Shown here: piece by piece, positions 1-52,959 of the stretch | Position numbering within the stretch: position 1 is the first letter of the stretch | Layout of the letters: the number at the start of each line of letters is the position of its first letter | Origin: Pseudomonadota bacterium | GTDB lineage: Bacteria > Pseudomonadota > Gammaproteobacteria > Steroidobacterales > JBCBZW01 | Length of the DNA: 52,959 nt | Direction: 5' to 3' | Assembly: GCA_039815145.1 (NCBI GenBank) | Contig: JBCBZW010000027.1 | Coordinates: forward strand, 1 to 52,959 | Made by a program: the position numbers and the translations under genes | The notes under the pieces: model-generated | The model's database searches: none | Told to the model about the DNA's origin: nothing | Seen by the model: the letters and a program-made list of their open reading frames with translations, nothing else

Positions 1-382
1 CGACCTGGTGGTGGAGATGCCGAGTGATCTGGCGCTGCGCGTGGTGGATACGACGGGCTCGATGAAGGTGAGCGACGTCGCGTCAGTGGACATCGAGGAC
101 GAGACGGGATCGATTCAGGTGCGGGACGTGCCCGGCCTCGTCCACGTGCTGAGCGACACCAGCGGCAGCATCGAGATCACGCGGGTGGGAAGCGTACGCG
201 TCGACGAGGACAGCTCAGGCTCCATCAAAGCGTCCGCCGTGGCAGGGGATGTGTACGTGGGCCGCGACGAGTCCGGCAGCATCTCCGCCGAGGATGTGGG
301 CGGCAGCTTCACGGTCGTCAGCAACGCGAGCGGCGGCGTGCGCTACAACAACGTGGCCGGAGACGTGCGAGTCGGGCAATAG
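1..382 (+). CDS. C-terminal part of a beta-strand-repeat protein (DUF4097-like), partial
   Basis: The reading frame is open from base 2 and runs off the left edge, so only the last ~126 residues are visible. They consist of about five repeats of roughly 22 residues. Each carries a D-x-S-G-S-I core followed by a short stretch ending V-x-G (DETGSI, DTSGSI, DSSGSI, DESGSI, then a degenerate NASGGV). This alternating strand/turn pattern is what DUF4097-type putative adhesin or beta-solenoid domains look like. Function cannot be assigned from the fragment, and the signal peptide, if any, lies outside the window. The next gene converges on it from the other strand with only 2 bp between the stops. 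Confidence 0.75.
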   Translation, partial: DLVVEMPSDLALRVVDTTGSMKVSDVASVDIEDETGSIQVRDVPGLVHVLSDTSGSIEITRVGSVRVDEDSSGSIKASAVAGDVYVGRDESGSISAEDVGGSFTVVSNASGGVRYNNVAGDVRVGQ

Positions 383-384
383 CC

Positions 385-1260
385 CTACTCGCCCCGCGTG
401 TCTTCGGCGATCAAGTCCGCGAGCCACTTGAAGCTGCGGACCGCCGTGGCCGGGAACGCCTCCGAATGACCTGACCGCTCGACCACCTCGAGCGCATGCA
501 GGTTGAGGCCAGCACTCCTGCTTTCCTCCAGCGTCGACATCAACGCCCGGATCTCGACCATGGCCTCCGTTTCCTTCTCGCCAACGCTAACGTAAACGTT
601 GGCGTGGAAAGCCGCGCCCTCCGTTTTGCGTTCGGCCGCGAGATCCTGGACGAACTCGAGACTCTCGGCGTTGAAGGCCGGGCTGCCGAGCACGTAGTGC
701 GTGAACGTGTCAGGCGCTTCGAGAAGGATGTAGGCGCCGTACGATCCACCCAGCGAGAAGCCGAAGTAGATGCGCTGCGCCGAGTCCGCTGCGTAGTTAG
801 CCTCCACGTACTTGATCACGTCATCACGGATGAAGGTCAGGTGGTTACGGCCCTGACCCACCTTGTACTTCGCCTGCACTTCGGGATCGGAGGCTGGGAC
901 CACCGTGTAGTCGCGGAAGCGGCTGATGTGGGGTCGCTCATCGCCCTCGAAATCGTCCTTCGCGTTCTTCTGCCACGAGATGACGACGACGATGGCGTTC
1001 GGCAGCACGTACTCCGCCGCGCCGGACAGCATCTCCATGTGCCAGGCGCCGTCCGTGGCGTACACCACCGGGTGCCGGGTGTCGGTGGATTCGCCGTAGC
1101 TCTCGGGCAGCCTGATGTAGAGCTCGTAGTGCCTGTCGGTGTTGCTGTCCGTGATCGGCACCACTTGGGAACGCGGGATCTCATAGGGATTCGGCGCTGC
1201 TGCGAGCGCGCTGCCGAGGGGAATGGTCAGCATCAAGGCCAGAAGAGCGAGTTGCTTCAT
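385..1260 (-). CDS. Secreted alpha/beta-hydrolase, esterase family (PF00756-like)
   Basis: A 291-residue protein that begins with a clear signal peptide (MKQLALLALMLTIPLGSALA). The start at 1260 is preferred over an upstream in-frame ATG because it places the signal peptide at the N terminus. The nucleophile elbow G-F-S-L-G-G puts the catalytic Ser near residue 169. A C-terminal S-G-H-S segment offers the His, and a conserved acidic stretch (VGEKE) lies between them. This matches the Fes/IroE/esterase-D superfamily, whose members hydrolyse esters such as siderophore esters or S-formylglutathione. The substrate here is unknown, but export argues for an extracytoplasmic ester. It is the last gene of a leftward cluster, 168 bp after the S41 peptidase. 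Confidence 0.85.
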   Translation of the reverse strand: MKQLALLALMLTIPLGSALAAAPNPYEIPRSQVVPITDSNTDRHYELYIRLPESYGESTDTRHPVVYATDGAWHMEMLSGAAEYVLPNAIVVVISWQKNAKDDFEGDERPHISRFRDYTVVPASDPEVQAKYKVGQGRNHLTFIRDDVIKYVEANYAADSAQRIYFGFSLGGSYGAYILLEAPDTFTHYVLGSPAFNAESLEFVQDLAAERKTEGAAFHANVYVSVGEKETEAMVEIRALMSTLEESRSAGLNLHALEVVERSGHSEAFPATAVRSFKWLADLIAEDTRGE

Positions 1261-1428
1261 GGAGTCCCTGCTTCTGTTGGTTGGGGCGCGACGCAATCAA
1301 GCACATCGTCGAAAGCCTCACAATCCGTTTGCGACCAGCCGGTCGCAGCACACGGTGGAGCGAGGCTCGCTTACGGCCCCGCGGACCTTCTCAGAACCCG
1401 ATAAGTGGGGTAGAGGCGCTGGCGTTGC

Positions 1429-2799
1429 CTACCGCTCGGCTCGCGTGGGGCTGTTTGACCGCTCCACGGCGAGCCCGAGGAGTTCTATCGCACGCTCACG
1501 CATCGAGTCGCTTCTGTCGAGCGTGTCTACGAGCGAGTAGGAAAGGGCGATGTCAGGCTGAACCGCCTCAACCGCAGTGAGTTGCGGTGCCTGCACCTCA
1601 AAGATCATCCGAGCGATGGAGTACTCGACGCTCTCGTGGGTCGACGTGAAACGCCGTTTCCCATCGTTGGTCGATTTACCCCCGCCTGCCGGAGCACCGA
1701 CCAGGGTGGCAATGTCGTTTGCCTGCGCCAGGGCTAAAAAGTGCGGTACGGCGGACAACGTAAGGCCATCCATCAGGATGTAGACCTGACCATCGAAGCC
1801 CTTGCCGATGGGCTGCTGCTCCAGGAAAAGCCCCTCCCTGCCCCGGGGATCAGAATTCTCAGCGTAGAACGCAAAGGGCTCGCTCGTCAGGTGGCGGAGC
1901 ATGTAACTGCCCGCGGTACCAGATCCGCCGAGCACGCCGCGCATGTCTATCAGTAGACCGCCGCGCCGGTTGGTCTGGAGATCCCCCATGACGCCAGCCC
2001 ACCATTGCTGAAAATAGTCCCCGCGCTCTCCACCGTAAAACGCCAAGGAACGAAGCGTCGCGATGCCGATGTTGCGCGCTTCGTCCTTCTCGTAGCAAAG
2101 CTCCTCACGACAGACGTCGTTCGGCCTGAGAATAGGATCGGGTTCCCATTCAGTCATGGGATCGAGCAGGATCGACTGCGCCTGGCCACGCAACGTGACC
2201 GCGTACTGCTCCGGAAAGCCTAGGGCGTAGGTCAGGTACGATGTGGAGTAGAAATTCGACATCGCTTCCTTCGAATTGGGCAGATGCACATCCGAGGCCA
2301 TTCGAGCGAAGATCTCCTCGCGCAGTCGCGCCACGGGGGTTCCATTGATCCGCACGATCTCATCGCCCTTTGAAAGCGACTGCCCATTGTTCTTCGCATC
2401 TACGACGTACAAACGTCCCGCGTGAAACCTCACGTTGATGGGGAAACGCTGTTCGATCGAAATCTCAGCGTCTTGCTGATTGAAGTACGGCAGCTTGGAG
2501 TGGCCGCAGCCGATGGCAGCGATCACCTTGGACATCGCCCAAAGGAAATCGGCGCGTGTCGAGGTTTGCTCGAGGGCATCGAGCTCAGCCTGCACCAGCG
2601 TGTCGAATTCCGCTTCCGTAAGTGTGCGAAACGGGCGCGGATGCTCAGCTTTGATGCGATCGCGCAGTTCGCGGATATCGGCGCGATAGCCCGCTACACG
2701 CTGGACCTCTTCAGTTTGGGCATTCTCCGGCACCTCCGTCGCAATAGGCTGCGCGGCAATCGATCCGAGGAGCGTCGCTGACACGATATACGCAAACAT
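1429..2799 (-). CDS. Exported S41-family (C-terminal-processing-like) peptidase
   Basis: 456 residues with a short hydrophobic N terminus (MFAYIVSATLLGSIAA) suggesting export. Residues ~35-100 form a helical N-terminal domain. A PDZ-like segment sits at ~140-160 (S-K-G-D-E-I-V-R-I-N-G). The S41 core begins with L-L-I-D-M-R-G near 282-288. The L-S-A motif at 349-350 supplies the nucleophilic Ser of this family. Such enzymes resemble tail-specific proteases or tricorn-like peptidases. Start: GGAG lies 5 nt before the ATG. The gene begins 16 bp after the RidA-like stop, so the two are almost certainly co-transcribed. Substrate is not predictable; serine hydrolase fold confidence is high. Confidence 0.88.
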   Translation of the reverse strand: MFAYIVSATLLGSIAAQPIATEVPENAQTEEVQRVAGYRADIRELRDRIKAEHPRPFRTLTEAEFDTLVQAELDALEQTSTRADFLWAMSKVIAAIGCGHSKLPYFNQQDAEISIEQRFPINVRFHAGRLYVVDAKNNGQSLSKGDEIVRINGTPVARLREEIFARMASDVHLPNSKEAMSNFYSTSYLTYALGFPEQYAVTLRGQAQSILLDPMTEWEPDPILRPNDVCREELCYEKDEARNIGIATLRSLAFYGGERGDYFQQWWAGVMGDLQTNRRGGLLIDMRGVLGGSGTAGSYMLRHLTSEPFAFYAENSDPRGREGLFLEQQPIGKGFDGQVYILMDGLTLSAVPHFLALAQANDIATLVGAPAGGGKSTNDGKRRFTSTHESVEYSIARMIFEVQAPQLTAVEAVQPDIALSYSLVDTLDRSDSMRERAIELLGLAVERSNSPTRAER

Positions 2800-2815
2800 A
2801 CAAACTCCTATTCAC

Positions 2816-3340
2816 TCAGTCCGCGACTGCATGCGGTACGTACACCGTCAACTCTATCTCTACCAAGCCTGTCTCCACGAACAGCTCACTGACACCGACG
2901 GCGGTCCACGCGGGCGTAGCCTTCATGAATTGGTTCTTCACGTCGCGCACGGCGTTCATGTGGGCCAGCTTGTCGCCCTCGAAATGAGGGCTACCCCACA
3001 CGTGATAGCTATTGATTCGGATCACATCATCCAGCGAAGCACCCAGCGCGCGCAGGTGCTCCTCGATCCCTTGAAACGTGCGCTCCAGCGACCTTCGGAA
3101 TGCCGCCGCGTCCTGACCATCACCGGGCGCCGGGCCGGCGATGACACCGGATAGCACGATCAGATCGCCTGCGCGCACCGCAGGCGCATAGCCCCAACGT
3201 TCGTGAAACGCCCGCGCGCCTTCGTTGCCGGACACCACGACGTCGGTCCCATTAGGGCCATCGACGACCGTGCTCGGCTCGGCATGGGCGAAAGCGGCGC
3301 ACAGTAGCGCTAAGACGGTAGCAGGAGTCTTGAGCTTCAT
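2816..3340 (-). CDS. Secreted RidA/YjgF-family protein lacking the catalytic arginine
   Basis: 174 residues. The start at 3340 is chosen because GAGG lies 7 nt upstream and it yields a signal peptide (MKLKTPATVLALLCAAFAHA). The rest is a Rid domain: G-D-L-I-V-L-S-G near the N terminus of the domain, D-D-V-I-R-I-N in the middle, and the terminal L-V-E-I-E-L-T-V-Y-V strand. RidA deaminates reactive enamine/imine intermediates using an Arg in a P-A-R-S-type motif. Here that motif reads P-A-W-T, so the Arg is Trp. Together with export, this places it in a Rid subgroup not expected to have the classical imine deaminase activity. It precedes the S41 peptidase by 16 bp and follows the phosphotransferase by 72 bp. 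Confidence 0.85.
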   Translation of the reverse strand: MKLKTPATVLALLCAAFAHAEPSTVVDGPNGTDVVVSGNEGARAFHERWGYAPAVRAGDLIVLSGVIAGPAPGDGQDAAAFRRSLERTFQGIEEHLRALGASLDDVIRINSYHVWGSPHFEGDKLAHMNAVRDVKNQFMKATPAWTAVGVSELFVETGLVEIELTVYVPHAVAD

Positions 3341-3411
3341 GGGGTACCTCAGTGGTGGGTGTGGTGGAGAGCCATCCGCGAGGTAGCGTATCGGGACCAG
3401 CAGAGGTGCGG

Positions 3412-4416
3412 CTACTCCACCCCCGCGTTCGCGAGTAGTTGCTGGATCGACGCCACCGTTCGATCTGTTAAACGCTCCGCATAGCGATTCAGCTTCCAGT
3501 GATCTGGACTCCAACCCTTCAGGAAGCGGGTGAAATCCGCCCAGGCCGGGGCGTACAGGGCACGCCATTCGCGCTCCACCTCAGCAGCGTCCACATCCGG
3601 GTGGTGCACCTCGAGCGCCTCCGCCAACGCGCCAAAGTAGAACGTGAGAATCCGTCCCTCCAACGCTTCGCACTGCTCACTGCTGAGACAGCTGCCGAGG
3701 AGGTAGATCAGATCCTTCATGCCACATCCACCGCCCACGTACTGAAAGTCGACGGCCGCGACGGACTCTCTGTCGCGGGCGAAGCAGAAGTTGGCGATCT
3801 TGGCATCGCCGTGCACGAAGGTTTGGAACCGGGCCCGCCTGAGCAGAAGATCGATGCTCGTCGCCGCACTTCGCAGTGACGAGCCCTCCATCCGCTCGAG
3901 TTCGTCGGGCCGGGTGTCCAGGTGCCAGTAGGTGCCGACGTCCCAGAGGCCCTGCGGTGAGACACCCAGGAACGTGGCATGGAAATGCGCTAGCCACCGC
4001 ACGCAAAGCGCAAGCTCCGCCGGCGTCACGGACGACAGTCTCCCCGGGAACCCCGCGGCATCGAGATCTTCCAGCGCGATGTAGAGCTCCGTGCCAACCG
4101 CGTCCACGGCGTAGCATTCGGGCACCCTGCAGTCGACTGCGCAGCGCTGACTCCACGTGCGATACCACGCGGACTCGACCTCGTAGGACTTGAGCTTTCG
4201 TTGGTGGGAGCGTTCGGTGTTCCACCCTCGCGGGTGTTCGGCGGCACCACTCGGTGGGCGTACGTGCTTGACGATGATGGAGCGCACCGTGGCGCCTTCC
4301 ACGCCATAGCGCCGGATGGTGCCGTAGCCGCTCCACAGCGATTGCAAGGTGTCGCCCTCGACGAGCCCGGTCGCTTGCAGTTTCTCCCTCAGAGCGGCTT
4401 CGAAGGTGCTCTTCAT
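3412..4416 (-). CDS. Aminoglycoside/choline-kinase-like phosphotransferase
   Basis: About 334 residues from the ATG at 4416; an in-frame ATG 60 bp upstream is also possible. The kinase-like core is visible. An H-G-D-A-K-I-A-N-F Brenner-type motif supplies catalytic Asp and Asn, and it is followed by A-V-D-F-Q-Y as the metal-binding DFG equivalent. An N-terminal lobe with Y-I-A-L-E-D-L precedes them. This resembles the APH/EcKinase-like (DUF1679-type) small-molecule kinases that phosphorylate hydroxyl groups. Many bacterial members have no known substrate, so antibiotic resistance should not be inferred. It is the first gene of the leftward group that continues with the Rid-like protein. Confidence 0.8.
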   Translation of the reverse strand: MKSTFEAALREKLQATGLVEGDTLQSLWSGYGTIRRYGVEGATVRSIIVKHVRPPSGAAEHPRGWNTERSHQRKLKSYEVESAWYRTWSQRCAVDCRVPECYAVDAVGTELYIALEDLDAAGFPGRLSSVTPAELALCVRWLAHFHATFLGVSPQGLWDVGTYWHLDTRPDELERMEGSSLRSAATSIDLLLRRARFQTFVHGDAKIANFCFARDRESVAAVDFQYVGGGCGMKDLIYLLGSCLSSEQCEALEGRILTFYFGALAEALEVHHPDVDAAEVEREWRALYAPAWADFTRFLKGWSPDHWKLNRYAERLTDRTVASIQQLLANAGVE

Positions 4417-4690
4417 AGCTCTGCGCCAGCGTCGGCTACTCTCAAAACGCAGTGATTGCAGCTGAAGCAAACTCACCCCAGCGCGTCACGGCCGCGACTA
4501 GCACAAGGTTACCCGACTTCCGTCGATGGCTTGCTCATTCGAAGGGGACGCCGGGGAAGCTGACCGAACTCGGCCGGATTTACGTCCGCCTGCCGGCGCC
4601 CGTGCCGGAATGCCCCACTCTCGCCGGGCCAAGGGCTGCCCCCTCGCGAGTCACTCGCAGGTGGGTGTGAAGGGGGGAATGGCTGGGCCA

Positions 4691-4709
4691 GAGCTGCTGA
4701 GCGCAGCTC
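4691..4709. other. Perfect 7-bp hairpin downstream of the cold-shock gene
   Basis: GAGCTGC and GCAGCTC flank a 5-nt loop, followed on the plus strand by a CCCGGCCGGG palindrome at about 4712-4721. It lies just past the stop of the leftward cold-shock gene. No T-run follows in either direction, so an intrinsic terminator is only a weak call. Confidence 0.35.
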
Positions 4710-4724
4710 CAGCCCGGCCGGGTC

Positions 4725-4928
4725 TTAGGCGGCTTGCAGGTTTCCGGCGGCCGGTCGCCCGCGCTCGGTCACCACGTCAAAGGAGACGCGCTGACCTTCC
4801 GAGAGCGTTTCCATGCCAGCATTCTGCACAGCGCTGATGTGCACGAACACATCGCTGTCGCCGTCTTCCGGCGCGATGAACCCAAAACCCTTGTTCTGAT
4901 TGAAAAACTTAACTGTTCCGATAGCCAT
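4725..4928 (-). CDS. Cold-shock protein, CspA family
   Basis: 67 residues, the normal length of a single cold-shock domain. RNP-1 (K-G-F-G-F-I, residues 13-18) and RNP-2 (V-F-V-H-I-S) are both intact, so it should bind single-stranded RNA/DNA in the cytoplasm and act as an RNA chaperone. GGAGG about 8 nt upstream supports the ATG at 4928. About 170 nt separate it from the preceding stop at 5100, leaving room for its own promoter and a long 5' leader, as is usual for csp genes. Cold induction itself cannot be read from the sequence. Confidence 0.95.
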   Translation of the reverse strand: MAIGTVKFFNQNKGFGFIAPEDGDSDVFVHISAVQNAGMETLSEGQRVSFDVVTERGRPAAGNLQAA

Positions 4929-5099
4929 CTGTAGGCCTCCAGACTAGAAAGCGCGGAATCGTGCGCTCTGACCGAACAACCTGATTGATTTGCGTGTCTT
5001 GAACGTAGCGCTCGAGGACCGAGCGAGATGAGAAAGGCAGGCGGGATACCGAGGTCGCCGGCGGAGCTTGCGCCCGAACGCAGCGAAACGCAAGCAGTT

Positions 5100-5831
5100 T
5101 CACGTTTCTTTAGTCAATACCATCAAAATGTCCGCGTACCAAGCGCAGTTCAACCCTAGTGCTTCGTCCTGCTCCGCATCACGCCCGAGCAGGTCCAGCC
5201 GGGCGGAGTGAACACCTAAGAGCCGATAGGCGAGATCGCCGAGGCTCGCGCTCCGCTCACGCATCACCACCGGCGCGCCACTGCTGCCACGATGCGTCCG
5301 CCCGTCGGTCAGAAAGAACCCCTTACCGGTGAAGCGCAGACCGAAGGACGAGGCGATGATCGCCTGACGAGCCACCGCCATGTGGTGAAGCGTATCGCGC
5401 ACGCCGAGGGGGAAACCCACGATCATCAGATGAGCGCCCAGCTCCAGCGATTCCTCGGGCAGCTTCAGGTGAGCGGGGGTGAATGCGCGATAGGCCGTCG
5501 TGGCCGGCAACGCCTCCTTATCCAGCTCAATGACGGCCACATCGACCTCTCCAGAGGCATCTTCCGCTTGTCGCCAGCACGCCTTGCCGTCGCGGTAAAG
5601 CGGGACGGAGAAGCTACACGCTTCGGCTAGGTTGTCCCCGTCCGTGTGCAGATCGAGGTAGAGCTCGTCTGGGTAGTGCCGAGTGGGCTTGTCGTAGAAC
5701 ACGTGCCGACTGCTCACCAGGTAGAGACGATCGTCGCGCGAGAAGAAGAAACCGCTCGCGTTGGTCAACACGCGCTCATCGCGACGCGTCGCGATAGGCG
5801 CGACGGCTAGCAGGATGCTGTCGATGGCCAT
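5100..5831 (-). CDS. Trypsin-like serine protease, third gene of a small operon
   Basis: 243 residues from ATG 5831; an alternative ATG at 5873 would overlap the upstream gene by 23 bp. The chymotrypsin-fold triad is readable: His in S-S-R-H-V-F, Asp in V-D-V-A-V-I, and Ser in H-R-G-S-S-G-A-P-V. A G-F-P-L-G segment lies before the active-site loop, as in HtrA-like trypsin_2 proteins. There is no convincing signal peptide and no PDZ domain, so it is either cytosolic or exported by an unusual route. It starts 20 bp after the stop of the cysteine-repeat gene, so the two products may be enzyme and partner. Biological substrate unknown. Confidence 0.82.
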   Translation of the reverse strand: MAIDSILLAVAPIATRRDERVLTNASGFFFSRDDRLYLVSSRHVFYDKPTRHYPDELYLDLHTDGDNLAEACSFSVPLYRDGKACWRQAEDASGEVDVAVIELDKEALPATTAYRAFTPAHLKLPEESLELGAHLMIVGFPLGVRDTLHHMAVARQAIIASSFGLRFTGKGFFLTDGRTHRGSSGAPVVMRERSASLGDLAYRLLGVHSARLDLLGRDAEQDEALGLNCAWYADILMVLTKET

Positions 5832-5850
5832 CGCCGCCGTGGTCGCCGGA

Positions 5851-6552
5851 TCAGCGCGGGATGACGCAGGCATCCGCGACGCGTTTTAGCGGCCGGTCAC
5901 ACTCCCAGTCATGGCCCGTGTAGTCGAGATGCGCACCTGGAGGCACCTCCAGCGCGATACAATCCGTAGCGGTGATGCGGTATCCGCGCTCGCACGTCCA
6001 GCCGGGGCCTAAGGAGGAATCCGAAAGGTAACCGTGCTCCGGTACAGCGATGCGCGCACAACGCTCACCCTCGGCTCGAAACCCGCGTTCGCACTGCCAG
6101 CCAGTGCCGAACGGCAAGTCCGACAAGTACCCATGGTCGGGCACATCGATGCTCGTACACCGTCCGTTGCCCTTGCGGTAGCCACGATGGCACTTCCAGC
6201 CGTTCCCGCTAGCCGTAAGAAACGCGTTGTCCGGGATCTCGACCGGTACGCAGCCGCTTTCCTGGTCCTGATACCCGTGGTGGCACTCCCACCCCTTGCC
6301 ATAGGCGCTGCCGGTGGCGAACCCGTGCTCAGGGACTTCTATAGCGACACACTGACCCGAGGATTCGCGATAACCCTCGTCGCAGGTCCATCCGCTCCCG
6401 TAGCGATTGGCTTCGGCGTTGTCGGGGATGGCCCCGGCGTCAAGTGCCTGACCACACGCGATGCCTGCCGAGCACATGGCCATCGCAAGCACGAGCAGCG
6501 ACTCCAGCCGTGACACGGCTCTGTTTGTCACCGCGGGCACACGGCCCGTCAT
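5851..6552 (-). CDS. Secreted cysteine-repeat protein (six ~32-residue units)
   Basis: 233 residues. After a signal-peptide-like N terminus (hydrophobic LLVLAMAMCSAGIACG), the whole mature part is six tandem units of 31-33 residues. Each follows [IV]-P-x-(D/E/H)-x-(AGH)...G-x-G-W-x-C-x-x-G-Y...C, with two cysteines, a conserved Trp before the first, and Gly-Tyr/Phe after it. The last unit is more diverged (G-H-D-W-E-C-D-R-P). The even cysteine count suggests one disulfide per unit in the periplasm or outside the cell. I do not recognise a named domain. The start codon overlaps the stop of the upstream small gene (ATGA), and the protease gene follows after 20 bp, so all three are translationally linked. 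Confidence 0.8.
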   Translation of the reverse strand: MTGRVPAVTNRAVSRLESLLVLAMAMCSAGIACGQALDAGAIPDNAEANRYGSGWTCDEGYRESSGQCVAIEVPEHGFATGSAYGKGWECHHGYQDQESGCVPVEIPDNAFLTASGNGWKCHRGYRKGNGRCTSIDVPDHGYLSDLPFGTGWQCERGFRAEGERCARIAVPEHGYLSDSSLGPGWTCERGYRITATDCIALEVPPGAHLDYTGHDWECDRPLKRVADACVIPR

Positions 6553-6815
6553 GCTGGCTTCGCACCGCTATCGGCGGTGCGCTGTTGGTAGCCGCGCTTC
6601 TTGCCGCCACGCCGTTCGTTCAGTTGAACGATCAAGGCGTCGACGACGTCCGCGACCTCGGCAGGGCCGCCGCGCCGCATACCCTCGATGACGTTGTCCC
6701 CCTGCACGATGACGTACTTACACCAGAGCTGACCCTCGCAGCCCGAGGGCGGCGACGTCTTGACGATGCTATCCAGGACAAACGGCAGCGGACTCTTAGA
6801 TAGTGTGCTTGTCAT
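6549..6815 (-). CDS. Small hypothetical protein, first gene of the cysteine-repeat/protease operon
   Basis: 88 residues, no signal peptide, two cysteines (G-C-E-G and L-W-C-K-Y). The central part W-C-K-Y-V-I-V-Q-G-x-N is followed by V-V-D-A-L-I-V-Q-L-N-E-R-R-x-G-K-K and a basic tail. The layout resembles small uncharacterised proteobacterial proteins that end in an L-N-x-R-R-x-G-K stretch; I cannot give a function. Its stop overlaps the next gene's start by 4 bp (ATGA), which strongly supports it being translated. The Shine-Dalgarno site is weak (AGAG). It opens the three-gene leftward operon. Confidence 0.65.
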   Translation of the reverse strand: MTSTLSKSPLPFVLDSIVKTSPPSGCEGQLWCKYVIVQGDNVIEGMRRGGPAEVADVVDALIVQLNERRGGKKRGYQQRTADSGAKPA

Positions 6816-7148
6816 TCTCGACTCTTGGGGTTGGGGCAGGCGACAGGACAGGGACAGCGTTCGCCCGCGCTTGGAGGAGTGCCGTGCACAAGGCGGCCGG
6901 CGGTGGGCGCTAACGTATGCAGAGCGGGTAGGGGATTACGGCACAAGACCGCCATCTGGGCGGCGGATCGGGGCGTAAAGGCGTTTGCCAACGCTGTGGC
7001 AATGCGTAGTGCGGCTTCGTCAGAGGCCGACCGTTTAGGACACCACAGTGCGCCTTTCGGCCACTTGCCGCAACTCCAAACGGCCAACGCTCGCTTCGCG
7101 ACCAGGCACCAAGCACATCGAAGGGCAGTGGTGAGAGGTAGCCCGCGG
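6816..7148. other. 333-bp gap, no gene seen; possible dispersed-repeat remnant
   Basis: No reading frame here has a start, ribosome site and codon use like its neighbours. The stretch from about 7010 to 7115 contains alternating GGCCGA/TCGGCC and GGCCGTTT/AAACGG motifs, which look like the short degenerate intergenic repeats found in marine gammaproteobacteria. That link is from memory and not proven. The promoter of the leftward operon starting at 6815 should lie here. Confidence 0.3.
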
Positions 7149-7643
7149 CTATTCTAGCGGCAGCGCGTGCATGCCAATGGACCTTAGGCCTCGGCGATCA
7201 GCTGCCGTCTTGAGCGCTCGATCGTCCGTGTAAATCGTCTCTTGGCCCGCCGCCCGAGCAATCGCGACGATCTCCATGGCAAGTCGAGTATCGAGCGCTA
7301 CCGTGGCTTCACCGTCGCACCCATCGACGGCACTAGCTGGTATCTCGCGCACCATGGATGCCCACTCTACGGCTGCGCGCTCTCCAAAGGGAGCGATCTC
7401 AAACTGCGAAGACTGTTGCATCACCCCGAGATACGCGGGACCGCTCTCATCCGCGAGCACCAGGAGCTCACCCAGTGCAGGGGCCGGAACAACGATCTTC
7501 TCCCCCGCCGCCTCCAGGCACCTGATGAGACAATCGATACGCTCGCGTACCCGATCCACGGGAAGATCTGCGTCATCAAAAGGTGGTGGTGATGAGTCTG
7601 GGTGCAGTAACCGCATCAGGAATCGCGCGTCGAATACCGCCAT
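7149..7643 (-). CDS. PIN-domain protein (VapC-like nuclease)
   Basis: 164 residues. The PIN signature is present at the ends: an N-terminal V-F-D-A-R with Asp5, an A-P-A-L-G-E-L-L-V segment with Glu59, and a late I-Y-T-D-D-R-A-L with Asp140/141. The third carboxylate, normally in a D-x-x-I-x-A helix, is not at the usual spacing; Asp118 or Glu124 would have to serve. PIN domains are Mg2+-dependent ribonucleases, mostly toxins. The protein is longer than typical VapC (~130). It starts 44 bp after the stop of an unrecognised gene, which would be the candidate antitoxin or partner. Confidence 0.7.
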   Translation of the reverse strand: MAVFDARFLMRLLHPDSSPPPFDDADLPVDRVRERIDCLIRCLEAAGEKIVVPAPALGELLVLADESGPAYLGVMQQSSQFEIAPFGERAAVEWASMVREIPASAVDGCDGEATVALDTRLAMEIVAIARAAGQETIYTDDRALKTAADRRGLRSIGMHALPLE

Positions 7644-7687
7644 CGTGTCGCCCTATGCGCCTTCGATCAGCGGCTGCAGATCGCACA

Positions 7688-8155
7688 TCACGTTGTCGCG
7701 CATCCCGGCTTCGTCGGATAGAGCCTTCGCAAGTCCGTGATCAGCTCTCCCAGCGGAGCGTCGGTGAGGATGTCGAAGCCGCGAGCGTCCAGATGTCGAA
7801 GATCCCACGCTCCCGAAGCGCGACGGCGCCACGTTGCCTTGCCATAAAGGCGAACGGTCTCGCCCAGGAGCACGCCCGCGCTACGAAGCTCGGCTAGCAC
7901 TGAGAGGCTCACATACACCTGCGCGCCGACATACCGCTCACCCGCCCAGAGGTGAACTGCTATGCCCGTGCTGGTGCCGGCGCTGGGCGGATCCAAACGC
8001 GACAGTACGCCATCGATCGAACCGTGTTCCCACACGTCGCCGTGATCACCCGCACTCGGCCAGTCCGCCTCGGTCAAGCCGTACACCACAGCAGTCACCT
8101 TTGGGTTGAGGGCAGCACCTGGGCAAACACCCATGCGCAGCGGAGAGGACTTCAC
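7688..8155 (-). CDS. Hypothetical protein upstream of the PIN-domain gene
   Basis: 155 residues from ATG 8155; a second ATG at 8134 is in frame. No signal peptide or membrane segment. Visible features are an acidic N-terminal half, a V-Y-V-S-L-S-V-L-A-E-L stretch, then a basic patch (W-R-R-R) followed by a C-terminal helix-like segment rich in Asp and Leu. It does not look like a ribbon-helix-helix, AbrB or Phd antitoxin. Position and orientation suggest co-transcription with the PIN gene, so a non-canonical antitoxin role is possible, but nothing in the sequence shows it directly. Confidence 0.6.
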   Translation of the reverse strand: MKSSPLRMGVCPGAALNPKVTAVVYGLTEADWPSAGDHGDVWEHGSIDGVLSRLDPPSAGTSTGIAVHLWAGERYVGAQVYVSLSVLAELRSAGVLLGETVRLYGKATWRRRASGAWDLRHLDARGFDILTDAPLGELITDLRRLYPTKPGCATT

Positions 8156-8533
8156 TGAGACCAGAGCGTCAGGAAGTCTCCATCAAGAAGCGGCCGCGCC
8201 GCTCGGCGGAACAGGAGGCAGGTCAGACATCATCAGCGTTGCTGATTCAACGGGCCATCATCGCACCTTCGAGCCCGCAACGAAGTCACGCACGACAAAC
8301 GTTGTGTCGTGCGGGTGGACGCGGTGACATCAGTCAGCAGTTCACTACAACTAGGCAACGCCAATTGTTGGGGTAGACGAGATCCTCCATCCCGCTTCGC
8401 CGCCCACGCTTCGGCTATGCTCGAGCTGGGCGACGTTGCCCCCTGGGGCGGCGGATCGCCAAGGTGTCGATGGAGCGACCGACGACAATGGGTGTCGTGC
8501 CATCAGTGGCTTGTTGCAATTCGAGGGACTGGA
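8156..8533. other. 378-bp divergent intergenic region with a 9-bp inverted repeat
   Basis: Lies between the leftward partner of the PIN gene and a rightward secreted protein, so it should hold both promoters. The only strong structure is the inverted repeat described separately. No gene is supported in it. Confidence 0.5.
8289..8313. repeat. Inverted repeat, 9-bp perfect arms
   Basis: CGCACGACA and TGTCGTGCG flank AACGTTG, itself containing the palindrome AACGTT. It sits in a divergent promoter region, so a regulator operator is a reasonable reading. A terminator is less likely because no T-run follows. Confidence 0.6.
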
Positions 8534-9025
8534 ATGCACAGGGACTCCCAAGGCGCTCGCCAAGGCGGCGCAGTGACGTATATCGCGCTTGCTATGGCGT
8601 TAGTGATGCTTAGCGTTGGCGCCAACGGCGATAGTGGTGAGCATCTCACTACTGCGCAGGCCGATCTCTGCGACTCTCGCTTCGAGAGCTGCCTCGACGC
8701 CGAGAGCACCTTAACGCTGCTCCCGCCCAGCCCCGGCGTTGCGGGCGAAATCAATGATTTCATTACCCTCGATGGGTCGCCGGGCACCAACGTCGTGCTC
8801 TACCTCGGAGGCGTTGGCACCAGCCCCGTGACCGTGGGCCCGTGCACCACCTTCGTGGATGTTCGCCGGGCGAGATTCTTCGACACCGGGCCCGCCGACG
8901 AGAATGGAGAGGCGGTGCTGAGCCGTCGGGTTCCCGAGGGGTTTCGGGGCGTGCCGTTGCGTATTCAGGCGTTGGATGTGCGCAGCTGCACGGTCTCCAA
9001 CCTGGTGGAGACGGTCTTCGAGTAA
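8534..9025 (+). CDS. Secreted hypothetical protein
   Basis: About 163 residues from ATG 8534. A GTG at 8573 would give a cleaner signal peptide (MTYIALAMALVMLSVGANG) and is an equal candidate. The mature part has four cysteines: two in C-D-S-R-F-E-S-C and two later singles. It shows strand-rich segments such as V-V-L-Y-L-G-G-V-G-T and T-F-V-D-V-R-R-A-R-F-F-D-T, suggesting a small beta-sandwich domain outside the cytoplasm. I recognise no family. Upstream in-frame sequence reaching 8309 is ignored because it has poor codon use and no ribosome site. It is followed by GC-rich tandem repeats and the riboswitch. Confidence 0.6.
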   Translation: MHRDSQGARQGGAVTYIALAMALVMLSVGANGDSGEHLTTAQADLCDSRFESCLDAESTLTLLPPSPGVAGEINDFITLDGSPGTNVVLYLGGVGTSPVTVGPCTTFVDVRRARFFDTGPADENGEAVLSRRVPEGFRGVPLRIQALDVRSCTVSNLVETVFE

Positions 9026-9061
9026 GCGCTCGTTGCTAAGCTGCGCTAGCGCGCCGGCCTC

Positions 9062-9115
9062 GCCCGCCTGCCCGCCTGCCCGCCTGCCCGCCTGCCCGCT
9101 GCTCGCTGCTCGCTA
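9062..9115. repeat. Short GC-rich tandem repeats (8-mer then 7-mer)
   Basis: GCCCGCCT occurs four times in a row and then degrades into repeats of GCTGCTC. It lies between the secreted-protein stop and the riboswitch, in non-coding DNA. This is the kind of tract that changes length by slippage. Confidence 0.8.
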
Positions 9116-9152
9116 AGGCTTGCTTTCACGATATCGACGACTCAACATTCAC

Positions 9153-9330
9153 AACGACGGTGCCCGCAAGGGCCTAACAGGGAATCCGGTGCCCAACCTC
9201 ACCTAGAGCGAGGAATACCGGAGCTGCCCCCGCAACTGTAAGCGGTGAAGCGCGCTGCCCCAGTCACTGATGCTTAGCATCGGGAAGACCAGCGCTGCCA
9301 CGCCCGCGAGCCAGGAGACCTGCCGTCGTT
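9153..9330 (+). ncRNA. Cobalamin (adenosylcobalamin) riboswitch
   Basis: The conserved core is directly readable: AACAGGGAATCCGGTGC, then CCGGAGCTGCCCCCGCAACT, then GTAAGCGGTGA, a GGGAAG element and finally GCGAGCCAGGAGACCTGCC. The outer P1 helix is formed by AACGACGG (9153-9160) and CCGTCGTT (9323-9330), a perfect 8-bp match, which sets the boundaries. Cobalamin riboswitches repress B12 uptake or synthesis genes, or B12-independent isozymes, when adenosylcobalamin is bound. No such gene is evident downstream: the first convincing coding region, a CWC/DUF1289 protein, begins about 575 nt later. A GCGGC/GCCGC hairpin followed by a short T-rich stretch lies at about 9350-9380 and could be part of the expression platform. 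Confidence 0.95.
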
Positions 9331-9904
9331 TGTGTTCACTGTTCTTAGCGGCCGGGGTGTGCCGCGGGGAGTTTTACTATTTTCATCGTGGTTTTCAGCT
9401 GCAGATGCGGCTCGTCGCTCCGAACGCGGGCATCCTTCGAAGGTGGTGCGATGTGGTCGTGATGCAAGCGGGCACTAGCGCCATCGAGAACATCATTCCG
9501 TTTCCAACCGCACGTATCGAGGGCCGGGCCGCCGTACGCGGCAGGGCGCTTGAAGCGTTTTTCTTAGGTCAGGGACATTATCAGTACCCTAGTGTAGAGG
9601 CGGCGGTGATGGCCTGGATCAATGCCTTACCGCCTGCGCGCTGCCGTGGACGGGCCGCGTGGGCTATGCGCGTGAAGCTCGTGGAGAGCAGGTCGAGAGC
9701 GATGCAGCACCCCAGCGATGGGGCGGCTCTCTCGGCAGCATCGACATCGCAACGCACCCTCAGGCAACGCCAGGTGCTGGCGCTGCTTGGCGCCATGAGC
9801 CGCCATTGCTGGCCTGGCAGCAACTGCCCCAATGACGCCACAGAGGCGTCGACGCGGCGCCAAGAAGGCGAGCGGCCTGGACCCGCTCAGCAGGAGCGGT
9901 AGCG
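9331..9904 (+). pseudogene. Doubtful coding stretch between riboswitch and CWC gene, possibly a decayed riboswitch-controlled gene
   Basis: An open frame runs from inside the riboswitch (9270) to a stop at 9902, two bases before the CWC gene. The codon use of the first half (many T-ending codons) is unlike the neighbours. The translation has no signal peptide, repeated Arg/Ala runs and no recognisable domain. No TonB receptor, CbtA/B or Cob enzyme can be read in any of the three forward frames. The most economical reading is a degraded remnant of the riboswitch's original target gene, or long untranslated leader. A real unknown protein starting near 9405 cannot be excluded. Confidence 0.3.
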
Positions 9905-10282
9905 ATGAGCAGCGTACAAGATCGTTTGGTGGCAGACACTGAGCGTCAAACGCACTGTCCGGTGTGCTCTCGGGCGAATGCCTGCGGCGTCGCGCAAGAC
10001 GGTGAGGGCAGCTCCTGCTGGTGCATGGCCACGCAGGTGTCCAAGGAACTGGTCGACTGGCTGCGTGCCCAAGGGGTGGACGAGCGTTGCCTCTGCGCGG
10101 AGTGCGCCGCCGGGGATGTGCCGTCACCTTGTGTCGGCATGTGTCGCTTGGACGAGGCCAAGGCCAGCTGCGTTGGCTGCGGCCGTCTCGTCAGCGAGAT
10201 CACGGGTTGGCGGTCGCGCAGCGCGGTGGAGAAGGCGGCGGTGCTGCTGCGCCTGCAAGGCAGTCCGGTCGCGGAGCGCTGA
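9905..10282 (+). CDS. Fusion of a cysteine-rich CWC domain and a DUF1289 domain
   Basis: 125 residues with ten cysteines in two clusters before a helical tail. Residues ~18-43 match the CWC family: C-P-V-C, then A-C-G and finally C-W-C. Residues ~75-118 match DUF1289: S-P-C-V-G-M-C-R-L, C-V-G-C-G-R, then E-I-x-x-W and an R-S-A-V-E-K-A-A-V segment. Both are small predicted metal- or Fe-S-binding modules, usually separate genes. AGGAG 6 nt before the ATG supports the start. It is the first credible gene behind the B12 riboswitch, and CWC/DUF1289 genes do occur near cobalamin genes as I recall them, so a link to B12 metabolism is possible but unproven. Confidence 0.85.
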   Translation: MSSVQDRLVADTERQTHCPVCSRANACGVAQDGEGSSCWCMATQVSKELVDWLRAQGVDERCLCAECAAGDVPSPCVGMCRLDEAKASCVGCGRLVSEITGWRSRSAVEKAAVLLRLQGSPVAER

Positions 10283-10314
10283 AGCGCTGCCTCGAGAGGC
10301 TGGCCGTTGTCGAG

Positions 10315-11424
10315 TTAGCGGGTGTTCGCCACCGACTGCTGCACCATCGTGAACTCCGTCCCTGGGTCGCCGTACACCATCACGTGGCACTCCCCACCCC
10401 AACGCTCGGGGACCAACCAGGCCTTGTCTTCAAACAGCAGGCGGCGCGCCACGCTCTCGTCGCTCGCTTGCCCTTGGGCCGCAGACTCGCGGTGGTGGGC
10501 GCAACGGATCTCGATATCGCGGATATCGCCGCTCACATCCTCCAGGTAAAACGAAGGTTTGACCAGGACGATCGACCAAACTTCATGGTTGATGCGCCCC
10601 TTGGTCCCGTACGCTGGGATCTCCTCTTCTGCCGCAGCCAAGCGCGCGTGATAGGGCGCCAGACTGGGGTCGTCGTCATCTACGCCTAGGTCCGCGAAGC
10701 GTGCCCGGAGGTTCTTCGCCTCGCCAAAGAAGTTGTCCTGTACGAGAAGCTTGTAGCGAATGATGGCCGCCTGACGCGTGGAATCCGCAGGCACTTGGCC
10801 TTGGTCGTGCGCTACCACGCGGCCCGCCGCGTGGCGCATCATGGAGAAGTCCTGCTCTTTCGCGGCGAGTCGAAGTCGCAGGTTCCAGTAGGCACCGGTC
10901 TCGTAGAAGTTGTTCGTGCCGTATTCCCGGAGCTCACGCACAAACTTGCGCGCGCGCTCGATATCGCCCTTCTCGAGGACGCGCGAGGCGCGCCTGTAGC
11001 GCGCGACGAAATTGGGCGAAGCCGCGGTCGACGGGGGATTGAGCCTGAACGAGACCCTGTGGTCGTTGCGGCACTGGAGAACAGGTTCACCGTTCAACGT
11101 GGCGGGCTCGAAGCGCCAACCCTCCACCGCGCTGATCGCGGCGCGGCGGAAGGACTTGGCCCCGGCGGAGTCCGTGATCACGATGTCCGTTGGCTTACCC
11201 GTCTTGTCGATGATGAAATTGACATTGACCCAGCCCTCTTTTTCATGGAACAGCGCGTTCATCGGGTAGTCAGGAGGCGCCCGTTCGATGGGCACGGCCC
11301 CCTTGAAGAGATACGCGGGCACCTCGGTCGGCTCAGGGCTCTGCGCTGAGGATACTGACGTGATGGTCAGCGCCAGCACACCCAGACCGGCACAGAGCGA
11401 GTTCAACCTGTGACAGTACGGCAC
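10315..11424 (-). CDS. Periplasmic protein with an N-terminal TonB C-terminal-like domain
   Basis: 369 residues from a GTG at 11424, chosen because GGAGG lies about 7 nt upstream and the frame then opens with a signal peptide (V-P-Y-C-H-R-L-N-S-L, hydrophobic core, cut near S-S-A-Q-S). Mature residues ~30-130 follow the TonB_C pattern: D-Y-P, E-G-W-V-N-V-N-F-I-I-D, then A-A-I-S-A-V-E-G-W-R-F-E-P-A, N-G-E-P-V. The remaining ~230 residues are helical and TPR-like, then strand-rich. It lacks the membrane anchor and proline-rich spacer of TonB, so it is probably not an energy transducer but a stand-alone periplasmic module. Its start is 17 bp from the propeller protein's stop, indicating one operon. 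Confidence 0.78.
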   Translation of the reverse strand: MPYCHRLNSLCAGLGVLALTITSVSSAQSPEPTEVPAYLFKGAVPIERAPPDYPMNALFHEKEGWVNVNFIIDKTGKPTDIVITDSAGAKSFRRAAISAVEGWRFEPATLNGEPVLQCRNDHRVSFRLNPPSTAASPNFVARYRRASRVLEKGDIERARKFVRELREYGTNNFYETGAYWNLRLRLAAKEQDFSMMRHAAGRVVAHDQGQVPADSTRQAAIIRYKLLVQDNFFGEAKNLRARFADLGVDDDDPSLAPYHARLAAAEEEIPAYGTKGRINHEVWSIVLVKPSFYLEDVSGDIRDIEIRCAHHRESAAQGQASDESVARRLLFEDKAWLVPERWGGECHVMVYGDPGTEFTMVQQSVANTR

Positions 11425-11440
11425 AGCAGCCTCCAGCGGG

Positions 11441-12784
11441 TCAGGGCACAACCCTGACGTCATCACACCCGGCGAATGGTGTTGCCAACACCGTGCCACT
11501 CACGCAGGCACTCGTGCCCCCGAGTTCCAACCCGGACGCGCCCACGTCGAAGCGCAGAAACAGGTCCTCGCGACCGTCGTTATTGAGATCCGCGATGGTG
11601 CTGCTCGTGACCGGCGCGCCACCAGGGCCGAAGGCGAGGCTCGCCTCATCCACCTGATTGACGAAGAAACCGGGTGCGCCGAGCAGCAGCACCGGTACCG
11701 TGCCATGGCGCGAGAGCGATACCCAGTTGATTTCCTGTCGTGGGCGAATCAACACGTTGGGTTCGGTAGCCGCACCGACCGGATACACGGTCACGCCGCC
11801 GTCCATCGTGACCGTGAGCAGCGCGCCCTCACCGGAGATGCGCAAGCGACCTTCGCGGAAGGGGAAATTACCGATCCAATCAAGGCCCAGGCCCTCGTCG
11901 ATGACGGCCACCTGCTGCAGGGTGTCGACATCATGGACTTGGACCGACGCGTCTGCACCCGACCACGCGGTGTAGAGCAGATCAGCTACCGGACTGTAGG
12001 CCACGCCGATGGGGAGCTCCACACCGGAGTCGCCCAGGATGCCGACTTCATTGAACACCGGATCGAACAGGCGCATACCGGAGAACGATGGCACGGCGAT
12101 CTGAGCGCCATCACGGCTCACTCCCACTTCGAAGTTGAACGCGCCGGTACCGGACTCGTTGAAGGTGCCGTCGGCAACGTCGTAGAGCCCGAACTCGCCA
12201 GAGGAGATGTTGCTCTCCGCGTAAGCGACGACGCTGCGGTCGGCACTGGTGGCGAGCATCGTTCGCTGCCTGACGCTCGCGAGCGTCGTCACGTCTCCGC
12301 TACTCAAGGTGAGCTGACGCAAGGGCACCCAGCCCGACCCGCTGAACTCGGAGGAGATCAGCAGCGTATCGTCGTCTACAAAGGCGGCGGTGTGCGTGCC
12401 CGACTCGCCGAAGGCCAGGTCGAAGCGGATCGTTTCGAAGGTGCCCGTCGCCGTATCGATGACATGAATCCAGTTGCTGACGTCGGACTCGATGCGGTCA
12501 TCGGCACTCACGAGGGTCCTCCCGTCCGGCGAAAGGGTGAGACCGCGCGGTTCCCCGCCCACGGCGACCGGATCCAGGAACATGTTCGAGAGCAGATCGA
12601 AGCGAAGGATCTCGCCACTGTCGCTGGAGATGTAGACGATGCCGCTGCGCCCGTCGGCGAGGGCGTCCACGCGCCCCTCCGCCGGGATGAACAGGCCGTT
12701 GGCGTGGGCGGGAATCGCCAAAGCAGTGAAGCAGGCGAGGGCGGCGAGGCGCATGAAGCACGTGGCAGGCTGAGGCTTAAGCAT
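11441..12784 (-). CDS. Secreted beta-propeller (YVTN/WD-like) protein with a C-terminal FG-GAP/EF-hand-like motif
   Basis: 447 residues from ATG 12784, with a signal peptide (about residues 11-28, ending A-I-P-A-H-A). The body has recurrent four-strand blades: G-G-E-P-R-G-L-T-L-S-P-D-G-R-T-L, then I-H-V-I-D-T-A-T-G, and V-Q-V-H-D-V-D-T-L. These are the hallmarks of a seven-bladed YVTN/lactonase-like propeller. Near the end, D-L-N-N-D-G-R-E-D-L-F-L is a calcium-loop motif of FG-GAP type. Such proteins are often binding scaffolds outside the cytoplasm; no enzyme active site is apparent. It is transcribed just before the TonB-domain protein. Confidence 0.78.
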   Translation of the reverse strand: MLKPQPATCFMRLAALACFTALAIPAHANGLFIPAEGRVDALADGRSGIVYISSDSGEILRFDLLSNMFLDPVAVGGEPRGLTLSPDGRTLVSADDRIESDVSNWIHVIDTATGTFETIRFDLAFGESGTHTAAFVDDDTLLISSEFSGSGWVPLRQLTLSSGDVTTLASVRQRTMLATSADRSVVAYAESNISSGEFGLYDVADGTFNESGTGAFNFEVGVSRDGAQIAVPSFSGMRLFDPVFNEVGILGDSGVELPIGVAYSPVADLLYTAWSGADASVQVHDVDTLQQVAVIDEGLGLDWIGNFPFREGRLRISGEGALLTVTMDGGVTVYPVGAATEPNVLIRPRQEINWVSLSRHGTVPVLLLGAPGFFVNQVDEASLAFGPGGAPVTSSTIADLNNDGREDLFLRFDVGASGLELGGTSACVSGTVLATPFAGCDDVRVVP

Positions 12785-13136
12785 AAGGGCGCTACATCTG
12801 GATCCGTGATGGTGTGAGGAATCGACCAATCAGGTCGCTGGCCGGAAGCCTGCGCTCGGCGAGTGCGGACGGTCTTCAGGCTAACGCTTTGGCCGCTTTG
12901 TTATCGTATGCGTAAGGATACGAGGTGGTTCGAGCGGGGGCAAATGCAGATCGCTGACTTACCCGATAATGCGGCGGCCAGGCCGCAATAGACCGATTTG
13001 AGACGGCCAACATCGGGCGCTAGGCAGGTTACGCTTGCGTCAATCAGCGACGCACATCTAGAACGGCACCAGGAGTGCGACCGGACCTGCGAGCAACTCG
13101 TCATTTCAACACTGTGGATGCCCTAAGGCAGAATAA
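12785..13136. other. 352-bp gap without a supported gene
   Basis: Short frames on the minus strand (for example 12901-13104) lack ribosome sites and have cysteine/arginine-rich, non-protein-like translations. The leftward promoter for the propeller gene should lie at its left end. Nothing else is recognised. Confidence 0.5.
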
Positions 13137-13493
13137 TCACTCCCGAGCCTCCACACGGCGCGCTGCCGCGGTGAGTTGTGCAAGTTCGCTGAACAACGCG
13201 GAGTCCTGGCGCTTGAAGTTGAAGCAGGTCTTCCCTTGGCGACGCTTACCGAGCTCGGCCGACAGATCATCAGCCAGCGCGGGATGCTCGTAGAGCGTCA
13301 TCAGGTGATAAGCGACATAGCTGCGCTTGATGGTGACGGCACCGAACCAACCCAGCTGCCCCTTCTTGTCACGGCGCTGCGATCTAACGGTCAGACTTCC
13401 CGCCTCATCGTCAGTCACGACCAGGCCATCGTCCACCACACCCAGCATGATGTCCCGCAGCTCGCCGTAGACCGCCTCGAAATCCGCACTCAT
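13137..13493 (-). CDS. Small cytoplasmic hypothetical protein, translationally coupled to a membrane protein
   Basis: 118 residues starting at ATG 13493, whose ATG overlaps the TGA of the upstream membrane-protein gene (ATGA). No signal or membrane segment. The sequence F-G-A-V-T-I-K-R-S-Y-V-A-Y-H-L-M is followed by L-Y-E-H-P-x-L, then L-S-A-E-L-G-K-R-R-Q-G-K-T-C-F-N-F and a C-terminal E-L-A-Q-L helix. This looks like a conserved uncharacterised family of ~110-120 residues, with a fold reminiscent of YdhG/DUF1801-like proteins. I cannot assign a function. Longer frames reaching 13877 are shadows of the membrane protein. Confidence 0.75.
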   Translation of the reverse strand: MSADFEAVYGELRDIMLGVVDDGLVVTDDEAGSLTVRSQRRDKKGQLGWFGAVTIKRSYVAYHLMTLYEHPALADDLSAELGKRRQGKTCFNFKRQDSALFSELAQLTAAARRVEARE

Positions 13494-13843
13494 GCCGCCA
13501 CCCTCTCGCGGGTGAAGAGCTTGCGCCCCTGGAAGAAGCCGCCGAGCATCAACGTGGCAGCAAGCGGGACGAACCAGATGGGATGTTCGATCACGAACAA
13601 GTTCCCAACCGCGAGGACGGCCAACAGCACACAAGCCACGATCGCCGGCCAGGCCGCTGGCGCTATGCGGCCCGCAATCGCCGACGCCACCAAAGCGCCT
13701 ACGCCGTAGCCCATCGCCACGATGGCGAAGAGCACGTCTGCGCTCGAGTCGCCTACGAGCGAATGCCCCACGTACTCCACCAAGGCGATGGTGCCGCCCG
13801 CTGCGAACACGCCCACCAGAACCGCAAGAATCTTCCGTACCAC
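13490..13843 (-). CDS. Small integral membrane protein
   Basis: 117 residues from a GTG at 13843 with GGAG 8 nt upstream. Four hydrophobic segments are visible: residues ~3-22, 38-60, 64-84 and 88-105. Gly/Ala-rich packing such as A-A-G-G-T and G-Y-G-V-G-A-L-V-A-S points to a compact helical bundle. No transport or enzymatic motif is seen. The 4-bp overlap with the next gene ties the two products together. The family is not recognised beyond a resemblance to small uncharacterised inner-membrane proteins. Confidence 0.75.
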   Translation of the reverse strand: MVRKILAVLVGVFAAGGTIALVEYVGHSLVGDSSADVLFAIVAMGYGVGALVASAIAGRIAPAAWPAIVACVLLAVLAVGNLFVIEHPIWFVPLAATLMLGGFFQGRKLFTRERVAA

Positions 13844-13916
13844 CGTTTACTCCAAGCTCCTTCCCAGACGGTTTCAAGTCTCGGGCAACGCCAGGTTCCC
13901 GGCTTGAAAAAATCGA

Positions 13917-14714
13917 TCAATCTTCGCCGCGCATGTGGGGCGGGTAGCTGGGATCGCGCTTGCGCATGCCGCTCGGCGCGGTGCCTGCGAAGCGAATCAT
14001 CTCCCGCGTCAGATGCGCCTGATCGGCATACCCGTATTCAGCGGCAAGCTCGGCCAGGGAGCTGGTCGGATCCGAGAGGCGTGGGTCGCGCAGGATCCTG
14101 TCGATGCGATGCAGGATCAGCCAGCGCTTCGGGGAGAGGCCGTTCTTCGAGGCGAAGGAGCGGCGCAGCGTCGGACCGGATACGTTGAGGGACCTCGCGA
14201 GCGCTTCGACACTCGGCGGCGCCTCATCCGCCAGCTCCCGGAGCCGACTCGTGTCCGGGTCGACTGCTTCGAGGCAAGCGCCCAACCAGGTACCGAAGCG
14301 CTGAAACAAGGCGCTTTCGCTGGGCGCGTCCAACAGCCACTCGCGGAGGTGCTGCGCATCATCGCCGATGAATTCGGACAGATGGGGCGGAGGTGTGCCG
14401 TCACCGGGTGGGATAGCACCCAGCCACCCGTGCGCCACCCAAGGATAGAGGCGCGCGCCGATAAGAACGCGCTCGCCGATGGCACGCGCGTGGCGCGGCC
14501 CCTCCTGGACTGGAGTGACCCAAGCCGTGCGGTACTCGCTTTCCGGGCCGTCAGCCGTGGGCTTCCAGAAGTGGGTACCTGCCAAGCTGATGACGATCTC
14601 GACATAAGGCTTCGGCAGACCGATGCGCGGCGCGCCGTCGTCCCGCAGCAGCCACAGCTCGAGGACATGGTCTTTGATTATCGGAAGGGGACGCGTAGTG
14701 ACGAAACTGACCAT
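13917..14714 (-). CDS. AraC-family transcriptional regulator
   Basis: 265 residues. The N-terminal ~150 residues (P-Y-V-E-I-V-I-S-L-A-G) form a sensor domain. The C-terminal ~100 residues hold the two helix-turn-helix motifs of AraC/XylS proteins: S-V-E-A-L-A-R-S-L-N-V-S-G-P-T-L-R-R-S-F and L-A-E-L-A-A-E-Y-G-Y-A-D-Q-A-H-L-T-R-E, ending in G-T-A-P-S-G-M-R. It is divergent from a small secreted protein. The 177-bp space between them holds a striking AT-rich palindrome that could be its operator. Ligand unknown. Confidence 0.9.
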   Translation of the reverse strand: MVSFVTTRPLPIIKDHVLELWLLRDDGAPRIGLPKPYVEIVISLAGTHFWKPTADGPESEYRTAWVTPVQEGPRHARAIGERVLIGARLYPWVAHGWLGAIPPGDGTPPPHLSEFIGDDAQHLREWLLDAPSESALFQRFGTWLGACLEAVDPDTSRLRELADEAPPSVEALARSLNVSGPTLRRSFASKNGLSPKRWLILHRIDRILRDPRLSDPTSSLAELAAEYGYADQAHLTREMIRFAGTAPSGMRKRDPSYPPHMRGED

Positions 14715-14831
14715 CGGATCGAACTTGCCCCGGTCGGCGAGATCGCGTCAAGAGCGTGCCCGTGGTTTGACCTGGGGCTGAACAGCGCGAGTCCCAACGG
14801 GAGCGCACCGCCCGCCGAGTCAGCCCTTGAT

Positions 14832-14871
14832 ATGAAAATAAAACAACAATATATTGCTGTTTTATTTTTAT
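14832..14871. promoter_or_regulatory. 40-bp AT-rich near-perfect palindrome between divergent genes
   Basis: The inner arms AAAATAAAACAACAATA (14835-14851) and TATTGCTGTTTTATTTT (14852-14868) are complementary at 16 of 17 positions, with no spacer. The symmetry extends two bases further on each side after a single mismatch. The tract is nearly free of G and C in a GC-rich genome. It lies between the AraC-type gene (start 14714) and a rightward secreted protein (start 14892), its right end about 20 bp from the latter's ATG, where it would act as an operator or as part of the 5' leader. Confidence 0.75.
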
Positions 14872-14891
14872 CTGCGTGCGGAGGAGCCGCG

Positions 14892-15431
14892 ATGCCACCC
14901 GCTTCCAACGTCTTCCATGACGAACACCGGCCTTGCTCCCCACGGGCCCGGTGGCTCGGGGTCCTGTGCCTCTGCCTCTCCGCCGCCCCCCTGGCCGCGC
15001 AGACGCCCTACGTGTTGCACCGCGACCTTCCCCCAGCGGCGGATACCGACCTCCGGCAAGCTTACTTACCGCCGCAACGCCTACAGGTTCCGTTTGCTTC
15101 CTCGGTGGAGGATGAAGTGGTGGTCTACGGCCGGCGGGAACCCCTGGGCCTGCCGGACAGCGTCCGGACGGAGATCTGGCGTTCACAGCAACGTGAGTTG
15201 CGGGCCATGATGATCGAGCGCGAGCGCATGGCGAATAAGATTCCCCTCGAAGGCTTCGATGCGCTCCTCGGCACTCACCTGCGCGTGCGCCTGTTACCCA
15301 CTTACGACCCCCTGAGCGAGCGACGCTTGGAGTACCGGATCAACGACAGCATGCCTGTGGGCCTGATCGAGCTGTTCTGTATGGCGCTCGAGCAGAACCG
15401 CGAGTTTCGCAAGATCTGGCCAACCGATTGA
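14892..15431 (+). CDS. Small secreted hypothetical protein
   Basis: 179 residues from ATG 14892, supported by GGAGGA 6 nt upstream. An in-frame ATG at 14832 lies inside the palindrome and is rejected. Residues ~18-37 are the hydrophobic core of a signal peptide ending L-A-A-Q. The mature part contains a V-E-D-E-V-V-V-Y-G-R-R-E-P segment, a charged helix and a C-terminal M-A-L-E-Q-N-R-E-F stretch. The V-V-V-Y-G-R segment is reminiscent of the start of TonB-receptor plugs, but the protein is far too short for a receptor. Function unknown; periplasmic or outer-membrane-associated. Confidence 0.75.
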   Translation: MPPASNVFHDEHRPCSPRARWLGVLCLCLSAAPLAAQTPYVLHRDLPPAADTDLRQAYLPPQRLQVPFASSVEDEVVVYGRREPLGLPDSVRTEIWRSQQRELRAMMIERERMANKIPLEGFDALLGTHLRVRLLPTYDPLSERRLEYRINDSMPVGLIELFCMALEQNREFRKIWPTD

Positions 15432-15489
15432 GAGCTTCCCATAACGCCCCCACTTCTCCAGTTAGCATGAGCGGGTCCGGTGGCCTCGC

Positions 15490-18400
15490 CTACTTATAGA
15501 ACTCCGGGAGACCTACAACATTTGGCAATCCGCCGTTCAGGAGTACGCGTCCGTCAGCAAGGCGCTCCAAAATGAAACCCTGGCGGGGGGTAGTGAAGCT
15601 CCCAACCGAGGTCCAGGCATCCAACGTCGGATCGTAGCGCTCCGCGGTTTCCACGCCGAACAAGGCGCTGCTCACGTTGTTGAACCCGCCGACCACGAGC
15701 ACGTCGCCGTTTCGCAGCAGCGCCGCGGCGTGCTGCTGACGGGCTTCTGAGAGGGAGGCCGCGGAACTCCAGGTATCAGTGCCGGGGTCGTAGATCTCCA
15801 CGCTCAGCAGCGTCGTGCCGTCGGCTTCGCCTCCCACAATGAGTACTCGACCGGACGACAGCATGACGGCCGTATGATTGACCCGAGCGGTTGTCATCGG
15901 TTCGGCATCCGACCAAGTCTCGGAGGCTGGATCGAATATCTCGGCACTGGCCAGTGCCGAACCCGTGTCTGCGAGAGTGTCAGGCACACCGCCGTAGCCT
16001 CCTGACACCAATACCCGACCGTCGGCGAGCCTCGTCGCTGTGTGACCGAAGCGTGGCGTACCAAGGGCTTGGATCGACTGCCAGGCGTTAGTGTTTGGGT
16101 CGTAGAGGTCGACGTCCCCGAGAAAGGTGGTGCATTCGCAGTCCATCGAGAGTTCATCCCCTCCCACCGCCAGGACCCTGCCATCGATGAGCAGCGTCGC
16201 CGTATGGTCGAACCGCGTGCTTGCCGTACCACCGGCCGAACTCCAAGCATCGGTGATGGGATCGTAGCGCTCCGCACTTTGCAACGCCGTTAGCCGGCCG
16301 TCGGTACCGCCGAGCACGAGAGCGCTGCCGTCGGCCAGCACCGTGAGCGTATGTTGCTCCCTGCGTGTCGCCATCTCGCCAGCCACGTGCCACGTATCGG
16401 TGTCAGGATCGAACAAACTGGCGGCGGCGGTTGCCGTCAGGAGGCCAGACCCACGCGCGTTGCTACCGCCGGTGACTAGTACACGAGCGTCGGGCAGGAC
16501 GCCGGTCGCCGCGTCGGCACCCTCGTGGGCCAGAGAACCCAAGGTCGAAAGATCATCGCCGGTGGGGTGCAGCAGCTGCGCTCGTCCGATGGAGGTATAG
16601 TTGTCCGCAACGACGAAATTGGATGAGTTCTCAAGCCCACCGAGCGAGAGCGCACGCCCATCCTGGAGCAACGTCACGGTCCCCCGATCCGCTCCGAACC
16701 TGGATCCTCGAAATCTCTCTTGCCAATCGACTCGGATTGGGTCGTAAACCCATGATGCCGTTTGCTGAAAGAACGAACCTGCACCGAACACCTGACCGTC
16801 GGGAAGCAGAAACAGGAAGCGCGCATTGGGCGGCTCCGCTTCGATTCCGAATGGGTCTTCCCACACGTCCGCCACGGGGTCGTAGATTTCATTAGCGCTG
16901 GCGACATACACCTTCCCCGTTAGCAGCACCACGGCACCCGCGGCGCTCCAACCCTGGAGAACGGGTGCGGCAGTACGCCAACTGTTTGATCCCGGGTTGT
17001 ATCGCTCGGAGGTGACGAGGTTGCCGTTGCCGGCCGTGTTTCTCCCCATGGTGACGAGGACTTCTCCGTCCGGCAGCAGGACGGCCGTGTGCAATCCGCG
17101 ATCTTCGAACAGGGAACCAGCGGACGTCCAACTATCACTCGACGGATCGTAGACCTCCGCGGTGGCGGTAGTAGTGCCGCCCGGACCCACTCCACCCACC
17201 GCAAGCACTCTGCCATCAGACAGCAGTGTCGCCGTGTGAAACGCGCGCGCCTCGGCCAGTGGCGCCGCGTCGGCCCACTGCTGAGCTGCAGGCTCGTAGA
17301 GCAGGGCTGATGAGAGTAACGTGCCGTCGGCACCAGCGCCGCCAGTCACCAGCACGCGGCCATCTCTCAGCAACGTGGCCGTGTGCTGGGAGCGAGGTGA
17401 CGGTAGCGATTGGCTGAGCGCCCAGGTCTCGGTCGTCGGATCGAACATCTCCACCGTGCTCGTCACTCGACTCTGCGGACTCACCTGCGGAAAGTTCGCG
17501 CCTGGAACCACCGGAATGCCGACGTCGCCGCCGACGATCAGCACACGACCGTCGTTCAACAGGGTCGCAGTGTGCAATGAGCGAGACGTCGGATCTCGAA
17601 GATCTTTGACGAAAGCGTCCTCGAGCACCTCGACGTTCGCCGACGCCTCTGCCGTGCGCCCCTGCGCGTCCGTCACACTGACCGACAGTTCGAATTCGCC
17701 TACGAGCACACCCGCTAGGTACGTAAGCGATGCCTCGTCCGTCGGGCCATCGACAGACGCTTCCGTCGCCTGGCGCTCGAGGCTCCACGCGTACTGATTG
17801 CCATCTGCAGCTGGCGTGGATACCGTGACCGCCGCCGATCCGCTCAGCACGGCAGGCTGCGAGAAGACGCTGACCACGGGAAGAGAGGCCACAACGACCA
17901 CCGTCTTGACCGCGTAGACCGTGCCTGCCTCGTTGCCGATGGTGGCGCTGATCAGCGTCTTCCCAAGTTCGCCCGCCGTGTACTCGATCGCGTTCGTGCC
18001 CTGCCCAGCGGTAATCGTGCCGTTGGAGATCGACCATGCATAGGTCACGTTACTCTGCGCCGGCACGGCGACTACGTTGCCGGTGCTCCCCGGCAGCACC
18101 GCATTCTCACCGCTCGCAGTGGCGCCTTCGGGAGCCACGATGACGTTCAGCGTCGCGGCTTCGGATATCGTCGACGCCGTGGTCCCATCGAGGGTGTTGG
18201 TGACGAGACACTCGTAAACACCTGCATCCTCGGGCGCCACGGCAGCGAGACTCAAGCTTTCCGCCGTCTCACCGCTGATGTCGTTGCCGTCGAAGCGCCA
18301 CTGGAAGGACAGCGTTCCGTTCGCCGTCGCCTCCACCCTGAACTGCGCGTCAGCCCCAGACACAACGTCAACTGACTGGGGCTGCGCCGCAATCGCCGGT

Positions 18401-18603
18401 GCATCGGCCACAGGTGGCGGAGGAGCGGGTTCCTCTGGCACTTCAGGGCCGCCGTTGCCACCACACCCGGCGAGCAAGATGGCCGCGAGGACAAGCACGA
18501 GCAATCCAAGCCCGAACCGCTCAGCGATCTCTCGCAGACGCTCAGCCACGTAGACCACCGCGCCTGGCGGCGCATCTGGTGCATTCCTGCCGTTCCCAGT
18601 CAT
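15490..18603 (-). CDS. Kelch-repeat surface lipoprotein with Ig-like domains
   Basis: 1037 residues from ATG 18603 (GAGGAG about 8 nt upstream). A hydrophobic segment ends in a lipobox (L-L-A-G-C, Cys near 50), so it is probably a lipoprotein. Residues ~70-330 hold immunoglobulin-like domains: F-Q-W-R-F-D-G-N with D-A-G-V-Y-E-C, then two further bacterial Ig-like modules. The rest carries fourteen Kelch motifs of the form R-x-x-H-T-A-T-L-L-x-D-G-R-V-L-V-x-G-G at ~45-70 residue spacing, enough for two propellers. A few middle motifs are degenerate. It follows the beta-helix gene by 64 bp on the same strand. Kelch/Ig architecture points to protein or glycan binding at the cell surface. Confidence 0.88.
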   Translation of the reverse strand: MTGNGRNAPDAPPGAVVYVAERLREIAERFGLGLLVLVLAAILLAGCGGNGGPEVPEEPAPPPPVADAPAIAAQPQSVDVVSGADAQFRVEATANGTLSFQWRFDGNDISGETAESLSLAAVAPEDAGVYECLVTNTLDGTTASTISEAATLNVIVAPEGATASGENAVLPGSTGNVVAVPAQSNVTYAWSISNGTITAGQGTNAIEYTAGELGKTLISATIGNEAGTVYAVKTVVVVASLPVVSVFSQPAVLSGSAAVTVSTPAADGNQYAWSLERQATEASVDGPTDEASLTYLAGVLVGEFELSVSVTDAQGRTAEASANVEVLEDAFVKDLRDPTSRSLHTATLLNDGRVLIVGGDVGIPVVPGANFPQVSPQSRVTSTVEMFDPTTETWALSQSLPSPRSQHTATLLRDGRVLVTGGAGADGTLLSSALLYEPAAQQWADAAPLAEARAFHTATLLSDGRVLAVGGVGPGGTTTATAEVYDPSSDSWTSAGSLFEDRGLHTAVLLPDGEVLVTMGRNTAGNGNLVTSERYNPGSNSWRTAAPVLQGWSAAGAVVLLTGKVYVASANEIYDPVADVWEDPFGIEAEPPNARFLFLLPDGQVFGAGSFFQQTASWVYDPIRVDWQERFRGSRFGADRGTVTLLQDGRALSLGGLENSSNFVVADNYTSIGRAQLLHPTGDDLSTLGSLAHEGADAATGVLPDARVLVTGGSNARGSGLLTATAAASLFDPDTDTWHVAGEMATRREQHTLTVLADGSALVLGGTDGRLTALQSAERYDPITDAWSSAGGTASTRFDHTATLLIDGRVLAVGGDELSMDCECTTFLGDVDLYDPNTNAWQSIQALGTPRFGHTATRLADGRVLVSGGYGGVPDTLADTGSALASAEIFDPASETWSDAEPMTTARVNHTAVMLSSGRVLIVGGEADGTTLLSVEIYDPGTDTWSSAASLSEARQQHAAALLRNGDVLVVGGFNNVSSALFGVETAERYDPTLDAWTSVGSFTTPRQGFILERLADGRVLLNGGLPNVVGLPEFYK

Positions 18604-18667
18604 CCCTCTACTCCTCAGGTGTTCGCGCCTCGGTTCCGGCGAAGCCGGCGAGACTGATGGCTGGCGC

Positions 18668-21328
18668 TCAGAAGGCACCGTCCGCCGGGGTGGCAGCGCC
18701 CTCGAAGGCGCCGATGTCACAGCGGGCCAGCCCATCGCCGTCGCCATCGAGGGGGCGTCCAACCCCACGCTGGTCAAAGGTGGGGCAGCGGGTGAGCGAG
18801 CCTCGATCGATCGCCGGACTGCCCGGCAGCAGAGCATGGGTCAACGTCACCCCACCGTTGGGGGCGAGGGGGCCTAGCATCGCCTCGACGCCCGGCAGGT
18901 CGTTTGCGGCCGTCAGGCCACAGCTGCCATCGCTGTCGATATTGTTGCCCTGGGAAACGAAGGCGGCGGGGCCCCCAGCGCAATCCGGCGCAGTGCCGTT
19001 GCCAGCCAGGACGGTGTTGAACAGCCGCACGCCGCTGAGCTCGTTATCGACGGTGATACCTGCGCCCCCCTCGGGGGCCGCGTTGTCAGCGATCGTGCTG
19101 TTCAGAATCGCCACCTCGAAGCGCGACCCCACATGGATGCCGGCGCCGCTCACGCCCGCGCGGTTGGTGGAGAAGGTGCTGCTGCTCACGGTGCCCTCAC
19201 TCGGGCTGAAGTTGTCCGGAGTGGAGACCGCGAACGCACCTCCTACGTGGCTTGCGATGTTGTTCGCCAAGGTGCTGCGGGTGATATCCGTGACACCGCC
19301 GTCGCTGAACACCGCACCTCCGCCCTGAACGCCCAGGGCCCGATTGCCGGTAAGGGATGACTGATCGATCGTGAGCTGCCCGCCCAATTGGTACACCGCG
19401 CCTCCCGCCTCGCGCGCAGCGTTGTTCGAGAGCACGACGTTGCCGAGCAGCAGCTGCCCGAAGGTCATAGAGATGGCACCACCGCGCTCGGCTCGCCCGC
19501 CGGTCATGGTGAGGTCGGTGATCTGCACGTTGGCGCTGTCGAGGCGGAAGTGGCGGCTGCCCACCGCCCGCAGCGTGAGGCCGCGACCCGGCCCCCGGAC
19601 GATCAGATCGTTCTCCACCAGCAGTTCACCACGCAGGGTGATGGTGGACGACGGTGGCAGCTCGAAGCTCACCACGGCGCCGGGACACGACTGCTCGATG
19701 GCTTGGCGCAAGCTGCCGGCGCCGCCGTCCTCGGTGGTGGCCACCACGGACTCGAAGGCGCAGGTCTGCAGGGATGCGGAGCCTTCGTCCGCCGTGGGAT
19801 CCTCGTCGCTCGTCACCTGGGCCGTGTTGATCACGGTGACGTCCGGTGGAGCATCGTCGGCCACGGTGGCTGGCACGCTCAGAGTAACCATCTCCCCCGC
19901 CGGCACGGTAAGATTACTGGCGATAATAGGTAGATCCGACGGGTCGTCAGCCAGAATCGCATCGGGCTGCGGGGGGATCAGGGTGACGGGGCCGACGAAG
20001 ACCGTCTCCGGTGGCAAGGGGTCGCTCACCACCGCGGACACCGTGTCGTCCTTACCGACATTCCTGACCTCCAGCGTGTACACGATCGACTCGCCGGGCC
20101 CCACCTCCTGCGTGGCGCTGACCCGTTTGCTCAGCACCAGGTCGACCGGCAAGGACTCGAAGGCGCCGATGTCGCAGCCGCCAGCTTGGGGGCGAAGCAC
20201 GCCGCGCTGATCGGTGGGGAAGCAGCGGTCCGGATCGCCCGCGTCGAGGGCGGGGCTGCCGGGGCCTAAGGCCAGTGTGGCCGTGGCGCCGCCGTTCTCG
20301 TTCAGGAACAACAGTTGCGGGTCGACGTCGACCAGATCGCTCTCTGCGGCTGGCGCGCAGAGTGGCGCATCAAACAGGTTGTGTCCTGCGGAGACCACGA
20401 GGTTTGGGCTGGCGCAGATGCTATTGACGCCGTTTTCAGCGGCGATCGTGTTGTTCAGCGTGTACGTGCCACTGCCCGAGAGCAACGTGCCGAAGAGCGA
20501 CGCGGCGCCACCGTTACGACTGATCGTGCTCTGCTCGATCTCTACCAATCCGTCACCGCCGACGCCGATGACGACGGTACCGAAGTCTTCGCTGGCGACA
20601 TCGTTATCGGCCACGGTGCTGTTGCGAATGATCATCTGGCCGCCGTTGTTGGCCAGGGCAGCCGTTGCGATCAGCACGGGGCCTGCGGGGATGGCGACGT
20701 TGTCGGCGATCAGACTGTCTTCGATCACCACCCGGCCACGTTCGTTGTAGATGGCGGGTCCTTCGACGGTGGTGAGGTTGCCGGAGCTGAGCGCGGAGTT
20801 GCCGATAACGCTCACTCGACGCAGGTTCAGCACGCCGAAGTTGTAGATGCCTGCACCCTCGGCGCCGGTTAAAAACGCATCAACGAAGTTGTCCGCGACC
20901 ACCACATCCGTCAGCTCGAGGTTGCCGCCGTTGACGATGCCCGCGCCGGAGAACTCGTTGAAGCCACCCGCGAAGGTGAGGCCGCTGATGCGCACCAGGG
21001 CACGCCCGACGCTGAGCAGCGTCGCGCGGTTCGGCCCAACCGTCAGGAGGTCAGCGCCTGGGCCTTCGATGGTCAGGGACTTGTTGATGGAAAGGGGCGT
21101 ACCGGCGAGCGCGATGTTGCTCGGGAGCGGGACGTCGAAATCGATGAAGCCACCGGGACATACGACCTGAATGGCCTGCCTCAGGCTGCCTGGGCCGTCA
21201 TCCTGAAGGGTGCGGACGGTGACTTCGGGCAGGCACTCGTCCGCTGCGTGGGCGGGCGGCGCGAGGTGCAGCGTTAGTGACGCGAGAAAAGCCCCGAGCA
21301 GAGCGAGGCGGCGAGTTGGAGGCTTCAT
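18668..21328 (-). CDS. Secreted duplicated right-handed beta-helix protein with DUF11 domain (choice-of-anchor Q type)
   Basis: 886 residues with signal peptide (ending P-A-H-A-A). Two similar halves each start with G-S-L-R-Q-A-I and continue as a parallel beta-helix rich in N/G-containing coils. Each closes with R-C-x-x-x-D-Q-R-G-V-x-R-P...C-D-I-G-A-F-E, the ending of choice-of-anchor Q proteins. Between them (~390-500) lies a DUF11-type domain: D-L-V-L-S-K-R-V-S, then S-I-V-Y-T-L-E-V-R-N-V-G. Surface or secreted adhesin-like role is inferred. It is upstream of, and co-oriented with, the Kelch lipoprotein, and divergent from the FG-GAP gene across 496 bp. Confidence 0.88.
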   Translation of the reverse strand: MKPPTRRLALLGAFLASLTLHLAPPAHAADECLPEVTVRTLQDDGPGSLRQAIQVVCPGGFIDFDVPLPSNIALAGTPLSINKSLTIEGPGADLLTVGPNRATLLSVGRALVRISGLTFAGGFNEFSGAGIVNGGNLELTDVVVADNFVDAFLTGAEGAGIYNFGVLNLRRVSVIGNSALSSGNLTTVEGPAIYNERGRVVIEDSLIADNVAIPAGPVLIATAALANNGGQMIIRNSTVADNDVASEDFGTVVIGVGGDGLVEIEQSTISRNGGAASLFGTLLSGSGTYTLNNTIAAENGVNSICASPNLVVSAGHNLFDAPLCAPAAESDLVDVDPQLLFLNENGGATATLALGPGSPALDAGDPDRCFPTDQRGVLRPQAGGCDIGAFESLPVDLVLSKRVSATQEVGPGESIVYTLEVRNVGKDDTVSAVVSDPLPPETVFVGPVTLIPPQPDAILADDPSDLPIIASNLTVPAGEMVTLSVPATVADDAPPDVTVINTAQVTSDEDPTADEGSASLQTCAFESVVATTEDGGAGSLRQAIEQSCPGAVVSFELPPSSTITLRGELLVENDLIVRGPGRGLTLRAVGSRHFRLDSANVQITDLTMTGGRAERGGAISMTFGQLLLGNVVLSNNAAREAGGAVYQLGGQLTIDQSSLTGNRALGVQGGGAVFSDGGVTDITRSTLANNIASHVGGAFAVSTPDNFSPSEGTVSSSTFSTNRAGVSGAGIHVGSRFEVAILNSTIADNAAPEGGAGITVDNELSGVRLFNTVLAGNGTAPDCAGGPAAFVSQGNNIDSDGSCGLTAANDLPGVEAMLGPLAPNGGVTLTHALLPGSPAIDRGSLTRCPTFDQRGVGRPLDGDGDGLARCDIGAFEGAATPADGAF

Positions 21329-21824
21329 CCGTGATACCCCTTATCGGTGTTTACGGAGAGCTTAGGCGACCACGATGGGCTGATCAACGCGAGGGGGCTC
21401 GACGAATTCGCGCAGCTCGACCACTCGCAGGGTACCCAATTCGGGTGGGCCCTTGGACTTGACGAATAAGCTGCTTCTCGGAGGCCTCGACGGACATGAC
21501 TCACCCGCTTGCGACTGCGAATCTCGCCTGGGACAGACGCCGGCGGCGGTAGCGGCCTCGCAAGCACGGGTCAATTCAAGCTACTCTCAGCGAACAGAAA
21601 GGTGTACCGCAGCGCCGCCACGAATACGCCTCGCCGCGATCGTCGCCGAATGACATCGATCGTAGGTAAACGCCCCAAGAAGGCCTGCGGCGATATCGCT
21701 GACAACCCTCCCAGGAGGGTATCCGACAGCGTGCCGGACTCCAGACGACACAGGACCAAAGGCAAGTGATTCGCTAGTTTCATCGCACACGCGCGACACC
21801 GCGCCGCAACAAGAGAGACAGGGA
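21329..21824. other. 496-bp divergent promoter region of the surface-protein island
   Basis: No coding frame with acceptable codon use was found. It separates the leftward beta-helix/Kelch operon from the rightward FG-GAP gene, so it should hold both promoters. The only clear structure is a tight inverted repeat, ACCCTCC-CA-GGAGGGT, at 21705-21720. Confidence 0.5.
21705..21720. repeat. Tight inverted repeat ACCCTCC-CA-GGAGGGT
   Basis: Perfect 7-bp arms and a 2-bp spacer, about 105 bp before the FG-GAP start codon. This suits a dimeric regulator site better than a terminator. Confidence 0.55.
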
Positions 21825-23840
21825 ATGTCAAACAAGATCAAGCCATTGAATGGCGCGCACACTCACACTCCCCTCGCCCGCAGCGTTCGCACCGCACTGC
21901 GTACCCGCCTGCCATCGCTCATCGTGCCGGCGGCCACCGTGGGCCTGGCAGTCCTCGCTCCCGCCGCGAACGCCCAATTGTCCGGGTTTCCGCCCAGCTT
22001 CCCCCTCACCGACCTGTGGCCCGACTTCGGCGGCGACGGCAGTGAGGGCGTCGTCTTCCAGGGACAGATCTGGGACAACGCTGGCACCGGGGTGGACGGA
22101 GGCGTGGACCTCAACGGCGATGGCGTGGACGACCTGCTGATCGGCGCCGGCGCTTTCCGGGGGTACTTCGCCACCAGCACGCCGGGCGATGGCTACGTGG
22201 TCTTCGGACGCGAGGCGCCGTTTCCCGCGCTGGTGGAACTCGGCGAGTTTCGCGAAGCCATGGGCGACGACGGCAGCGAGGCCGTGGTCGTCCGAGGTGT
22301 GGAGGATTTCGACAATCTGGCCTGGCGTTTCCGCAGCGCCGGCGACTTCAACGGCGACGGCCTAGGCGATTTGATCGCCACCGCGCCAGGAGGCGACCGC
22401 GGCGAGGAACGCAGCGTGGGCGGTGCCTACCTCGTCTTCGGCCGCGCCAGCGGCTTCGACGGCGCGGAGTTCAACCTCTCGGGCCTGCTACCGCGGGAGG
22501 GTGGCGACGGCAGCGACGGCACGGTCATCATCGGCCTCGACCGCTCCAACAGCCTCGGCCTTTCCCTCGATGCGGACTGCGATGTGAACGGAGATGGCCT
22601 CGCCGACGTCGTGCTCGGCAGCCGCTACGGGGATGTCGGCGCCACCCAAGGTGCGGGCAACACGTTCGTGATGCTGGGCCGGACCGATACCCAATCGGTG
22701 ATCGACGTGCGACGCCTGCTGCCGGAGAACGGCGGCAACGGCACAGGCGGGTTCGAACTCAGCGCAGACGGCGAGTTCGACGGTTACGGCGAGGCCGTGA
22801 ACTGCAGCGCGGACCTCAACGCCGACGGCTTCGACGACATCGTCATCGCACCGAACGGCTGGGATCTCGACGTCCCCACCTACGTGGTCTACGGCCGCGC
22901 CGCCTTCCCACCTACCTTCTCCTTGACCGATCTGCTCGCCGAGAACGGCGGCGACGGTAGCGAAGGCACGGCGTTACGCTACGAGGGCAGCCCCGGGCCG
23001 ACCCTGAGCAGCGCCGGAGACGTGAACTACGACGGCGTGGAGGACCTGCTCATCGGCGTGCAGGCCGAGGATCAGGCCTTCGTGGTGTTTGGCCGCCGCG
23101 GTGGCTTCGGCGTGGATCTCGCACTCGCCGATCTGCTCCCGGAAAACGGTGGCGACGGCAGCCAAGGCATCGTGTTCCAAGGCGCCGTTCGTACCTCCAC
23201 CGGCACCGTCGTCGCCCGCGCCGGCGATGTGGACGGCGACGGCGTGGGCGACTTCCTCGTCGGCGCCCAGGACTCTCCGAGCGGCAACTTCGACGGCCCG
23301 GCGATGCTCGTGTTCGGACGCCCGGGCGGTTTCCCAGCGCAGATCGAGTTCGGCCAGGTGGGCGACAGCACCGAGCAGGTGGTCTTCGAGGCCGACCTGT
23401 TCTTCGACGGCGCCAACGCCGACGCCGCAGGCCCCGCCGGCGACGTGAACGGCGATGGCATCGACGACCTCGTCTTCGGCGCCTACACCGGCGGCCTATT
23501 CGACTTCCTAGGCCGCGCCCACCTCGTGTTCGGCCGCGCCGGCGACCGCGACGACGACGGCATCTCGAATCCCGCGGACAACTGTTCGTTTACCCGAAAC
23601 GGTGCGCAGCGGGATACCGACGGCGATGGCTTCGGCAACATCTGCGATGCCGACCTCAACGGCGATTGCCAGGTCACGCGCGCGGACCTGGTCGAAGTGT
23701 TTCGCGCCATCGGCACGGAAAATCCCGATGCCGATCTCAACGGCGACGACGTCGTGAACGGCATCGATCTGTCCATTGCCCGCGCTGCCATCGGGCGCCC
23801 GCCCGGGCCGAGCGGTGCTAGCCACGGGTGCGATGACTAG
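21825..23840 (+). CDS. Secreted FG-GAP (integrin-alpha-like) repeat protein with a C-terminal thrombospondin-3/dockerin-like calcium region
   Basis: 671 residues. The signal region ends A-P-A-A-N-A, after an unusually long basic N-region. The body has about seven FG-GAP units, each with D-x-N-G-D-G-x-D-D-L-L-I-G-A and a closing V-V-F-G-R. These alternate with a lineage-specific L-L-x-E-N-G-G-D-G-S-E-G linker. From ~580 the calcium-rich D-R-D-D-D-G-I-S-N-P-A-D-N-C and D-T-D-G-D-G-F-G-N-I-C resemble thrombospondin type 3. The final D-L-N-G-D-x-x-V-x-x-x-D-L pairs resemble dockerin loops. It probably forms a calcium-stabilised propeller used for adhesion or docking. A ribosome site (AGGGA) precedes the ATG. 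Confidence 0.88.
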   Translation: MSNKIKPLNGAHTHTPLARSVRTALRTRLPSLIVPAATVGLAVLAPAANAQLSGFPPSFPLTDLWPDFGGDGSEGVVFQGQIWDNAGTGVDGGVDLNGDGVDDLLIGAGAFRGYFATSTPGDGYVVFGREAPFPALVELGEFREAMGDDGSEAVVVRGVEDFDNLAWRFRSAGDFNGDGLGDLIATAPGGDRGEERSVGGAYLVFGRASGFDGAEFNLSGLLPREGGDGSDGTVIIGLDRSNSLGLSLDADCDVNGDGLADVVLGSRYGDVGATQGAGNTFVMLGRTDTQSVIDVRRLLPENGGNGTGGFELSADGEFDGYGEAVNCSADLNADGFDDIVIAPNGWDLDVPTYVVYGRAAFPPTFSLTDLLAENGGDGSEGTALRYEGSPGPTLSSAGDVNYDGVEDLLIGVQAEDQAFVVFGRRGGFGVDLALADLLPENGGDGSQGIVFQGAVRTSTGTVVARAGDVDGDGVGDFLVGAQDSPSGNFDGPAMLVFGRPGGFPAQIEFGQVGDSTEQVVFEADLFFDGANADAAGPAGDVNGDGIDDLVFGAYTGGLFDFLGRAHLVFGRAGDRDDDGISNPADNCSFTRNGAQRDTDGDGFGNICDADLNGDCQVTRADLVEVFRAIGTENPDADLNGDDVVNGIDLSIARAAIGRPPGPSGASHGCDD

Positions 23841-24254
23841 TTAGGCGCAAAGGTCGCGGCCGCTGACGATCGAGGCCGGTCGTCAGTGGCGGTGACACTG
23901 ACGCCCCACCGCAAGGCGCGCTGGCAGTTGCACCAGAGCAACTAGCCACACCACCATTCGCCTCTGTTGGTTCGCGTTATGACGCGAGACCGACCGGTCT
24001 GCTGGCGGTCGAGCTTTTAGCGCCCCAACCGCGACGCCCACCTCAATACCACCTTGAGTAGTACCCCCTCAGCGAGGCTAGGGACTCACACGCGCCGTCG
24101 CACCGGCACCACCCGGCAAACCCTGGTATGCACACAGCGCCTACCACGTTCGCTACCACGATGACTTGCTATTCCTAGGACCATCCCGCGCCGAGAACCG
24201 TTTCGCGCCGCGCAGGTACTCAGCCCCAGTATGGTCCAACGACGGAGTAGTCAC
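23841..24254. other. 414-bp intergenic region between FG-GAP and cadherin genes
   Basis: No gene is supported here. It starts with a strong hairpin 19 bp after the FG-GAP stop and later contains a CGACC/GGTCG repeat. The cadherin gene's own promoter should lie near its right end. Confidence 0.5.
23859..23890 (+). terminator. Hairpin after the FG-GAP gene, terminator-like
   Basis: GCCGCTGACGA pairs with TCGTCAGTGGC (11 bp with one G-U) around a 10-nt loop, 19 bp after the stop. There is no T-run downstream, so termination would be weak, Rho-assisted, or the stem may serve mRNA stability. Confidence 0.45.
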
Positions 24255-27200
24255 ATGAGATGTAAAGACGCGGCAATCTGGACATGGCTCCGCCGCCATC
24301 GCACCGCGGTCCTTGGAGCATTGTCCGCCGGCGCCCTCGTCGCATGTGGCGGAGGTGGCGGTGGAGCCGCGGCCCCCGTCGAGGACGCTCAGCAGCAGTT
24401 GCCCCCGAACAACGAGGCGCCCGTGTTCTCCGGAGTGTTGGCCGTGCAGGCGGAGGAGAACACCGATGTGCTCGTGCCGGTGGAGGTGGCCGACCCCGAT
24501 GGCGATGCGATCACGCTGTCGCTTGCCGGCGGGGACGCCGCGCTCTTCTCCGTGGATGGGCTCGCAGTACGCGCCAACGCCCCCTTCGACTTCGAAGCAC
24601 CCACCGATGGGGACGAGGATAACGTCTATCGCTTCACCGTCACGGCCAGCGACGGCATCGATCCGATCGACCTCGACTTCACCGTGACCGTCACGAATGC
24701 CTCGGACGTCGCCCCAGACTTCGCTGGAACCTTCGATGCCCCCGTCCCCGAGGGCGACATCGCCCTGCTGCCCTTCGACGTGTTCGACGCTGACGGCGAC
24801 GCCGTAGCGCTGACGCTGGAGGGCGCCGACGCAGCGCTGTTCACCCTGGATGCCGAGGCGCTCACCGTCGAGGCGAACCAGGCATTCGACTTCGAGCTCC
24901 CCGTCGACGCTGACCGCGACAACGTGTACGAATTCCAAGTCATCGCGAGCGACGGCCTGGCGGCCACGGAGCAACCGTTCTCGGTCGAGGTGATCAACAT
25001 CTCCGATAACGCCCCGGTGTTTGCTGGGGAATTCGAGCAGACGAGCACCGAGAACACGGCGGTCGACATCCCCATCGAAGTGACCGACGCCGACGGCGAT
25101 GCCCTGACCCTCACCCTCGGGGGCACCGACGCGGCGCTCTTCTCACTGGATCCCGTGACCGCGACGGTCACCGCCAACGCGCCCTTCGACTTCGAGCAAC
25201 CGGCCGACGCCGACGGTGACAACCTCTACGAGTTCTCCGTCACCGCCTTCGACGGCACCATCGCCGTCGAACAGGCCTACCAACTCGGGATCACCAACGT
25301 GGACGAAGGCTCACCCGAGTTCGATGGTGTGTTCGACGAGGTGGCCGCCGAGGGCGAGGTCACGGTGTTCACCATCGAGGCGAATGATCCCGACGGTGAT
25401 GAGCTCACCCTGACGCTTGGGGGCGCTGACGCAGTCGCGGTCATCTTCGACCCTCTCGCCGGTACCGTCACCGCAGGTCCCTTCGATTTCGAGGTGCCGG
25501 CAGACGTCGACGCCGACAACCGCTACATCTTCACCGTGACCGCCGCGAATGACGGCGGGCAGTCCACCACCCAGACCTTCTCACTGCAGGTGCTGAACGT
25601 CTCCGACACCCCGCCGGTGTTCTCGGGCGATTTCGACGTGACCGCCGCGGAGAACGTGGCCGTCGACATCCCGATTGCCGTCAACGATCCGGACGGCGAC
25701 GCGCTCACCGTCGAGCTCGCCGGTGAAGATGCCTCGCTGTTCACGCTGGACACCGACGCCCTCACCGTCAGCGCCGCGGCGCCCTTCGACTTCGAGGATC
25801 CGGCAGGTGCCGGCGGTGACAACGTCTACAACTTCTCCGTCACCGCCTCCGATGGCACCGTCGTCGTCGAACAGGCCTATCAGCTCGAGATCACCAACGT
25901 GGACGAGGGCTCGCCCGAGTTCGTCGGCGTGTTCGACGAGGCGGCCGCTGAGGGCGATGTCACCGTGTTCACCATCGAGGCCAACGACCCCGACGGTGAT
26001 GCGCTCACCTTGACGCTCGGGGGCGCCGACGCAGCGGCGGTCACCTTCGACGCGCTCGCCGGTACCGTCACCGCAGGCCCCTTCGATTTCGAGGCGCCCG
26101 CAGACGTCGACGGCGACAACCTCTATGTCTTCACCCTAACGGCTGAGAATGACGGCGGACAGGCCACCACCCAGGCCTTCTCCCTGCAGGTGCTGAACGT
26201 CTCGGACGAGGCGCCGGAGTTCTCAGGTGACTTCGACGTGATCGCCCAGGAGAACGTGGTCGTCGACATCCCGATTGCCGTCGACGACCCGGATGGTGAC
26301 GTCATTACCCTGGAGCTCGCCGGCGAGGACGCCGCGCTGTTCACGCTGGATGCCAACGGCCTCACCGTCAGCAGCACCGCGCCCTTCGACTTCGAGAATC
26401 CCGCGGACGTTGATGCAGACAACGTGTACACCTTCACCCTCACCGCAAGCGACGGCGTCGCCAGCACGGTGCAACCCGTTTCGCTGACGATCGAGGACAT
26501 CGCTGAATCGGCGCTCGAGACGCTCGGGGCGATCGCCCTGGTGGGTGGTCAGGCGCCGCTGTTCGAATTCTTCTCCAGCGAGATCGTGTCCCTGGCCGAT
26601 CTCAATGCAGATGGCCACGACGAGCTTGTCGTATCCGCGCAGTTCGCCTCCTCGGACCCCGATCTCGCTGAAGCCGGTCGCGTCACGATCCTGAACGGCG
26701 CGTCGTTATCCGCGCTCACGCAACCGGTCACGTCCGCATCGGATCTCCGGTCCGGCGATCGGGTGCTGATCGAAGGCCCGGAGCAGGAGCGCACCTTAGG
26801 TACAGCCCTCGCCACCGTGGCGATGCTCGATGGCGATGAGCTGCCAGAGCTGGTCATCGCCCAGGCCACGCCCGAAGTTGCCGTGATCCCGGGCGTGGCG
26901 TTGCGCGACGCACTCGCAGGCGACGGCACCCTCGACGTCGATGAAGTGGGCGACAGCGGCATGGTGGGCGGCGCCCTGGTGCGCAGCACGAACCGGGACG
27001 ACCGCGGCGACTTTGGACGTGAGCTCACCGCGCTGGGCGACATCGACGGCGACGGCATCAGCGAGCTGTTCATCTGCGCCAAGAGCGCCGAGGTTAACGA
27101 CGAGTTCCGCGTCGGCAGGGGTTTCGTGGTGTTCAGCACTAGCTTGGCCGCGACCATCGCAGCCAACGGGTCGATCGATCTGGCCGCCCGCGATCCCCTG

Positions 27201-28118
27201 CAAACGATCGTGCTGGAGGGCGAGGGCGACGACTTCGGGCTCTGCGACACCGTCGCGAGCGGCGGCGATGTCGATGGCGACGGCCTGGGCGACGTGCTCG
27301 TGGGCGTCTCCCCCGGCTTCGACGATCCTGGCCTCGACCGCGAGGCGTTCCTGATCTTCGGCGCAGCCCTCGCCGCCGAGCGCGCTGCCGATGGTGTGAT
27401 TCGCATTGACGATGCGTTGGTGGCGGACGGTGGGGCGATTCGCTTCGCCCTCACCGAGCCGGACAGTCGCGCAGATGTCGGCGTCGCCCCCCTGGCCGAC
27501 ATCAACGGCGATGGGTTCGATGAGCTGCTCCTGGGCGACCGCCGGGCCCGGGGCGAACAAGGCGAAGCCTACGTAGTGTTCGGCGGTGACACGCTGGGCG
27601 CGGCCAGCGGCGGCGTGGTCAACCTCGAGGAGGTGGGGACGACCGTGGCCGGGGTGGTGATGCGCACGGACAGCACGATCGCCCTGGCCGGGAATCGAGT
27701 GACACCCGTCGGTGACGTCGACGGCGACGGCCGCACCGACATCCTCATCTCCGCCATGCGCGGCGGTGGTCAGTTCGACGATGGACGTGTCTTCCTCGTG
27801 TCCGGTAGCGAGCTGGTGAATGGCGCGCAGATCGACCTGGCGGAGATCGGGGCAGACCCTGAGGAAGTGGCAGTGTTGCCCGCCCGCGGTGTGGAGATCG
27901 CCGATGTGCCTCACAGCTTCTTTTCGGAGCCGCCGATCATTGCGGCGGCCGGTGATGTGGACGGTGACGGACTCGATGACATTGCGATCGGTACCGAGCA
28001 GTTCTTCTTCGGCGAGGTCTACCTCATCAGTGGCCGGTTGCTCGCGCAGACGATGGGGCCTGGGGAGCGCCAGCAGCGCCTGAGCATCGTGCAGTTGCTC
28101 CCTGAGCTCGCGCCCTAG
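24255..28118 (+). CDS. Giant surface lipoprotein: about seven cadherin-like domains followed by FG-GAP repeats
   Basis: 1287 residues from ATG 24255 (GGAG 8 nt upstream). A hydrophobic N terminus ends in a lipobox (A-L-V-A-C-G-G-G). Residues ~50-760 contain about seven ~100-residue cadherin-like domains, with recurring A-P-V-F-S-G-x-F, E-N-T-x-V, D-x-D-G-D-x-L-T-L, D-A-A-L-F-x-L-D, P-F-D-F-E and F-T-V-T-A-S-D-G. Domains 3-6 form two copies of a 200-residue unit offset by exactly 600 bp. Residues ~770-1280 switch to FG-GAP units (G-D-V-D-G-D-G-x-D-D-I-x-I-G). Calcium-dependent adhesion is inferred from both domain types. The combination is a fusion of two adhesin families seen separately nearby. 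Confidence 0.88.
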   Translation: MRCKDAAIWTWLRRHRTAVLGALSAGALVACGGGGGGAAAPVEDAQQQLPPNNEAPVFSGVLAVQAEENTDVLVPVEVADPDGDAITLSLAGGDAALFSVDGLAVRANAPFDFEAPTDGDEDNVYRFTVTASDGIDPIDLDFTVTVTNASDVAPDFAGTFDAPVPEGDIALLPFDVFDADGDAVALTLEGADAALFTLDAEALTVEANQAFDFELPVDADRDNVYEFQVIASDGLAATEQPFSVEVINISDNAPVFAGEFEQTSTENTAVDIPIEVTDADGDALTLTLGGTDAALFSLDPVTATVTANAPFDFEQPADADGDNLYEFSVTAFDGTIAVEQAYQLGITNVDEGSPEFDGVFDEVAAEGEVTVFTIEANDPDGDELTLTLGGADAVAVIFDPLAGTVTAGPFDFEVPADVDADNRYIFTVTAANDGGQSTTQTFSLQVLNVSDTPPVFSGDFDVTAAENVAVDIPIAVNDPDGDALTVELAGEDASLFTLDTDALTVSAAAPFDFEDPAGAGGDNVYNFSVTASDGTVVVEQAYQLEITNVDEGSPEFVGVFDEAAAEGDVTVFTIEANDPDGDALTLTLGGADAAAVTFDALAGTVTAGPFDFEAPADVDGDNLYVFTLTAENDGGQATTQAFSLQVLNVSDEAPEFSGDFDVIAQENVVVDIPIAVDDPDGDVITLELAGEDAALFTLDANGLTVSSTAPFDFENPADVDADNVYTFTLTASDGVASTVQPVSLTIEDIAESALETLGAIALVGGQAPLFEFFSSEIVSLADLNADGHDELVVSAQFASSDPDLAEAGRVTILNGASLSALTQPVTSASDLRSGDRVLIEGPEQERTLGTALATVAMLDGDELPELVIAQATPEVAVIPGVALRDALAGDGTLDVDEVGDSGMVGGALVRSTNRDDRGDFGRELTALGDIDGDGISELFICAKSAEVNDEFRVGRGFVVFSTSLAATIAANGSIDLAARDPLQTIVLEGEGDDFGLCDTVASGGDVDGDGLGDVLVGVSPGFDDPGLDREAFLIFGAALAAERAADGVIRIDDALVADGGAIRFALTEPDSRADVGVAPLADINGDGFDELLLGDRRARGEQGEAYVVFGGDTLGAASGGVVNLEEVGTTVAGVVMRTDSTIALAGNRVTPVGDVDGDGRTDILISAMRGGGQFDDGRVFLVSGSELVNGAQIDLAEIGADPEEVAVLPARGVEIADVPHSFFSEPPIIAAAGDVDGDGLDDIAIGTEQFFFGEVYLISGRLLAQTMGPGERQQRLSIVQLLPELAP
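25020..26219 (+). repeat. Two tandem 600-bp copies inside the cadherin gene
   Basis: Matching segments repeat at exactly 600-bp offset. For example, TCGAACAGGCCTA occurs at about 25267 and 25867, and GACATCCCGATTGCCGTC at about 25665 and 26265. Each copy encodes two cadherin-like domains. The copies differ by scattered, mostly synonymous changes. The boundaries given are approximate. Confidence 0.75.
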
Positions 28119-28197
28119 GAAACCTCTCCCGCCCGCCATCCCCGCGTTGCGCAACGCTAGCCGTACCTCGGGAATAGACACTCGATGAGGAATGAAC

Positions 28198-29508
28198 ATG
28201 ACCTACGATCAGACGAACGAGACCCACGAGACCCAGAGCACCTACGACGACCACTTGAGGGTTGTTCAGAGCGAGGCCAGGCATCAGGCTGATCACGACT
28301 TGGCGGGGCCGCAGCTCTTCGCAAACGCCATTGAGCAAGCCCGGCAAACCATGCTGCTCGCCCCGTGGCTGCAGTACAGTGACAGACCAGACTTGGAGCA
28401 AGCTCACGCTGACCTTCAGCTCAAGCATCACATTGCAGCAGCACTGGACCAGGGCTTTGCGTTGAACGACGCCAGGCACCCCGAGTTTCGGCGGCTTGAA
28501 AGACACAACCAGTTTGGTTTGGTCAATCCAGACAATCTCTATTTTCTCGCGACCATAGAAACGCCCGGGACTTACATTATTCACGGCAAGCGAGGCAACG
28601 CTGCCGACTTGCAGATTCAGGTGGGCGCAGGCGAGCCTGGCTTCAACGAAAACCTGACCAGCCCGCTGCCCGTAAGCGAGCTTGATCTGGCCATGCTGAG
28701 AACCAAGTGCAATGGCGAGTTCAAGATCATCATTAGCGAGGCGCCTCCAGAGAAGCTGGCTGAGGGTGAAAACTGGTTGAGCAACACCAAGCGTGTCCTG
28801 CGTGCGAACAGTATCTTGATCAGAGAGAGCCTGATGGACTGGAGCACGGAAACGGGGAGCACGTGGCGTATCGAGCGATGCGACACCGTCGGCCAAAGCA
28901 AGCCACTCCCTAGCCCCGAGAGCGTCGATCAGCAATATGAACGCGCTGCCCAATATCTCACTGGACTGACTAGAGGTTGGGTCAAGTTTGTTGAGCTTCT
29001 GCGTACCAACCTACCTGCGAATGTCATGAGTCCGCCCCGGCAAACCGAACAGGGTCTCCCCGGTCAATTCAATGCCGCGGGTCACTTCCAACTCACCAGC
29101 ACGAACGCTTTCGTCATTACCGTTCCAGAATCTGATGCGCGCTATCAGGGAATTCAGCTGGGCGACCTTTGGTTCAGCGCCCTGGACTACCGATATCACC
29201 AAAACAGCCTCACCACGAAACAGGCGCATCGAAGCGAAGACGGCAACTATCGCTTCGTTATCAGCCGGCGAGACCCCGGCGTCGAAAACTGGCTTGATCC
29301 AGCAGGCGCCTCTACGGTGTTCTCATTCATGCGTTGGCAAGGTGTGTCGTGCACCACGCAGAGGGTGGGCGCACCGTTGACCGAAGAGGTGCGGTTTAGA
29401 GATCTACAGGACGTCCTGAAGAACGAGCCTGTGTTCACGCCAGACCAACGCGCGAGACAGCTGCAAGAACGTCATCGCACCGCGCTCACCATGCCAAGAG
29501 GCTTCTAG
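28198..29508 (+). CDS. DUF1214-like protein
   Basis: 436 residues. The ATG at 28198 is preferred over one 6 bp earlier because GAGG then sits 7 nt upstream. No signal peptide. The C-terminal third carries the DUF1214-type pattern: an L-T-S-T-N-A-F-V-I-T-V-P-E-S-D-A-R-Y segment, Q-L-G-D-L-W-F-S-A-L-D-Y-R, H-R-S-E-D-G-N-Y-R-F-V-I-S-R-R-D-P-G-V-x-N-W-L-D. The N-terminal half is helical and unrecognised. The family has no settled function. Codon use is less GC-rich than in the neighbouring surface genes, which may indicate separate origin. Its last 4 bp overlap the end of the converging VapC-like gene. Confidence 0.75.
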   Translation: MTYDQTNETHETQSTYDDHLRVVQSEARHQADHDLAGPQLFANAIEQARQTMLLAPWLQYSDRPDLEQAHADLQLKHHIAAALDQGFALNDARHPEFRRLERHNQFGLVNPDNLYFLATIETPGTYIIHGKRGNAADLQIQVGAGEPGFNENLTSPLPVSELDLAMLRTKCNGEFKIIISEAPPEKLAEGENWLSNTKRVLRANSILIRESLMDWSTETGSTWRIERCDTVGQSKPLPSPESVDQQYERAAQYLTGLTRGWVKFVELLRTNLPANVMSPPRQTEQGLPGQFNAAGHFQLTSTNAFVITVPESDARYQGIQLGDLWFSALDYRYHQNSLTTKQAHRSEDGNYRFVISRRDPGVENWLDPAGASTVFSFMRWQGVSCTTQRVGAPLTEEVRFRDLQDVLKNEPVFTPDQRARQLQERHRTALTMPRGF

Positions 29509-29894
29509 GGAGTCAGGAACTCGCATAGCGTCTGCTGGGTGGCGAGCCTGCGGTCGAGCGTTGCCAAGGGCGCGCTCAGGCGCTCGGCGATCGCCACATA
29601 GCAGGCATCGTAGGCAGTGACGTTATCACGTAGCTCCCAGATACGCTCTAGCAAAGGGTGCAGTGGGGCGAGCTTCACGGGCAACTCAATCAACGCGGCC
29701 TGTGCATCATCGGCTTGTTCTGAGGAAACACTGCCGGAGCGCGCGAGGCGCCGCAAGACGTTGCTGACCTCCACCACGAGCAACTCTGGTGCGACAAGTT
29801 CGCCCTGCGCGAGTATGGCCTCGGCCCAGGTGCCTTGGCCGCCGTTGTCGACGAGCGCAGCAACCACCACGCTGGCATCAATGACCAGCGTCAC
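29505..29894 (-). CDS. vapC: VapC/FitB-type PIN-domain toxin
   Basis: 129 residues, typical VapC length. All PIN acidic positions are present: Asp6 in V-I-D-A-S, Glu in L-L-V-V-E-V-S-N-V-L, Asp in A-Y-D-A-C-Y-V-A-I-A, and Asp in A-T-L-D-R-R-L. VapC toxins are Mg2+-dependent RNases acting on tRNA or rRNA. The GTG start overlaps the antitoxin's TGA (GTGA), the standard coupling of these pairs. Autoregulation with the antitoxin through the upstream palindrome is likely. Confidence 0.9.
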   Translation of the reverse strand: MTLVIDASVVVAALVDNGGQGTWAEAILAQGELVAPELLVVEVSNVLRRLARSGSVSSEQADDAQAALIELPVKLAPLHPLLERIWELRDNVTAYDACYVAIAERLSAPLATLDRRLATQQTLCEFLTP

Positions 29895-30127
29895 TTGCGG
29901 TCGGCATCTCGTGCAGCGAGTACCTGCTCAGTCGACACTCGGCTGTTGTATCGGGCTTTGCGTTCGCGAACCGCATCGATCCAGCGATCTACTGAGGGGC
30001 TATGTGCCAAGCGCTCAAGCTCTTCCAGCAGGTATTCCTGCATGGATTTGCCCGCTTGCCGAGCCTTCTCGGCAAGACCGTCCCGGACCTCTTCAGGCAC
30101 GTGTCGGATGGTGACGTTTACACTCAT
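29891..30127 (-). CDS. FitA/VapB-like ribbon-helix-helix antitoxin
   Basis: 78 residues from ATG 30127. The N-terminal V-N-V-T-I-R-H-V-P-E-E-V strand is followed by a helix with A-x-x-A-G-K-S-M-Q-E-Y-L-L. This is the FitA-like ribbon-helix-helix fold that dimerises and binds operator DNA. The C-terminal Arg/Lys-rich half would wrap the PIN toxin. A five-residue upstream extension (ATG at 30142) lies within the operator palindrome and is less likely. It is transcribed as the first gene of the pair. Confidence 0.88.
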   Translation of the reverse strand: MSVNVTIRHVPEEVRDGLAEKARQAGKSMQEYLLEELERLAHSPSVDRWIDAVRERKARYNSRVSTEQVLAARDADRK

Positions 30128-30146
30128 GCATGCACTTTGCATGCAT
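30126..30146. promoter_or_regulatory. Operator palindrome over the antitoxin start codon
   Basis: ATGCATGCA and TGCATGCAT are perfect 9-bp inverted arms around CTT, and each arm itself contains the palindrome TGCATGCA. The element covers the antitoxin ATG, where bound antitoxin/toxin complex would block transcription and initiation. Confidence 0.75.
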
Positions 30147-30381
30147 TCAGCGGAAATGTCAACGGATGCACCGCACCTAGAAGCCTTGTCAGGCTCTCTA
30201 ACGACTCACTCCAGGCCTGCGCCGGTGCGACGCGCTCCCTCGAGGGCCAGCAAGGCAATGGGCACACACCCACCTGTGTAGCTTGATCCTCCCTGGCGGT
30301 ACGATACCTCCCACCACACCCCCAGCCAGCTCGCCACTCAAACAAAGGCACTCCGACTATCCGCCGTCCACAACACGATCC

Positions 30382-33300
30382 ATGATCGACCCCAAGCTCC
30401 TAGACCCCGCCTGGTTGGCCGACGAGACCAGCGCCACCTCATTCGCCAGGGGCAGTCGCTACGCGCGCGATGGGCGCGCACGGGTAACCGGTACCCTCGT
30501 CGACTCCACTAAGGTGCTCCTCGCCGGCTCCTGCATCGGCAGCGCCGAAGCGCCCTACCGGCAGGAAGTCGAGATCTCCACCGATGGCTACGGGGTTCCC
30601 GTGCTGGACGGCGACTGCAGTTGCCCTGTCGGATTCAACTGTAAGCATGTGGTGGCCTTGGTGCTCACCTGGCTCGAACAACAGACGGATGCGTCTGCGT
30701 CCACCGATCGCGTAAGCGCCTGGTTGGATGAGCTGCGAGACAGCGACACGACAGCCGACGAGGCGCGCTCGGGCGCGACACCAGAGTCCCTGCTGTACCT
30801 GCTCAAGCTTGGGCAATACCCAGACGGGGAGGCGGCGATCGAGCTAGCCGTTTCCCGCCAGCGCAAGGATGGCGCCTGGACCAAGGGCCGTGTGGTCAGC
30901 CTGGCCAGCGTCGAGCGCATGCACTACCGCGGCTCGTACGTGCGCCCCATCGACCGCGAGATCCTGGATCTGATGCTGGTGGGCGGGCGCGACCACTGGA
31001 CACAACGCACCCGCTTAGGCGGCATCACCGGCCACCTCGCGCTTCAGAAAATGGCGTCCACCGGCCGTCTTTACGTCGCTGAAGATCGGCTCGGCCCCCT
31101 GACGCGCGGCCCCGACCGCGAACTCACCGTGTCTTGGGCGCCCTGCGAGGGTGGCTATAAGCCCACGCTGGACGTGGCGGCCAGCATACGCGTGCTATTG
31201 GATCTACCCACCCCCGCCTACATCGACGAGACCACGTTGACCGTCGGCGACTTTGTCCTAGCTGAACACTTGACCAGCGATCAGCTCCAATGGCTACTGC
31301 GTGCGCCGGTGGTGGCAGCTGATCGCGTGGACGAGGTAAGCCGCCACCTTGCCCGTAGCGCCCCCGGCCTGCCAACCCCCGTGGCCGTACCGGTGGTCGA
31401 CCTGCGCGCCCCGCCGCAGCCTTGCCTGATCGTGGACGTGGACCCGAGCACGCCCCTTAGAGGCGAGGCGCGCCTGTGCTTTCGCTACGGCCACGCGGGC
31501 GAGGTACAACTGGCGCCGACAGACGCACGCCAAACTCTGGTGATCGAGACGGACGGCGGACTGCTTCACGTGCACCGCGACGCATCTGCGGAACGCCAGG
31601 CTGCGCCGCGCCTCGCCGCCTCCGGCCTGGTGGAGATCAGCGAGGAGCTGTTCGTGCTCTTGGATGATGAGCCCGGCATCAGCCTGCGCCACGAGTGGCT
31701 CGACTGGTGGCACCGCGAAGCACCGAAGCTGCGCGACGAGGGCTGGGCGGTGGAGTATCGCGGGAAATCGGACTTCGGCGTGCGCCAGGCGAGCGCCCTC
31801 GCCGGCGCCATCGACGAGGGGGCCGGGGACTGGTTCAGCCTGCGCTTTGATCTGCAGGTGAACGGTCAAGATCTGCCCATGCTGCCGCTGGTCGCTGAGC
31901 TGCTCGAGCAATACCGCCCCGGGCAACTCCCCGACACGCTGTACCTGGAGGTGGAGCCCGGAGAGTTCGTGCGCGTTGACGCAGCGCTCATCGCGCCGGT
32001 GCTCGAGACCATCCTGGAGTTGCACAACAACGACGACAAGGAAGAACTCACCCTAGCCAAGGCCGACGCAGCGCGCCTGCTCGATCTTGGCGACCTCCCT
32101 ATCCGCGGCGGCACCAGCCTGCGCCGCTTGGCCAACAAGCTTGCAGACTGGTCAGGCCTACGAACGGTGAAGCTCCCCTCCACCTTCAAGGGCACCCTAC
32201 GAACCTACCAGCAGCACGGCGTGGATTGGCTGCAGTTCCTGCGCGAGTACGGCTTCAACGGCATCCTCGGCGACGACATGGGCCTCGGCAAGACCATCCA
32301 GACCCTCGCCCACCTGGCCGTCGAACGGCGGGCCGGCCGAATGGATATCCCGAGCCTCATCGTCGCGCCCACCAGCTTGATGAGCAACTGGCGCCGCGAA
32401 GCCGCGCAGTTCACACCGAAGCTGAAGGTACTCGTCCTCCACGGGCCACAGCGGGAAACCTGGTTCTCGCAGCTCGCGCAGTTCGATGTGGTGCTCACCA
32501 CCTACCCGCTGCTGCCGCGCGACCGCGATACCCTGCTCGGCCAACCCTGGCATTACGTGATCCTCGACGAAGCCCAACACGTCAAGAACCCCAAGGCTCA
32601 GGCCGCACAGGTCATCCGCGGTCTCGACTGCCGCCACCGCCTGTGCCTCACGGGCACGCCGCTGGAAAACCATCTACGCGAGCTATGGACGCAGTTCGAC
32701 TTCCTGATGCCTGGCTTCCTGGGCGACGCCGCGCACTTCGCCAACCACTACGCCACCCCCATCGAGAAGCACGGCAAGCGCGAGCGGCTGGAGGCCCTCA
32801 CGCGCCGCGTACGGCCCTTCCTGCTTCGCCGTACCAAGGAGCGGGTGGCCAGCGAGTTGCCAGCAAAAAGCGAGTTCCTTCGCGCAGCGTCGTTCGGCAC
32901 ACACCAGGCGAAGCTCTACGAGAGTATTCGCCTCACCATGGAATCACGGGTGCGCAAGGCCATCACCGCCCGCGGCTTGGCCCGTAGCCACATCGTGATG
33001 CTCGACGCGCTGTTGAAGCTGCGCCAGGTGTGTTGCGACCCCCGACTCCTCCCCGCGAACACACCAGGCGCGGAGCGCGCAGGTTCAGCTAAGTTCGAGC
33101 TGCTGTTCGAGATCCTGCCGGAACTGCTGGAAGACGGTCGGCGCGTGCTGCTCTTCTCTCAGTTTACTTCTATGTTAGGCCTTATCGAGGAAGAGCTTCT
33201 CAAGCGAGACATCGGCTACAGCAAACTCACGGGCCAGACCCGACGCCGCGACGAGGCCATCGACAGCTTCCGCGAAGGTGAGGTGGACCTGTTTCTGATC

Positions 33301-33600
33301 TCTCTCAAGGCCGGCGGCGTGGGCCTGAATCTGGTCGAGGCGGACACGGTGATCCACTACGATCCGTGGTGGAACCCCGCCGCCGAGCGCCAGGCGACGG
33401 ATCGCGCCCACCGTATCGGCCAACACCGGCCGGTCTTCGTCTACAAGCTCGTCACGGAGGGCACGGTGGAGGAGAAAATCATCGCGTTGCAAGCGCGCAA
33501 GCAGGCGCTGGCCGATGCCACCTACGGCCAGGGGGTGGCGCAGGACGAACCGCCCATCGACGAGGAAATGATCCGCGAATTGTTCCGCGCTGACGCCTAG
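30382..33600 (+). CDS. SWIM-domain SNF2-family helicase/ATPase
   Basis: 1072 residues from ATG 30382. Near residue 75-90 is a SWIM zinc finger (C-S-C-P-V-G-F-N-C-K-H). A ~500-residue middle region follows, with no clear motif. The SNF2 core begins near 610: Y-Q-Q-H-G-V-D-W-L, Walker A G-D-D-M-G-L-G-K-T, DEAQ box (L-D-E-A-Q-H), then helicase_C motifs G-G-V-G-L-N-L and Q-A-T-D-R-A-H-R-I-G-Q. It is a dsDNA-translocating ATPase acting on protein-DNA complexes. Single SWIM-SNF2 genes are common in bacteria and here it stands alone. A link to RNA polymerase recycling or DNA repair is possible but not shown. Confidence 0.92.
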   Translation: MIDPKLLDPAWLADETSATSFARGSRYARDGRARVTGTLVDSTKVLLAGSCIGSAEAPYRQEVEISTDGYGVPVLDGDCSCPVGFNCKHVVALVLTWLEQQTDASASTDRVSAWLDELRDSDTTADEARSGATPESLLYLLKLGQYPDGEAAIELAVSRQRKDGAWTKGRVVSLASVERMHYRGSYVRPIDREILDLMLVGGRDHWTQRTRLGGITGHLALQKMASTGRLYVAEDRLGPLTRGPDRELTVSWAPCEGGYKPTLDVAASIRVLLDLPTPAYIDETTLTVGDFVLAEHLTSDQLQWLLRAPVVAADRVDEVSRHLARSAPGLPTPVAVPVVDLRAPPQPCLIVDVDPSTPLRGEARLCFRYGHAGEVQLAPTDARQTLVIETDGGLLHVHRDASAERQAAPRLAASGLVEISEELFVLLDDEPGISLRHEWLDWWHREAPKLRDEGWAVEYRGKSDFGVRQASALAGAIDEGAGDWFSLRFDLQVNGQDLPMLPLVAELLEQYRPGQLPDTLYLEVEPGEFVRVDAALIAPVLETILELHNNDDKEELTLAKADAARLLDLGDLPIRGGTSLRRLANKLADWSGLRTVKLPSTFKGTLRTYQQHGVDWLQFLREYGFNGILGDDMGLGKTIQTLAHLAVERRAGRMDIPSLIVAPTSLMSNWRREAAQFTPKLKVLVLHGPQRETWFSQLAQFDVVLTTYPLLPRDRDTLLGQPWHYVILDEAQHVKNPKAQAAQVIRGLDCRHRLCLTGTPLENHLRELWTQFDFLMPGFLGDAAHFANHYATPIEKHGKRERLEALTRRVRPFLLRRTKERVASELPAKSEFLRAASFGTHQAKLYESIRLTMESRVRKAITARGLARSHIVMLDALLKLRQVCCDPRLLPANTPGAERAGSAKFELLFEILPELLEDGRRVLLFSQFTSMLGLIEEELLKRDIGYSKLTGQTRRRDEAIDSFREGEVDLFLISLKAGGVGLNLVEADTVIHYDPWWNPAAERQATDRAHRIGQHRPVFVYKLVTEGTVEEKIIALQARKQALADATYGQGVAQDEPPIDEEMIRELFRADA

Positions 33601-33605
33601 CGAGC

Positions 33606-33848
33606 CTAGCGCACATTTCCCCGCACCGTGATCGAAACATCGTCCGAGTCCCCAAACCCTAGACCGAGCTGGGTCGACAGGCCTACGTCGGGAAGATCCA
33701 GCGCAACCACCTCGCCGGTCGTGTCGTTGCGGCACACGGCCGTGCGGGTGTCGATGACGAACAGGCGCCACTGCATCAAGGGTACGGGCGGTGGCATCCC
33801 GTCGATAGGGCCTCCGACGTCGCCCTGAATCGCCCCCTCACGGACCAA
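33606..33848 (-). CDS. Short hypothetical protein or gene remnant, converging on the helicase gene
   Basis: 80 residues if a TTG at 33848 is used; internal ATGs at 33797 and 33776 are alternatives. The C-terminal part (I-D-T-R-T-A-V-C-R-N-D-T-T-G, then strand-rich V-A-L-D-L-P-D-V-G) looks like the end of a secreted beta protein. No good ribosome site or signal peptide precedes it and a stop lies three codons upstream. It may be the surviving 3' end of a larger gene. Confidence 0.3.
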   Translation of the reverse strand: MVREGAIQGDVGGPIDGMPPPVPLMQWRLFVIDTRTAVCRNDTTGEVVALDLPDVGLSTQLGLGFGDSDDVSITVRGNVR

Positions 33849-34339
33849 TGATGGCTACACGCCAGGCGTTACTCGCCCTCACGGCCAGGGCGCCCCTTGC
33901 GACCTGCGGGGCAGCTGTCGCGGCAAGCGGTCGATTCGACATACCCAACGGAGGCGACTGACCGCTCACCTCCGGTTCGTAACATCTTGCTCGCCGCGCT
34001 CCCTCGCTCGCTAACGCCCCGCCATATACCTAATTTTCTCCATAGCTCTCGATTTTGTGAATATCGATATCCCCTCACGCGTGACGAAAATGTTAGTTGC
34101 CACCCTCGGTACGTCCACTTAACGTAAGCGCCGCCTACCCACTGCCAGGTGACGACAGCGCCCACATAGTCCCCATGAGCGGATGATTACGTGACTTTTG
34201 GCTAATGGGATTCATGGCCTTGTGATATCTGACACATAGCGTTTGCGACCACGGAAGGTCTGCCTCCAGCGTCACGGCGTCATCAGATCTCATGAGAACC
34301 CGACACGGAGACGATAAACGCAAGCTAAGGAGCAACGAA
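33849..34339. other. 491-bp intergenic region, AT-richer than average
   Basis: Contains an ATATCGATAT palindrome (34061-34070) in an AT-rich patch at about 34020-34110. It presumably holds the promoter of the downstream secreted protein. A minus-strand frame at 33869-34165 has a Trp/Arg-rich, non-protein-like translation and is not accepted. Confidence 0.45.
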
Positions 34340-35746
34340 ATGAATAGGCCGGCAATGCAGCGCCCCGTTGGCGCGGAAACCGATGGAGCACGAACGATGA
34401 CTACCTCTACCCTCAATGCAATCATGCGAGCGGCGTGCCTCAGCGCAGCCCTCGTCGTCACCTTCACCGCAGGGATCGAGACGACGCACGCTCAGGAAGT
34501 GGACAGCGCGGAGGCCATCGCATCCCCCGGCGAGATCCGACGCCGCGCCGAGGCACGCCGACTTCTCAGGTCGACGGCACGGGATCTCGGCATCAGGGTC
34601 AGGGACCTCGTGGGTTCGCCGGATCGTTTCCCCGCCGAGCAGAACGTCTTCCTGCAGAGCACCGTCTCTGTGGCAGACCTCGACGATCCGGACGCCGCAA
34701 CCGCGACACTCCGGCTCTGGAAGGGCATTCGCCCCAACGGTGAGATCGCGCACTACATCATCACCGAGAGTGCGCATTTCGATGTCGCGGAGATCATGGG
34801 CCTGAACTTCGCGCCCCGCATGATCAACGGTGTTGGCACGGAAGGCGCCATGGAGGTCACCATCGATGGTGCCGGGCGGCTCATCTTCCCCGGCGACGTG
34901 GACTTCAGTCCGACGCTCGAGGTGATCCCCGGCAACCCCGACAATCCCGACGAAGCGTTCCCGCCCGCGTTCGTACAGCCCGGTGCTGTGGCGGACGCCC
35001 TTTGGTCCTCGTTGGTCGTGACCCCCGCCGGCAACGTCTTCAACGTGCAGCAGGTGTTCAACAGCACCGGCGTACATGACCGCGCCACCGCCATCGACCT
35101 CGAGGGCGGTACGGTCACCTTGCAGCTGCTCGACGGTTTCCAGGGTGGTCAGCAGTACTACTACCACCTCGTGACGGACGCGTCGGCGCCGGAGCCGGCC
35201 GCCATCGAACTCGGTGTGTACGCGCCGCGTCTCGCCAACCTGCCTACCTTCGGTGTGTCGACCCCGGAGTCCACATCGACGCTGTTCGGCTTCTCGCCTG
35301 TCGTCAACGGCATCACGGACCTGGACTCACCCGAGCGACAGAGCCTCGGCTTCACGATTACCCAGACCGTACCCGGTACGTTCTTCCCGATCGGTGTCGG
35401 TGACATCCCCGCCGGTACGGCCGAGCGCCCCGTTGACCCCATCAACGTCTTCCCGTTCGACCCCGTCAACAACCAGGGGCAGCTGAACAACTACTCGCCG
35501 ATGTGGGACGCGCACCTCAACATGTGGACGCAGGAAGCCATCGATCAGGGCCTGCGTCGCCGTATCGTCAGCTTCGATGATCTGCGCAACCTGGTGGAAG
35601 CGGGGCTTGTGACCAGCTTCGCAGAGAACGGTCCCAGCGATGGCTTTGTCGCGGGCCTGAACTCGGCCGAGGCCATCATCAACTGCCCGGTGATCGCTCA
35701 GCCGTTGTTCTCGCCGTCGGTGGGCCCGGCTGTTCCTGGCGAGTAA
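34340..35746 (+). CDS. Secreted hypothetical protein
   Basis: 468 residues from ATG 34340, supported by AAGGAG 7 nt upstream; a later ATG at 34397 would shorten the N terminus. A hydrophobic segment A-A-C-L-S-A-A-L-V-V-T-F-T-A-G with a cut near T-H-A-Q-E is a signal peptide. The mature chain is acidic and strand-rich, with only one late cysteine (I-I-N-C-P-V). Several Phe/Pro-rich loops (V-F-P-F-D-P-V-N-N) are visible. I recognise no domain. It stands alone on its strand with a large upstream region, so it is probably separately regulated. Confidence 0.7.
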   Translation: MNRPAMQRPVGAETDGARTMTTSTLNAIMRAACLSAALVVTFTAGIETTHAQEVDSAEAIASPGEIRRRAEARRLLRSTARDLGIRVRDLVGSPDRFPAEQNVFLQSTVSVADLDDPDAATATLRLWKGIRPNGEIAHYIITESAHFDVAEIMGLNFAPRMINGVGTEGAMEVTIDGAGRLIFPGDVDFSPTLEVIPGNPDNPDEAFPPAFVQPGAVADALWSSLVVTPAGNVFNVQQVFNSTGVHDRATAIDLEGGTVTLQLLDGFQGGQQYYYHLVTDASAPEPAAIELGVYAPRLANLPTFGVSTPESTSTLFGFSPVVNGITDLDSPERQSLGFTITQTVPGTFFPIGVGDIPAGTAERPVDPINVFPFDPVNNQGQLNNYSPMWDAHLNMWTQEAIDQGLRRRIVSFDDLRNLVEAGLVTSFAENGPSDGFVAGLNSAEAIINCPVIAQPLFSPSVGPAVPGE

Positions 35747-36033
35747 GCGTCGCCTCGCTGCAGGGCGTACGGCGTGGGCATCGCCCCACGTCGTGCGCCC
35801 GCGGCTTCTTTGTCGCTGCGCTCGAGCGCGCGGCGCATGTCTCGCCGGGGTAACCCACTTAGCTCAATTTGGAACGAGGACAAGCAATGAAAACGCTGGT
35901 TCGTCGCCAGCTCGGACGCTTAGCGCCCCTACCCCGATGAGCCGAATCACGCAGCTTTCGCGCCTAGGGATATGCAAGCCCATGGCGAAGACCACGAGCG
36001 TCGTCATCGCCCCAGTATCCCGACGGAGTCCCC
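35747..36033 (+). other. Intergenic region with two tiny overlapping open frames
   Basis: GAGGA 7 nt before ATG 35887 opens a 17-codon frame ending at 35940. Its TGA overlaps the ATG (35937) of a 34-codon frame ending at 36041. The second frame's end overlaps the start of the acidic protein gene. Neither peptide is hydrophobic or recognisable. They may be a translated leader controlling the downstream gene or chance frames. Confidence 0.3.
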
Positions 36034-36771
36034 ATGATTAGTCTTTCCGGCATCAATGCGAAGTTGTTCGAATCACTCGATCCTAAGCTGATCAGCACGC
36101 CGATCCTGGACTCGGCCGGGCTGCAGCAGGCGCTACAGACCCTCGGCAAGGGCGCGCTCAACGATCTGGCCTTCCCGGACGACCTGCTAGAACGGCTTCA
36201 AGACTCAGATGATCCCACCTCAAACGCGGACAACTCGGACGTGTGGGATGCCTATGTCTCCCAAATGGCGAACGATCCCGACGAGACGGGAGCCTCGGTG
36301 CGCGAGCTCGACGCAGCGCTGCGCGAACTGGCCACGGACCCAGCGCGCGTCGACAGCGCCGAAGTGGATGCCCTGGTGGCCAACCTCGCCGACGGCCTGC
36401 CTGTGGGGGATGCCAGCGCTGGGCAGATCACCTCTGCCTTAGGCGGCGGCGTGCTCACCAACATCAAGGAGTCCATTGGCAACCTGCAGCAGATGCTGGA
36501 GGGTCGCCTGGAGACGCTGGGTGAACTCTCCGCCGAGGACGTCTCCGGCGCCGTGGACGAACTGCGCGAGGCGCCGTCAGACGAGGAGGCCGTGGTGGAC
36601 GCCGCGCCGGAGCAGACTTACGAAGTGGAACTGGTGGAGGACATCGAGGAGGTGGACGCGCTGGACGCCACTGTCATCGACGCGCAACCCGACGCGTGGT
36701 TCGCCCCCGAGGACAGTGATCCGCCGGGGGATGACGGCACCGACGTGAGGAGCGATGTGCTCACCGACTGA
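36034..36771 (+). CDS. Acidic cytoplasmic hypothetical protein
   Basis: 245 residues with a good ribosome site (GGAG 7 nt upstream). No signal peptide, no cysteine and a very acidic composition, especially the last ~80 residues (V-E-L-V-E-D-I-E-E-V-D-A-L-D, then D-P-P-G-D-D-G-T-D). The first ~180 residues are predicted helical with L-x-E-L-D-A-A-L-x-E-L-A heptad-like spacing. I do not recognise a family. The acidic tail suggests a flexible or DNA-mimic-like region, which is inference only. Confidence 0.65.
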   Translation: MISLSGINAKLFESLDPKLISTPILDSAGLQQALQTLGKGALNDLAFPDDLLERLQDSDDPTSNADNSDVWDAYVSQMANDPDETGASVRELDAALRELATDPARVDSAEVDALVANLADGLPVGDASAGQITSALGGGVLTNIKESIGNLQQMLEGRLETLGELSAEDVSGAVDELREAPSDEEAVVDAAPEQTYEVELVEDIEEVDALDATVIDAQPDAWFAPEDSDPPGDDGTDVRSDVLTD

Positions 36772-37019
36772 GCCTGCGCGCGGATGCCCTGACCACCACC
36801 GCGACGATGTCACCGGGGCTTAAGCGTAGAACTTCGCGGCGAGAGCTGGGTAGCAGGGCGACAGCGTTACAGTGGATCAGCTCGGTGCCGTGCAATGCCC
36901 CGTTCTTTTGAGTGGGCTGTCACGTTTTCCAACGGTAGGCCGAGAAGCGGGCGATGCTCGGGAGCACGAGAACGAGCGTTAGGTGCTAAAGGCGAGGATA
37001 CCCCGCGCTACCCGTGCTC

Positions 37020-37754
37020 TTAGTTGCCGCGGCTTTCGCTCTCTAGCCAGAAGATATCGAACAGTTTGTAGCCGCCGGAACTACCTGAAGAGCGGTCCAC
37101 GAACTTGGGCACGACGTAGTGGATGTGGGGTTTCGTTTCGAAGCTCGTGCGGGGGTGAGGCGTAACGGCACCGCCCGAGACGGTCATGGGGAAGCTCTTG
37201 ACGACACGCCCTTCCACCTCGACCACGAACCTGTAGTTGCCTTCCCGGGCGAGCAGTCCTTCCAGCGTGAACGCGTAGTTACCCACGGGGCTCTGGGGGG
37301 TGGCGAGGGATTGCCAGGGGCCTTGTCGATGGAAGTTCTTACCCGGTTGGAAGGGATCGCCGCTTTCCTCAACCTCCATCTGAAAGGGGAAGGAGGTGAT
37401 GGGCTCGCCATCCTTGTCCACGCTCATCACGTAGCTGCCCGCCTCCCCGAGACTCAGGGTGGGCACTCCGAGGGAACCGAGACCGTCGAAGACGGGATAC
37501 TCAGTCCACTTCTGCACTTGCAGGGAAGCCTTGCCTTTCACAGCTCCGCTCCGATCGCGAACCACGAGCTCGTAGGTCGCGTCCCCCTCAGGCGGAAAGA
37601 CGAGACACAGACCGTCCGCCAAGAAGTTCCCATTGTTCTTGTAGAAGCCGACGTCGAGCAGCGAAACGAGTTCGGCCGAAGGCTGTTGGGCCTGGAGCGA
37701 CGAAGCGAGGAGCATGATTGCTCCGGCGAGAAGGGAAGCGCGTCGATATTGCAT
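37020..37754 (-). CDS. Secreted hypothetical protein
   Basis: 244 residues from ATG 37754, chosen because it begins a signal peptide (M-Q-Y-R-R-A-S-L-L-A-G-A-I-M-L-L-A-S-S). The mature part holds two beta-sandwich-like stretches with repeated Y-x-L-V-V-x-x-R and N-Y-x-F-V-V-E-V-E-G-R-V-V-K-S-F-P-M patterns, ending in a charged tail. It contains only one cysteine. The layout recalls periplasmic proteins with two Ig-like modules, but no family is recognised. It follows the esterase-DsbA fusion by about 115 bp on the same strand and may belong to that operon. Confidence 0.65.
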   Translation of the reverse strand: MQYRRASLLAGAIMLLASSLQAQQPSAELVSLLDVGFYKNNGNFLADGLCLVFPPEGDATYELVVRDRSGAVKGKASLQVQKWTEYPVFDGLGSLGVPTLSLGEAGSYVMSVDKDGEPITSFPFQMEVEESGDPFQPGKNFHRQGPWQSLATPQSPVGNYAFTLEGLLAREGNYRFVVEVEGRVVKSFPMTVSGGAVTPHPRTSFETKPHIHYVVPKFVDRSSGSSGGYKLFDIFWLESESRGN

Positions 37755-37868
37755 GGCGGTGAGCTTATCAGCGAACAGACCGCACGGAAACGTGGGGGGC
37801 GGGCTACGGCCGCCAGGCGGTCTTTGGCTCACCATCCGCCTGATTCGCCGGACTCAAGAGTGAAAGTG

Positions 37869-39242
37869 CTATTCGCTGAGGCTCTTCAGATACGCCCTTA
37901 ACACGTGCGGATCCCAGCCGATGTGTTTTGTCCGCACATCGTCCGCATCAATCAGGAACCCAGGCGTACCGACGATTCCTAGAATGTCTAGGGCCGCCAT
38001 GTTGTTTTGGATTTCGCCCAGATGAGCCTCCACGACTGGGTCGATATTCATATCATCGACGAGAACTCCGACGTGTTGACGAATCGATTCGATCGCCTGG
38101 TGAGCGCCTATCCGATCGTTAGACGCCAACAAGTCGGCGTAGACTGCCTTGTACTGTGCTGGGTTATCAATCGAAAACGTCAGTGCGGTCGCTCTTACTG
38201 ACCCCTCGCCGAAAACCGGAACGTCCACCGCGACCAACCGAACGTTCGGGTAGGCGGCCAACAAATTCGGCAGTTCACGATGGGCGACTCTACACGATGG
38301 GCAGTTGTAGTCGAAAAACTTGTAAATCGTAATAGCGCCCTTCGGATTCCCAGACACGCCGCCACGACTCACTGCGCGGCGCAATACACTGTCGACCAAG
38401 GCCCCAGCGGAACCCTGACTTTTGGCCACTGCTGAGCCCACGGCCGACAGCGGCGGCGGCGGCGATGCCGTCATTTCCTGACCGCGCTCGCGAGCATCGA
38501 TCCAAGTAGCGATATCCCGGCGACCTGCGGCGCTGACGACATGCGGCACGGAGTAGACGTTGAGCTCGACCCGTCGGCCGACCTCAATCAGCCGCGAGAC
38601 TGCGAGATCGGTGTCCTCTGCTCGAACACTCGGATCTCGTGTGCCGTGGCCGATCAGGACGGGCGCGGATACGTCGGATACGACAGTTGCGTCAATCGCC
38701 GGAAGGCGTCCAGCGAAGCCCACGTAGCCTGCCGCGTCCGACGGCCGCAGGAAGGCGGCGGACAATGTCATCGTGGCGCCTTGGCCAAAGCCGACGAGGT
38801 AAACTCGTTCGGGATCAGTTCCGAGCCAGGCCGTTACTGCATCGATGCCACGGAACAGGCGATCGCTAGCTTCGATGATCGCGTTGGAATCAATGACTGG
38901 ACCTGCGCCGCTCGATACAGGGAACCAGGCATAACTTCCTGGCTCGAGCGCTTCGAAGCCTCGTATGGCCACATACGTGTGAGGTGTTGACGGCTCGATT
39001 TTGACGAGGGCCGCAATCTGCTGCTCGTCCATACCGTAGCCGTGCAAACCGACAATCAGAGCAAACCGTTCCGCACCCTCCGGGGGGAGCCGGAGGACGC
39101 GAACGACAATCTCGCCTGATGACGTTGAAAGCCCTGTCGCCCCATCGGCCAGAATGCGGACCTCGGGCGATTCACCTACGCTGTCGCAGGCGGTCAGCAA
39201 TGACCACAGCACAAGCGCCACAAGACCTCTTCCCGGACTCAC
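37869..39242 (-). CDS. Lipoprotein fusing a nucleophile-lacking esterase fold to a DsbA-like thiol oxidoreductase
   Basis: 457 residues from a GTG at 39242. A short signal ends in a lipobox (L-T-A-C19). Residues ~25-250 have the phospholipase/carboxylesterase fold: L-H-G-Y-G near 67, the nucleophile elbow V-G-F-G-Q-G-A, Asp203 in G-T-R-D, and His234 in V-P-H-V. The elbow should read G-F-S-Q-G, but the codon is GGC, so position 153 is Gly and the Ser nucleophile is missing. Residues ~300-457 are a DsbA/DsbC-like domain with active site C314-P-S-C317 (F-F-D-Y-N-C-P-S-C) and the cis-Pro loop G-T-P-G-F. It is likely periplasmic and membrane-anchored. It follows the two SRPBCC genes by 19 bp. Confidence 0.85.
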   Translation of the reverse strand: MSPGRGLVALVLWSLLTACDSVGESPEVRILADGATGLSTSSGEIVVRVLRLPPEGAERFALIVGLHGYGMDEQQIAALVKIEPSTPHTYVAIRGFEALEPGSYAWFPVSSGAGPVIDSNAIIEASDRLFRGIDAVTAWLGTDPERVYLVGFGQGATMTLSAAFLRPSDAAGYVGFAGRLPAIDATVVSDVSAPVLIGHGTRDPSVRAEDTDLAVSRLIEVGRRVELNVYSVPHVVSAAGRRDIATWIDARERGQEMTASPPPPLSAVGSAVAKSQGSAGALVDSVLRRAVSRGGVSGNPKGAITIYKFFDYNCPSCRVAHRELPNLLAAYPNVRLVAVDVPVFGEGSVRATALTFSIDNPAQYKAVYADLLASNDRIGAHQAIESIRQHVGVLVDDMNIDPVVEAHLGEIQNNMAALDILGIVGTPGFLIDADDVRTKHIGWDPHVLRAYLKSLSE

Positions 39243-39261
39243 AGGTACCTATCCGGTCCGA

Positions 39262-40347
39262 CTAGTGGCCGCCGCCGGCAGCCTGTAGGGCTGCGGTCTT
39301 CCGAGGATGAACCGCATCGTTTTCGATGAAATATTTCGCATCGTCGACCGCGAAACCAACCTGCTGTGTCATCGCACTGCGAAAGAACGCGATGGCCTGC
39401 GGTGGCACACCCGCGGCCGTTGCAGCGGTTATCTCCACCGTGACTTGTGTGGTGTTGCGGTCGATCTCATTCACTAACCAGACAGCTTCGCCGTAAGTCA
39501 CAAACGGCGGCATTCCCTGATCAATGGAGTACGCGAAAAGACCTTCCTCTTCATCATATTGGGTTATGGTTTCCTTCGTTTCGCCATTGAAGGCAGGAAT
39601 AAAGCAGGCTCGCTGATCCCCTACGATTGTGTCGCCGTTGCGATCTGTCACGGTGATCTCGCCAATGTTGCTTGACCAAACATGGGCGTCGCCAAAGCCA
39701 TCCGCGACAACCGCCCACACGTCGGCTTTACTCGCCTTGAGGATTCTGGTCTGACGGACGATCGCGGGATTGAAACCGCTGTTGCTGCCGTGGTCTGCAA
39801 AACCCCCATACTTGGCCGACAACTTCGCGAGCGCGCCACTCAGAGATTCGCTCATCGACGCTGCGGCATCCGTGTCAGCAGCGTTGAAGTAGTGATTCCA
39901 GGTTACGACTGCCCCCTTCCTTTCATCGGCGGACGTGATTGTCAGCACCGCAAGGTGATCAGATATGCCCATGGGATTCGTATCGCCGATTGAATAGGCG
40001 AACGTACGTGACGTCGCGTCGTCGGCGACTACGGTCTCGCTGACGCTTCCGCCGCCCCGGAGCCTTACGGTGCGTCGTTCACCAACCTTGGCGCTAGTGA
40101 TGGAGCGAACGCCGTCGAACAGGCCAGCCACGTGATTCGACTTGGTTAGATACTTCCATACCGCACCAGCTGACTTACTGAGTTCCGCCGAGCGGGAGAG
40201 TTGCAGCGGCGCTGAAGTATGCTCATCAACGTTTACAGCACCATCAATTCTTGGCGGCATTTGTGGTGCTTCTTGAGCTCCTGCGCTGAGGTGGAACGTG
40301 AACGCGGCAACTGCGACAAACGTAATTGTTAACCGAGACTCGATCAT
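39262..40347 (-). CDS. Secreted protein with two SRPBCC-like domains
   Basis: 361 residues with signal peptide (ending S-A-G-A-Q-E). GGAGA lies about 8 nt before the ATG. Residues ~50-190 and ~195-345 are two SRPBCC/START-like units (S-K-S-A-G-A-V-W-K-Y-L and A-S-K-A-D-V-W-A-V-V starts, each followed by strands with F-A-Y-S-I). The second unit's end, I-E-N-D-A-V-H-P-R-K-T, matches the end of the neighbouring single-domain protein. SRPBCC folds bind hydrophobic ligands such as lipids, sterols or aromatic compounds. Export of a double SRPBCC protein is unusual. It lies in one leftward operon with the SRPBCC gene 80 bp upstream and the DsbA fusion downstream. Confidence 0.8.
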   Translation of the reverse strand: MIESRLTITFVAVAAFTFHLSAGAQEAPQMPPRIDGAVNVDEHTSAPLQLSRSAELSKSAGAVWKYLTKSNHVAGLFDGVRSITSAKVGERRTVRLRGGGSVSETVVADDATSRTFAYSIGDTNPMGISDHLAVLTITSADERKGAVVTWNHYFNAADTDAAASMSESLSGALAKLSAKYGGFADHGSNSGFNPAIVRQTRILKASKADVWAVVADGFGDAHVWSSNIGEITVTDRNGDTIVGDQRACFIPAFNGETKETITQYDEEEGLFAYSIDQGMPPFVTYGEAVWLVNEIDRNTTQVTVEITAATAAGVPPQAIAFFRSAMTQQVGFAVDDAKYFIENDAVHPRKTAALQAAGGGH

Positions 40348-40427
40348 GGGGATATCTCCTCTGACTAACCGCGTGAGGTCGCCGTTAGTTATCCAACAGA
40401 CGTTGTAAAATAGGGCAAATAAAAAGC

Positions 40428-40949
40428 CTAGGCCGCTGCGCGGGCTTTCTGAGCCTGCTTGGACTTGGCTCTTTCAGTTTTCCGCGGATGCACTGAACCT
40501 TGCTCCAAGTAGAATTTGAACTCCTCCAGAGACTCGTCGATGGCCTTGCCGAACTGTTTCTTCATCATCCAACCCATCAGAAAAGCGAACGGCTGCGCCA
40601 AGTCAGCTGTCATCGTCATTGTCGCGGTGCTGGCATTGGGTCCAGCCGGCTGGATGGCCCAACGTGCCTGAATTGACTTGACGAATCCTGGCAATGCCTT
40701 TCCGGTGACGGCATAGGCAATGAGTCGGCGACTCTCGTCGTAGTCGACTATCGATTCATCGAACTCGCCCTGTGACGTGCTACAAACACGGCCGCCCGCC
40801 GGCGCCCCGCTTGGTGCGGCGTTGTTGTTACGCGAGGTCGACACAAAGACGTTGCTAGCCCATTTGTCGACATCGGCAAACTCGGGGCCGATGACCGCCC
40901 AAGCCTTGTCAGCCGTTGTCGCGATTCTGATTTTGCGTTGAATATCCAT
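40428..40949 (-). CDS. SRPBCC-family protein (polyketide cyclase/lipid-transport-like)
   Basis: 173 residues, no signal peptide. AAGGAG 8 nt before the ATG is strong. The opening M-D-I-Q-R-K-I-R-I-A-T-T-A-D-K-A-W-A-V-I and the closing F-K-F-Y-L-E-Q-G-S-V-H-P-R-K-T match the SRPBCC pattern, and the V-H-P-R-K-T end matches its neighbour. The last ~15 residues are Lys/Ala-rich. It is the first gene of the leftward operon facing the TetR pair, so those regulators are the natural candidates to control it. A hydrophobic ligand is likely, the reaction unknown. Confidence 0.82.
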   Translation of the reverse strand: MDIQRKIRIATTADKAWAVIGPEFADVDKWASNVFVSTSRNNNAAPSGAPAGGRVCSTSQGEFDESIVDYDESRRLIAYAVTGKALPGFVKSIQARWAIQPAGPNASTATMTMTADLAQPFAFLMGWMMKKQFGKAIDESLEEFKFYLEQGSVHPRKTERAKSKQAQKARAAA

Positions 40950-41040
40950 CCTTAACTCCTTCGTAAACTCCTGTTTATGCTTGATTCTTCATTCCAACCG
41001 ATCCACCAGTCGTTACGATTCCTTGCGGCCGCTAGGCTTG

Positions 41041-41116
41041 TTTTCCAACGTCGGTTGTATTACGAATATCGACCTTATAGCGCAACCAATTTCTTTTTAC
41101 AATCAGTGTTGGAAAA
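41041..41116. promoter_or_regulatory. Nested inverted repeats in the SRPBCC/TetR divergent promoter
   Basis: TTTTCCAAC (41041-41049) and GTTGGAAAA (41108-41116) are perfect 9-bp arms. Inside them GGTTG (41053-41057) faces CAACC (41083-41087). This is where a TetR repressor controlling both directions would bind, near the start of the first tetR. Confidence 0.5.
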
Positions 41117-41134
41117 TGAGCCCCGGAGCCTTCG

Positions 41135-41719
41135 ATGGCACGACCCCGCAACTTCGACGAAGAAAAAGCACTGCAGGCAGCGATGCTGACCTTTTGGCGC
41201 CATGGCTACGATGGCACGACGTACAAGATGCTTTCTGAGGCCACGGGCATTGACGTCAAAGGGTTGTCGAACGTTTTCGGTAGCAAGGATGAGATATTCG
41301 ATAAGGCGGCCGGCGCCTATCGACAGATGGCACATGGTGTCGTCAACGAGTCCTTTTCCGAGCCTGGCATCGAGGCATTGATCGCATTTTTTGAGCGCAT
41401 GGGCACGCCACCTGCCTCGGATGAGGACATGTCCAACATGGGCTGCATGCTGGTCAACACGATCTTCGAACTGCACCGCTTTCAGCCAAGCATGCGCGAG
41501 CATGTCGAGGCGTACCGAAGGATGTGGTTAGCTGCGTTTGAAAACTCCTTGCGAGCAAGTGAAATCGCTAAACCGCGTGAACGCGCGGAGTTCTTGGTCG
41601 GCTCGATGTGGGGTGCGCTCAGTGAAATTCGGTTGGTCCGTTCGAAAACAGCGGCCGCTCCTCTCTCTCAGATCGCGGTGGACACGCTGCGGTCCTGGCA
41701 AGCGGAAACAGCGGCATAG
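41135..41719 (+). CDS. TetR-family regulator, first of a tandem pair
   Basis: 194 residues, CGGAG 7 nt before the ATG. The N-terminal helix-turn-helix reads A-R-P-R-x-F-D-E-E-K-A-L, then T-T-Y-K-M-L-S-E-A-T-G-I-D-V-K-G-L-S-N-V-F-G. The C-terminal domain includes the conserved G-C-M-L-V-N-T segment of this TetR subgroup. It is divergent from the SRPBCC operon. The following gene is a clear paralogue, so this looks like a duplicated repressor. Ligand unknown, possibly the same hydrophobic compound bound by the SRPBCC proteins. Confidence 0.9.
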   Translation: MARPRNFDEEKALQAAMLTFWRHGYDGTTYKMLSEATGIDVKGLSNVFGSKDEIFDKAAGAYRQMAHGVVNESFSEPGIEALIAFFERMGTPPASDEDMSNMGCMLVNTIFELHRFQPSMREHVEAYRRMWLAAFENSLRASEIAKPRERAEFLVGSMWGALSEIRLVRSKTAAAPLSQIAVDTLRSWQAETAA

Positions 41720-41757
41720 AGCCCAACCCGGGAACCAACACATGCAAAGGTGGCGCT

Positions 41758-42363
41758 GTGGCAAGACCACGTGAATTCAACGAAGACAAGGTCATCGATG
41801 CCGCAATGTACTGTTTTTGGCAGAACGGCTTTGATGGCGCAACGATTTCCGATTTGGAGGAAGCGACCGGTATCAGCCGGATCAGCCTCTACAACACCTT
41901 TCAAGACAAGGAAGGTTTGTATCTGGCGGCCCAGCGTCGTTACCAGCAGATGGCCTTCAAGATGGTAAGAGAAATGCTTGCCGTACCGGATTTGAACGCG
42001 GTTAAGCATTTCTTTTCGCTACATCTCGACGGGGACCCGAGGCAGGAAGCCGCGCGTCTCGGTTGCATGATGGTCAATACCGTTCTGGATTCCACGGACG
42101 TCAGCCAGCCAGTACTTCAGTACGTTCGCTCTTATCGTGAAGGCCTGACCGACATATTCGAAGAATATTTGGAGCAGTGCCGAGATAGTGGAATCATCCG
42201 CACCGATCTGAATCTTCGTGCCTGTGCATCGTTCATTCAGACTTCGATGTGGGGCGCAATGGCCGTGTCGCGGCTCTACAATGACTTCTCAGAAAACCTT
42301 CCGCATGTTTCGATCGTGCTTGACACGATCGACAGTTGGCGAGTTCATGCCACGGCGGGATAG
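41758..42363 (+). CDS. TetR-family regulator, second of a tandem pair
   Basis: 201 residues from a GTG at 41758 with an AAGG-type site upstream. Its helix-turn-helix (A-R-P-R-E-F-N-E-D-K, then A-T-I-S-D-L-E-E-A-T-G-I-S-R-I-S-L-Y-N-T-F-x-D-K) and G-C-M-M-V-N-T segment closely parallel the preceding regulator. It starts 38 bp after the first regulator's stop, so both are on one transcript. The recognition helix differs from its partner's (S-R-I-S-L-Y-N versus D-V-K-G-L-S-N), so the two probably read different operators. Confidence 0.9.
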   Translation: MARPREFNEDKVIDAAMYCFWQNGFDGATISDLEEATGISRISLYNTFQDKEGLYLAAQRRYQQMAFKMVREMLAVPDLNAVKHFFSLHLDGDPRQEAARLGCMMVNTVLDSTDVSQPVLQYVRSYREGLTDIFEEYLEQCRDSGIIRTDLNLRACASFIQTSMWGAMAVSRLYNDFSENLPHVSIVLDTIDSWRVHATAG

Positions 42364-42408
42364 TTTCGCGATCCCCCAAGGAGCGATTCACAGGTGCTAG
42401 GGGCGACC

Positions 42409-42454
42409 TGATCTGACAGTTATCGACCTCGATAGTCGTGCAGTTGTCAGATCA
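42409..42454. terminator. Nested perfect inverted repeats between converging genes
   Basis: TGATCTGACA and TGTCAGATCA are perfect 10-bp arms. Within them TATCGA-CC-TCGATA forms a second perfect arm pair. It sits between the ends of the second tetR gene and the nrdJ companion gene, so a bidirectional terminator is plausible. It lacks T-runs. Confidence 0.5.
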
Positions 42455-42489
42455 ATTCGGCGAACTGACCTTGCTCTCGGTGCACAGAA

Positions 42490-43272
42490 CTACCCGCACT
42501 TACTATCCCCGCAGTTCAAGCAAGTCATACAGTTGTCGATACTGACCGCCGCCACCGTATTGCACTTCCCACACAACTGCGCCCCCTCCGGGAACGACGA
42601 CGTCTCCGCAAACGCATCCTGCTGAGAAGACTGCGCCTCGAACTCGGCCCGCTTCTCCTCGATGAGCTTCTGCTGCTGCTCATCCGGCCCAACGTCGGTT
42701 AACAGCCCGATTCGCTTCAGGTGGCGCTCGATCACGTAGCCCAGCTCGGCGATGATCGACGGCATGAACACGCCGCCGGACTTCCAATAACCCCCACGCG
42801 GATCGAACACGGCCTTCAGCTCATCCACCAGGAAGGTTACGTCCCCACCCTTGCGGAACACGGCCGAGATCACCCGCGTCAGGGCCACGATCCACTGGTA
42901 GTGATCGAGGTTTTTCGAGTTGATGAACACCTCGAAGGGCCGACGCTGCTCGTGCGGTGTGCCTTCGTTCAAGATGATGTCGTTGATCGTCACGTACATC
43001 GCATGGTCGGACACCGGTGTCTTCACCTTGTAGGTGGAGCCGATGAGCATGTCCGGGCGATCCACGGACTCGTGCATCCGAATGACCTCCGCCTTGGTCG
43101 GCGGGGCGGGGGCCGCGGCGGGCGCCGCCGGTGCAGGCGCGGCCGCCGCAGCAGGGGCTGGCTCCGCAGCAGGCGCGGGCGCCGCGGGCGCCGCAGCGGT
43201 CTCCTCCGCAGCGGGTTCCTCGTTCTTGCCGACGCGGTATTTGGTGATCTTCTTGGCGATCTTCACGGCCAT
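42490..43272 (-). CDS. nrdJb: Class II ribonucleotide reductase companion subunit with TSCPD zinc finger (NrdJb-like)
   Basis: 260 residues. An Ala/Pro-rich linker (~20-58) joins a short basic N terminus to a core resembling the C-terminal region of large class II reductases. The C terminus carries the zinc finger L-C-G-K-C, then N-C-M-T-C-L-N-C-G-D-S-K-C-G, which is the TSCPD-type finger. In split class II reductases this piece helps assemble or re-reduce the catalytic subunit. It is transcribed after nrdJ with a 130-bp gap carrying a hairpin. The repeat-rich linker has an unusual A-P-A periodicity. Role by analogy with the pseudomonad NrdJab arrangement. Confidence 0.85.
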   Translation of the reverse strand: MAVKIAKKITKYRVGKNEEPAAEETAAAPAAPAPAAEPAPAAAAAPAPAAPAAAPAPPTKAEVIRMHESVDRPDMLIGSTYKVKTPVSDHAMYVTINDIILNEGTPHEQRRPFEVFINSKNLDHYQWIVALTRVISAVFRKGGDVTFLVDELKAVFDPRGGYWKSGGVFMPSIIAELGYVIERHLKRIGLLTDVGPDEQQQKLIEEKRAEFEAQSSQQDAFAETSSFPEGAQLCGKCNTVAAVSIDNCMTCLNCGDSKCG

Positions 43273-43359
43273 GGTGTCTTCCTCGAGTGTCGGGGCGGCC
43301 CAGCCAGCAGCATGTCGCTGCGGCGGGCGCCTACCTTGAATGCTGTGTCAGTGGGGCCG

Positions 43360-43396
43360 GGCCAGGGCGATTGCTACCTCAAGCATCGCCCTGGCC
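43360..43396 (-). other. 12-bp perfect hairpin between nrdJ and its companion gene
   Basis: GGCCAGGGCGAT and ATCGCCCTGGCC flank a 13-nt loop, 6 nt after the nrdJ stop codon. It would form in the nrdJ-nrdJb transcript. It could act as an mRNA-stabilising or partial-termination element setting the ratio of the two subunits; there is no T-run for full termination. Confidence 0.6.
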
Positions 43397-43402
43397 GGTC
43401 GC

Positions 43403-45547
43403 TCAGAACTTCCCGTAATACCCTTCCTTGAGGGCGTCGTAGAGGTTGGCGGCGGTGTGGGTCTCGCCGTCGTACTCCACCTCTTCGTCGCCGCGCAGGC
43501 TGACGGTCGAACCATCCTCGAGGGTGAACTCGTAGGTGGTGTTCTTGAGGTCATCTTCCTTCACGAGCACGCCCTGGAAGGCTTCGGGGTTGAAGCGGAA
43601 GGTGGTGCAGCCCTTCAGCCCCTTCTCGTAGGCGTACATGTAGATGTCCTTGAAGTCCTCGTAGGGGTAGTCCGTGGGCACGTTGGCCGTCTTGGAGATC
43701 GAGGAGTCGATCCAACGCTGGGCGGCGGCCTGGATGTCCACGTGCTCGCGCGGCGTGATCGCATCGGAGGTCACGAAGTAGTCGGGCAGGGCCGTCTCGC
43801 CCTCACCGTTCGGCATCGCGGCCTCGTTTACCAGCGCGCGGTAGGCGAGGAGCTCGAAGGAGAACACGTCCACGCGTTCCTTGGTCTTGCGGCCCTCGCG
43901 GATCACGTTGCGAATGTAGTGATGGGCGAAGCTGGGCTCGATGCCGTTGCTGGCGTTGTTGGCGAGCGACAGCGAGATCGTGCCCGTGGGCGCGATCGAC
44001 GAGTGGTGCGTGAAGCGAGCACCCACGTTAGCCAGCTCGTCCACCAGCTCCGGCGCGATACCAGCCACCTGCTGCATGTAGCGGCTGTAGCGGGCGTGGA
44101 GCACGCGGCCCGGCACCTGGTCGCCCACGCGCCAGCCGTCGCTGGCCATCTCCGGCCGCTTAGCCAGCATGTCGGCGGTCACCTCGAACTGCTGATTCAT
44201 GATCGGCGCGGGGCCCTTCTCGCGGGAGAGCTCGAGGGCGGTTTGCCAACCGGCCAGGGCCAGCTCCTTGGAGACTTCCTCGGTGAACTCCAAGGACGCC
44301 TTGGCGCCATAGCGCATGCACATCATGGTGATGGCCGAGCCGAGGCCTAGGAAGCCCATGCCGTGGCGGCGCTTGGCCATGATCTCGTCGCGCTGGGGAC
44401 CCAAGGGCAGGCCGTTGATCTCCACCACGTTGTCCAGCATGCGGGTGAACACCTTCACCACTTCGCGGAAACCGTCCCAGTCGAAGCGCGCCTGAGGCGT
44501 GAAGGGGTCGACGACGAAGCGCGTCAGGTTCACGGAGCCGAGCAGGCAGGCGCCGTAGGGCGGCAGGGGCTGCTCACCGCAGGGGTTGGTGGCGCGGATG
44601 TTCTCCGTCCACCAGTTGTTGTTCTTCTCGTTGATCCGGTCGATCAGCACGAAGCCCGGCTCAGCGAAATCGTAGGTGGAGGTCATGATCAGATCCCACA
44701 CGCGCTGGGCGGGCATCTGCTTGTAGACCTTGCACGCCACCAGGCCCGCATCGTTGCGGATGTACTTGTCCGCCGTGGGCCACTCGCGCCACACCACCTG
44801 ATCGGGGTCGTCGAAGTCGAGGCTCTCGAACTCGGGATCTTTCTCGCTCACGGGGAAGGCGAGCTTCCAGTTCTTGCCCTCGCGCACGGCGTTCATGAAC
44901 TCGTCCGTGATCAGGAGCGAGAGGTTGAACTGGCGTAGGCGGCCGTCTTCACGCTTGGCGCGGATGAACTCGACCACGTCCGGGTGACCCACGTCGAAGG
45001 TGCCCATCTGCGCGCCGCGGCGACCGCCGGCGGACGACACGGTGAAACACATCTTGTCGTAGATATCCATGAAGGACAGGGGGCCCGAGGTATAGGCACC
45101 GGCGCCGGAGACGTACGCGCCGCGCGGGCGCATGGTGGAGAACTCGTAGCCGATGCCGCAGCCCGCCTTCAGGGTGAGGCCGGCCTCGTGCACGCGCTCC
45201 AGGATGTTGTCCATGGAGTCATGGATGGTGCCGGACACGGTGCAGTTGATGGTGGAGGTGGCGGGCTTGTGCTCCTGGGCGCCGGCGTTGGAGAGGATGC
45301 GGCCGGCGGGCACGGCGCCGCGGCGCAGGGCCCACAGGAAGCGCTCGTACCAGAGCTCGCGACGGTCCTCGGTCTCCACCTCGCAGAGCGCGCGGGCGAC
45401 GCGCTTGAAGCTGTCATCCAGGGTGGCGTCCACCGGCTCGCCGGTCTTGGCCACCAGGCGGTATTTGCGGGCCCAGATATCCTGGCTCGCGTCCTGCAAC
45501 GGGATCTCGGTGTCGTCGCGCTCAGGCAAGGCTAGTTCGCTGCTCAT
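43403..45547 (-). CDS. nrdJ: Adenosylcobalamin-dependent (class II) ribonucleoside-diphosphate reductase, catalytic subunit
   Basis: 714 residues from ATG 45547, with GAGGGG about 5 nt upstream; an in-frame extension to 45673 is rejected. The finger-loop motif N-P-C-G-E-Q-P-L-P-P-Y-G is intact, as are G-C-G-I-G-Y-E-F-S-T-M-R-P, the A-P-T-G-T-I-S-L segment and the N-terminal cone-like region. Class II enzymes reduce ribonucleotides using adenosylcobalamin and need no oxygen. The missing C-terminal zinc-finger part is supplied by the next gene. Two NrdR-box-like palindromes lie about 91-138 bp upstream. B12 dependence links functionally to the cobalamin riboswitch in the same window. Confidence 0.95.
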   Translation of the reverse strand: MSSELALPERDDTEIPLQDASQDIWARKYRLVAKTGEPVDATLDDSFKRVARALCEVETEDRRELWYERFLWALRRGAVPAGRILSNAGAQEHKPATSTINCTVSGTIHDSMDNILERVHEAGLTLKAGCGIGYEFSTMRPRGAYVSGAGAYTSGPLSFMDIYDKMCFTVSSAGGRRGAQMGTFDVGHPDVVEFIRAKREDGRLRQFNLSLLITDEFMNAVREGKNWKLAFPVSEKDPEFESLDFDDPDQVVWREWPTADKYIRNDAGLVACKVYKQMPAQRVWDLIMTSTYDFAEPGFVLIDRINEKNNNWWTENIRATNPCGEQPLPPYGACLLGSVNLTRFVVDPFTPQARFDWDGFREVVKVFTRMLDNVVEINGLPLGPQRDEIMAKRRHGMGFLGLGSAITMMCMRYGAKASLEFTEEVSKELALAGWQTALELSREKGPAPIMNQQFEVTADMLAKRPEMASDGWRVGDQVPGRVLHARYSRYMQQVAGIAPELVDELANVGARFTHHSSIAPTGTISLSLANNASNGIEPSFAHHYIRNVIREGRKTKERVDVFSFELLAYRALVNEAAMPNGEGETALPDYFVTSDAITPREHVDIQAAAQRWIDSSISKTANVPTDYPYEDFKDIYMYAYEKGLKGCTTFRFNPEAFQGVLVKEDDLKNTTYEFTLEDGSTVSLRGDEEVEYDGETHTAANLYDALKEGYYGKF

Positions 45548-45637
45548 GTATCCCCTCAGTTTCCCCTGGTGTGCCGCCCGCGCGTCGACGGGGGCAGGAT
45601 GGCGTCGGCGATCGCGACGACCTCGTCGCCCGCCCGG

Positions 45638-45685
45638 ACCCCATATTGTGTGGTTTGGTGGCTCGCTTACCACTAGATCTAGTGG
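45638..45685 (-). promoter_or_regulatory. Tandem NrdR-box-like palindromes upstream of nrdJ
   Basis: CCACTAGATCTAGTGG (45670-45685) is a perfect 16-bp palindrome matching the NrdR box pattern (C-A-C-T-A...T-A-G-T-G). A second, weaker copy, ACCCCATATTGTGTGG, starts exactly 32 bp earlier at 45638. NrdR boxes occur as such a pair about 31-32 bp apart in front of ribonucleotide reductase genes. NrdR represses when dATP/ATP are high. Confidence 0.8.
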
Positions 45686-45884
45686 ATGGACCTAGGTTAT
45701 GTGCGCGAGACCCATCGAGTCAAGTGGAAATCTGGTGGGTTATTCAGTGGATAGCTCGGACAATAATTCTCGTAAAATCAACAAGATACTGGTCAGCGGT
45801 TAATTTTCGATCAGACGTGTTTTCAGGCGCATGTGGATATGCACCGCACAATGCCCCTGCCCTACATCTTGTGCCTGCCCAACT

Positions 45885-45910
45885 CTTGAAACCCTACGGC
45901 GAGCCCATAC
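45885..45910 (+). promoter_or_regulatory. Candidate sigma-32 (heat-shock) promoter of hsp20
   Basis: CTTGAAA followed after about 11 nt by GCCCATAC resembles the RpoH consensus CTTGAAA...CCCCATNT, although the spacer is on the short side. A second copy of CTTGAAA lies at 45958, 12 nt before GCCATAGG. Both point toward the small heat-shock gene. Confidence 0.45.
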
Positions 45911-46028
45911 CCCTCTAAGCACTTCGCGCAGGACCCGCAATATCAAGCGAGCCGGCGCTTGAAATCCGAAGCCCCAGCCATAGGTCAGGCTTCACCGAAT
46001 CACTCATTTCGTTGAGGGGAATGACACC

Positions 46029-46484
46029 ATGACGAACCTTCGCTACCAGCAGCCCTGGACCCTGATGCACCAGTTGCAGAACGAACTCGAGAACATGCTC
46101 GACGCCCGCTTCCCTCGCTACCAGGCGAGCAACACGGACAACGCCGTCAGCGCCGACTGGGTGCCGGCCGTCGACGTGAAGGAAGAGGACGAGCGCTTCG
46201 TCCTGCGCGCAGACCTGCCGGGGGTCAAGGCTGAGGACATTCAGATCACCACCGAGAGTGGTACGCTCACCCTGAGCGGCACCCGCGAAACGCGCGGTGA
46301 AGAGGAGGCCAAGGGCTTCCGCAAGGTCGAGCGTGTGGCCGGCCGCTTCTACCGTCGCTTCAGCCTGCCCGAGACGGCCAACGTGGAGCAGATCGAGGCC
46401 ACCAGCACCCACGGCGTGCTCGAAGTCTCGATCCCCAAGCAGCCGCAGGTGCAGCCGCGACGCATCGACGTGCGCGTGCAGTAA
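46029..46484 (+). CDS. Small heat-shock protein, Hsp20/alpha-crystallin family
   Basis: 151 residues. The alpha-crystallin domain runs from ~40 to the end: V-P-A-V-D-V-K-E-E-D, A-D-L-P-G-V-K-A-E-D-I, L-T-L-S-G-T-R-E, F-x-R-R-F-S-L-P-E-T and the closing G-V-L-E-V-S-I-P-K. The C-terminal I-P-K plus following segment supplies the I-x-I/V-type assembly motif in weakened form. It is an ATP-independent holdase that keeps unfolding proteins soluble in the cytoplasm. Candidate heat-shock promoters upstream agree with this role. Confidence 0.95.
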   Translation: MTNLRYQQPWTLMHQLQNELENMLDARFPRYQASNTDNAVSADWVPAVDVKEEDERFVLRADLPGVKAEDIQITTESGTLTLSGTRETRGEEEAKGFRKVERVAGRFYRRFSLPETANVEQIEATSTHGVLEVSIPKQPQVQPRRIDVRVQ

Positions 46485-46568
46485 AGCGCGCGCCCCAGGC
46501 GGGCCGGGCCACCAGCTCTGCCCGCCGACAAATCGCGACAGTCAGTGCCTAGCACCGGCGCGTAGCCT

Positions 46569-46620
46569 CACGAGCCCGGTTTACCGTAAAGGTTGCCGGG
46601 TTCGTGCCCTAGGTGGGCAC
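46569..46620 (+). other. Two overlapping, mutually exclusive hairpins after hsp20
   Basis: CACGAGCCCGG (46569-46579) pairs with CCGGGTTCGTG (46596-46606) through 11 positions with one G-U. GTGCCC (46604-46609) pairs with GGGCAC (46615-46620). The GTG shared by both stems means only one can form. They lie about 85-135 nt after the hsp20 stop. A terminator or RNA switch are both possible. Confidence 0.5.
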
Positions 46621-46621
46621 A

Positions 46622-46649
46622 GGAACCTTGACGGTCGCGAGCGGTCATT
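46622..46649 (+). promoter_or_regulatory. Candidate sigma-E promoter of the Do protease
   Basis: GGAACCT, 15 nt, then GTCATT is close to the RpoE pattern GGAACTT-N15-GTCTAA. It lies ~160 bp before the protease start codon, consistent with the envelope-stress control usual for this family. It also follows directly on the hairpin pair. Confidence 0.4.
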
Positions 46650-46806
46650 GATGATCACGCAGAGTGTGTTTTGCGCCGGCTGACTCCTTTAAGTCCTCGC
46701 CGGCGAAGGCTACCCGTACAGCCCAAGGCTGATGCTCACGCAACCATCGCGTGACGGCGAGCATCGCCAGCTCTTTCCTCAAGGACCCAACACGAGGCGC
46801 CGACCT

Positions 46807-48216
46807 ATGCCAATCACCCGTTCTCCCCTTGTCTCCGTCGTCTGCGCAGGCGCAGCGCTGACGGGCCTGCTCACCGCCGGTGCGGCCAGCGCCGCCCTGC
46901 CCGTGGCCGTGGACGGACAACCGTTGCCGTCCCTGGCACCGATGATCAAGGAGGTCGCGCCCGCGGTGGTGAACATCGCTACGGAAGGCACCGTGGAGGC
47001 CGAGCAGCCCGGTGAGGATTCGCCGTTCAACGATCCGTTCCTGCGCCGCTTCTTCGGCAACCCGGGCCAGCCCCAGCAGCCGCGCCCGCAGCGCAGCCTC
47101 GGCTCCGGCGTCATCGTGGACGCGGCCCAGGGCATCATCGTCACCAACCACCACGTGGTGGCGAGCGCCGACGAGATCACGATCAGCCTCTACGACGGCA
47201 CCGAGCTCTCGGCCACGCTGGTCGGCAGCGACGAGCCCTCAGACATCGCCGTGCTGCGCGTCGAGGAGATGGACGGCGTCGAGCTCTCCCAGGTGTCCTT
47301 GAGCGACTCGGACGTGCTCGAAGTGGGCGACTTCGTGGTCGCCATCGGCAACCCCTTCGGCCTCACCAGCACCGTCACCTCCGGCATCGTCAGCGCCCTC
47401 GGCCGCTCCGGCGTGAACATCGAGAGCTACGAGGACTTCATCCAGACCGACGCCTCGATCAACCCCGGTAACTCCGGTGGCGCCCTGCTCAACCTGCGCG
47501 GCGAGCTGGTTGGCATCAACACCGCCATCATCTCGCGCAGCGGCGGCAACATCGGCATCGGCTTCGCGATCCCCATCAACATGGCGAGCACGATCATGGA
47601 TCAGATCCTCGAGTTCGGTGAGGTGCGCCGCGGCCTGCTCGGCGTGAACATCTACACCGTGGACTCGGCGGTGGCCTCGGAGATGCGCTTGAGCGTGAAC
47701 AACGGCGCCCTGGTCTCCGACGTGGTGCCGCAGAGCGCAGCCGATCGCGGCGGCATCCGTGCCGGCGATGTGATCGTGGGCGTTAACGGCGAAGAGGTGG
47801 ACTCAGCCGCCGAGCTGCGCAACATGATCGGCCTCATGCGCCCGGACGACGAGGTGGAAGTCACCCTCGTACGCAAAGGTAAGGAGCGCACGGTCAAGAC
47901 GCGCCTCGGCTCGGCGCAGCCGGTGGAAGAGCCGCTGCAGGCCGCCACCCTGCACGAGGGCCTGGAGGGCGCTGAGTTCTCCAACATCGACGACGACATG
48001 CCGGAGTTCGCCAGCGTCGCTGGCGTGCTGGTCACCTCCGTGGTGAACAACAGTCCGGCGGCCGTGCGCGGCCTGCGCGCGGGCGATGTGGTCACCACCG
48101 TCAATAGCCAGCCGGTCTCGGACATCGACGAATTTACCGACGCTGCCTCCGGCGCTAACGTACTATTCCTCGAGGTCGTCCGCGACGACCGCACGCGCCT
48201 CGTGCGCATCGGCTAA
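46807..48216 (+). CDS. degQ: Do-family (DegP/DegQ/HtrA) periplasmic serine endoprotease
   Basis: 469 residues from ATG 46807. A signal peptide (T-A-G-A-A-S-A-A cut) is followed by the protease domain. His is in I-V-T-N-H-H-V-V, Asp in S-D-I-A-V-L, and Ser in G-N-S-G-G-A-L. Two PDZ domains occupy ~275-370 and ~385-465 (G-V-N-G-E-E-V-D-S and V-N-S-Q-P-V-S-D). A short Q-linker-like loop (Q-P-R-P-Q-R) lies in the LA-loop region. It degrades or refolds misfolded envelope proteins in the periplasm. The degP-versus-degQ distinction is not certain from sequence alone. It is followed by slt on the same strand. Confidence 0.95.
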   Translation: MPITRSPLVSVVCAGAALTGLLTAGAASAALPVAVDGQPLPSLAPMIKEVAPAVVNIATEGTVEAEQPGEDSPFNDPFLRRFFGNPGQPQQPRPQRSLGSGVIVDAAQGIIVTNHHVVASADEITISLYDGTELSATLVGSDEPSDIAVLRVEEMDGVELSQVSLSDSDVLEVGDFVVAIGNPFGLTSTVTSGIVSALGRSGVNIESYEDFIQTDASINPGNSGGALLNLRGELVGINTAIISRSGGNIGIGFAIPINMASTIMDQILEFGEVRRGLLGVNIYTVDSAVASEMRLSVNNGALVSDVVPQSAADRGGIRAGDVIVGVNGEEVDSAAELRNMIGLMRPDDEVEVTLVRKGKERTVKTRLGSAQPVEEPLQAATLHEGLEGAEFSNIDDDMPEFASVAGVLVTSVVNNSPAAVRGLRAGDVVTTVNSQPVSDIDEFTDAASGANVLFLEVVRDDRTRLVRIG

Positions 48217-48315
48217 GCCGCCGCGACGGCTGCGGCCATGCCGCACGGCACGTTGCCCGCCTCGGCGCTCCCCATAGGGCGTCGAGGCGGGGACCGCATA
48301 GGGAGTCCACTCGTC

Positions 48316-50361
48316 ATGGATCGCCCGCGATCCTTAAGCTCCACACCGTTCAGGCCCCGACGCCCCCAGCGCGGCGTCCTCACCGGGCTGTCCCTGCTCC
48401 TTACCATCCCCTTAGGTGTGGCGGTCGCGCAGAGCGCCCCCGACCCCGTCCTCGACCTGCGCGAGTCGCCTGAGCTGCAAGCGCAGCGTGAGGCCTTCCG
48501 CCGCGCCCTGCCCAAGGCCAAAGCCGGCGACCGCAGCGCCCTCGACGAGGTATCGAAGGGCTACCTGCTCTACCCCTACCTGGAAGCGGCCTGGATAGGC
48601 GCCGACCTCAAGGCCCGCGGCCCCCGCGACGTCGGTGAGTTCCTCGATCGCCACGGTGAGGCCCTGCCCGCCCGTCGCCTGCGCTACCGCTGGCTCCTGC
48701 ACCTCGCGAATCAGGAACGATGGACCGAATACCTGGCGGTGTGGCCCGGCGTGACCCGGCCCGACGTCACCTTACGCTGCCATCAGCTCACGGCCCGCCT
48801 CGAGTCCGCGAGCGGCAACCTCGCCCAGATCGAGGACGAGGCGCGCACCCTGTGGCTGGTCGGCCACAGCCAGCCGGACGCCTGCAACCCCGCGTTCGCC
48901 TGGCTCGCCCGCAACGGCATGTTGGGCCTGAACCACTACCACGACCGCGTGCAGCTGGCCCTGAAGTCGCGCCAGCTGGGCCTCGCCCGCTACCTCTCCC
49001 GCAAGGCCGGCCCCCGCGCCCAGGCACGCGCCGCGCGCTGGAACGAAGCGGCCGAACAACCGCGTCAGGCACTGCAGCGCGCGGACGCCATCGCCCTCGC
49101 TGCCGACGATCCGCAGTGGCTCTACCTGGCCTTCGACCGGCTCGCCGTGCGCTACCCCGACGAGGCGGCCAAGCACCTGGCGCGCCTGCGCGCCCAGGGT
49201 GGTCTCGCGCGCGATCTCGACCATCGCATCGAGCGGCGCATCGCCCTCTCCTTCGCCCGCGACCTGGCCCCGCAGGCGGCGGGCGCCCTGGACGCCCTCG
49301 CCTACCACGACATGGAGACCGCCGCCTGGCGCGGCCGCACGGCCATGCGGGCCAGCGACTGGCCGGCCCTCCTCGATGCGATCAACCTGCTGCCGGACGC
49401 CGAGCGCACCAGCGTGAAGTGGCAGTACTGGCAGGGGCGCGCCCTCGAGGGCGTGGGCCGCGCCGAGGACGCCGCCGCCGTGTGGGCGAGCGCCGCCCGC
49501 GACCGCAGCTACCACGGCTTCCTGGCCGCCGACCGCGCCGACAAGCCCTACGCCTTCGCCCACGCCGAGGCCACCCCCAACTCCGCCCTGCGCGCTGCGC
49601 TCCTCACCAAGCCCGCCCTACGCGAGGCGCTGGAGCTCTGGGCCACAGGACAGATCAAGGACGCCCAGGCCCAGTGGACGGACCTGATAGGCCCGCTCTC
49701 GCGGGAGCAAAAGCGCGAAGCGGCCCTGATCGCCGACACCTGGGGCTGGCACCCGAGCGCGATCTCCGCCGCCGCATCGGCGAGCCTGTGGGACGACCTG
49801 CACCTGCGCTTCCCCCTGCCGTGGATCCGCAGCTTCGACGAGTGGGCGGGCCAGACCGGGTTGCCCACGAACTTCACCCTCGGCATCGCCCGCAGCGAGA
49901 GCTTGTTCTCACCGGAGGTGGTGTCGAAGGCCGGTGCCCTCGGCTTGATGCAACTGATGCCCGCCACCGGCAAGGCCGTGGCCCAGCGCACGGCGAGTGC
50001 CGGCTATCAGAATCGCCAATCGCTCTTCGACCCGCAGACCAACATCGCCCTCGGCACCACGTACCTGGCCGACGTGCTCGGCAGGCTCGACCAGCACCCG
50101 GCCCTCGCCTCCGCCGCCTACAACGCCGGCGAACACCGCGTGCACGCCTGGCTGCCGCGGGAGCAGCCCCTGGACGCCGATGCATGGGTGGACAGCGTGC
50201 CGTTCACGGAGACGCGTCACTACGTGCGCCGGGTGATGATGGCCAGCATCATCTACGACTGGCGCCTGAACGACCCCGCCAGGGCCAGCGCGAGCGCGCG
50301 CCAGCCGCTCTCCACGCTGCTCCCACCCGTGCCGACCCGCGCCCAGTTGAAGCGCCCCTGA
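48316..50361 (+). CDS. slt: Soluble lytic murein transglycosylase (Slt70-type)
   Basis: 681 residues from ATG 48316, with a signal peptide (ending A-V-A-Q-S). The first ~430 residues form the helical superhelical U domain of Slt70. The catalytic domain begins near 515: G-I-A-R-S-E-S with the catalytic Glu, then S-K-A-G-A-L-G-L-M-Q-L-M-P-A-T-G, and A-Y-N-A-G-E-H-R-V. It cleaves peptidoglycan to 1,6-anhydromuropeptides in the periplasm. Translated 99 bp after the protease gene, it may share its transcript. High GC and long shadow frames overlap it, but the motifs define the right frame. Confidence 0.95.
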   Translation: MDRPRSLSSTPFRPRRPQRGVLTGLSLLLTIPLGVAVAQSAPDPVLDLRESPELQAQREAFRRALPKAKAGDRSALDEVSKGYLLYPYLEAAWIGADLKARGPRDVGEFLDRHGEALPARRLRYRWLLHLANQERWTEYLAVWPGVTRPDVTLRCHQLTARLESASGNLAQIEDEARTLWLVGHSQPDACNPAFAWLARNGMLGLNHYHDRVQLALKSRQLGLARYLSRKAGPRAQARAARWNEAAEQPRQALQRADAIALAADDPQWLYLAFDRLAVRYPDEAAKHLARLRAQGGLARDLDHRIERRIALSFARDLAPQAAGALDALAYHDMETAAWRGRTAMRASDWPALLDAINLLPDAERTSVKWQYWQGRALEGVGRAEDAAAVWASAARDRSYHGFLAADRADKPYAFAHAEATPNSALRAALLTKPALREALELWATGQIKDAQAQWTDLIGPLSREQKREAALIADTWGWHPSAISAAASASLWDDLHLRFPLPWIRSFDEWAGQTGLPTNFTLGIARSESLFSPEVVSKAGALGLMQLMPATGKAVAQRTASAGYQNRQSLFDPQTNIALGTTYLADVLGRLDQHPALASAAYNAGEHRVHAWLPREQPLDADAWVDSVPFTETRHYVRRVMMASIIYDWRLNDPARASASARQPLSTLLPPVPTRAQLKRP

Positions 50362-50473
50362 CGGGCGTGCTTCCGACACAGACCTGACCCGCGGGGATCG
50401 CTATACTTCGCCCCCCGGTCGGCGCCCGCATCGCGCCCGCCACCCCGTCGTTCACCAACCCGCTTGAGATCCT

Positions 50474-51460
50474 ATGACCCGAGCTGATTCCAACGCGCCG
50501 CGCCCGCGCATCGCCGTGCTGGGCGGCACCGGCTTCATCGGCCGCCACCTGTTGCCGCGCCTGGTGAAGGACCACTGGGAAGTCACCGTCATCACCCGCT
50601 CGCGCGCCCGCCATCGCGACCTCCTGGTCATGCCGACGGTGCGCCTGGTGGAAGGAGACGTGCACGACGCGCGGGTGTTGGAGCAGACCCTGCCGGGCCA
50701 CACGGCGGTGGTGAACCTCGTCGCCATCCTCAACGAGAAGGGCGACGACGGCCGCGGCTTCCAGCACGTACACGTGGATCTCACGCGCAAGCTGATCGCG
50801 GCCTGCCGCGGCGCCGGCGTGGGCCGCCTGGCGCAGATCACGGCCCTGAAGGCCGACGCGCACAACGGCCCGAGCTACTACCTGCGCAGCAAGGGCGTGG
50901 CCGAAGGCCTACTGCGCGACGCCCACAGCGAGGACCTCGCGGTCACCTTGTACCAGCCATCGGTGGTGTTCGGCCCGGGCGACTCGTTCATCAATCGCTT
51001 CGCCGATCTGCTGCGTCTGCCCGCGCCGTTCATGCCCCTGCCCAAGGCCGACGCGCGCTTTGCCCCCGTGTACGTGGGCGACGTGGTGGAGGCGATCGCC
51101 CGCTCCCTGCGCGACCCCGCCACCTACGGCAACACCTATCAACTCTGTGGACCGCGCGTGTACACCCTGCGCGAGGTAATCCGCCTCATCTCGGACACGC
51201 TGGAGATCGACAAGCCCGTGCTGGCCCTGCCCGACGGCGTCGCCCGCCTGCAGGCCAAGGTGATGGACTTCATCCCGGGCAAGCCCTTCAGTTCGGATAA
51301 CTTCCGGTCCCTGTCCGTGCCGAGCGTGTGCGACTCGGACGGTCTCGGCCGCCTGGGGCTCGAGCCCGCTTCCATGGAGTCGATCGTGCCGGGCTACCTG
51401 CGCGACGCCACCCGCTCGCCCCTCGACCAGTACCGCGACGAGCGTCCGGACGCGCGCTAG
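50474..51460 (+). CDS. NAD(P)-binding protein of the complex I NDUFA9-like (atypical SDR) group
   Basis: 328 residues. The nucleotide-binding G-G-T-G-F-I-G-R-H-L is at ~16-25. A Y-L-R-S-K segment follows at ~138-142, and Q-P-S-V-V-F-G-P-G-D marks the extended-SDR core. The C-terminal half carries the L-C-G-P-R-V-Y-T-L-R-E segment typical of NDUFA9-like proteins. In bacteria these single genes are not complex I subunits; a role in quinone- or isoprenoid-related metabolism has been suggested but not settled. Start: a ribosome-site-like GAG lies ~10 nt upstream. It ends on 4 bp of overlap with the converging aminopeptidase gene. Confidence 0.85.
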   Translation: MTRADSNAPRPRIAVLGGTGFIGRHLLPRLVKDHWEVTVITRSRARHRDLLVMPTVRLVEGDVHDARVLEQTLPGHTAVVNLVAILNEKGDDGRGFQHVHVDLTRKLIAACRGAGVGRLAQITALKADAHNGPSYYLRSKGVAEGLLRDAHSEDLAVTLYQPSVVFGPGDSFINRFADLLRLPAPFMPLPKADARFAPVYVGDVVEAIARSLRDPATYGNTYQLCGPRVYTLREVIRLISDTLEIDKPVLALPDGVARLQAKVMDFIPGKPFSSDNFRSLSVPSVCDSDGLGRLGLEPASMESIVPGYLRDATRSPLDQYRDERPDAR

Positions 51461-52581
51461 TCCGTCGCCGCGCTGACGGCCTCGTCTTCGGCAGCAGCCA
51501 CCGCGAGCAGCCGCTGCAGGGTCGCGCGGCGCTCATCTGCTGGCGCGTCCGCGAGCGCCTGCGCCTTGGCATAGAAGGCCTCGAAGTCGCCACCCGCTTC
51601 CCGCATCAAGGCGGAGAAGGCGGGTACCCAACGGCGGTACGTGGCCACGGAGGCCAGGCGTGCGTTGTTGACCGAGGCAAACCAGGCGTCGTACCCGGTG
51701 TAGCCGCCCCACGGCCCGTCGCGCACGGTGGCATAGTCGCCCTGCAGGCGGTCGAGGGCGGCCTGCTTGGCGGCGGCTCGCCCGGCCTCGTCGAGGGACT
51801 CGTCGGCGTAGACCGCCTGCAAGCGACTTCGCCCGCTCAGCACCAGACGATTGAACTCGCGCGCCCGCACCTGGCGCGTGCGCCACCGCTCCACCTCTTC
51901 GGCAGGACGCTCAGTGGCGGCGAACCAGCGTCGCACCCCCTCGTCCGCCACGTAGGTGGCGAAGGCCTCGTTGAAGGCGCTGTCGCCCTTCACGTACAGC
52001 TGCTGGTGGGCGAGTTCATGGAAGATGATGTCGGCCGTGCGCGCATCGGTGTAGCCGATCATAGTGTCGAGGAACGGATCTTCGAAGCGGCCCAGGGTGG
52101 AGTAGGCAGCGACGCCGCCGACCACCACCTCGTAGCCGCGACGCTCGAGCTTGTCCGCCAACCCACGCGCCTTGCGCTCCTTGTAGTAGCCCTTGTAGGC
52201 CAGGCAGCCGACGAAGGCGAAGCACCACTGCTTGGGCGCCATGGAGTACTCGGGGGCGGCGACCACGTTCCACACCACGTAGGGCCGGCCGAGTTCGGCG
52301 TAGCTGCGGTAGCTGCCGTTCTCCGGCAGACCCAACTGCGTGCTGGCGAAGTCGCGTACCTCGAGCACCAGGGTGAGGTTCTCGCGCAGGGTGGGGTCGA
52401 GGGCCGGGTCGTCGAGGAGCGCCTCGATTTCCACCCGCTTGCTCATGAGCGAGAGATGCCCGCGCACCGCCTGGGTGTAGTAGGGCAGGTTCACACAACC
52501 CGCGATCACCGCGAGCACCGATAGGAGTCCCCCTATGGCGAGCAAACGGTGTGAACGACTGAGGAGTCGGGGCTGGATCAT
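51457..52581 (-). CDS. Lipoprotein aminopeptidase (PF10023-type)
   Basis: About 374 residues from ATG 52581; an ATG at 52593 adds four residues. The N terminus ends in a lipobox (V-I-A-G-C-V), so it is probably membrane-anchored. The zinc motif H-E-L-A-H is followed ~15 residues later by N-E-A-F-A, giving the third Glu ligand of a gluzincin-type metallopeptidase. The neighbourhood F-A-T-Y-V-A-D-E-G-V is characteristic of the putative aminopeptidase family. It would cleave N-terminal residues from periplasmic peptides. It is divergent from cca across 24-36 bp. Confidence 0.85.
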   Translation of the reverse strand: MIQPRLLSRSHRLLAIGGLLSVLAVIAGCVNLPYYTQAVRGHLSLMSKRVEIEALLDDPALDPTLRENLTLVLEVRDFASTQLGLPENGSYRSYAELGRPYVVWNVVAAPEYSMAPKQWCFAFVGCLAYKGYYKERKARGLADKLERRGYEVVVGGVAAYSTLGRFEDPFLDTMIGYTDARTADIIFHELAHQQLYVKGDSAFNEAFATYVADEGVRRWFAATERPAEEVERWRTRQVRAREFNRLVLSGRSRLQAVYADESLDEAGRAAAKQAALDRLQGDYATVRDGPWGGYTGYDAWFASVNNARLASVATYRRWVPAFSALMREAGGDFEAFYAKAQALADAPADERRATLQRLLAVAAAEDEAVSAATD

Positions 52582-52617
52582 GGCGGGCGTCATGGGGCTT
52601 TAGATAACATCTAGCTT

Positions 52618-52959
52618 ATGAAGTTTTATCAGGTTGGCGGTTGTGTGCGCGATGACTTGCTCGGCTTAACCGCCGGCGATCGCGACTGGGTGGTCACCGG
52701 CGCCACCCCCGAGCAGCTGCTGGCCGAGGGCTATCGCGCGGTCGGCCGCGACTTTCCCGTCTTCCTCCACCCCGAGTCGCACGAGGAAGTGGCTCTGGCC
52801 CGCACGGAGCGCAAGACCGCCCCGGGCTACCGCGGCTTCGCCATCCACGCCGCCCCCGAGGTCACCCTCGAGGAGGACCTCGCCCGCCGCGATCTCACGA
52901 TCAACGCCATCGCCCGCGGTGACGACGGCGAGCTGATCGACCCCTTCGGCGGCGTGCAA
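52618..52959 (+). CDS. cca: tRNA nucleotidyltransferase (CCA-adding enzyme), 5' part only
   Basis: 114 residues are visible; the frame is open to the right edge. The opening [16 protein letters not shown] is the polymerase-beta-type nucleotidyltransferase signature. D-R-D-W-V-V-T-G supplies the catalytic D-x-D pair. [12 protein letters not shown] then A-L-A-R-T-E-R-K follow, then [10 protein letters not shown] and I-D-P-F-G-G. These match the E. coli type closely. It adds CCA to tRNA 3' ends. The ATG is only 24-36 bp from the divergent aminopeptidase start, so both promoters overlap. Confidence 0.95.

Follow-up and report, generated by a model that had tools for sequence, protein, structure and literature searches.

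A rare esterase–DsbA fusion family with an SRPBCC partner, and a member with glycine at the esterase nucleophile position

The stretch of DNA that we analysed (the window, 52,959 nucleotides) carries a gene for an esterase domain fused to a DsbA-type thiol oxidoreductase domain. Comparison with relatives indicates that this fusion is a rare but real, little-known protein family, with three known members in the data examined, and that each member is directly preceded by a gene for a double-SRPBCC protein. The window copy has Gly where its relatives have the nucleophilic Ser, and is probably a dead esterase joined to an intact redox domain. Taken as a whole, the explanation that we favour, and to which we give somewhat better than even credence, is that of a fusion family with an SRPBCC partner, one copy of which was acquired by the window's genome, lacks the nucleophile and retains a working redox domain. 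It is important to note that the family and its partner are the stronger part of this finding. The Gly is one base in one genome, and the lost serine by itself carries modest weight, having been observed in a single genome.

Results

The fusion gene and its domains

The original prediction placed an esterase fold fused to a DsbA domain at 37869–39242 of the window, and the fusion and its location, on the reverse strand, are borne out by the open reading frame and by Pfam (Table 1). The frame of 457 residues opens with a GTG start codon. Its match to Abhydrolase_2 (PF02230) scores 60.5 bits against a curated cut-off of 23, and the best solved structure for this part is 4fhz, a Phospholipase/Carboxylesterase (E 6e-17, query residues 46–265), which supports the view that the esterase fold is kept in the window copy. 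Beyond a Pro-rich linker, the C-terminal part matches Thioredoxin_4 (PF13462; 39.3 bits, cut-off 23.2) and, over residues 305–431, DSBA (PF01323; E 2.7e-8, 34.3 bits, cut-off 25.6). Among solved structures, the best match is 3gyk (E 1.5e-19, query residues 295–432), and 4gxz, named suppression-of-copper-sensitivity protein (E 9.7e-11), 4xvw and 6nen match this domain as well. We take 4xvw and 6nen to be ScsC and 3gyk to be Com1-like. A profile search of the solved structures gave a concordant result. Together with the profile match, the domain has the CxxC cysteines C314 and C317 and a proline, P427, at the cis-Pro position.

Table 1. Positions, in window coordinates, of the fusion gene, its functional sites and its surroundings
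Feature	Position	Strand	Basis
Fusion gene: lipoprotein-like signal, Abhydrolase_2 esterase domain and DsbA-type domain, 457 aa	37869..39242	(-)	ORF, Pfam, solved-structure matches
Signal peptide with lipobox-like L-T-A-C19, Asp at +2	39186..39242	(-)	direct reading
Esterase (Abhydrolase_2) domain, residues 61-248	38499..39062	(-)	Pfam, E 2.7e-16
Codon 153, GGC (Gly), nucleophile position	38784..38786	(-)	direct reading; relatives Ser
Asp203 codon (triad acid)	38634..38636	(-)	direct reading and alignment
His234 codon (triad base)	38541..38543	(-)	direct reading and alignment
DsbA/thioredoxin domain, residues 296-437	37932..38357	(-)	Pfam Thioredoxin_4, E 9.8e-10
C314-P-S-C317 redox site	38292..38303	(-)	direct reading and alignment of relatives
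Pro427 codon (cis-Pro position)	37962..37964	(-)	direct reading and alignment of relatives
Double-SRPBCC protein (Polyketide_cyc2 in two stretches), 361 aa, signal-peptide-like N-terminus	39262..40347	(-)	Pfam; 19 bp upstream of fusion
Single SRPBCC protein, 173 aa, first gene of leftward run	40428..40949	(-)	Pfam
Imperfect dyad, 32-nt arms, 72% complementary, between SRPBCC and TetR 1	41035..41122		dyad search
TetR-family regulator 1, divergent	41135..41719	(+)	Pfam
TetR-family regulator 2	41758..42363	(+)	Pfam
Low-GC block (4.7 kb), no counterpart in congener G001 except 85-bp repeat	about 37835..42491		GC, DNA comparison
85-bp element at right edge of block, repeated in G001, several copies near contig ends	42394..42478		

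The protein had also been proposed to be anchored as a lipoprotein, and this is likely for the window copy: Cys19 follows a hydrophobic signal in a lipobox-like L-T-A-C, making it a probable lipoprotein. The Asp at +2 would, by the E. coli rule, suggest retention in the inner membrane. Against a general anchor, the N-termini of the two fusion relatives described below are signal-peptide-like but have no lipobox Cys, and the anchor looks peculiar to the window copy.

Two computed results for this gene were set aside. A tRNA-Sec called by ARAGORN at 39070–39159 lies within the coding frame of the fusion and was taken as a false positive. An AlphaFold model, made with an alignment of the window protein to L093, L015, L016 and L092, reached a pLDDT of 42.2 and a pTM of 0.34; the L015 and L016 rows of that alignment are frames that probably start upstream of the real genes.

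Gly replaces the nucleophilic Ser of the esterase domain

A change from Ser to Gly at residue 153, with Asp203, His234 and the C-P-S-C site intact, was the central observation of the original prediction, and it survives re-reading of the assembly, in which the codon is GGC. The elbow of the window fusion is thus G-F-G-Q-G and departs from G-x-S-x-G at the Ser. All of the standalone esterase relatives that we aligned have Ser in this column (31/31, a count that leaves out 27 plasmid esterase matches and some of those from genomes of the order of G716, see below), and the same 31 rows, of which L003, L062 and L063 are distant and L060 is truncated, have Asp203 (31/31) and His234 (31/31). Both Cys and the Pro are present in the 31 loci aligned to the DsbA part. 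These alignments come from 67 collected loci, 63 of which gave a tblastn match (the window's own, 31 esterase and 31 DsbA); the remaining four were dropped. A further esterase relative, on viral contig locus L093, reads GFSQG. Judged by these alignments, the departure at position 153 is not alignment noise. In the rest of the domain, the window fusion keeps 17 of the 24 columns in which 85% or more of the standalone relatives agree, including the catalytic Asp, the His and the HG-x-G loop.

The original prediction would have been at odds with close homologues of this architecture that carry Ser, and proposed looking for conservation of Gly153 among such fusions. A search for the architecture found two, L113 and L114, and neither has the Gly: at 40–44% identity they are only moderately close, and both have Ser (codons AGC and AGT) together with Asp, His and CxxC. 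To the extent that such identity is close, they contradict the original prediction at the level of the family. Because these two full-length relatives have a complete triad, Gly153 is probably derived, one base from AGC, and on present evidence it appears private to one genome. The window's GGC is a single transition (A-to-G) from AGC, a codon used for the Ser by 6/31 of the standalone relatives, the other 25/31 using TCN.

There are two explanations under which the esterase domain of the window copy would still be active. The first is that this one base is wrong, through an error in sequencing or in the consensus, or represents a variant carried by a minority strain, and that the true protein has Ser153. 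The one-base distance from AGC, the draft state of the genome (295 contigs) and the restriction to one genome all agree with this, but it is improbable a priori that an error would hit precisely the nucleophile codon, the rest of the frame is open and both domains align along their whole length, and we regard this explanation as unlikely. The second is that the pocket remains catalytic in spite of the missing nucleophile, for example through His234 activating water. Activation of water by the His is sometimes described where the nucleophile of a serine hydrolase has been mutated, and both Asp203 and His234 are intact here; yet we saw no example of such an arrangement in the family examined, and we give this explanation very little credence.

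The fusion is a rare family

The two full-length relatives of the fusion are encoded at L113:7969–9351 in genome G1230 (44% identity over residues 35–451, E 2.3e-94) and at L114:8408–9775 in genome G1308 (42% identity over residues 37–452, E 3.0e-91). They are the 2/341 genomes with the fusion in the order of G716, the genome that in a search of the phylum gave the strongest DsbA match beyond the class of the window (1.3e-20), and both belong to the same phylum as the window. Within the genus of G1308, the fusion is found at E values up to 1e-40 in 1/54 genomes, G1308 itself. A peptide-pattern search of genome contigs returned two loci with the DsbA part alone, in Sphingomonadales records, a hint that the lineage of the fusion relatives is sphingomonad-like.

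In each of the three fusions both domains lie in one open frame, and the three form one clade in the esterase tree (34 rows, support 100/99) as well as in the DsbA tree (51 rows, support 100/97), the roots being placed for drawing only. A long-branch warning in the esterase tree concerns other groups and not the fusions. What fits these trees best is a single old fusion event. L015 and L016 join the fusions in the DsbA tree, a placement on which we do not rely, as long branches meet there.

Full-length matches are otherwise absent from the material searched. Besides the window gene itself there was none in 59 relative genomes, the window's own included, and the best match in the congener G001 was partial, at E 3e-5. 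Among the candidates scored there was likewise none in 369 genomes of the class, 398 of the phylum or 396 of the order; in these overlapping draws, as in those from the order and class of G716, the first 4–5 candidates per genome were scored. A profile of the three fusions gave no full-length match in 307 genomes of the class of G716, a search in which L113 and L114 were not among the matches listed and which therefore had no positive control. On plasmids, tblastn found no record covered to 80% by the window fusion (0/120), nor any with the L114 fusion as the query (0/41). Viral contigs gave no full-length fusion match; scans of them with the esterase and DsbA alignments yielded one DsbA locus and one esterase locus, one scan being empty. 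Judged from titles and the openings of abstracts, no paper returned by literature searches describes this esterase–DsbA fusion.

A double-SRPBCC gene precedes all three fusions

In all three loci, the gene directly upstream of the fusion encodes a double-SRPBCC protein. The proteins from the relatives are 41–42% identical to that of the window, and Polyketide_cyc2 matches each of the three in two stretches. The gap between this gene and the fusion is 19 bp in the window and -1 and 24 bp in the relatives, the gap in L113 being 17 bp if the second ATG is the start. The presence of the same gene before all three fusions makes this a conserved pair. The double-SRPBCC protein has a match in 1/59 relative genomes, which is the window's own, and none on the plasmids.

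Around the pair, the window differs from the two relatives. In the window, a gap of 80 bp separates the 361-aa double-SRPBCC gene from the 173-aa SRPBCC gene, and the dyad between the latter and the divergent TetR gene is a possible TetR operator. Scans for promoters and terminators did no better than on shuffled sequences, and Rfam had no match in 36000–43500. Near the L113 fusion, Pfam identifies DsbD, LysR and two SRPBCC genes, with counterparts in L114 by tblastx and ORF lists; near the L114 fusion it identifies a CMD-family gene, whose counterpart in L113 was found in the same way. The DsbD-type gene lies at L113:3769–5847 (DsbD_N, DsbD_TM and thioredoxin, by Pfam) and at L114:4208–6271 (by similarity to the L113 copy), in both relatives near the two-gene unit and outside it. 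When six proteins of the relatives' neighbourhood were searched against the window, DsbD, LysR, CMD and the two single SRPBCC proteins had no match within it and the double SRPBCC alone did. By tblastx, L113:1789–9351 and L114:2244–9775 share a common neighbourhood with the DsbD-type reductase, LysR, CMD and further SRPBCC genes.

The window copy lies in a low-GC block

The block that holds the fusion, its partner and the regulators has a GC content of 0.563 versus 0.648 for the rest of the window, and each of 195 other overlapping stretches of the same length is at 0.619 or above. GC3 is 0.61–0.67 in the five block genes versus 0.75–0.91 in the eight neighbours measured. The flanks of the block are 86–94% identical to G001, which puts the contig in its proper genome and speaks against contamination; inside the block only the 85-bp repeat matches. 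The two flanks lie on different contigs of G001, and for that reason there is no clean empty site. Composition and comparison thus point to the block as likely acquired horizontally, while its absence from G001 could also be due to loss in that genome. The block DNA matched none of the plasmids searched.

The 85-bp element, possibly the end of a mobile element, has a single match in G000 and eight in G001, of which about five lie close to the ends of contigs, and contains a short inverted repeat (42404–42418/42445–42459); ORF listings did not tie it to a known mobile element. Next to the block, 42490–45673 encodes a ribonucleotide reductase resembling the B12-dependent type and apparently split into a large ORF (43403–45673) and a C-terminal TSCPD ORF (42490–43272) whose N-terminal part is rich in Ala and Pro; G001 has matching DNA for both ORFs. 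Further away, the very large ORFs of 15490–28118 match Kelch, Ig, DUF11, cadherin and FG-GAP domains and probably encode surface proteins.

On one reading of Gly153, the acquired gene is dispensable and its esterase step may simply be decaying, Gly153 being a recent loss that brought no new function. The one-base change from AGC, the foreign-looking block with no counterpart in the congener and the intact remaining catalytic residues, as expected soon after a loss, all speak for this; the 457 codons that stay open with no frameshift or stop, and the intact DsbA site, speak against it. We place this account a little short of an even chance.

No significant relaxation of the esterase domain is detected

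The identity of the window copy to its fusion relatives is 47–51% in the esterase domain, and so is not below the 40–42% of the DsbA domain. When changes unique to the window were compared with those unique to the relatives, the two domains did not differ significantly (10:7 vs 4:8, Fisher p 0.26; 13:8 vs 6:7, p 0.48; L003, L062 and L063 excluded). Between L113 and L114 the order is reversed (74% esterase, 81% DsbA), and the branch lengths (window esterase 0.81 vs 0.63–1.01; DsbA 0.54 vs 1.05–1.28) hint at a relatively faster window esterase. That no significant relaxation was detected would fit a binding role, and would fit a loss of recent date or an erroneous base just as well.

The original prediction saw the first domain as a module for binding, by which the redox domain would be directed to a lipid or ester ligand. 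As an account of the architecture this fails, because the fusion elsewhere kept the esterase residues; the window copy may still have a binding or scaffold role. In its strongest form, Gly153 would be fixed and maintained by selection in the window copy only, and the esterase domain would guide the redox domain towards a partner, be it a lipid, an ester or a protein. The kept Asp, His and HG-x-G loop, the identities and the lack of a significant excess of window-only changes are in its favour, and a precedent exists in the neuroligins, whose esterase fold has no catalytic serine and is used for binding (PMC12931606). The Gly is nevertheless found in one genome, both fusion relatives keep Ser, and the reversed identities of the relatives and the branch lengths point the other way, leaving it a rather doubtful reading.

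Discussion

The four readings of Gly153 given above overlap with our preferred explanation, which concerns the family as a whole and would run as follows. The fusion, which is probably exported, consists of a domain of the carboxylesterase/acyl-thioesterase type (Abhydrolase_2) and a ScsC-like DsbA domain. Since both active sites are complete in the two relatives, the ordinary mode of working is probably two-step: the SRPBCC partner would bind a hydrophobic ligand, the esterase would hydrolyse an ester or thioester, and the DsbA domain would exchange thiols, presumably kept reduced by a membrane reductase of the DsbD/ScsB type. Such feeding of the fusion by DsbD is plausible by analogy, because ScsB keeps ScsC reduced in three species (PMC8900818). 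The window copy was probably acquired horizontally, together with its SRPBCC partner and the two TetR regulators, this being the direction of transfer that we infer. What looks like a single A-to-G change removed the nucleophile, and going by the residue, catalysis as a serine esterase should no longer occur. Thiol–disulfide exchange by the DsbA domain should persist, tethered to the membrane if the lipobox is used, with the esterase domain probably remaining as a folded scaffold or ligand pocket.

A bolder reading is that the family forms a hitherto unrecognised pathway of the periplasm, linking the cleavage of (thio)esters with control of thiol redox state, in which SRPBCC would hold a hydrophobic ligand, acyl or otherwise, the esterase would release a thiol by cleaving a thioester and a DsbD-fed DsbA domain would handle that thiol; in the window copy, loss of the nucleophile would turn cleavage into capture and yield a membrane-tethered, ligand-guided redox protein. 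We offer this as speculation, and think it improbable in this full form.

The fusion and its SRPBCC neighbour are a small, patchily distributed gene unit, which suggests a periplasmic link of lipid or ester chemistry with disulfide exchange. They also supply a ready comparison of two relatives that have a complete esterase site with one copy that has no nucleophile. Should the window copy still function although its serine is gone, the importance of the esterase domain lies in binding; otherwise the gene is an acquired one in decay.

Comparison with known systems

The Abhydrolase_2 carboxylesterases and acyl-protein thioesterases (4fhz, SOBER1 6avw, 1auo, 3cn7) share the fold of residues 46–265, as judged by sequence, and the window copy has in common with them the HG-x-G loop, Trp106, the GFxQG elbow, the Asp and the His. 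Unlike them, it has Gly for Ser, is fused to DsbA and starts like a lipoprotein. To the NCBIfam esterase PRK11460, which we take to be YpfH, the window fusion scores 40.7 bits, far below the cut-off of 191.

With the ScsC-like DsbA proteins the fusion shares the GNPxG...FFDYNCxxC core, the later Pro and export, and, in its two relatives, a DsbD-type gene nearby. In the fusion an esterase precedes the DsbA part and occupies the place of the N-terminal helical segment of some ScsC-like proteins. That segment, ScsC_N (PF18312), is absent from the Pfam matches of the window fusion; it was found in L030 alone among the six DsbA-type relatives scanned, and is therefore no defining mark of the wider group. 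Salmonella ScsC, too, is described as having no long N-terminal region of the kind found in trimeric ScsC (PMC8900818).

The neuroligins, which according to PMC12931606 kept the hydrolase fold, lost the nucleophile and are used for binding, are eukaryotic cholinesterase-type proteins with no redox domain; we cite them as a precedent and do not claim them as relatives. The closest comparison is that with the L113 and L114 fusions, which have the same whole architecture at 40–44% identity and a double-SRPBCC gene before each. These two have Tyr where the window copy and 31/31 standalone relatives have His199. They have the Ser nucleophile, no lipobox, and LysR and DsbD-type genes nearby, whereas the window copy has Gly, a lipobox and TetR.
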